The notes beneath the pieces were generated by a model. The model did no database searches and was not told where the DNA came from. It was given only the letters and a program-made list of their open reading frames with translations. Below, in pieces: positions 1 to 27,443 of a stretch of DNA of 27,443 bases. Numbering within the stretch: the first letter of the stretch is position 1; each line of letters begins with the position of its first letter. The position numbers and the translations under genes were made by a program. The stretch is from Nitrospinota bacterium (GTDB taxonomy: Bacteria; 2-12-FULL-45-22; JACOWJ01): NCBI GenBank assembly GCA_016176845.1, contig JACOWJ010000005.1:1-27443 (forward strand), in the 5' to 3' direction.

Positions 1-807
1 CTCTGCCTCCTTGATCTCCATGAGCTCGACGCGCCCCAGTCCCCGCGAACCGCCTCCTCCCAGGGGAAGTGTGAGCAGGGTCTCGCGCAGGGCCTCTTCA
101 ACCAGGGCCCGCTTTTGCCGGGGAAGGATCAGGCTGCCCGCCAGGAGCTGCCCTGCCTCGATGGCCTCCAGCGAGTAGAGCATCTCGTCCTCAGCGGTAT
201 TGCGACGGCGGTTGATGGCCGCCCGCAGCAGGCGGCCCTTGCTGGGTGAGGCGATCTGCCGGTAGCCCTCCTCGTGCAGCCGCTGATAAAAGCCGCTGAA
301 GCGATCGATCCGTCCCCTGCAACTGAGACAGTGGGCCTTCCAGACCAGCAGCCGGGGCTGAAGCTCTTCGTAGGCCAGTTGAGAGAGGAGGGTGTCGAAG
401 ACCCCGTGACGTTCCCGAGGCCTCTTGCCAGGCTGTTCCCTGGCTTCTCGCTGCTCGTCCGACCGAAATCCCGGCTGGTGTTTGCAGGAGCGGGCCGTGG
501 CCGGCAATGTCCAGGTCTGCTCCCCCAGGACATCCTGGGGATAGCCGTGGGTGAAGATGATCTCCGTGCTGTCTCCACTGCCAAAGAGTTGGTAGAAACG
601 GCAGTCCTCCCGTTCGGGGCAGCCATGGTGATCGCGCCGCTGTTCTTCTCCCTGAGGACACCAGTCCAGCAGGAAGTGGGCCGCCGCTCCCCGGACGATA
701 CCTCCAGGCAAGTGGTTCCGGCTCTCCATAAAGTTGCCCCCGTAAGGTTTATGGGCCCCTACGTAAAGCATCGAATTTGTCCGAAGCTGGTAGTCGATCC
801 GGATCAT
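1..807 (-). CDS. csx10: Csx10, type III-D CRISPR RAMP protein (3' end outside window)
   Basis: The minus strand is open from an ATG at 807 through position 1, 269 codons with no stop, so the C-terminus lies outside the window. Csx10 is a Cas5/Csm4-like RAMP subunit thought to cap the crRNA 5' handle in type III-D effectors. Visible are an N-terminal RAMP strand and a loop ending in LPGGIVRGA (about residues 34-42), a TARSCKHQPGF segment near 104-114, HGVFDTL near 135-141, a C-x2-C pair in a CLSCRGRIDRF segment near 160-170 (probably half of a zinc site), and a glycine-rich GGGGSRGLGR loop near 250-259. The start overlaps the upstream csm3-like stop as ATGA, which implies translational coupling. 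The family call rests on the SCKHxPGF/HGVFDTL pattern and gene order. A Csm4-type protein is the main alternative. Confidence 0.82.
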   Translation of the reverse strand, partial: MIRIDYQLRTNSMLYVGAHKPYGGNFMESRNHLPGGIVRGAAAHFLLDWCPQGEEQRRDHHGCPEREDCRFYQLFGSGDSTEIIFTHGYPQDVLGEQTWTLPATARSCKHQPGFRSDEQREAREQPGKRPRERHGVFDTLLSQLAYEELQPRLLVWKAHCLSCRGRIDRFSGFYQRLHEEGYRQIASPSKGRLLRAAINRRRNTAEDEMLYSLEAIEAGQLLAGSLILPRQKRALVEEALRETLLTLPLGGGGSRGLGRVELMEIKEAE

Positions 808-1505
808 GGCCTCCACTCCCCTATATGGCCCAGCAACTCCCTGACCGTTACCCGAGAGCCGTCCAGGTAGACCTCCTCCTCATCCTGATTCAGGTTGGTC
901 CCGATCCAGCCCAATCCCCGCGATCGGCCGCCGCCCAGCGCCACGACGGAGCGGATGCTGGCCAGGAGCAAGGCCGCTTCCCGTCGGGCTCCCACCTCTC
1001 CCATGATCTTCCCCACGAAACAAAAGCCGGCCCGGGGGATGGAGGTCTCCACGAAGTAGAGGCGCTCGTCTTCGGCCGTGCGCCGCCGGCGAGAGATGCT
1101 GACGCCGGGGCGAACCTGGCTGTCCACTCCTTTCAGCCGGGCTGGCCTCTCCTGCCGGGCATCGGAGAAGAGCAGTGCCGCCTTACGGCCATTGGTGCCA
1201 AACAGGCGACAGCAGGGGCAGACCTCCCGCTGGTAGATAGGCTTTTCCCGTTCGGAAGGGAGCTCGAAGTGGGGACACATCTGCTCGGCCCGTGGGGGGC
1301 AGCAGACCAGATCGGGGTCAATCCCCCGCAGGAGCCGCTCACACTCCGATCGGACCTTTCCCTTGATGGAGGAGGCCGGGATGACCAGATGGCCCTCCTT
1401 GTCTCGCACCGCCGCCTTGTCGATCCCCATGCCGGGCGGGGTCCCGCCCGAGCCCACCGATAGGGCCGTCCTCACCCATATCTCCAGCTTCACCTCCAGC
1501 CTCAT
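804..1505 (-). CDS. Csm3-like RAMP (Cas7 family) backbone subunit, type III-D
   Basis: This 233-residue protein starts at the ATG at 1505, which overlaps the cas10 stop; a longer in-frame reading from 1574 would run deep into cas10 and is rejected. Cas7-family Csm3 subunits form the helical backbone along crRNA and cut target RNA at 6-nt intervals. It shows the family signature: SVGSGG near 16-21, GIDKAAVRD near 27-35, IPASSIKGKVR at 42-52, and a C-terminal glycine-rich SRGLGW loop near 195-200. Asp29 in the GID motif sits where Csm3 proteins carry the catalytic Asp, so RNase activity is plausible. Six cysteines (68, 69, 77, 96, 98, 99) probably bind zinc. It is flanked by cas10 and csx10 with ATGA overlaps on both sides. 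Type III-D loci usually have several csm3-like genes; others would lie left of the window. Confidence 0.88.
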   Translation of the reverse strand: MRLEVKLEIWVRTALSVGSGGTPPGMGIDKAAVRDKEGHLVIPASSIKGKVRSECERLLRGIDPDLVCCPPRAEQMCPHFELPSEREKPIYQREVCPCCRLFGTNGRKAALLFSDARQERPARLKGVDSQVRPGVSISRRRRTAEDERLYFVETSIPRAGFCFVGKIMGEVGARREAALLLASIRSVVALGGGRSRGLGWIGTNLNQDEEEVYLDGSRVTVRELLGHIGEWRP

Positions 1506-4165
1506 CGTTCCGTCCTCCCCTCGGCTCTGATGAAATCCATCACCTCCACCAGGTCGGCGAAGGGCGTCGTCCACTCTTCTTTTCCCTTCCGGCGAAAGGG
1601 AAAATCGGGGTCATCGGACCATTCTTTTCCCCACCAGTCTGCCAGGATCCTTCCAAAGGCTTGTTGGTCATCTTCCTTCAGCCGGCTCAGTTGATAGAAG
1701 AGGAAGTTGCGGCTGAAGGGCCGGCCCCTGGCCAGGCTTTGGCGAATGGCATAGAGTTGAGAGCGAGGGAACCGCCGGCTGCGGAGCCCTTCGGCAGCCC
1801 TTAATAGCCTTTCCAGCTCATCGAGCGTCAAAGGGCGCTCGGTAAGATGGAGCTCTTCTGTGGCGATCTCCATCTGATAAGTCTTCCGGCGGAGCTCGTC
1901 CAGATCGGAGGAGCCTTCGGCGGTCAGGATCAAGAAGTCCACCGTCCCGCCCTTCTGGTGCTCCTCCCGTCCTTTGTTTAGTTTCCAGGCCCTCTTCTTG
2001 GCCGACTTCAGGAGTTGCTCGGCCAGATGCTGCAGGAAATAGATAGGGCTATGGGCCTTGGCAATGACTACCCCCGCTGACAGGGTAAGTTCTCGTCCCA
2101 TCCGGAACTCTTCCTCGAAACGGCGGCAGATCGAGAGGGCGATCCTCAGTGCCCGGTCGGCCGGGACGATGAGGAAAAGGTCGTCTCCGCCAATGCTGAC
2201 GATCTCGAAGGGATGAATGAGCTCTTTCGCCTGGTCCTGGTCTTTCGTCTCCATTGGCTCCAGATGCTCGGCCAGGCTTTGGAAGACACAGCCCTCGACC
2301 GTCTCTAAGAGCGTTCGGGCGAAGAGGCGGTATTCGGCCGGCGTGGAGATACGCTCCAGGTGACCGCCGATGTCATTGCCGTCAGCGTAGATGACCCCCA
2401 CGTAGCCCCGAGCCTGACCATTGGCGCAGTTACCCAGGCTGGCCAGGTCGCTGGCCACCTCGATCCGATTCTCTCCTCCCAGCCTCTCCACCGCCTCCTG
2501 ATAGCGGCGACAGCCTTCTTCCCGGCTATTCTGGAGATACTTCCAAAAACCTTTGACGAAGGATCCCTTTCCACTGCCTGAGTCTTTCCTCTGCTTGATG
2601 CCGGCCCTCCGCTTGCCCAGGCAGACCTCGCACAAGTAGAGCTCCTGGGGCTGCGGCTCCAGGTGGGTGGCCGGCCGGGTTTGACAGGAACTGCATAGCC
2701 GGGCGAAAGGGGTGAGCTCAGGGGTAGGGACCTCCTCTCGCTCCTCTTTGGCCCGCTTGAGCTGGTAATTGAGCTGAGCGGTGATCTCCCCAAAGCGCTT
2801 GGTCTTGAGGAGCCGTTGGAAGAGGGCCGTGGTCCCGTCCTGGACCTTCTGGCCCTCGTCTGAGAGTGGGGCCAGGTAGGCGTCCAGGGCAGCCCGTTCG
2901 GCAGGATTCGCCCCCTTCCACAGCGGCCGCAAGCGGTCAAACCAACTGCGGTAGGGCTCGAAGCCATAAGGGAGCTCAAAGAGATGAAGGGAATGGGATG
3001 CGACACTGATGGTGGCCCATCCAGTCTCTTCCAGGTAGAGCCGCTCCAGGGCATGGGCGATCGCCTCGGCCAGATAAGCCGGTGCCAGGATGAGGGCCCC
3101 TCCGCCAGCGGCATAGAGGATGGCTTCGGGTGCCAGAAGGTGCTTTTGCCCCTGGTAAGGGATGCCCTTCCGGCAGAGGAGCTCTTCCATCCCTTCCCGA
3201 TTGAGCTGATCCAGGATGCGGCTGGCCCCACGCACCTCGGGCAGCCGGGCGCTCTCAAAGACGTAGCGTTTGACCCGATCGACATCGGCTAGAATCAGGC
3301 TCAACGGGGGGATCGCGTCAAACTCCTGCTCCTCCCATGTTTTCATCCGATTCAGGAGGTTGAAGATGGCCTCCCCACTGGTAGGATAGCGGGGAAAGCC
3401 ATGCTCGCCCCGGAGTTGGGCGATTTCCTCGAACTTCTTCGACCAGTCCTCTTCAAAGAGCTCGGTGACCCGGTCCACTCCGGAAGCAGTATCCGCGTGG
3501 CAGATGGCCTCCTCAAAAAAACCAAGCGGGCCCTGGCCGGCCTCTCGGTAGTAGCGGGCATCGTGGTGTCTCAAAGCCACGTCGGCCACTGCCTCCACCA
3601 GCTCCCGGCTCAAAACAGGCTTGAGCAGCCTTTCCACTGCCTCCCTCCCTCGCTCCCGATGTCCCGAGGGAGGAAACTTCCCCAGGTCATGGCCGAGGGC
3701 CGCAATCCGCGTCACCTGGAAAAGCTCTTCAGCACCCAGGGGCGGGGAGGCTCGCACGATGGAGTCTGGCCCTTTTCCCCGGCTCAGGGCTTCCTGGATC
3801 AGGCCGGCAGCAATGGCCGAGGTCAGCAGCGAATGGTCAGCCAGCGTGCTGCGGTTGGCCCCCCGGCGGGTGTCGGCCGGCAGGGAGGGCCATTCTTTCT
3901 GGGGGGATTCGGAGAGGGCATGGTGGAAGATGTCCGCCGTAGCTGTTAGAAGTCTTTGCCGGTCCGAAGTTTCCCGATTGGGAAGCCGGGTACCAATGAC
4001 TCTGAGGAATTCATCTCGCAATGCCTCCAGTTCGCGCGCATCCTCGGGAAGACCATAATAACGGCCACGCCAAAGGTCCTCGAACAGGATCAGCTTTTGC
4101 CCCGTCGAGGCCTCAACGTAGCTCATGTCTTTTAGGACGAATTCAGAAGGATGATATTCCCGCAT
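1502..4165 (-). CDS. cas10: Cas10, large subunit of type III CRISPR effector (HD + Palm GGDD)
   Basis: This 887-residue protein is the signature subunit of a type III complex. An N-terminal HD nuclease domain shows DHS at 110-112, ALGHDLGKFP around 156-165, and RHHD at 199-202; HD domains cut ssDNA during transcription. A zinc finger follows, with C491-x2-C494 and C512-x2-C515. The Palm/cyclase region has YADGNDIGG near 593-601 and SIGGDD at 657-662; intact GGDD in this family makes cyclic oligoadenylates from ATP when target RNA binds. Both active sites look intact. The start ATG has AGGAAGG about 8 nt upstream, and the stop overlaps the csm3-like start. No CARF or other cyclic-oligoadenylate-responsive effector is visible in the window. 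Neighbours csx10 and cas6 favour subtype III-D over III-A or III-B. Confidence 0.96.
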   Translation of the reverse strand: MREYHPSEFVLKDMSYVEASTGQKLILFEDLWRGRYYGLPEDARELEALRDEFLRVIGTRLPNRETSDRQRLLTATADIFHHALSESPQKEWPSLPADTRRGANRSTLADHSLLTSAIAAGLIQEALSRGKGPDSIVRASPPLGAEELFQVTRIAALGHDLGKFPPSGHRERGREAVERLLKPVLSRELVEAVADVALRHHDARYYREAGQGPLGFFEEAICHADTASGVDRVTELFEEDWSKKFEEIAQLRGEHGFPRYPTSGEAIFNLLNRMKTWEEQEFDAIPPLSLILADVDRVKRYVFESARLPEVRGASRILDQLNREGMEELLCRKGIPYQGQKHLLAPEAILYAAGGGALILAPAYLAEAIAHALERLYLEETGWATISVASHSLHLFELPYGFEPYRSWFDRLRPLWKGANPAERAALDAYLAPLSDEGQKVQDGTTALFQRLLKTKRFGEITAQLNYQLKRAKEEREEVPTPELTPFARLCSSCQTRPATHLEPQPQELYLCEVCLGKRRAGIKQRKDSGSGKGSFVKGFWKYLQNSREEGCRRYQEAVERLGGENRIEVASDLASLGNCANGQARGYVGVIYADGNDIGGHLERISTPAEYRLFARTLLETVEGCVFQSLAEHLEPMETKDQDQAKELIHPFEIVSIGGDDLFLIVPADRALRIALSICRRFEEEFRMGRELTLSAGVVIAKAHSPIYFLQHLAEQLLKSAKKRAWKLNKGREEHQKGGTVDFLILTAEGSSDLDELRRKTYQMEIATEELHLTERPLTLDELERLLRAAEGLRSRRFPRSQLYAIRQSLARGRPFSRNFLFYQLSRLKEDDQQAFGRILADWWGKEWSDDPDFPFRRKGKEEWTTPFADLVEVMDFIRAEGRTER

Positions 4166-4254
4166 AGCCGACCTTCCTTCTTGACGGTTGTCTCTTAGAT
4201 AGCCATTGTTTTGGTCTTAAGGTGAAATGGATCGCATCCTCCACTCCATCACCT

Positions 4255-4350
4255 CTACTGACCTTCTTGTTCTTGGCGGGCTACAAAATCCAAGACGGCT
4301 TTCTCGAACTGCTCGAAATCGCCGATTCGTTCTTGCAATATCTTGATCAT
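4255..4350 (-). CDS. Short 31-residue ORF, possible gene remnant upstream of cas10
   Basis: This reading frame runs from an ATG at 4350 to TAG at 4255, on the same strand as cas10 and about 90 bp upstream of it. The product begins MIKILQERIGDFEQF and continues as an amphipathic, charged helix rich in Glu and Gln. Codon choice looks coding-like, but nothing of it is recognised with certainty. The ATG sits directly against a GGAAATTCCTAT sequence that resembles the dispersed 19-bp motif found elsewhere in the window. It could be the C-terminal end of a gene cut by a repeat insertion, or a small antitoxin-like peptide. Confidence 0.3.
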   Translation of the reverse strand: MIKILQERIGDFEQFEKAVLDFVARQEQEGQ

Positions 4351-4370
4351 ATAGGAATTTCCTTTTTTTC

Positions 4371-4444
4371 AGATTCCTCAGTCGCTGTCGCTCCTTCGGA
4401 ATGACAGATTGTATGCCTGTCATTCCGAGCGAAGCGAGGAATCT
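4371..4444. repeat. REP-like palindrome (AGATTCCTC...GAGGAATCT)
   Basis: The ends AGATTCCTC and GAGGAATCT are inverted, with further pairing between CGGAATGACAG and CTGTCATTCCG around a GATTGTATGC centre. It is related in layout to the palindrome at 6488-6556 and resembles widespread bacterial intergenic palindromes. It lies in the spacer upstream of cas10 and may be an inert mobile repeat or an RNA hairpin. Confidence 0.8.
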
Positions 4445-4509
4445 AATTTAATCATAAAAAGTTCCTTCTAAAATGAAAATTTCTGCGAACCATTACGTTT
4501 AAATTTATC

Positions 4510-4528
4510 GCATAGGAATTTCCATTTT
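4510..4528 (+). repeat. Dispersed 19-bp motif, copy 1
   Basis: GCATAGGAATTTCCATTTT occurs here, on the minus strand at 6558-6576, and on the plus strand at 21164-21182. This copy and the 6558 copy also share AAATYTATC to the left. Two AGCTATGAGCT units follow it here, as related sequence does at 21164. It is identical across the three sites, which argues for recent spread or a conserved function. Confidence 0.85.
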
Positions 4529-4582
4529 CAGCTATGAGCTTTGACCTACGAGCTATGAGCTAATTTAATACCAAAGTTTGAA

Positions 4583-4600
4583 ACAAGGGAAAGCCCTTGT
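4583..4600 (-). terminator. Possible cas6 terminator hairpin
   Basis: ACAAGGG and CCCTTGT form a 7-bp stem with a 4-nt loop, 19 nt past the cas6 stop. On the minus strand it is followed by TTTCAAACTTT, a poor T-tract, so termination is only suggested. Confidence 0.4.
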
Positions 4601-4618
4601 CAAGCCTCCCATCCCCTC

Positions 4619-5590
4619 TCACCCCACCACCTCATAGCGCCCCAATCCGAAGCTAGTCCCCTTGCCCACGTGGAGCCATTCGCCCAGCCGGATCAGGGGC
4701 ATGAAGGGCCCCAGATCCCCCACGAAGGAGGCCTCCCCCACAAATCCCCCCAGCATCATCCGCCTATCTTGCCGGGCAGAGTACCGCTCCCAGTCATACC
4801 AGCGCAGCTCCCGACGGCTCAGCCCCACCCCCTCGGCCCGGGCGATCCACCCCCGAAAGTCCCATCCCTCGGGGTCCAGGCTGCAGTGGAAGTAGGCCAG
4901 GGCCGACAGGCGCCGCATCAGGCTGCGGGCCAAAATGTGGAACTCCAGGTCCAGGCAGAGGTCCTCCTGATACCGGATCCGGGTCGGCGTCAGGAAGCGC
5001 AGGGAGAGGGCCTTGCGGTCGTGATCCTCCTGCCGGGGCCGCCCGGGATAGTGCGTCGTGGGGGACCCCAGCAGGGCCCCCTTCTCTTTGGAATAGAGGC
5101 GCCGGCGGCGGCTTTGCCCCTCGAGGCCGAAGACTTCCTGCAGCCGGTAGCAGCCCCGCCCCTTGCCCAGGCCCACCTTGCCCAGCTCGCTGAAGGCCAG
5201 GACGAAATAGGGCAGGTAGTCGGCGGCCCGGCCGACCAGCCGCAGGCCGAAGGAGAGAGATTCTCCAGGGGCATAGACTTGCTTAGGCTCCGAAGGAGGG
5301 AGCAAAACGAAGGGGTGGGGGATGTTGGAATATTTGCGCAACCGGCGAGCGTCGGGGGGCGGGGGGGTCTCGAAGATCGTGAAGTAGGCGCACTTGGGAC
5401 CCAAGAGGCAGGTGGGGCAGGGACGCCCCTTCAGGGGGCAGGCCACCTGCTTGAAGGCGTGGCCAAAGGCCCCTCTCAGGGTCGAGCCTTTGTACTCAGG
5501 CAGGAGGAGCTGTCCCTCCGCTTGGATGACGAACTCGAAAGCGGAAAGCCCGATCTCCTCCAAAACGTCGAGGCCGCCGTCTCTCCCCAC
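4619..5590 (-). CDS. cas6: Cas6 family CRISPR pre-crRNA endoribonuclease
   Basis: This 323-residue protein cuts CRISPR transcripts within each repeat to make crRNAs for the effector. The N-terminal part has the Cas6/RAMP pattern LPEYKGSTLRGAFGHAF near 31-47, followed by a four-cysteine cluster (CPLKGRPCPTC...C near 51-67) that may bind zinc. The C-terminus ends in GKGTSFGLGRYEV, the glycine-rich loop typical of the Cas6 C-terminal domain. The start is a GTG at 5590, with AGGGAGG four nt upstream; no better ATG exists. It is on the same strand as cas10 but is separated from it by the repeat-filled spacer, so it may be transcribed on its own. Just upstream lies a MITE-like insertion that could have altered its promoter. 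The catalytic residues of Cas6 proteins vary and I cannot assign them here. Confidence 0.9.
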   Translation of the reverse strand: MGRDGGLDVLEEIGLSAFEFVIQAEGQLLLPEYKGSTLRGAFGHAFKQVACPLKGRPCPTCLLGPKCAYFTIFETPPPPDARRLRKYSNIPHPFVLLPPSEPKQVYAPGESLSFGLRLVGRAADYLPYFVLAFSELGKVGLGKGRGCYRLQEVFGLEGQSRRRRLYSKEKGALLGSPTTHYPGRPRQEDHDRKALSLRFLTPTRIRYQEDLCLDLEFHILARSLMRRLSALAYFHCSLDPEGWDFRGWIARAEGVGLSRRELRWYDWERYSARQDRRMMLGGFVGEASFVGDLGPFMPLIRLGEWLHVGKGTSFGLGRYEVVG

Positions 5591-5637
5591 TGCCTCCCTC
5601 TCCGAGCTGGACGTGGGACAATAATAGAATAATGAAG

Positions 5638-5760
5638 CATTTGTGACAACTTACCCCCTGGGAACGTGGGCGTCCCGCCCGCAAAGAGCGGCGAAGCCTG
5701 CCCCGGGCTTGATCGGGAAATGGCCGCGCTTCCGGCACCAACCTTAAGTTGACACAAATG
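5638..5760. mobile_element. 123-bp MITE-like element with inverted ends and flanking direct repeats
   Basis: The left end CATTTGTGACAACTTA (5638-5653) and the right end TAAGTTGACACAAATG (5745-5760) are inverted copies with one mismatch in 16. Immediately outside lie AATAATGAAG (5628-5637) and AATAATGAGG (5761-5770), direct repeats matching at 9 of 10 positions, which looks like a target-site duplication. The interior is GC-rich and non-coding. This is the layout of a miniature inverted-repeat element moved by a transposase in trans. It sits between cas6 and the cas2/HEPN remnant, in what would be the cas6 5' region. Confidence 0.78.
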
Positions 5761-5774
5761 AATAATGAGGTCTC

Positions 5775-5990
5775 TTACTCTCCCTTTAGTCCGACGAGGA
5801 TTTCTTCCTCACCTGCGATGCGATAATGGTCAGCGATAGCAGCAAGGATCTTATCGGCCGCTTTGACCGCTTTCTCTGCGGTCTCTTTTCCACAGAATTG
5901 GTGCGGGTATTCGTTGGGGAGGCCGTTTGGACAGCGCGAGGGGATGTCGGGGAGGTCCAAATCCCGGGCCTCTTCCAAAAGCCCCTTCGG
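5775..5990 (-). pseudogene. C-terminal fragment of a HEPN-domain protein, in frame behind truncated cas2
   Basis: Directly after the cas2 TAA the same frame continues for 71 codons to a TAA at 5775. The product contains PNGLPNEYPHQF, then an AEKAVKAADKILAAI helix. This matches the C-terminal half of small HEPN proteins (often partners of minimal nucleotidyltransferases), where a PNxLP...Y segment precedes a last amphipathic helix. The N-terminal helices of the domain are absent. The only start is a weak internal TTG at 5978, so independent expression is doubtful. I read this as a remnant joined to cas2 by a deletion or recombination. HEPN assignment is by pattern only. Confidence 0.6.
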
Positions 5991-6188
5991 TTAGTAACAC
6001 ACACTGTCCTTCTCCAGGTCGATGAGCTTCTCGACCCGCTGCTTCATATCCAGGAAGCGCCGCTCGTCCAGCAGGCACTCGAAGACGCTCTTCTGGACCC
6101 TGACCCTGCGGCCGAAGTTCTCGAGCTCCTTGGCCACCCGCATCCGCTTCTTGTCGTCCACGATATCATAAGCGATCACGATGCACAA
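5991..6188 (-). CDS. cas2: Cas2, C-terminally truncated (65 residues)
   Basis: Cas2 forms the Cas1-Cas2 integrase that inserts new spacers. The product starts at a TTG (6188), 12 nt after the cas1 stop, and shows AYDIVDDKKRMRVAKELENF with the conserved Asp8, then VQKSVFECLLDE, typical of the family. It stops after LIDLEKDSVCY, where intact Cas2 proteins run on for another 20-30 residues (usually Y-x-L-C-x2-C and a last strand). Neither other frame supplies that ending. The sequence after the stop belongs to a HEPN-like protein, so the gene was probably cut by a rearrangement. The missing last strand helps build the dimer and Cas1 contact, so function is doubtful. Confidence 0.85.
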   Translation of the reverse strand: MCIVIAYDIVDDKKRMRVAKELENFGRRVRVQKSVFECLLDERRFLDMKQRVEKLIDLEKDSVCY

Positions 6189-6200
6189 GCCGATTTCTCC

Positions 6201-6368
6201 CTATCTCATCAGGAAGGGCATGTAGGTCTCCTCCCCCTGAAGGCCCCTCACCAGCAGCCGGGCCTGCTCCAGGCAGATCTCCTTGCAGGTGGCCGGCCGT
6301 TCCAGCCGGGGATAGTAAACCTTCTCCTGGAGGTGCTTCTCGTAATGGACCAACCACTTTTTGATTCC
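6201..6368 (-). pseudogene. cas1: Cas1 C-terminal stub (55 residues)
   Basis: The minus strand encodes HYEKHLQEKVYYPRLERP, then a helix ending LEQARLLVRGLQGEE and a terminal PFLMR, stop TAG at 6201. This is the C-terminal end of Cas1, the spacer integrase; the pattern of a helix, HPRL-like YPRL, then QARLL...G is family-typical. About 270 upstream residues, including the catalytic Glu-His-Asp set, are missing. At 6368 homology gives way to a CTCACCCCAACCCTCTCCC-type dispersed repeat (about 6371-6396). The stub is positioned exactly as expected for a cas1-cas2 pair. There is no plausible start, so it is a dead gene. Confidence 0.78.
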
Positions 6369-6487
6369 CTGGTGGGAGAGGGTTGGGGTGAGGGAGTATT
6401 TTCATGTCAATAATCGAGGGAAAACCGAAAATTCCACCAGAAAACCTCATGTTTTTCAATGAGTTAGGGATAGGGGTTGATGAACTT

Positions 6488-6556
6488 AGATTGCTTCGCT
6501 TCGCTCGCAATGACTTTTTCGTGTCATTGCGAGGAGCGCCAGCGACAAAGCAATCT
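6488..6556. repeat. REP-like palindrome (AGATTGC...GCAATCT)
   Basis: AGATTGCTTCG at the left and AAGCAATCT at the right are inverted. Inside, GCTCGCAATGAC pairs with GTCATTGCGAG around a TTTTTC loop. It lies between the cas1 stub and the TOTE fragment. The adjacent 19-bp motif (6558-6576) abuts its right end. Confidence 0.85.
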
Positions 6557-6557
6557 C

Positions 6558-6576
6558 AAAATGGAAATTCCTATGC
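6558..6576 (-). repeat. Dispersed 19-bp motif, copy 2
   Basis: This is the reverse complement of GCATAGGAATTTCCATTTT, identical to copies at 4510 and 21164. The TAG stop of the TOTE-type fragment (6571-6573) lies inside it, so the break point of that gene coincides with the repeat. Confidence 0.85.
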
Positions 6577-6930
6577 GATAGATTTATGGGTGCATTCAGA
6601 GCATTTTATATTTGGCTTACCACATAACCCAGTTTTCCACTCATTTAGACAAACAGGCATATACCCCGATTTGCCTTCTTTATTTTGCCATCTCTTGGCA
6701 TAAACATCATCTCTGCCTTTAAATAGAGACATGAACAGTTTGATTTTTTCCTTAGATTCGCTGTTTCGATTAATTGTATAGACGAGCTTGTTTTCTATAA
6801 TATCATCAAAAACAACCGCCTCTTGTTCAAAAATGCCAAGTTGTATCTTTAATCTTTTATTTTCACCCTTTAAGCTATTGTTTTCAACGAGCAACGCTTG
6901 ATACTTCTCAAATAACTCCTCATAATCCAT
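6571..6930 (-). CDS. N-terminal fragment of TOTE-type primase/helicase conflict protein
   Basis: This 119-residue ORF starts at an ATG with AAGGAG about 5 nt upstream. Residues 1-40 form a Leu/Glu/Lys coiled coil. Residues 60-115 contain KEKIKLFMSLFKGRDDVYAKRW, then GKSGYMPVCLNEW and a four-cysteine cluster C-G-K-P...C-S-E-C. This matches the start of the archaeo-eukaryotic primase domain in TOTE conflict systems, normally fused to a superfamily II helicase in proteins of 800 or more residues. Here the frame ends in a dispersed repeat right after the last cysteine, so the primase core and helicase are gone. It is AT-rich, unlike its neighbours, which suggests foreign origin. The fragment is probably non-functional, though its start signals are intact. 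Confidence 0.65.
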   Translation of the reverse strand: MDYEELFEKYQALLVENNSLKGENKRLKIQLGIFEQEAVVFDDIIENKLVYTINRNSESKEKIKLFMSLFKGRDDVYAKRWQNKEGKSGYMPVCLNEWKTGLCGKPNIKCSECTHKSIA

Positions 6931-7029
6931 AGCTACTCCTTGTTCCTATCTGATCAATTGCTCAAAATATTCTGTCCTCTCGTTCTATATTCTACTGGAA
7001 ATAGTAGCACTCAACAACACATCTGCTAT

Positions 7030-7973
7030 TGGCTCATCACGCAGGGGAGGGAGATCCCGGAGCTGTACCTGACCCCCGCAGAGTTGCCCCACCAACTTCT
7101 GCTAGCCGGCGAAAGGGACCTTTACCGGGCCATCCAGTCGATCCTGCGCCCGTTGGGGCAAATGCAAGTTGACCGCCAGGCCCTCCTGCGCCAAGCCTTC
7201 CGCTTCTCCCAAACAGTACGGGAGCAGCGCGGCATTCCCCTTCTTCTGATCCTAGACGAGCTCCAGGAGATCCGGACCTTGGAGAATTTTGCCGGGGCCG
7301 GGAATGCCCTGGCCCTCTTCCGGGCTGCGCTTCAGTCCCAAGGAGGGATCCTCTACCTGCTGGCCGGATCGGCCGTCACGGTGCTGACCCAGATCCTCTC
7401 TGCCCCTGCAGCCCCCCTTTTTGCTCAGTTTGCCAAGCTGCCGCTGGGACCCTTCTCCCGAGAGGAAACGGCACAGCTGGTGGCCAAGTTCCTGCCGGAG
7501 GCGACAGATCCGCAGATCGCTTACACGGTCCACCACCTGACCGGTGGCTATCCTTTTTACATCCAGGCAATTTGCCGGCGGACGGCTGCACGCGTGGGAG
7601 GGCTGGGGATCCCCCTCTCGCCGGAGACGGTCAAGGAGTCTTTTGTCGTGGAGACCCTCTCCGCCAGCGGCCGTATCTACGACTTCTGCCGCTATATCTA
7701 CGATCTCTCTCTTCAGCAAGCTACGGGCTATGGTTCCATCAAGGCGGTTTTGCAGATCCTGGCGGCCGAGCTGGTGGCCCAGTGTCGCCTCAGTGATCCC
7801 CGGGCCCTCTACGATGTGGTGGGCCGGGCGCACACCTACGACATCGAGCCCTCTATGGGGTCCGGGCCGAACAGCTCAACGACGACCGGCTGGGGCGGTT
7901 GTTGGACGACCTCTACCCTCCCGGACTCGCATCTGGGGCGAATGGGTGGCTACGATTGCCCGCTCTGGGGTAG
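7030..7973 (+). pseudogene. AAA-family (archaeal-type) ATPase, 5'-truncated and frameshifted
   Basis: The frame open from 6940 to 8007 carries ATPase sequence from about 7048 on. It has a Walker B strand LLLILDELQEI near 7234-7266, a sensor-like LYLLAGSAV, then LPLGPFSREETAQLV and HHLTGGYPFYIQAI, typical of STAND/archaeal-type ATPases that act on nucleic acids or defence partners. No Walker A (GxxxxGKT) is present; the upstream 100 bp look unrelated and AT-rich, so the 5' third is missing. Near 7848 the sense frame shifts: the product ends as low-complexity Gly/Ser/Thr, while the neighbouring frame continues LYGVRAEQLNDDRLGRLLDDLYP to TAG at 7971. One missing base explains this. With both defects the gene is almost surely dead. 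Confidence 0.72.
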
Positions 7974-8142
7974 AGGGCCGGGAGAGAGTTGGAAAGCCAC
8001 AAGCTAAGGAGGCCGCCACCCGAAAGGGGCTTGGCCTGAAGATTCGCCCATCTTGGTAAAAGAGTGAGAATCTTTGCGGGACCGTTCAATCGAAGCTGGA
8101 GCGAGCGTCTCAAGTCTATCAGAGGGCGTTTGTAAGAGTTCT

Positions 8143-8637
8143 TCAATTACCTCGGGAAGCAGTTGGCGAGAGATGATCGAGGGGATTGTCCACCACCAAC
8201 CCTTCAGCCAAGCCAGCGACACAAAGGCGGCTGTCAGCGGAGACGAAGGTCAGAGGGGCCGCTCCTGCATTGATGATCAGCTGATTGGCTTGCAGGGCTG
8301 TGGCCAAGTGGATGGCATCATAAGCCCGAAGCGCCCTGCGATATGTGAGATCTGCCGCCAGCCGGAGGATCGCTTCGGGATTGGGCAAAAGGTGATATCG
8401 ATTCCTTCGACAGTCCCACACGAAAAGCCCCAAGTATCGGAGGCGTTCCTCCGGAGTGATCTCTCCCTCACGTTCCTTGCGAGCCAAGGCGGCAGCTACT
8501 TCGACCAGGGCAATTTGGCTGAGCAAGAGCAGATTCCCTGCTCTGTGAGCGATCAGATCCTGCACCCATGCCGAGCCAACCTCGCTGACGACATAGCATT
8601 TGACGAGAGCTGAGGTGTCCAGGTAGTAGTTAGCCAC
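8143..8637 (-). CDS. vapC: VapC-like PIN-domain toxin ribonuclease
   Basis: This 164-residue PIN-domain protein starts at a GTG at 8637. The acidic active site is visible: D7 in YLDTSALVK, E46 in ALVEVAAAL, D107 in AYDAIHLATA and D135 in FVSADSRL. PIN toxins cut tRNA or rRNA when free of antitoxin. It overlaps the upstream antitoxin gene by 8 nt, the usual vapBC layout. Length is a little above the family norm of ~130-150, with extra residues after D135. It lies within a cluster of broken defence genes but itself looks intact. Confidence 0.9.
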   Translation of the reverse strand: MANYYLDTSALVKCYVVSEVGSAWVQDLIAHRAGNLLLLSQIALVEVAAALARKEREGEITPEERLRYLGLFVWDCRRNRYHLLPNPEAILRLAADLTYRRALRAYDAIHLATALQANQLIINAGAAPLTFVSADSRLCVAGLAEGLVVDNPLDHLSPTASRGN

Positions 8638-8929
8638 GGTCGGCGATAATGATTTCGGACAGGTTGGGGGTAAAAGTTCTATCGGCCAGCTCGCGCCGCA
8701 CGGTTTCGTAGTCCACCGTGGGATCGATCAGGTCGCTGAAAGGATCCAAAGTCAGAGGGGATAGCCCTCCTTGCCGCAGAGTTTCTAAAATCTCTTCGGG
8801 GCAAGGGGACGTAAGGCTAAGGCTCCTCCCAACCTGTTCCAGCAGGCCCTCGATCGTCAACCCTCTGGCCTGTGCTTCCCGTCCCAATTTCTCATAGAGC
8901 TCTTCAGGAATGGTAATGGTCTTGCTCAC
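8630..8929 (-). CDS. vapB: VapB-like antitoxin
   Basis: This 99-residue protein begins SKTITIPEELYEKLGREAQARG, a ribbon-helix-helix N-terminus for operator DNA binding, and ends in an acidic, extended tail suited to blocking the PIN active site. The start is a GTG at 8929; the ribosome site is weak. It precedes and overlaps vapC, and such antitoxins normally repress their own operon. Antitoxin family names are uncertain; the pairing with vapC carries most of the weight. Confidence 0.8.
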   Translation of the reverse strand: MSKTITIPEELYEKLGREAQARGLTIEGLLEQVGRSLSLTSPCPEEILETLRQGGLSPLTLDPFSDLIDPTVDYETVRRELADRTFTPNLSEIIIADRG

Positions 8930-9106
8930 TTTGAGTGCCTTTATACTGGGGAGGACAAACGTTCAGATTGCCTTTCTGCTGGAAATGGTAGCATGCCGGC
9001 TTTCCGATGGCAAGTATCGAGGGCCATGGGAATATCCGCCCTAGACTACCCGGCTCCTTGATGACAGGGATCAGAACTTGAGCTCTTCCATATGCTATCC
9101 AAAAGC

Positions 9107-9142
9107 AAGAAGGCCGCTGGAAGGGCTTCCAGCGGCCTTCTT
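9107..9142 (-). terminator. Rho-independent terminator of tRNA-Asn
   Basis: AAGAAGGCCGCTGGAA (9107-9122) and TTCCAGCGGCCTTCTT (9127-9142) form a perfect 16-bp stem with a 4-nt loop. On the minus strand TTGCTTTT follows. It begins 6 nt after the encoded CCA of the tRNA. Confidence 0.92.
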
Positions 9143-9148
9143 CTATGG

Positions 9149-9225
9149 TGGCTCCCCGGGCCGGACTCGAACCAGCGACCAATCGGTTAACAGCCGACCG
9201 CTCTACCGAACTGAGCTACCGGGGA
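9149..9225 (-). tRNA. tRNA-Asn (anticodon GUU), CCA encoded
   Basis: Acceptor strands TCCCCGG (9225-9219) and CCGGGGA (9159-9153) pair perfectly, with discriminator G and encoded CCA (9151-9149). The D arm has AGCTCAG...GGTAGAGC, the anticodon stem CGGCT flanks GTT at 9191-9189, and the T loop reads GGTTCGAGTCC. It stands alone with its own promoter and terminator. Confidence 0.97.
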
Positions 9226-9258
9226 ACGGATCTTTCATTATCAAAAAAGAAGGTTTTT

Positions 9259-9287
9259 AAGGTATCATTTCAGTGCCCTTTTGTCAA
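9259..9287 (-). promoter_or_regulatory. Sigma70-type promoter of tRNA-Asn
   Basis: On the minus strand TTGACA (9287-9282), 17 bp, then TACCTT (9264-9259). Transcription would begin near 9252, about 27 nt before the tRNA 5' end. The -35 box contains the TGA stop codon of porB (9286-9284), so gene end and promoter overlap. Confidence 0.78.
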
Positions 9288-10228
9288 GGGTGTTTTTCTT
9301 CGCCGCAGAGCTCCAGCAACTTATCCCAGTGCAGATCGACCTGCTGCTGGGCCTGCTCCAATAGCTCGGCGCGCTCCGGATGGAACAGGTGCTCGAAGCG
9401 CCCTTGGGCCTTCAGCCATTCGGTCAATGGGACCTTGGTCTTCGGCTTGTAATTGAGCTGATAGCGGCCGTCTTCCACCTCGTAAAGCGGCCAGAAGCAG
9501 GTCTCTACCGCCAGGCGGGAGATGCTAACGGCGCTATCGATCTCGGACACCCGCCAGCCCCGGTGACAGGGGGCCAAGACGTTCAAAAAACTCGGACCCT
9601 CTACCGATAAGGCCTTCTCCGCCTTGGCTACCAGATCCCGCCACTGACCGATGGTTGCCTGGGCCAGGTAAGGGATATGATGGGCGGCCACAATGGCCGT
9701 AAGGTCCTTGCGCTCCTGCAGCTTCCCCGGTATAACCTTCCCCGCTGGGCTGGTGGTGGTCGAGGCCCCAAATGGGGTAGAACTGGAGCGTTGGATCCCC
9801 GTGTTCATATAGGCGCCGTTGTCGTAACAGACGTAAAGGAAGCTGTGGCCTCTCTCCAGTGCCCCGGAAAGGGCCTGCAGCCCAATATCGTAGGTGCCGC
9901 CATCCCCCCCAAAGGCGATGAATTTGATCGTCCGGTCCTGGGGGAATTTCCCCTGCCGCTTCAGCGAGCGGTACATGGCCTCGATCCCGGCGATGGTGGC
10001 TGCAGCATTTTCAAAGGCGCTATGCATCCAAGGGATCCGCCAGGCAGTGTACGGGTAGATGCTCGTGGCCACCTCGAGGCAGCCGGTGGCATTGACCGCT
10101 ACCAACGGATACTTGGAGGCTGCCAGGAGGATCTGTCTGACCGCAATAGAAGCCCCACAGCCTGCACAAAGGCGATGTCCGCCCGCCAAAAGCTCTGGTC
10201 TCTGAGATAACTCTTTTAAGGTTGCCAT
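9284..10228 (-). CDS. porB: 2-oxoacid (pyruvate):ferredoxin oxidoreductase, beta subunit
   Basis: This 314-residue thiamine-diphosphate subunit works in oxidative decarboxylation of pyruvate (or a related 2-oxoacid) to acyl-CoA with reduction of ferredoxin. Residues C21-x2-C24, C50 and C221 match the four ligands of the beta-subunit [4Fe-4S] cluster. GDGGTYDIG at 108-116, followed by CYDNGAYMNTG near 134-144, is the thiamine diphosphate/Mg2+ motif. The ATG at 10228 has AAGGGGAG close upstream. It is last in the porC-porD-porA-porB series, the gamma-delta-alpha-beta order typical of four-subunit enzymes in anaerobes. Substrate (pyruvate or 2-ketoisovalerate) cannot be settled from sequence alone. 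Confidence 0.93.
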   Translation of the reverse strand: MATLKELSQRPELLAGGHRLCAGCGASIAVRQILLAASKYPLVAVNATGCLEVATSIYPYTAWRIPWMHSAFENAAATIAGIEAMYRSLKRQGKFPQDRTIKFIAFGGDGGTYDIGLQALSGALERGHSFLYVCYDNGAYMNTGIQRSSSTPFGASTTTSPAGKVIPGKLQERKDLTAIVAAHHIPYLAQATIGQWRDLVAKAEKALSVEGPSFLNVLAPCHRGWRVSEIDSAVSISRLAVETCFWPLYEVEDGRYQLNYKPKTKVPLTEWLKAQGRFEHLFHPERAELLEQAQQQVDLHWDKLLELCGEEKHP

Positions 10229-10312
10229 ACTCCCCTTATCCTTTTCACGGCTTACCCGGAAACGCCTCTCCTCTTAAGGTTCGAGGGATTCGGCGCTTAC
10301 GGCGAAACGGGC

Positions 10313-11494
10313 TCACTCCCGCACGGTCAGGTAATCGACCACCTGATTCACCTGGCCGCCGCGAGCTACCCTCTCCAGCTCTCGATAGACCCGACGGATA
10401 TCTTCCAGCCCCAGATCCCTGCCCCCCAGGCCATAGATGTGCCCCAATACCTTCGGGGGATGCGAGGACTCCATCAGGGCCGCCCTGACCTCATGGAAAA
10501 CCGGACCTCCGAAGGCGCCAAAGGAATCCGCTCGATCCAGGACCGCCAGGGCCTTCAGGTGACCCAGGCTCTGGTTGATCTCTTCCCAGGGAAAAGGACG
10601 GAAAACCCTCAATTTCAGCAAGCCGGCCTTGACCCCGTCAGCCCTCAGCTCATCGACCACGGCCTGGGCCGTTCCCCCGGCCGATCCCAAGACCATAATC
10701 GCGACCTCTGCGTCCCGCAGCTGATATTCTCCAAAGAAAGCATATTCCCGGCCGCTGAGGGCCCGGAACTCCTCGGCCACCTCGAGGATCACCCCTTTGG
10801 CTTCTCGCATCGCCTCAACCTGCTGGCGCTTGTGCTCGGTATAGTAGTCTTGCAGGTCTATCGGGCCATAGGTGACCGGGTGGTCCGTATCCAGGAGAGG
10901 ATAATGAGGGATATATTCCTTCACGAAGTTCTTGACCTGGCTATCCGCCAGCAGCTCCATCCGCTCGATGGAATGGCTGATGATGAAGCCGTCCATGCAT
11001 ACCATCACAGGCAGCCGGACCCGCATATCCTGTCCGATCCTCATGGCCTGGATCAGGTTGTCATAAGCCTCCTGGGCATTTTCGGAGTAAAGTTGAATCC
11101 ATCCCGAATCCCGCGCCCCCATCGAGTCGCTGTGATCTCCATGGATATTCAGCGGACTGCTCAAGGCCCGGTTGACCACCGTCATCACGATGGGAAGCCG
11201 GGTCCCGGAGGCGATGTAAAGCATCTCCCACATCAAGGCCAGGCCTTGAGAAGAGGTGGCGGTCATGACCCGGCCACCCGCTGCGGCCGCTCCGATGCAA
11301 GCGCTCAAGGCGCTATGCTCGCTCTCCACGGCCACCAGCTCGGTATCGACCAGACCATCCGCTACGAAGCTGGAGTACTGTTGCATGATCTCCGTGGAGG
11401 GCGTGATGGGATAGGCAGCGCAGACATCCGGGTTTATCTGTCGCATAGCCTCCGCTATTGCTGTATTGCCGGTGAAGGCGACGATCTGCCCCAA
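10313..11494 (-). CDS. porA: 2-oxoacid (pyruvate):ferredoxin oxidoreductase, alpha subunit
   Basis: This 393-residue subunit carries the pyrimidine-binding domain of the thiamine enzyme and its catalytic interface. The N-terminus GNTAIAEAMRQINPDVCAAYP, then ITPSTEIMQQYSSF, is the family hallmark; ESEHSALSACIGAAAAGGR and TATSSQGLALMWEML follow near 58-90, and a C-terminal domain contains VLDRADSFGAFGGPVF. The start is a TTG at 11494 supported by AGAGGAG 8-9 nt upstream; no nearer ATG fits. A family A palindrome separates it from porD. It is followed by porB after 84 bp. Confidence 0.94.
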   Translation of the reverse strand: MGQIVAFTGNTAIAEAMRQINPDVCAAYPITPSTEIMQQYSSFVADGLVDTELVAVESEHSALSACIGAAAAGGRVMTATSSQGLALMWEMLYIASGTRLPIVMTVVNRALSSPLNIHGDHSDSMGARDSGWIQLYSENAQEAYDNLIQAMRIGQDMRVRLPVMVCMDGFIISHSIERMELLADSQVKNFVKEYIPHYPLLDTDHPVTYGPIDLQDYYTEHKRQQVEAMREAKGVILEVAEEFRALSGREYAFFGEYQLRDAEVAIMVLGSAGGTAQAVVDELRADGVKAGLLKLRVFRPFPWEEINQSLGHLKALAVLDRADSFGAFGGPVFHEVRAALMESSHPPKVLGHIYGLGGRDLGLEDIRRVYRELERVARGGQVNQVVDYLTVRE

Positions 11495-11512
11495 TTTGCT
11501 GCTCCTCTTTAA

Positions 11513-11603
11513 ATTAGGGGTTAGGGATTAGGGGCTAGGGACTAGTAAGAAGAGCTCTCGCTAATCCCTAGTCCCTAGTCCCTAGTCCCAAGTCCCTAGC
11601 CCC
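11513..11603. repeat. Family A palindrome, copy 1 (TTAGGGR arms)
   Basis: The left arm is built from TTAGGGA/TTAGGGG-type units ending GGGGCTAGGGACTAG. After an AAGAAGAGCTCTCG spacer, the right arm is CTAATCCCTAGTCCCTAG and further units. Related copies lie at 17429-17498 and 21085-21157. The right arm overlaps the 3' end of porD and supplies its last six sense codons and TAG stop. The whole element occupies the porD-porA gap. Confidence 0.88.
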
Positions 11604-11902
11604 TCAAAAGTGGTCTCTTCTACCATCCGGATGGCCTGCACCCTGGAGGGACATTCCCTGGCGCAGATCCCGCAGCCCTTACAATGGGTCAGGTCGATCC
11701 CCACCACTTTCCCGTCTTCGACCAAGATGGACGAATCGGGGCAGAAGATCCAGCAGATGAGGCAGTGGATGCATCGGTCTTCGTCCCGGACTGGCCTGAA
11801 GGTTCTCCATGAGCCCGTCTCATATTGCGTCGCGTTGCCCGCCTCCAGGATCAACCCTCCGATGGGGATCTCTTTCCACCCCTTCTCTTTTTTTTCTTTC
11901 AT
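11582..11902 (-). CDS. porD: 2-oxoacid (pyruvate):ferredoxin oxidoreductase, delta subunit (2[4Fe-4S] ferredoxin)
   Basis: This 106-residue ferredoxin-like subunit passes electrons from the thiamine centre to external ferredoxin. Two clusters are visible: C44-x2-C47-x2-C50-x3-C54 and C74-x2-C77-x2-C80-x3-C84. The PorD-type N-terminal extension (residues 1-40, with SWRTFRPV) is present. The ATG at 11902 overlaps the porC stop. The last residues, GLGTWD, and the stop are encoded by a family A palindrome, so the original C-terminus has been replaced; the change lies beyond the clusters and is probably tolerated. Confidence 0.94.
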   Translation of the reverse strand: MKEKKEKGWKEIPIGGLILEAGNATQYETGSWRTFRPVRDEDRCIHCLICWIFCPDSSILVEDGKVVGIDLTHCKGCGICARECPSRVQAIRMVEETTFEGLGTWD

Positions 11903-12471
11903 TCCCCTTGTACCTCTTCATAAGCCCGTTCCACAGCCCGAAGGTTGCCATCGATCACCTTCTGGCTGAATTTCTTGCCAAAGTTCTTTTGGATCTGGAC
12001 CAGCAAGTCCGCCAGCCCGATCTCTCCGCTCGCCCGGGCCAGGGCCCCCAGCATGGGGGTATTGGGCATGGCGCGGCCCATCGTCTCCAGGGAGATTCGG
12101 GTGGCATCCACCGTGAAGACCTTCCGCATGCCTGCGCCGATCTTCTCCCCGACCTGGGATGGCGGATTGGCCGTATTTACGATCACGATGCCGTCCTCCG
12201 GTACCCCCTCCAAGACATCGACCATCCCGATCAGGGTGGAATCTACCACGGCGACGATCCGGGGATGGGCGACCTGGCAATGAACGGTTAGAGGGTCGTC
12301 GCTAATCCGGTTGTAAGCCTTCAAAGGCGCCCCCATTCTCTCAGGGCCATATTCCGGGAAGGCCTGCACATGCTTGCCGGCACCCAACATCGCCTCGGCA
12401 AATAGCTTGGCCGCCGTCACGGTCCCTTGTCCACCACGGCCATGCCACCTGACCTCCATAAACTTGACCAT
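11899..12471 (-). CDS. porC: 2-oxoacid (pyruvate):ferredoxin oxidoreductase, gamma subunit
   Basis: This 190-residue subunit is the gamma chain that binds the CoA/domain interface in Por-type enzymes. It opens VRWHGRGGQGTVTAAKLFAE, the family signature, followed by FPEYGPERMGAPLKAYNRIS and a VVDSTLIGMVDVLEG segment. An ATG at 12471 has AAAGGAG well placed upstream. It starts 16 bp after recR and overlaps porD by 4 nt, so it heads the por genes but may share a transcript with recR. Confidence 0.93.
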   Translation of the reverse strand: MVKFMEVRWHGRGGQGTVTAAKLFAEAMLGAGKHVQAFPEYGPERMGAPLKAYNRISDDPLTVHCQVAHPRIVAVVDSTLIGMVDVLEGVPEDGIVIVNTANPPSQVGEKIGAGMRKVFTVDATRISLETMGRAMPNTPMLGALARASGEIGLADLLVQIQKNFGKKFSQKVIDGNLRAVERAYEEVQGE

Positions 12472-12487
12472 CCAAAATTCTCCTTTC

Positions 12488-13087
12488 CTACCCCATCTCC
12501 CTTCGGCCTTCCAGGGATTTGGTCAAGGTCATCTCGTCGGCAAACTCCAGATCTCCCCCCACCGGCAGCCCTCTGGCCAGCCGGGTGACCTTGATCCCCA
12601 AGGGGCGGATCAACTTCAGCAGGTACATGGCCGTTGCCTCCCCTTCCAGGTTGGGGTTGGTGGCCAAGATCACCTCTTTGACCTCGCCCTCCCGCAGCCG
12701 GGAAAGCAACTCCTTCACCCTGAGGTCTTCCGGCCCTACCCCCTCCAGGGGAGATAGACAACCCCGCAGCACATGATAGCGCCCCTTGAAGCCTCCCGTC
12801 TTCTCGATGGCCAGGACATCGCTGGGCTCCTCCACCACACAGATCAGCTCTCTGTCCCGGCTGGAATCGCTGCAAATGAAACAGGGATCCGTCTCCGTGA
12901 TGCTGCTACAAATCGAGCAGTATCCGGCCTTTTCCTTTAACACGAGGATGGCATGGGCCAGGTCCTCCGCTTCTCTTTTGGGGACCTTCAAGAGATGGAA
13001 GGCCAGCCTTTGGGCAGTCTTGGGGCCGACCCCTGGCAGCCGCGTCAAGGCCTCAATCAAATGGACCAATGAGGGAGGACGATACAT
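12488..13087 (-). CDS. recR: Recombination mediator RecR
   Basis: RecR (199 residues) acts with RecF and RecO to load RecA on gapped DNA. A helix-hairpin-helix lies in LIEALTRLPGVGPKTAQRLAF (10-30). A zinc finger has C57-x2-C60 and C69-x2-C72. The Toprim domain contains ICVVEEPSDVLAIEKT (82-97) and a later ATNPNLEGEATAMYL stretch. It is downstream of ybaB, the usual dnaX-ybaB-recR order. The ATG at 13087 has no clear Shine-Dalgarno sequence: a family B repeat abuts the start codon, and its end is all that lies upstream. Confidence 0.97.
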   Translation of the reverse strand: MYRPPSLVHLIEALTRLPGVGPKTAQRLAFHLLKVPKREAEDLAHAILVLKEKAGYCSICSSITETDPCFICSDSSRDRELICVVEEPSDVLAIEKTGGFKGRYHVLRGCLSPLEGVGPEDLRVKELLSRLREGEVKEVILATNPNLEGEATAMYLLKLIRPLGIKVTRLARGLPVGGDLEFADEMTLTKSLEGRREMG

Positions 13088-13088
13088 G

Positions 13089-13173
13089 GTTTTACCGTGA
13101 AAATGCCCGAGCCTCTCGGAACCCCATTTTCATTCTCGGAGGCGGCCAACTTTGCTTGGCCATGGCGGTTTCG
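13089..13173. repeat. Family B element, copy 1
   Basis: This ~85-bp sequence aligns with 17700-17783 and 22189-22272. Read on the plus strand, TGAAAATG and CATTTTCA make a perfect 8-bp stem enclosing a CCGAG/CTCGG hairpin, and GGCCAA/TTGGCC makes a second stem; outer ACCG and CGGT can close the whole. It fills the ybaB-recR gap. Its orientation relative to the downstream gene (recR) is opposite to that of copies 2 and 3. Confidence 0.8.
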
Positions 13174-13182
13174 GGATAGGCG

Positions 13183-13503
13183 TTAGAAGAGACCAGGGAT
13201 CCGCAGGCCACCGGTTAACTTGCCCATCTCCTCCGTGACCATCTCCCGGGATTTCCGAAGGGCCTCGTTGACCGCAGCCACCACCAAATCCTCCAGCATT
13301 TCGATATCATTCGGGTCGATCACCGCAGCATCGATCTTGATGGAGAGGACTTCCTGCCGCCCATTGGCTACAACCATGACCATCCCTCCACCTGCCGAGG
13401 CTTCTACGGTCTTCTCTCCCGCTTTTTCCTGCATTTCCAGGAGCTTCTCTTGCATCTCCTGGACTTGCTTCATCAAGTTTCCCATCCCTTTAGGGGGTTT
13501 CAT
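13183..13503 (-). CDS. ybaB: YbaB/EbfC family nucleoid-associated protein
   Basis: This 106-residue DNA-binding protein is a small homodimer. Residues 8-30 form the charged MKQVQEMQEKLLEMQEKAGE coiled-coil arm; a central sheet includes GGGMVMVVANGRQEVLSIKID, and a helix with DLVVAAVNEALRKSREMV follows, all typical. The ATG at 13503 has AGGAGAAG close upstream. It lies between dnaX and recR, as in most bacteria, and is separated from each by a hairpin or repeat of under 100 bp. Confidence 0.95.
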   Translation of the reverse strand: MKPPKGMGNLMKQVQEMQEKLLEMQEKAGEKTVEASAGGGMVMVVANGRQEVLSIKIDAAVIDPNDIEMLEDLVVAAVNEALRKSREMVTEEMGKLTGGLRIPGLF

Positions 13504-13520
13504 TGGCTTCTCCTAAGCGC

Positions 13521-13590
13521 CTATCCGAAAATCTCCCAGAAGGCCTCCCCGGACCGAAAAGGAAGAGGAGCAAGGGGGGCTTCCGGATAG
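13521..13590. repeat. Imperfect inverted repeat between dnaX and ybaB
   Basis: CTATCCG (13521-13527) and CGGATAG (13584-13590) are inverted, with GGCCTCCCC near 13542 and GGGGGGCTTCC near 13575 pairing inside. It could attenuate transcription between dnaX and ybaB or be another dispersed palindrome. No T-tract follows. Confidence 0.55.
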
Positions 13591-13594
13591 ACCG

Positions 13595-15529
13595 TTAAAT
13601 GCTTTCGAGCTCATCCTCTTTTTCGAGGTTAGATAAGCCCTCTGCTTCGCTTGCCGGTTCAGAGAAGAAAAGGGGAAAAGCCTTCGGCCAGTTTCCTTCG
13701 GGATAGATCCTTCCACCAAAGATCTCCTGGGCCTCTCTCACGATCCCCTCCAGCTCCACCGATCCGCTGGGACCTCCGGGGGCCTTTGCCCCGCCCTCCT
13801 TCAATCTCCCCAGGGAAATGCCGGCGGGTTCAGCGATTCGCCAAGAGGCCTCCGCCCCATCTCCCCCAGAGCTCAGGGGCTGTTTGAGGAGCGATGCTTC
13901 TGCGCGCCGCGCCAGGCCATCTCCTTTGGCGGAGGGCTCGGTCGGCGCCTCCTTTTGCGCGAACTCTACCTTGAGCGCTCGGCCGGTGACCTGCCGGGCC
14001 AATTCTTCGACGACTCTCAGCTTATCCCCATCCTGGACGAAGGATAGGAAGAAAGAGGGACATCCGGCCTCTAGCTCCAAGATGAGCTTTTCCTGGCCCA
14101 GCTCTTTTACCAGAACATGTTGTTGCAGAAAGGAGGCCAGCAGCTCGTCTTTTTTCTCCAGATGGGTTTTGATCGCCTGCCAGGCATGCCGCTCCGCATC
14201 CCTTGGGCTATCCGCCCCCTCCTCCTCGACCGGCTTGGTGGGGACCCGCGTCCCCCCAGGCGTCTCCTCCGCCCCGGAACGGGACTGCACGGCAACCGGG
14301 ATCTCGGCGTTCTCGGCGATTCCCTTTTCAGGCAGTTCACCCCCCCTTAGCTCGGATGGCACCCCCATAACCCGCTGGCCCGAAAGCCTCCTTTCCATCT
14401 CCTCCATCCGCTGGATGACCTCTCCGATCGGACGACCCGGATGGATCTGGGTCATCCGGACCAACGCCATCTCCAGGATCAGGTGGGGATGAAAAGAGGA
14501 CCTCATCTCCCCTTCGGCCCGAGTCAGGAGGGTAAAGAGCTGGTCAAGCTCTTCCAGGCTGACCTTTTGGCTTTGCTGCCCCATCCGCTCTACTTCAGCC
14601 GGGGGCAGATCGATCAGCTTGAGGGCCTCTTTGGAGACCCTCAGAACGATCAGATGACGGATAGTTTCCAGCAGCTCTCGGCAAAGGTCCCGGATATCGT
14701 ATTGGTCGATCGAGAGATCCTGGAAAAGGCGCAGCACCTCCGAAGGATTCTTCCCCAGGATCGCCCCGGTGAGGGCAAATAACCACTCGCGATCCACGCG
14801 ACCTAAAACGGCCGCCAGGAGGTCATTCCCCACCTCACCCCCATGAGCAAAGGAGGCCACCTGGTCCAGCAAGCTCTGGGCGTCGCGCATGCTGCCGCGG
14901 GCCTTCCGAGCGATATGGGATAAGATCTCGGGGGGAAGGTTCATCCCTTCCTGCTGAGAGATGAGCTCCAACCGGGTCAAGATGTCCATCAGGGGGAGCG
15001 GCTTCAGGTCGAAACGTTGGCAGCGCGACAAGATGGTGACGGGGATCTTGTTAGGCTCCGTGGTAGCCAGGATGAAGACCACGTGAGAGGGAGGCTCTTC
15101 CAGGGTCTTGAGCAGGGCGTTGAAGGCCTCCTTGGTCAGCATGTGGACTTCATCGATGATGTAAACCTTGTAACGTCCCCTCGCCGGGGCATACCGGGTG
15201 CTCTCTCTCAACTCCCGGATCTCATCGATGCCCCGATTCGAGGCCCCATCGATCTCCAGGACATCCACGGAAGAGCCCGCGGTGATCTCCCGGCAGAAGA
15301 GGCAGCGGTTACAAGGCTGGGGGGTGGGGCCTTCCTGACAATTCAAGGCCTTGGCGAGGATGCGGGCGGTGGTCGTCTTGCCCACGCCGCGGGTGCCGGT
15401 AAACAGGTAGGCATGAGCGATCCGCCGGTTCAAGATGGCGTTCTGAAGGGTCCGACAGACATGGGCCTGGCCGATCACCTCTTCGAAGCCCTGAGGCCTC
15501 CACTTGCGGGCTGTAACGAGATACGACAT
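13595..15529 (-). CDS. dnaX: DNA polymerase III subunit gamma/tau
   Basis: This 644-residue protein is the clamp-loader ATPase and, in its long form, the link to polymerase cores. Walker A is GTRGVGKT at 45-52; a zinc module has C64, C73, C76 and C79; Walker B is IIDEVHM near 124-130, followed by the TTEPNK sensor and the SRC motif (168-170) with its arginine finger. AAA+ lid and collar domains extend to about 370. The last 270 residues are a low-complexity, Pro/Glu/Gly-rich stretch with one folded segment around 455-520 (tau domains). It heads the dnaX-ybaB-recR series. The SRP RNA terminator lies just upstream, and the start site is weakly supported by a ribosome site. Confidence 0.97.
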   Translation of the reverse strand: MSYLVTARKWRPQGFEEVIGQAHVCRTLQNAILNRRIAHAYLFTGTRGVGKTTTARILAKALNCQEGPTPQPCNRCLFCREITAGSSVDVLEIDGASNRGIDEIRELRESTRYAPARGRYKVYIIDEVHMLTKEAFNALLKTLEEPPSHVVFILATTEPNKIPVTILSRCQRFDLKPLPLMDILTRLELISQQEGMNLPPEILSHIARKARGSMRDAQSLLDQVASFAHGGEVGNDLLAAVLGRVDREWLFALTGAILGKNPSEVLRLFQDLSIDQYDIRDLCRELLETIRHLIVLRVSKEALKLIDLPPAEVERMGQQSQKVSLEELDQLFTLLTRAEGEMRSSFHPHLILEMALVRMTQIHPGRPIGEVIQRMEEMERRLSGQRVMGVPSELRGGELPEKGIAENAEIPVAVQSRSGAEETPGGTRVPTKPVEEEGADSPRDAERHAWQAIKTHLEKKDELLASFLQQHVLVKELGQEKLILELEAGCPSFFLSFVQDGDKLRVVEELARQVTGRALKVEFAQKEAPTEPSAKGDGLARRAEASLLKQPLSSGGDGAEASWRIAEPAGISLGRLKEGGAKAPGGPSGSVELEGIVREAQEIFGGRIYPEGNWPKAFPLFFSEPASEAEGLSNLEKEDELESI

Positions 15530-15550
15530 GGAACTTTATTGAACTCGCAA

Positions 15551-15593
15551 AGAAAAAGAAACAAGGCGTAAGGAGGATATCCTCTTTACGCCT
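15551..15593 (-). terminator. Terminator of the tRNA-Ser / SRP RNA transcript
   Basis: AGGCGTAAGGAGGAT and ATCCTCTTTACGCCT form a 15-bp stem (15564-15593) with one mismatch or wobble. On the minus strand TTGTTTCTTTTTCTTT follows. It ends the SRP RNA and lies 20-60 bp before dnaX. Confidence 0.88.
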
Positions 15594-15624
15594 CGCAGGA
15601 TCAAGCGGTCGTGCACCCATCATT

Positions 15625-15883
15625 GACTTTTCCCCCCAGGCGCCCATGGTGTAGTTGGCTCGAGCCAGGCACCCTTGCAACACCCGAGAGTCCTTGCTTA
15701 CCGCTGCTTCCTTCCGGACCTGACGGGGTTTACAAGCTCTCGTCGTACAAGACCCAGCTGTCAACGCCACTTGCACCAGGGCCGACCCTGAAAGAAAGAG
15801 AGCCGCTGATTGGGAATTCCGCCCCGCTATAGCGGATTGCGGGTTACAGGGCACCGCTAACTCCCCGCCTAGCACGACCAACC
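15625..15883 (-). ncRNA. ffs: Signal recognition particle RNA, long bacterial form with Alu domain
   Basis: The minus strand contains the universal SRP core GTCAGGTCCGGAAGGAAGCA (about 15726-15707), flanked by GAGAGC and CTCTC arms of helix 8. Upstream, TAGCGGTGCCCTGTAACCCG (about 15857-15838) and GCTATAGCGGGG match the Alu domain of long SRP RNAs such as that of Bacillus. Between the two, CCTGGTG and CACCATGG arms can form helix 5. SRP RNA binds Ffh to target nascent membrane proteins. The Alu domain excludes the short 4.5S form. Ends are estimated from pairing and the 5' GTCGTGCTAGG start. It follows tRNA-Ser by ~28 nt on the same strand and is ended by a strong terminator. Confidence 0.93.
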
Positions 15884-15909
15884 TACGAACTTCTTGCCGC
15901 CTCTGCACC

Positions 15910-16001
<92 letters not shown>

Positions 16002-16014
16002 AAAAATCATGCAT

Positions 16015-16043
16015 AGTATAACAAAATAGAACTCATCGCGCAA
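16015..16043 (-). promoter_or_regulatory. Promoter of tRNA-Ser / SRP RNA
   Basis: On the minus strand TTGCGC (16043-16038), 17 bp, TATACT (16020-16015). Transcription would start near 16008, a few bases before the tRNA. No second promoter is evident between the tRNA and the SRP RNA, so the two are probably cotranscribed. Confidence 0.72.
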
Positions 16044-16102
16044 CCTCATCGACTCCTCTCCGGGCAATGTCCATTTCTTCCGCTTCTTCCGCCCTTTGGC
16101 CT

Positions 16103-17311
16103 TCATGCCCCGTACTTGGCCAGGCGCCGGGCATGGGCCAGCATCAACCCCATCAAGTTCAGGGCCGGCTGTCGCCCCAAACTGCCCCGCAAACAGCTCA
16201 GCTCATCAAATCGCTCCACCTCATCGATCCATCCCCAATGCGAATAGAGCAATACCGGCACCGGATGCCAGCTGTGGCTTCTCATCAGGGACGGGGTGGA
16301 ATGATCCCCCGTGACCACCAACACATCCGGCTCTAAGGCCACGGCCTGCGGGATCAGCCGATCGACCTCCTCCAGGACCCGCACCTTGCCCTCAAAATCG
16401 CCATCCTCGCCCCGGTTGTCGGTCTCTTTGATGTGCAGGAAGAAGAAGTCATAGGCCGGGTAATTTTCCCTCAAGAGGCGAAACTTCTGGGCGTTGTTGG
16501 GAATCAAGGGGACCCCATCCATCCCCAAAAGCCTGGCCAATCCCCGGTACATGGGGTAGCTGGCCAGGGCCAGGCTGCGCAGGCCAAAGCGCTCCTCCAA
16601 GAAGCGGAAGCGGCGATATTGGCTAAAGCCGCGCAGGAGGAGCATGTTGGCCATCTCTTCGTTGGCCAGGATCTCTTGGGCCTGGGCCAGGAAATCATTG
16701 ACCAGTCTAAGGGTTCGCTCCGCTGCGGGGTCGAGGGCGCGGGGCTTCAAGGGAGAGACTCCCGTCCGTTGGGGGTCGGTATCGGTGACCGCATAGGAGA
16801 GGCCTTGGCCCCTAAGGATCAAGACCCCTCGGTGCTCCTTTTCGGTCTCGAAGAACCACTCCACGTCGGGGGAGAGAAGGATATTCTCTCGAAGCTTGCG
16901 GCAGAGGCGTCGGTTCACCTCATCGGAGATGCGCCCAGGCCGCCGGTCTGCGATGATTCCCCGCTCGTCCAGGGTGATGAAGTTGGCCCGGGCGGCCACG
17001 TCTTGGGGATGGAGGGGAAAATCGATCCCCAAGGCCGAGAGGACCCCCCGCCCGATGTTGTCTCGAAAGGGGTCATATCCGAAGAGGGCCAGGTGGCTCG
17101 GCCCGCTGCCGGGGGTAATGCCCGGTCCCACCGGGTCCAGAAGACCACAGGCAGAATTCGCTGCCAGTTGATCGAGGTTGGGAAGGTAAGCAACCTGTAG
17201 CTCACTGCCCCCTTTCGCCCGTACAGGCAGTCCCCCCAAACCGTCGAGGACTACCAGAATGATCTTGGTCTGATTGGGGATAACCAGCTCCTCCAATATC
17301 GCCGGGTCCAT
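16103..17311 (-). CDS. apgM: 2,3-bisphosphoglycerate-independent phosphoglycerate mutase, archaeal type (ApgM)
   Basis: This 402-residue enzyme interconverts 3- and 2-phosphoglycerate in glycolysis and gluconeogenesis using two divalent metals and a phosphoserine. It belongs to the alkaline-phosphatase superfamily: LVVLDGLGG with metal ligand D23, PGSGPSHLALFGYDP with the likely nucleophile S69, HIKETDNRGEDGD near 302-314, and VVTGDHSTPSLMRSHSWHPVP near the C-terminus. Length and motifs fit the archaeal-type family also found in thermophilic and anaerobic bacteria, not the GpmI type of ~510 residues. The ATG at 17311 has AAAGGAG 7-8 nt upstream. It is monocistronic, with a possible promoter about 230 bp upstream. 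Confidence 0.93.
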   Translation of the reverse strand: MDPAILEELVIPNQTKIILVVLDGLGGLPVRAKGGSELQVAYLPNLDQLAANSACGLLDPVGPGITPGSGPSHLALFGYDPFRDNIGRGVLSALGIDFPLHPQDVAARANFITLDERGIIADRRPGRISDEVNRRLCRKLRENILLSPDVEWFFETEKEHRGVLILRGQGLSYAVTDTDPQRTGVSPLKPRALDPAAERTLRLVNDFLAQAQEILANEEMANMLLLRGFSQYRRFRFLEERFGLRSLALASYPMYRGLARLLGMDGVPLIPNNAQKFRLLRENYPAYDFFFLHIKETDNRGEDGDFEGKVRVLEEVDRLIPQAVALEPDVLVVTGDHSTPSLMRSHSWHPVPVLLYSHWGWIDEVERFDELSCLRGSLGRQPALNLMGLMLAHARRLAKYGA

Positions 17312-17428
17312 CTCCGATCTCCTTTAGCCTTACTTGCGATAATTTCTCTTGCAAAGCGGGTAGCAAGTCACAGCGACAGCTGTGCACAGGGAGCAGTTCT
17401 GACCCGCCCCCCGGGGGTGATCCTTCAA

Positions 17429-17498
17429 GTTAGGGATTAGGGATTAGGGACTAGGGGCTAGTGAAGAAGAACTTTTGCAAAACCCTAGCCTCTAGTCA
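17429..17498. repeat. Family A palindrome, copy 2
   Basis: Left-arm units TTAGGGATTAGGGA lead to CTAGGGGCTAG. A spacer with GTGAAGAAGAACTTTTGC and the right arm CCCTAGCCTCTAG follow. The spacer matches copy 3 (reverse complement) at most positions and copy 1 at many, so this is a true family rather than random G-rich sequence. Confidence 0.88.
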
Positions 17499-17537
17499 CT
17501 TAAAAATAAAAATTCCTCTAAGATATATATACTTTAG

Positions 17538-17565
17538 AGCATATTAACGGTGGCCTCAAAGTCAA
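17538..17565 (-). promoter_or_regulatory. Possible apgM promoter
   Basis: On the minus strand TTGACT (17565-17560), 16 bp, TATGCT (17543-17538). It faces apgM but sits ~230 bp upstream, with the family A palindrome in the leader. Confidence 0.45.
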
Positions 17566-17699
17566 GGGAGGATTTCATCCTCGGTCCGGCCCGTGATCCC
17601 TGCCATCCTCAAAAGCAGGGCCGCGGTAAGGGGTGAGCAAAAATACTTCATTGGACGGAGCCATAAAGATATGATAAGCTAAAGAAGCTTCAGGAGGAG

Positions 17700-17783
17700 G
17701 TTTTACCTTGAAATTGCCAGTGTCTCTCTAAAGAACATTTTCATCCGCGGAGCGACCAAGCCGGCTTGGCCATGGTGGTTTCT
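17700..17783. repeat. Family B element, copy 2
   Basis: It aligns with 13089-13173 and 22189-22272. TGAAATTG and CATTTTCA pair at 7 of 8 positions; CCAAG and CTTGG make the second stem; ACC and GGT can close. It ends 38 nt before the greA ATG, in the greA leader. Confidence 0.82.
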
Positions 17784-17821
17784 TTTGAGAGGGCTTGTCG
17801 AGGAAATTGGAGGAAGGCGAG

Positions 17822-18304
17822 ATGGGAAACAATCATAAAGTCCCGATGACCCGGGAAGGATACGAGGCACTGAAGCAGGAGTTGGGTTACCTGAAGGGTG
17901 TGGTTCGTCCCAAGGTGATCGAGGAGATCCGGCAGGCCCGGGAGCATGGGGATTTGAGCGAGAACGCGGAGTACCATGCGGCGAAGGAGAAGCAGGCCCA
18001 TACCCATGCCAAGATTTACCAACTGGAGGACAGGCTCTCCAGGGCGCAGATCATCGAGGCTCAAAACCTGGCAGCAGAAAAGGTTGTCTTTGGGGCCGTG
18101 GTAAGGATGATAGATCTGGAGACGGGCGAGGAGAAGCGATTCAAACTGGTGGGACAGGACGAGGCCGATGCACAGAAAGGCAGTATTTCCATCATGTCGC
18201 CGGTTGCCCGGGCCTTGATCGGGCGAGAGGTGGACGACGAGATCGAGGTTCGAGTTCCGAAGGGGGTGATCCGCTATCAGATCTTGGAAATCTATTCCGA
18301 ATAA
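17822..18304 (+). CDS. greA: Transcription elongation factor GreA
   Basis: GreA (160 residues) stimulates RNA cleavage by stalled RNA polymerase. The N-terminal coiled coil begins MTREGYEALKQELGYLKGVVRP, and its tip shows GDLSENAEYHAAKEKQ with the conserved acidic residues near the DLSENAEY loop. A C-terminal FKBP-like domain has SISIMSPVARALIGREVDDEIEVRVPKG. The ATG at 17822 is preferred over one 27 nt upstream because GGAGGAAGG is ideally spaced and family N-termini agree. A family B element lies in its leader. The UPF0182 gene follows after 46 bp on the same strand. Confidence 0.97.
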   Translation: MGNNHKVPMTREGYEALKQELGYLKGVVRPKVIEEIRQAREHGDLSENAEYHAAKEKQAHTHAKIYQLEDRLSRAQIIEAQNLAAEKVVFGAVVRMIDLETGEEKRFKLVGQDEADAQKGSISIMSPVARALIGREVDDEIEVRVPKGVIRYQILEIYSE

Positions 18305-18350
18305 GGGGGAAGGTCTGTCGGGCCAGCCGGGAGGGGCTTACAAGAGAGGG

Positions 18351-21080
18351 TTGGCCGGACTCCTGTTGGTTTTGGGGCTGGGCGCCTTGCTGCTCGGAGG
18401 GGAAGGCGTACGCCTTTACACCGACTGGCTCTGGTTTCAAGAGGTCGGTTATACCGCAGTCTTTCTGAAGATCCTGGGGACGCAGATCTGGTTGGGGATC
18501 GCCTGCGGCCTTCTCTCCGCCCTGTTCCTATGGATCAACCTCTCCGGGGCTACCCGTTCGGGGATGGACCAGGTCCCGATGCTGGTGGAAGAGCTGGAAG
18601 AGCTTTGGGAAACCCCTCACTGGAACCAGTGGACCACGTACCGGAGGATCCTCGTGCTGGTCGCCTCCCTGGGTTTCGGCCTGCTGGTGGGAGCCCAGGC
18701 ATCCGGGGCGTGGGAGACCTGGCTGAGATACGTGGAGTCCGTTCCTTTTGGCCAAAAAGACCCCCTATTCGGGCGGGAGGTCAGCTTCTATGTCTTCACG
18801 CTTCCCCTCTGGCGGCAGCTCCACTCCTGGTTTATGTTGGTGGTCTTTTTTTCCTTGCTGGGGACCGGGGTGGCCTATTTCTTGGAAGGAAAAATTTGGG
18901 TCAACCAACGGGGGGTCAACGTCTCCGGCCGGGCCAAGAGACATCTGTCGCTCTTGGGCGGATTGGGGGTGGCTGGGCTGGCTATTGGGTTCTACTTGGG
19001 CCGTTACGAGCTCCTTTACTCCTCTCGCAGCATGATCTTTGGGGCAAGTTACGCGGATGTCGAGGCCCTGCTGCCCGCTTTGACGGTTCTATCCATCCTG
19101 GCGGGAATCGGATCGATCCTCTTCTTCTTCTATTCCTTCCGCCCCCAGGGCTTGCTCCCTTGGGTTACCCTGGGCCTCCTGGCGGTCGCTTATATCCTGG
19201 GAGGCCATCTCTATCCCCTCTTGCTGCAACGGCTGGTCGTCTTGCCGAACGAGCTGGGCAAGGAGACCCCTTATATCGCCCGGAACATCGTTTACACCCG
19301 ACAAGCTTACGGTCTGGAGGACGTCGAGGAGCGCCGGCTTTCGGCTGAGGCCGCCTTGGGCTGGCAGGATCTGCAGGAGAACCAATCGACGCTCCAGAAC
19401 ATCCGCCTTTGGGATCGTCAGCCCCTCCTGGAGACTTTCAGCCAGATCCAGGAGATCCGCACGTATTATGCCTTTGCCTCGGTGGACAACGATCGCTACC
19501 GCTTCAATGGGGACTATCGCCAGGTCATGCTCTCCCCCCGGGAGATCTCCTCGTCCAATTTGCCCAGCCGTACCTGGATCAATGAGCATCAGGTCTTCAC
19601 CCATGGCTATGGGCTCACGCTGGGGTTGGTGAACCGGGTTACCGCCGAAGGGCTTCCCGAGCTGCTGATCAAGGACATCCCCCCAGCCACCACGGTGAAC
19701 CTCAAGGTGGAGCGCCCTGAGCTCTACTATGGGGAGTTGACCGACCCTTACGTCTTCCTCCGGACCCGCTCGAAGGAATTTGATTATCCGGCGGGGGAGG
19801 AGAACGTTTACAGCCAATACCAGGGAAGGGGCGGGGTCCCTTTGAGCTCTTCCTTCCGGAAGGCCCTCTTTGCCCTTCGGTTCGGTTCCCTGAAGACCTT
19901 CCTCTCCCAGGACATCACCTCTGAAAGCCGGGCACTGTTTTATCGTCGGATAGACCGGCGCGTCCGCCGGATCGCCCCCTTTCTGAGATACGACCGGGAC
20001 CCCTACCTGGTGATCTCCGGGGGGCGGCTCTACTGGATCTACGATGCCTACACCACCACCGATCGCTACCCCTATTCTTTGCCCATCCGAGGGGTGGGCA
20101 ACTACATCCGCAACTCGGTGAAAGCGGTCATCGATGCCTATCATGGGGAGGTAAAGTTTTACATCGCCGACCCCCGTGACCCGATCATCCGCACTTACAG
20201 CCGGATCTTTCCGGGGACCTTCCTGCCCTTGGAGGCCATGCCGGAGGATTTGCGCCGGCATTTGCGCTATCCCGAGGACCTTTTTGCCCTCCAGACCCAC
20301 CTCTACGCCACGTATCATATGACCACCCCCCAGGTCTTTTACAACAAAGAGGACCTGTGGGAGATCCCCAGCGGGATCGGCAAAGAGGGGCGGCCCATGG
20401 AACCCTATTATATGATCATGAAGCTACCCCAGGAGAAACGAGAGGAGTTCATTTTGATGTCGCCCTTTAACCCCAAGGGCAAGGACAATTTGGCGGCCTG
20501 GATGGTGGCCAAGTGCGACCTCCCCGAGTACGGGAAGCTGGTGGTCTATCGCTTTCCCAAACAGAAGCTGGTTTACGGACCGAAACAGATCGAGGCCAGG
20601 ATCAACCAGGACGCCGAGATCTCCCGGCAGGTCTCCCTTTGGGATCAGCGGGGCTCTCAAGTGATCCTGGGGACCCTGTTGGTCATCCCGGTGAAAGAGT
20701 CGCTCATTTACGTTCAGCCTCTTTATCTGAAGGCGGAGAACGGAAAGATCCCGGAACTGAAGCGGGTCATCGTGGCTTACGAGAACCATATCAGCATGGA
20801 GGAGACCCTGGAGGAGGCCCTGTCGAAGCTATTCCAAAGGCCGGCAGTTGCGGCTGGGGAGGCTCCCTCCATCGCGGAGGCCCCAGCCGCCGAGCCCGGG
20901 AAAGAAGGGGAGAGGAGGGAAGATGCCCGTCCCCGAGGAGAGGGGGTCCCTTCGGATCCGGCGGCCCAGGCCTGGGAACATCTCCAGAAGGCCAAGGAGC
21001 TGCAAAGGGGAGGGGACTGGGCCGGCTACGGAGAGGAGCTCAAGAGGCTGGAGGAGGCCTTGAAAAAGCTGCGAAGATAG
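18351..21080 (+). CDS. UPF0182 family integral membrane protein
   Basis: This ~909-residue protein belongs to UPF0182 (COG1615), of unknown function. About seven hydrophobic spans lie in the first 300 residues (near 1-18, 36-60, 98-120, 155-175, 200-217, 243-268, 272-295); between the first two is the diagnostic YTDWLWFQEVGY. A large presumed extracytoplasmic domain follows, with RTYYAFASVDNDRY, SRTWINEHQVFTHGYG and YGELTDPYV, all family blocks. The last 100 residues are low-complexity and end in a charged Leu/Lys/Glu helix. The listed start is a TTG at 18351; the reading frame is open further left (a YKRG segment precedes), so the true start is uncertain. It may share a transcript with greA. 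Confidence 0.88.
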   Translation: MAGLLLVLGLGALLLGGEGVRLYTDWLWFQEVGYTAVFLKILGTQIWLGIACGLLSALFLWINLSGATRSGMDQVPMLVEELEELWETPHWNQWTTYRRILVLVASLGFGLLVGAQASGAWETWLRYVESVPFGQKDPLFGREVSFYVFTLPLWRQLHSWFMLVVFFSLLGTGVAYFLEGKIWVNQRGVNVSGRAKRHLSLLGGLGVAGLAIGFYLGRYELLYSSRSMIFGASYADVEALLPALTVLSILAGIGSILFFFYSFRPQGLLPWVTLGLLAVAYILGGHLYPLLLQRLVVLPNELGKETPYIARNIVYTRQAYGLEDVEERRLSAEAALGWQDLQENQSTLQNIRLWDRQPLLETFSQIQEIRTYYAFASVDNDRYRFNGDYRQVMLSPREISSSNLPSRTWINEHQVFTHGYGLTLGLVNRVTAEGLPELLIKDIPPATTVNLKVERPELYYGELTDPYVFLRTRSKEFDYPAGEENVYSQYQGRGGVPLSSSFRKALFALRFGSLKTFLSQDITSESRALFYRRIDRRVRRIAPFLRYDRDPYLVISGGRLYWIYDAYTTTDRYPYSLPIRGVGNYIRNSVKAVIDAYHGEVKFYIADPRDPIIRTYSRIFPGTFLPLEAMPEDLRRHLRYPEDLFALQTHLYATYHMTTPQVFYNKEDLWEIPSGIGKEGRPMEPYYMIMKLPQEKREEFILMSPFNPKGKDNLAAWMVAKCDLPEYGKLVVYRFPKQKLVYGPKQIEARINQDAEISRQVSLWDQRGSQVILGTLLVIPVKESLIYVQPLYLKAENGKIPELKRVIVAYENHISMEETLEEALSKLFQRPAVAAGEAPSIAEAPAAEPGKEGERREDARPRGEGVPSDPAAQAWEHLQKAKELQRGGDWAGYGEELKRLEEALKKLRR

Positions 21081-21084
21081 AAGA

Positions 21085-21157
21085 TAGGGGCCAGGGGTTA
21101 GCCAAAGGTCTTCTTCACTAGCCCCTAATCCCTAACCCCTAATCCCTAACCCCTAAC
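21085..21157. repeat. Family A palindrome, copy 3
   Basis: It starts 5 nt after the UPF0182 stop. The left arm GGGGCCAGGGGTTAG, spacer CCAAAGGTCTTCTTCAC and a right arm of CCCTAAT/CCCTAAC units are the reverse complement of the other copies. It may also serve as a terminator for the upstream gene. Confidence 0.88.
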
Positions 21158-21163
21158 TTAACT

Positions 21164-21182
21164 GCATAGGAATTTCCATTTT
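21164..21182 (+). repeat. Dispersed 19-bp motif, copy 3
   Basis: GCATAGGAATTTCCATTTT, identical to the copies at 4510 and 6558 (reverse). It lies between a family A palindrome and the AGCTCATAGCT-type inverted repeat. Confidence 0.85.
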
Positions 21183-21192
21183 AAGCTAAATA

Positions 21193-21265
21193 AGCTCATG
21201 GCTCATAGCTCATAGCAAAGGCAAAAAGCCAGCTCGTCTTTGCTATGAGCTATGAGCTATCAGCT
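21193..21265. repeat. Long inverted repeat upstream of htpX
   Basis: Arms at 21193-21220 and 21238-21265 pair at 26 of 28 positions around a 17-nt loop. They are built from AGCTCATAGCTCATAGC units. The same unit (AGCTATGAGCT) occurs twice at 4530-4561. It ends 39 nt before the htpX start and could form a strong hairpin in its leader or a terminator for upstream transcription. Confidence 0.85.
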
Positions 21266-21304
21266 AACTTGTAGCAACCATCCAAGAGAAAAGGAGGCAA
21301 ATCC

Positions 21305-22159
21305 ATGAACGTTTTGAAGACGACCTTCTTCATGGCCGGGCTGACCCTGCTCTTTATCCTGGTGGGTGGGGCCCTGGGAGGGCAGCAAGGCATGGTCCTT
21401 GCCTTCGTCCTGGCCTGTGCGATGAACCTGGGGACCTATTGGTTCAGCGACCGCATTGTGCTTCGCATGTACGGGGCCCAGGAGGTCTCCCCCATGGAGG
21501 CCCCGGAGCTCTACGAGATCGTTAAGGGGTTGGCCCACCGGGCCGGCATCCCCATGCCCAAGCTTTACATCATCCCCAGCGAGGCACCCAACGCCTTCGC
21601 CACCGGCAGGAACCCGGAGCATGCGGCCGTGGCGGTGACCGAGGGCATCCTGCGCCTCCTCTCCCGAGATGAGCTGGCGGGTGTGCTGGCCCATGAGCTC
21701 TCTCACGTCAAGCATCGCGACATCCTCATCGGGACGATCGCCGCCACCATCGCGGGGGCGATCAGCATGCTGGCCAACATGGCCCAGTGGGCCATGATCT
21801 TCGGAGGGGGGAGAAGGGATGACGAGGATGGGGAGGGCGGGGGCCTGATCGGCACCCTGGCGATGATGATCCTGGCCCCTATTGCCGCCATGCTCATCCA
21901 GATGGCGATCTCCCGCTCCCGGGAATACCTGGCCGACGAGGGAGGGGCGAAGCTCAGCCACCCCCGTTACCTGGCCAGTGCCCTGCGCAAGCTGCAGCGG
22001 GGGGTGGAGCGGGTGCCCATGGCGGAAGCCACTCCGGCGACCGCCCACATGTTTATCGTGAACCCGTTTCGGGGGGAGGGGATCGTCCGGCTCTTCAGCA
22101 CGCATCCTCCCCTGGAGGAACGGATCCAGAGGCTGGAGTCGATGGCCCTGCGTCCTTGA
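21305..22159 (+). CDS. htpX: HtpX-family membrane zinc metalloprotease
   Basis: HtpX (284 residues) is a membrane-embedded M48 protease that clears misfolded membrane proteins under stress. Two membrane spans lie near 5-22 and 29-47. The zinc site is HELSH at 130-134 within [16 protein letters not shown], with the third ligand E207 in [13 protein letters not shown]. Two further spans (141-162, 182-203) frame an acidic, glycine-rich linker. [19 protein letters not shown] near 96-114 is family-typical. The ATG at 21305 has AAGGAGG 7-8 nt upstream. A long inverted repeat lies in its leader. Confidence 0.96.
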
Positions 22160-22188
22160 GGCCATTGCCATTGGGGTGTAGATGGGCA

Positions 22189-22272
22189 TTTAACCACGAA
22201 AATGCCAGGGGCTTTCTGAAGGAGATTTTCATCCACGGGGGCGACGAACCCTGCTGGGTCATGATGATTGGG
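22189..22272. repeat. Family B element, copy 3
   Basis: It aligns with copies 1 and 2. GAAAAT/ATTTTC make the first stem, and ACCC TGCT GGGT the second, with different letters but kept pairing. The closing stem is weak here. It lies between htpX and the exchanger, ending 50 nt before the latter's start. Confidence 0.78.
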
Positions 22273-22322
22273 GGATAAACCTCCCGTCTCGCAAATTGGG
22301 GAGGTCGTCGTGGGAGAAAGGT

Positions 22323-23525
22323 GTGAAGAATTGGCTATGGATCGTCAGCCCGGCACTGGTACCGCTGCCATGGATCGTTTTGAGGTTTACCGGAGCAGAG
22401 CTGACCCCCCTCTGGGTCGCCCTGCTCTCGGGACTGGCCATCGTGGGAGCAGCCTTCCTGTTGGGCTGGGCCTGCGAGGTGGCCGAGATGGACATCTCGC
22501 GGGCCCTGGCCCTCTCCTTCCTCGCCCTGGTCGCTATCCTGCCCGAGTATGCCGTTGACCTCTATTTTGCCTGGCGAGCGGGCACCGACCCCAGTTACAC
22601 CCCCTTTGCGACCGCCAATATGACCGGTGCCAACCGGCTCCTGATCGGTCTGGGCTGGTCGCTATTGGTCTTCATCAACTTTTTCAAGCGGGGCAAGCAC
22701 GCGATTGAGCTGGAAGAATCTCGCTCGCTCGAGATCACCTTTTTGCTCCTGGCCACTCTTTACTCCTTCATCATTCCCCTCAAGGGGACCCTCTCTCTCC
22801 TGGATACGGTGGTCTTGGTCGCCCTCTTCGTGTTCTATATCATCTCAGCCTCCAGGGCCAACTTTTCCGAACCGGAGATCGTGGGACCCGCAGAATGCCT
22901 GGCCAACCTGATCCCTCCAGTCCGAAGGACGGCCACGGTGGCGATGTTCCTTTACTCGGCCTTTAGCATCCTCATCTCCGCCGAGCCCTTTGCTGAGAGC
23001 CTGATCGCGACCGGAAGACAATTTGGGATCGAGGAGTTCATCCTGGTGCAGTGGCTGGCCCCACTGGCCTCGGAATCCCCGGAGATCATCGTGGCTACCC
23101 TCTTCGTCCTGCGCGGCAATCCCAACTCCGGCATCGGGACCCTGGTTTCCTCCAAGGTCAACCAGTGGACCCTCCTGGTAGGGATGCTCCCCCTGGCTTA
23201 CTGCCTCGCTGCCGGCCGGGTCACTTCCATGTCCCTGGATGGGCGTCAGGTGGAGGAGATCCTGCTCACCTCGGCTCAGTCCGCCTTCGCCATTGCCGTA
23301 TTGGCCAACCTGCGGATCTCCCTGCTGGAGGCTGCCGCCCTCTTCCTTCTCTTCATCACCCAGCTGTTCTTCCCCGATCCCCGGGTCCGCTATTTTTATT
23401 CGGCGTTCTACCTGTTGGTAACGCTTCTCATCCTGCTGGCCAGAAAAAAGGAGCAAATGCGTCACGTCCTGCACCTCTTCTCCCTGGCGCTCAAGGAGGT
23501 GAGATCCCCTGCCGAGAAGGCCTGA
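22323..23525 (+). CDS. Sodium/calcium exchanger family (CaCA) membrane protein
   Basis: This 400-residue integral membrane protein has about ten hydrophobic spans in two homologous halves. Each half carries an alpha repeat that forms the ion-binding site: ALVAILPEYAVDLYFAW and TANMTGANRLLIGLGW in the first, and LAPLASESPEIIVATLFV and SSKVNQWTLLVGMLPL in the second. The conserved acidic residues (E in LPEYAVD and SESPEII) fit cation exchange driven by sodium or protons; the actual ions cannot be read from sequence. I choose the GTG at 22323 because GGGAGAAAG lies 3-11 nt upstream; an in-frame TTG at 22296 has no such support. It follows htpX after a family B element. Confidence 0.86.
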   Translation: MKNWLWIVSPALVPLPWIVLRFTGAELTPLWVALLSGLAIVGAAFLLGWACEVAEMDISRALALSFLALVAILPEYAVDLYFAWRAGTDPSYTPFATANMTGANRLLIGLGWSLLVFINFFKRGKHAIELEESRSLEITFLLLATLYSFIIPLKGTLSLLDTVVLVALFVFYIISASRANFSEPEIVGPAECLANLIPPVRRTATVAMFLYSAFSILISAEPFAESLIATGRQFGIEEFILVQWLAPLASESPEIIVATLFVLRGNPNSGIGTLVSSKVNQWTLLVGMLPLAYCLAAGRVTSMSLDGRQVEEILLTSAQSAFAIAVLANLRISLLEAAALFLLFITQLFFPDPRVRYFYSAFYLLVTLLILLARKKEQMRHVLHLFSLALKEVRSPAEKA

Positions 23526-23684
23526 TTCCTCCCCGGAGCTCGTTGGGATCCATTGAAAGGAGGTGATGGGCTCGCAAGACGACCTCTTCGCCGATTGCCT
23601 CCGCGCCAGCGGGTTCAGGCCTCTCCCCAGGTATGCCCATCTGCTCCGGATCTCGTTCCATCCCCCTCTCCACGCAGCCTCCTC

Positions 23685-24893
23685 TCACTGGATCCGCTGG
23701 GGGAAATAGCCGTTGGCCTCCAGGGCGGTGATGATCTCCTGGCTGTGGCCGTTTCCTCGGGTCTCCAGGTCCAGCTCGAGCTTGGTGATCCCAATGGGCA
23801 GGTGCTTGCTCAGCCGGTCATGGATGATGTGCAGGATATTGGCCTGCTGCTCGGCAACAATGGAGGTGATGTGGTTGAGGGTGCCGGGGATGTCCTCCAG
23901 CTCCAGCCAGATCCGCAGCAGGCGCCCGCTCTTGACCAGGCCTTTTTCGATGATCCGGGCCAGGATATTGACATCGATATTCCCGCCGCTGACGATCAGG
24001 ACCACCTTTTCTCCTTCGACCCGGACCTTCTCCTCCATCAGGGCGGCCAACGCGACGGCCCCCGCCCCTTCCGCCAAAAGCTTCTCCTGCTCCATCAAAG
24101 TCAGAATGGCCCCGGCGATCTCCTCCTCTTCCACCAGGGCGATCTCGTCCACATAGCGCTGAACCAGGGGAAAGGTAAGCTTCCCTGGCTTCTTGATGGC
24201 GATTCCGTCGGCGATCGTCTTCACCCCCGATAGCTCCCGAATCGCGTGGGCCTGAAGGGAGTTGTACATGGCGGCCGCCCCCCTGGCCTCCACCCCAATC
24301 ACCTTAATCTTGGGGTGCGTCTCCTTGAGGCCGATCGCCAGGCCGGAGATCAGCCCTCCTCCGCCCACGGGGGCGATCAGGGTGGTCACCCCGGGGAGGT
24401 CTCGCAAGACCTCCAGCGCGATGGTCCCCTGTCCCGCGATCACCTCCTCGTCGTCGAAGGCGGGAACCAAGGTGAACCCTCTCTCCTCCGCCAGCTTAAG
24501 GGCGTAGTTGCAGGCCTCGTCGAAGTTGGCACCCCAGAGCACCACCTCGGCGCCATAGGCCTTGGTGGCGCTGATCTTGATCAGGGCGCTCCGCTCGGGC
24601 ATCACGATCACGGCCGGTATGGAGAAGAGGGAAGCGGCGTAGGCCACTCCCTGGGCATGGTTGCCCGCCGAGGCGGCGATCACGCCCCGCTGCCTTTGCT
24701 CCGGGGAGAGATGGCTCAACTTATTGTAAGCCCCGCGCAGCTTGAAGGAGCCGGTCTTCTGCAGGTTCTCCAGCTTCAGATAGACCTGCACATCCTGCCG
24801 TCGATTGAGGAACTTGGCGGGGATCAAGGGAGTGGGATAGATCACCCCTTTCAGCCGCATGCCGGCCCGCTGGATCTCCTTTAAGGTAATCAA
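23685..24893 (-). CDS. ilvA: Threonine ammonia-lyase (threonine dehydratase) with C-terminal ACT domain
   Basis: This 402-residue PLP enzyme converts threonine to 2-oxobutanoate and ammonia, the first step to isoleucine. PLP Lys51 lies in QKTGSFKLRGAYNKL; ASAGNHAQGVAYAA (74-87) and a glycine-rich PVGGGGLISG (176-185) bind substrate and cofactor phosphate, and IVSGGNIDV lies near the end of the catalytic domain. The final ~80 residues (from about 325) form one ACT-like regulatory domain, the short-form layout, so allosteric control differs from the two-ACT enzymes. The start is a TTG at 24893, 14 nt after the parE stop. TdcB-type catabolic function is possible. Confidence 0.92.
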   Translation of the reverse strand: MITLKEIQRAGMRLKGVIYPTPLIPAKFLNRRQDVQVYLKLENLQKTGSFKLRGAYNKLSHLSPEQRQRGVIAASAGNHAQGVAYAASLFSIPAVIVMPERSALIKISATKAYGAEVVLWGANFDEACNYALKLAEERGFTLVPAFDDEEVIAGQGTIALEVLRDLPGVTTLIAPVGGGGLISGLAIGLKETHPKIKVIGVEARGAAAMYNSLQAHAIRELSGVKTIADGIAIKKPGKLTFPLVQRYVDEIALVEEEEIAGAILTLMEQEKLLAEGAGAVALAALMEEKVRVEGEKVVLIVSGGNIDVNILARIIEKGLVKSGRLLRIWLELEDIPGTLNHITSIVAEQQANILHIIHDRLSKHLPIGITKLELDLETRGNGHSQEIITALEANGYFPQRIQ

Positions 24894-24907
24894 GGGCGCT
24901 TACTCCA

Positions 24908-25218
24908 TTATCCTCGTTGCTCTTTTTCCCATAATTTCTTCAAGTCTCGCCTTCCGTGAATAAGCCCTAATATCCCAATTCGAGATTCTTCAATGCTATA
25001 AATAAGCCGGTATTCCCGCACAAAAAGCTCACGAATATCTGGATTCCCAAGTTCCGGGACGATCCGACCTCTCTCATAAAACACATCAAGTGAACGGCTT
25101 GTATCAAGGGTTTCCTGAGCAAATGCTGCGGCATAAAAAAAGAATCCCTTGCAATATAATTGGCAATTGCTTCAAGATCATCGGTAGCCTCATGCGACCA
25201 CACTACTCTCTTAACCAT
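24908..25218 (-). pseudogene. ParE/RelE-like toxin, frameshifted in a T run
   Basis: The N-terminus VKRVVWSHEATDDLEAIANYI is typical of ParE/RelE toxins. After ARDS the frame reaches a run of seven T (25141-25135) and the product becomes nonsense, ending at 24967. One added T restores a good ParE body: FYAAAFAQETLDTSRSLD, then GNPDIRELFVREYRLIYSI and a final GLIHGRRDLKKLW, stop TAA at 24908. So the gene is either inactivated, read by slippage, or affected by a sequencing error. It overlaps the upstream antitoxin gene by 16 nt and lies 14 nt before ilvA. Confidence 0.85.
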
Positions 25219-25391
25219 TTTGCCATCCGTTTTTCAACTTCCTCCTGTGTTAAAACTCGTCCTTCTTTTGTATCTTTTAGCCCACGCTCAATCTTTTGGA
25301 GGACATAAAGGTGGTATTGGATATCTTCTAATGTGCAGTCGTCCGGCAAATTTTCAAGGAGCTTGCCAACCTCCTCTTTTGCTGTTTGCAT
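25203..25391 (-). CDS. Antitoxin partner of ParE/RelE-like toxin
   Basis: This 62-residue protein starts at an ATG at 25391 with AGGGAGA about 7 nt upstream. A longer frame from 25478 would translate a tandem repeat (KMKNAK units) and is rejected. The sequence EDIQYHLYVLQKIERGL, then EEVEKRMAKWL, is typical of short antitoxins encoded just before ParE-type toxins; the C-terminal half would bind the toxin. If the toxin is dead, this gene is left as a single antitoxin. Confidence 0.78.
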   Translation of the reverse strand: MQTAKEEVGKLLENLPDDCTLEDIQYHLYVLQKIERGLKDTKEGRVLTQEEVEKRMAKWLRE

Positions 25392-25407
25392 ATTATTCTC
25401 CCTCATT

Positions 25408-25449
25408 TTTGCATTTTTCATTTTGCACTTTGCATTTTTCATTTTGCAT
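25408..25449. repeat. Tandem 21-bp repeat, two units
   Basis: Two adjacent 21-bp units, each beginning TTTGCATTTTTCATTTTGCA, differ at one position. They lie between the amidohydrolase stop (25481) and the antitoxin start (25391), and are AT-rich against GC-rich surroundings. Confidence 0.88.
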
Positions 25450-25480
25450 TCCAGGAAAATTACCCTCCGCGGCTTCAAGA

Positions 25481-26419
25481 TTATCTTTCAGAAAGTCCCA
25501 GGATCCTCCGGGCGTTTCCTCCCAAGATCGCCTCCACCTCCGCCTCGGTGAAAGAGATCCCTTCGGGGGCCTTGTGGGGCAGGTCTCGGATGAGTTGAAT
25601 CCATTCCCGATCGGAGATGAGGGAACGGTAAGCCGGGTTATCGGTTCCGTAAAGGAGATTATCGGAACCGGCAGAGTTCAGGAAGGAGCGCAGCGTCTGA
25701 CAGAAGAAAGGATAGTGATCTCGCGCCGTCAACTGCCAGCCTGAGATGTCGGCCGCCAGGTTGGTCTTGGTGCCGGCCAGGTTGGCCAGCTCCGTCCACC
25801 AGCAGAAGCTCAGGTGGGCCGCCACGAACTGGACCTGTGGGAAATCGACCAGGGCGTCATCCAGGTGGATGGGCTGAGCGTACTTGCTCTTCAGGGGGGC
25901 GATGATGGGTCCGGTATGGCTGATCACCGGCACTCCCAGCTCAGCCGCTTTTCGATACAGGGGATAGCAGGCCTCCTCGCTGGGATAATAGCCCACCGTG
26001 GGGTGGAGCTTCAGTCCCCGCAGTCCCCACTCCTTGACCCCCACCTCGAAGAGACGATCCGCCCCCTCCCGCCGGGGATCGACGCTGGCGAAGGCGATCA
26101 AACGGCCCGGGTGCTGCTGGGCCAGTTGAGCATAGATCCGGTTCTGTTCTTCGATCGAGACCGGGGGCTCTCCCAGCGTCAGGCCGTAATCCAGGGGCAG
26201 GATCACCGCCCGATCGATCCCCGCTTCGTCCATGGACGCGATCAGCCGCTCGGCCGTAGGGTCCCAGAAGGCGGGAAAGAACTGTCGCCGGACCTCTTCC
26301 TTAGGCAGCTTCATCCCATGGCGAGCCAGCATGTGGGCAAAGATGTCCACGATCCCCTGCCAGAAGGGCTCTGGCAGCCATTCCTCCATCCAGACGTGAC
26401 AATGAAAGTCGATGATCAT
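25481..26419 (-). CDS. Amidohydrolase-2 family metal-dependent hydrolase
   Basis: This 312-residue TIM-barrel protein shows metal ligands of the amidohydrolase_2 family: DFHCHVW at 4-10 (H6, H8), RGLKLHPTVGYYP near 143-156 with a LKLHP strand, VISHTG near 174-179, VAAHLS near 208-213, and YGTDNPAY near 268-275 with the usual Asp. Such enzymes are decarboxylases or hydrolases of diverse small acids; the substrate cannot be set. The ATG at 26419 has AAAGGAACAGGG just upstream. It stands between a decayed tnpB and the parDE pair on the same strand, with no sign of a pathway partner. Confidence 0.85.
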   Translation of the reverse strand: MIIDFHCHVWMEEWLPEPFWQGIVDIFAHMLARHGMKLPKEEVRRQFFPAFWDPTAERLIASMDEAGIDRAVILPLDYGLTLGEPPVSIEEQNRIYAQLAQQHPGRLIAFASVDPRREGADRLFEVGVKEWGLRGLKLHPTVGYYPSEEACYPLYRKAAELGVPVISHTGPIIAPLKSKYAQPIHLDDALVDFPQVQFVAAHLSFCWWTELANLAGTKTNLAADISGWQLTARDHYPFFCQTLRSFLNSAGSDNLLYGTDNPAYRSLISDREWIQLIRDLPHKAPEGISFTEAEVEAILGGNARRILGLSER

Positions 26420-26485
26420 CCCTGTTCCTTTCTACATGCCCAAAAGGGTACAAAGAAGGTCATTCGCTCCCGGATTGACTCACCT

Positions 26486-27443
26486 TCAGGCGAGTATCTC
26501 GGGTCCTGGGTGGACAGTCTCACCCGAACGGAAACGTTGCTCAAGGATATGCTTCACTTCCTTAAAGGAGATGAAGAGACCGATGCCGGGATCACCATAT
26601 GTAATGTGCATTTACGACCCTGCCACACCGAGCATTCAGGCAGTGAAATGTGTTCCCATTGCGCTTGCCAAAACAACCGCAAAAAGAACACACCTGTGAC
26701 GTGTATGCAGCGTTTACAGAGGCATACGCAGCACCGCTACGCAGGCACCTCATTTCAATGGTTTCTTGCATTACCCCTTTCAACCACCCAGAAAAGTATC
26801 TTTTCACCTTCCTGGGAAGTTCTGTTTTCCCTTGATGATTAAAGTTTAAGTTTTCTCCAACAACTATCTCTGGTTGTTTTTGCTGAAAAAACTTGTGGAC
26901 CGCAGTGCCTATGTAAGTCTTGATCCTTTTCCTTGCAGCCCACTTTTGCCTGGCATATTTCTTCTTGCCTAAGTTGTTCTTTCGGATACGGGCTGCTTTC
27001 TCAAGATTGCCCTTCTTATTTGCTTTTTCTGCTACAGCCCAAATTTGATTACGCTTCTTATTCTTCTCACCAAGGCGATCTGATTCTGCTCGAAGGATCT
27101 TCCCTTGTTCCTCACCGTAACTATTTCCTTCCGAATCCATTAAAACATCCCCAAACCCTTTGTCAATTCCTGTTATCCTTTGTGTAGGGGCAAAAAATTT
27201 TTCGCCCCTACTTTCAGGTTTCGGATCTGGGCAATCTTCTTCCTCAGTGTAATGAATTTCTACTCGCTTCCCACGAAGGACTATTCTAATGGTCCCAGAA
27301 AACCTCCAGGGAGAACTTAATCGAAGGTGGATTCTATGGTAGGGAATTAAAGATATAATTCCCAACCACAGGCGTCCCTTCTCGTCTTCCTTGAGATCAT
27401 ACATATTTGCGTCTAATGTGAACGTCGTCGCCCTTTTTTGCTT
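26486..27443 (-). pseudogene. tnpB: IS200/IS605-family TnpB (RuvC-like RNA-guided nuclease), decayed; 5' end outside window
   Basis: The frame enters at the right edge and runs to TGA at 26592 (internal ATG at 27404). It has RuvC-I GIDKGFGD (D81 counting from that ATG), RuvC-II VVGENLNF (E184), a Lys/Arg-rich helix between, and a zinc ribbon with C239-x2-C242 and C255-x4-C260. The expected RuvC-III motif after the ribbon (AD-x-NAA) reads NAHYIW and stops: Asp is replaced and the frame is lost. The next frame continues GDPGIGLFISFKEVKHILEQ, a TnpB-like tail, to TGA at 26486. So a small deletion removed the third catalytic residue. TnpB cuts DNA guided by RNA from the element end; this copy should be inactive. 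No tnpA is in the window. Confidence 0.88.

What the first reader, a model, noticed from the sequence alone, without database searches (positions are those of the whole stretch)
13089..22272. Family B: an ~84-bp intergenic element with two hairpins and compensatory differences, three copies
Copies at 13089-13173, 17700-17783 and 22189-22272 align along their length. The first stem is TGAAAATG/CATTTTCA in copy 1 and is kept (7 of 8, 6 bp) in the others. The second stem is GGCCAA/TTGGCC, CCAAG/CTTGG and ACCC/GGGT, i.e. different letters with pairing kept. A short outer ACC...GGT helix could close a three-way junction in copies 1 and 2. Each lies close to a start codon (recR, greA, the exchanger), but copy 1 is in the opposite orientation to its gene, so a cis-regulatory riboswitch is unlikely. 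A structured mobile repeat, a small RNA or a protein-binding hairpin fits better. I do not recognise the family.
Basis: seen in the sequence. Interest (0 to 1): 0.72.

Follow-up and report, generated by a model that had tools for sequence, protein, structure and literature searches.

The report
Small two-hairpin mobile DNA repeat
The three look-alike stretches are copies of an ~80-bp "jumping" DNA repeat, present at least 90 times in this genome, that folds into a conserved two-hairpin shape, lands in runs of T, and has a related family in heat-loving Geobacillus bacteria, although nobody yet knows which enzyme moves it.

Summary
Confirmed and extended. The three window copies belong to a dispersed ~80-bp repeat with 91 matches in this 1.53-Mb, 68%-complete assembly. 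None was found in 144 other genomes, including the only same-order one, and there is no Rfam match.

It moves as a unit. Copies up to 98% alike sit in unrelated flanks. 77% lie outside called genes (24% expected). Filled and empty versions of other repeats place the insertion in a T-run behind a purine-rich tract, with no duplication beyond the Ts. Orientation to genes is random, which argues against a riboswitch or terminator.

Within this genome covariation is not significant. A pattern scan, however, led to a related repeat in Geobacillus/Parageobacillus, often in tandem, including one copy inserted in a TTTTT inside a rhodanese/MBL-fold gene that is intact in other Bacillaceae. Between the two consensuses all 18 proposed pairs are kept although 7 paired positions changed (3 compensatory doubles, P about 2e-4), which supports a three-way junction.

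Best reading: a transposase-free, structured mobile repeat, most like PATEs, probably moved in trans by a single-strand (Y1/HUH-type) transposase. That step is inferred: no Y1 gene is in this assembly, though the same-order genome has several.

The parts
13089..13172 (+). Copy 1: H1 13098-13105/13125-13132, H2 13144-13149/13156-13161, outer helix 13094-13097/13166-13169, left T-run 13090-13093, right TTT 13169-13171
   Evidence: CM R1 103 bits; sequence
17700..17782 (+). Copy 2, in the leader of greA: H1 17709-17716/17736-17743, H2 17754-17759/17766-17771, outer 17705-17708/17776-17779
   Evidence: CM R1 74 bits; sequence
22188..22271 (+). Copy 3, upstream of the Na/Ca exchanger gene: H1 22197-22204/22224-22231, H2 (weak) 22243-22248/22255-22260, outer 22193-22196/22265-22268
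   Evidence: CM R1 68 bits; sequence
13564..13596 (+). Empty target: end of another inverted-repeat family, matching the flanks of filled copy C2:21023-21106
6407..6481 (+). Empty target: part of a ~115-bp repeat that carries the element in copies C22:11709 and C56:2925

Best explanation
The three stretches are copies of a transposase-free small mobile element of about 80 bp. SHOWN: it is dispersed as a unit, inserts into T-runs (preferably RRRRN-TTTT) without a duplication longer than the Ts, is mostly intergenic in random orientation, and shares a three-helix fold (outer helix closing two hairpins) with a related family in Geobacillus/Parageobacillus. INFERRED: the hairpins are what a trans-acting recombinase recognises, as in PATEs and IS200/IS605 ends. 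The element would be excised or copied as a folded single strand and inserted 3' to the T-run by a Y1 (HUH) transposase encoded elsewhere, now lost, or in the missing third of the genome. Tandem, overlapping copies would be by-products of joining through the shared T-run. Sub-probabilities: mobile element about 0.95; fold conserved for function about 0.75; Y1-type mobiliser about 0.4.
For: 91 matches, E down to 2.5e-25. Copies up to 97.6% alike have flank identity at the random baseline of 0.46. Filled/empty comparisons exist in three repeat contexts. The left flank is T-run 75-99% and purine-rich at -6 to -9, the right flank is not, and no duplication exceeds the Ts. 77% are outside called genes against 24% at random. 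The Geobacillus relative scores up to 41 bits, E 4.6e-9. It has an insertion in TTTTT of a gene intact in Cytobacillus, Niallia and Priestia. Between the consensuses 18/18 pairs are kept with 7 changed paired columns, P 1.7e-4. The same-order genome holds Y1 genes.
Against: No Y1, IS110 or above-cut-off DDE_Tnp_1 gene is in the assembly. No transposase gene was seen beside the four right-half-only copies. A near-complete copy sits about 260 bp behind an ORF holding the sub-cut-off DDE hit, with no second end found. RNA folding energy is only slightly better than shuffles, z -0.7 and -1.0. A 2-4-bp T duplication with a 4-bp ACCG/CGGT terminal repeat cannot be told from none.
Confidence: 0.55

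Rival explanations
1. A MITE-like element: core ACCG...CGG(T) with a 4-bp terminal inverted repeat and a 2-4-bp T-run duplication, moved in trans by a DDE transposase.
For: The ACCG/CGGT ends are conserved, and the T-runs on both sides could be a duplication. The same genome has other inverted-repeat families, two of which the element invades. A weak DDE_Tnp_1 match lies near one divergent copy.
Against: The T-run target hides any duplication. The terminal repeat is only 4 bp, whereas MITEs are described with 15-30 bp (PMC3733652). Target preference is one-sided. The seven copies joined to family C have GTT left and mostly TTT right, which excludes a 3-bp TTT duplication there if they arose by insertion.
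Confidence: 0.22
2. A structured RNA element (leader regulator, terminator or small RNA) amplified by mobility and kept for a regulatory role.
For: Three helices are kept across phyla with compensatory changes; copies are intergenic; copy 2 lies in the greA leader.
Against: Strand is random relative to genes, 15 same and 20 opposite; only 7 convergent sites against 22 divergent. Fold energy is near shuffled. No Rfam family.
Confidence: 0.1
3. A REP/REPIN family with its RAYT lost from, or missing in, the assembly.
For: High copy number, intergenic position, palindromes, mosaics with other repeats, and RAYT-like Y1 genes in the same-order genome.
Against: No GTAG or CGTC tag at the base of the hairpins; the unit has two different hairpins, not an inverted REP pair; no preference for convergent sites (PMC3733652).
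Confidence: 0.1

Closest known systems
PATEs (palindrome-associated transposable elements) of Haloquadratum walsbyi (PMC3119063)
   Same: Too short for a gene, near-terminal palindromes, no long terminal inverted repeat, no target duplication beyond the T-run, invades other repeats
   Different: PATE palindromes match those of IS605-type transposons; no such match or Y1 gene was found here. The linker and outer helix conserved across phyla are not part of the PATE description read here.
Small mobile repeats, SMR-A/B (PMC3119063)
   Same: About 80-110 bp, no target duplication, preferentially hit other mobile repeats, mobiliser unknown
   Different: SMRs have prominent terminal inverted repeats and are commonly >95% alike; here the terminal match is 4 bp and mean pairwise identity is 75%
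REP/REPIN elements with RAYTs (PMC3116915, PMC3733652)
   Same: High-copy intergenic palindromic repeats forming mosaics
   Different: No GTAG/CGTC tag, no inverted pair of one REP, no RAYT in the assembly, no convergent-site preference

Membership tests
PATE | Near-terminal palindromes, no terminal inverted repeat | tested here: met
   H1 and H2 lie 4-8 nt from the ends; terminal match only ACCG/CGGT
PATE | No target duplication | tested here: inconclusive
   Nothing beyond the T-run, but 2-4 Ts could be duplicated
PATE | Palindromes related to an IS605-type transposon | tested here: not met
   No Y1 gene; the single TnpB is at the contig edge with no copy beside it; in pGEOTH01 the array lies outside the end of the TnpB element. 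Assembly 68% complete
REP/REPIN | GTAG or CGTC tag beside a 20-40-bp palindrome | tested here: not met
   Alignment of 45 copies
REP/REPIN | RAYT (Y1) in the genome | tested here: not met
   None in the own assembly; present in the same-order genome
MITE | 15-30-bp terminal inverted repeats | tested here: not met
   4-bp ACCG/CGGT only
SMR | Prominent terminal inverted repeats unrelated to known transposons | tested here: not met
   4-bp match only
Known RNA family (Rfam 15) | Match to a covariance model | tested here: not met
   Only SRP RNA and a tRNA in the window; nothing at E <= 10 for copy 1; only chance-level hits in a Geobacillus array

The most novel reading that the evidence does not exclude
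A cross-phylum family of ~75-85-bp elements with a conserved three-way junction and a CCCGGG-type linker, forming tandem arrays and inserting into T-runs, that is moved by a dedicated, still unidentified enzyme outside the Y1 and DDE classes (for example an RNA-templated or replication-linked route), i.e. a mobile-element class of its own.
Probability: 0.12. Interest if true: 0.75.

Novelty: new variant of a known kind. Interest (0 to 1): 0.5.

Why it matters
Most small transposase-free repeats are thought to be species-bound and structurally loose. Here one ~80-bp family keeps the same three-helix fold and T-run target preference in a barely sampled phylum and in Geobacillus/Parageobacillus. 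Those genera are culturable, so the mobiliser can be looked for by experiment. It also gives a covariance model that could be added to repeat and RNA annotation, and it explains otherwise puzzling intergenic structures as mobile DNA and not riboswitches.

Tried and rejected
Riboswitch, terminator or cis-RNA: no strand or position preference. Covariation inside this genome: raw counts exceed shuffles, but the tree-aware null, a home-made imitation of R-scape, gives no pair at E <= 1. Autonomous partner: no transposase beside the right-half-only copies, none for Y1 or IS110, one sub-cut-off DDE hit without a second element end. TnpB in the window as parent: one copy only, at the contig edge. Plasmid and phage collections with copy 1: no match. 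First viral scan: nothing. Of the 41 genome-contig pattern hits only Geobacillus icigianus showed the whole architecture; the rest have H1 only. IMG/VR scans with looser patterns gave one Geobacillus-type contig and one H1-only match. TnpB-linked array in pGEOTH01: the array lies outside the TnpB element's end.

Full report
OBSERVATION. The window copies align end to end with a consensus TTTTACCGTGAAAATGCCCGAGTCTCTCTGGAGCCCATTTTCATTCCCGGGGGCGGCCAACTTTGCTTGGCCATGTCGGTTT. A covariance model from 45 copies finds 91 matches at E <= 1e-3 in the 1.53-Mb assembly, about one per 17 kb; completeness is 68%, so more are likely. No match was found in 144 other genomes. The phylum is represented by only two held genomes.

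STRUCTURE. The consensus has H1 TGAAAATG/CATTTTCA, H2 GGCCAA/TTGGCC and an outer helix ACCG/CGGT. In 89 distinct copies 89% of cells pair, but a tree-aware null gives no significant pair and folding energies are close to shuffled ones. The window's own evidence for compensation is thus weak, and copy 3's ACCC/GGGT helix is out of register.

MOBILITY. Copies up to 97.6% identical have unrelated flanks. Two copies lie at the same point of a ~115-bp repeat whose other copies are empty: CATATTTTTCAATG against CATATTTTT[ACCG...CGGTTT]CAATG. Further filled/empty comparisons come from ends carrying CGGATAG: C2:21023 against C49, C1 and window 13564; C19:16757 against C7 and C29. The net insert is ACCG...CGGTTT after a T-run, or equivalently a shorter core with a duplication of Ts. 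The left flank is a T-run preceded by purines; the right flank shows no such preference. Tandem and overlapping copies occur (C16:43974-44514, C57, C14). Seven copies directly follow a second, similar two-hairpin repeat, family C.

PLACE. 77% of copies lie outside called genes against 24% for random placements. The gene caller was a simple codon-usage script, which misses small genes. Layouts: 22 divergent, 35 co-directional (15 same strand, 20 opposite), 7 convergent.

RELATIVES. A scan of GTDB genome contigs with the H1 pattern gave 41 hits. Only Geobacillus icigianus NZ_JPYA01000162.1 showed the whole architecture, as two tandem units. BLAST from there reached Geobacillus and Parageobacillus plasmids, and an IMG/VR pattern scan added one contig. 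The model built only from this genome scores them at up to 41 bits, E 4.6e-9 in 35 kb. H1 was part of the search pattern, so it is not independent evidence; the T-run, CCG, CCCGGG linker, H2 and following ATG are. In the Geobacillus consensus 7 of 36 paired columns differ from ours, yet all 18 pairs are kept, with three compensatory doubles (A-U/U-A in the outer helix, G-C/A-U and C-G/G-C in H2); random placement does as well in 1.7e-4 of trials. The alignment was made with the structure model, which favours it, but the columns are fixed by conserved neighbours; slid structures score far lower.

GEOBACILLUS MOBILITY. An identical unit sits in different flanks on P. toebii pDSM14590 and Geobacillus sp. 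CX412 p1. On CX412 p1 it interrupts a rhodanese/MBL-fold gene in a TTTTT; the gene is uninterrupted in Cytobacillus, Niallia and Priestia plasmids. On pDSM14590 the element edge coincides with the break of similarity to pGS18 at the T-run, A-run on that strand.

MECHANISM. Shown: unit mobility, T-run targeting, a kept fold. Inferred: recognition of the folded single strand by a Y1-type enzyme in trans, by analogy with PATEs and IS200/IS605 (PMC3119063, PMC7290912). Against: no Y1 gene in the assembly. For: the same-order genome has five Y1 matches, at least two of them RAYT-like proteins, and a third of this genome is missing.

VERDICT. A real, mobile, structured small repeat with a cross-phylum relative; not a member of REP, MITE, SMR or any Rfam family on the features tested; PATE-like, but with the IS605 link unmet. 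Literature searches for such a family in Geobacillus found nothing in the open library, which does not exclude a description elsewhere.

Noticed in passing
window 13519-13596: An inverted-repeat element (GCCTATCCGAAAA...TTCCGGATAGACC) upstream of dnaX; related ends elsewhere are invaded by the family studied here.
   Followed up: partly
window 6407-6481: Part of a ~115-bp repeat with ends GTACCTTCTCAATAA / TTTTTGAGAAGATAC, at least 6 copies in the assembly.
   Followed up: partly
L183 1501-1560 and six other sites: Family C, a second two-hairpin repeat (TACGAAAATAG...CATTTTCATGCGCTTGGGTGCCCATGGGGCATGACCRGTT), stands directly before seven copies; its H1 loop often holds a CTCACCCCAACCCTCTCCC palindrome.
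   Followed up: partly
L020, L038, L173 next to copies: A short repeat AGTTTAGCGGAACC...TCAGTCAAGAGGTTTT precedes several copies; its nature is unknown.
   Followed up: no
window 26592-27404: The only TnpB (Cas12f1-like TNB domain) found in the assembly, at the contig edge.
   Followed up: partly
window 804-5590: Type III CRISPR genes (RAMP, Cas10 with HD domain, Cas6).
   Followed up: no
window 6571-6930: A 119-aa ORF ending in a fragment of a TOTE conflict-system primase domain.
   Followed up: no
L193 976-1921: In the same-order genome a Y1 transposase gene is flanked by 28-nt inverted repeats containing GGGTCAGGTCTATTTT; the same GGGTCAGGTCTA motif lies near another Y1 gene (L195).
   Followed up: no
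L207 14398-14506: A Geobacillus relative with an extended H1 (TGAAAATACCC/GGGTATTTTCA) and a mostly different but fully paired H2 (GCCGAA/TTCGGC).
   Followed up: partly
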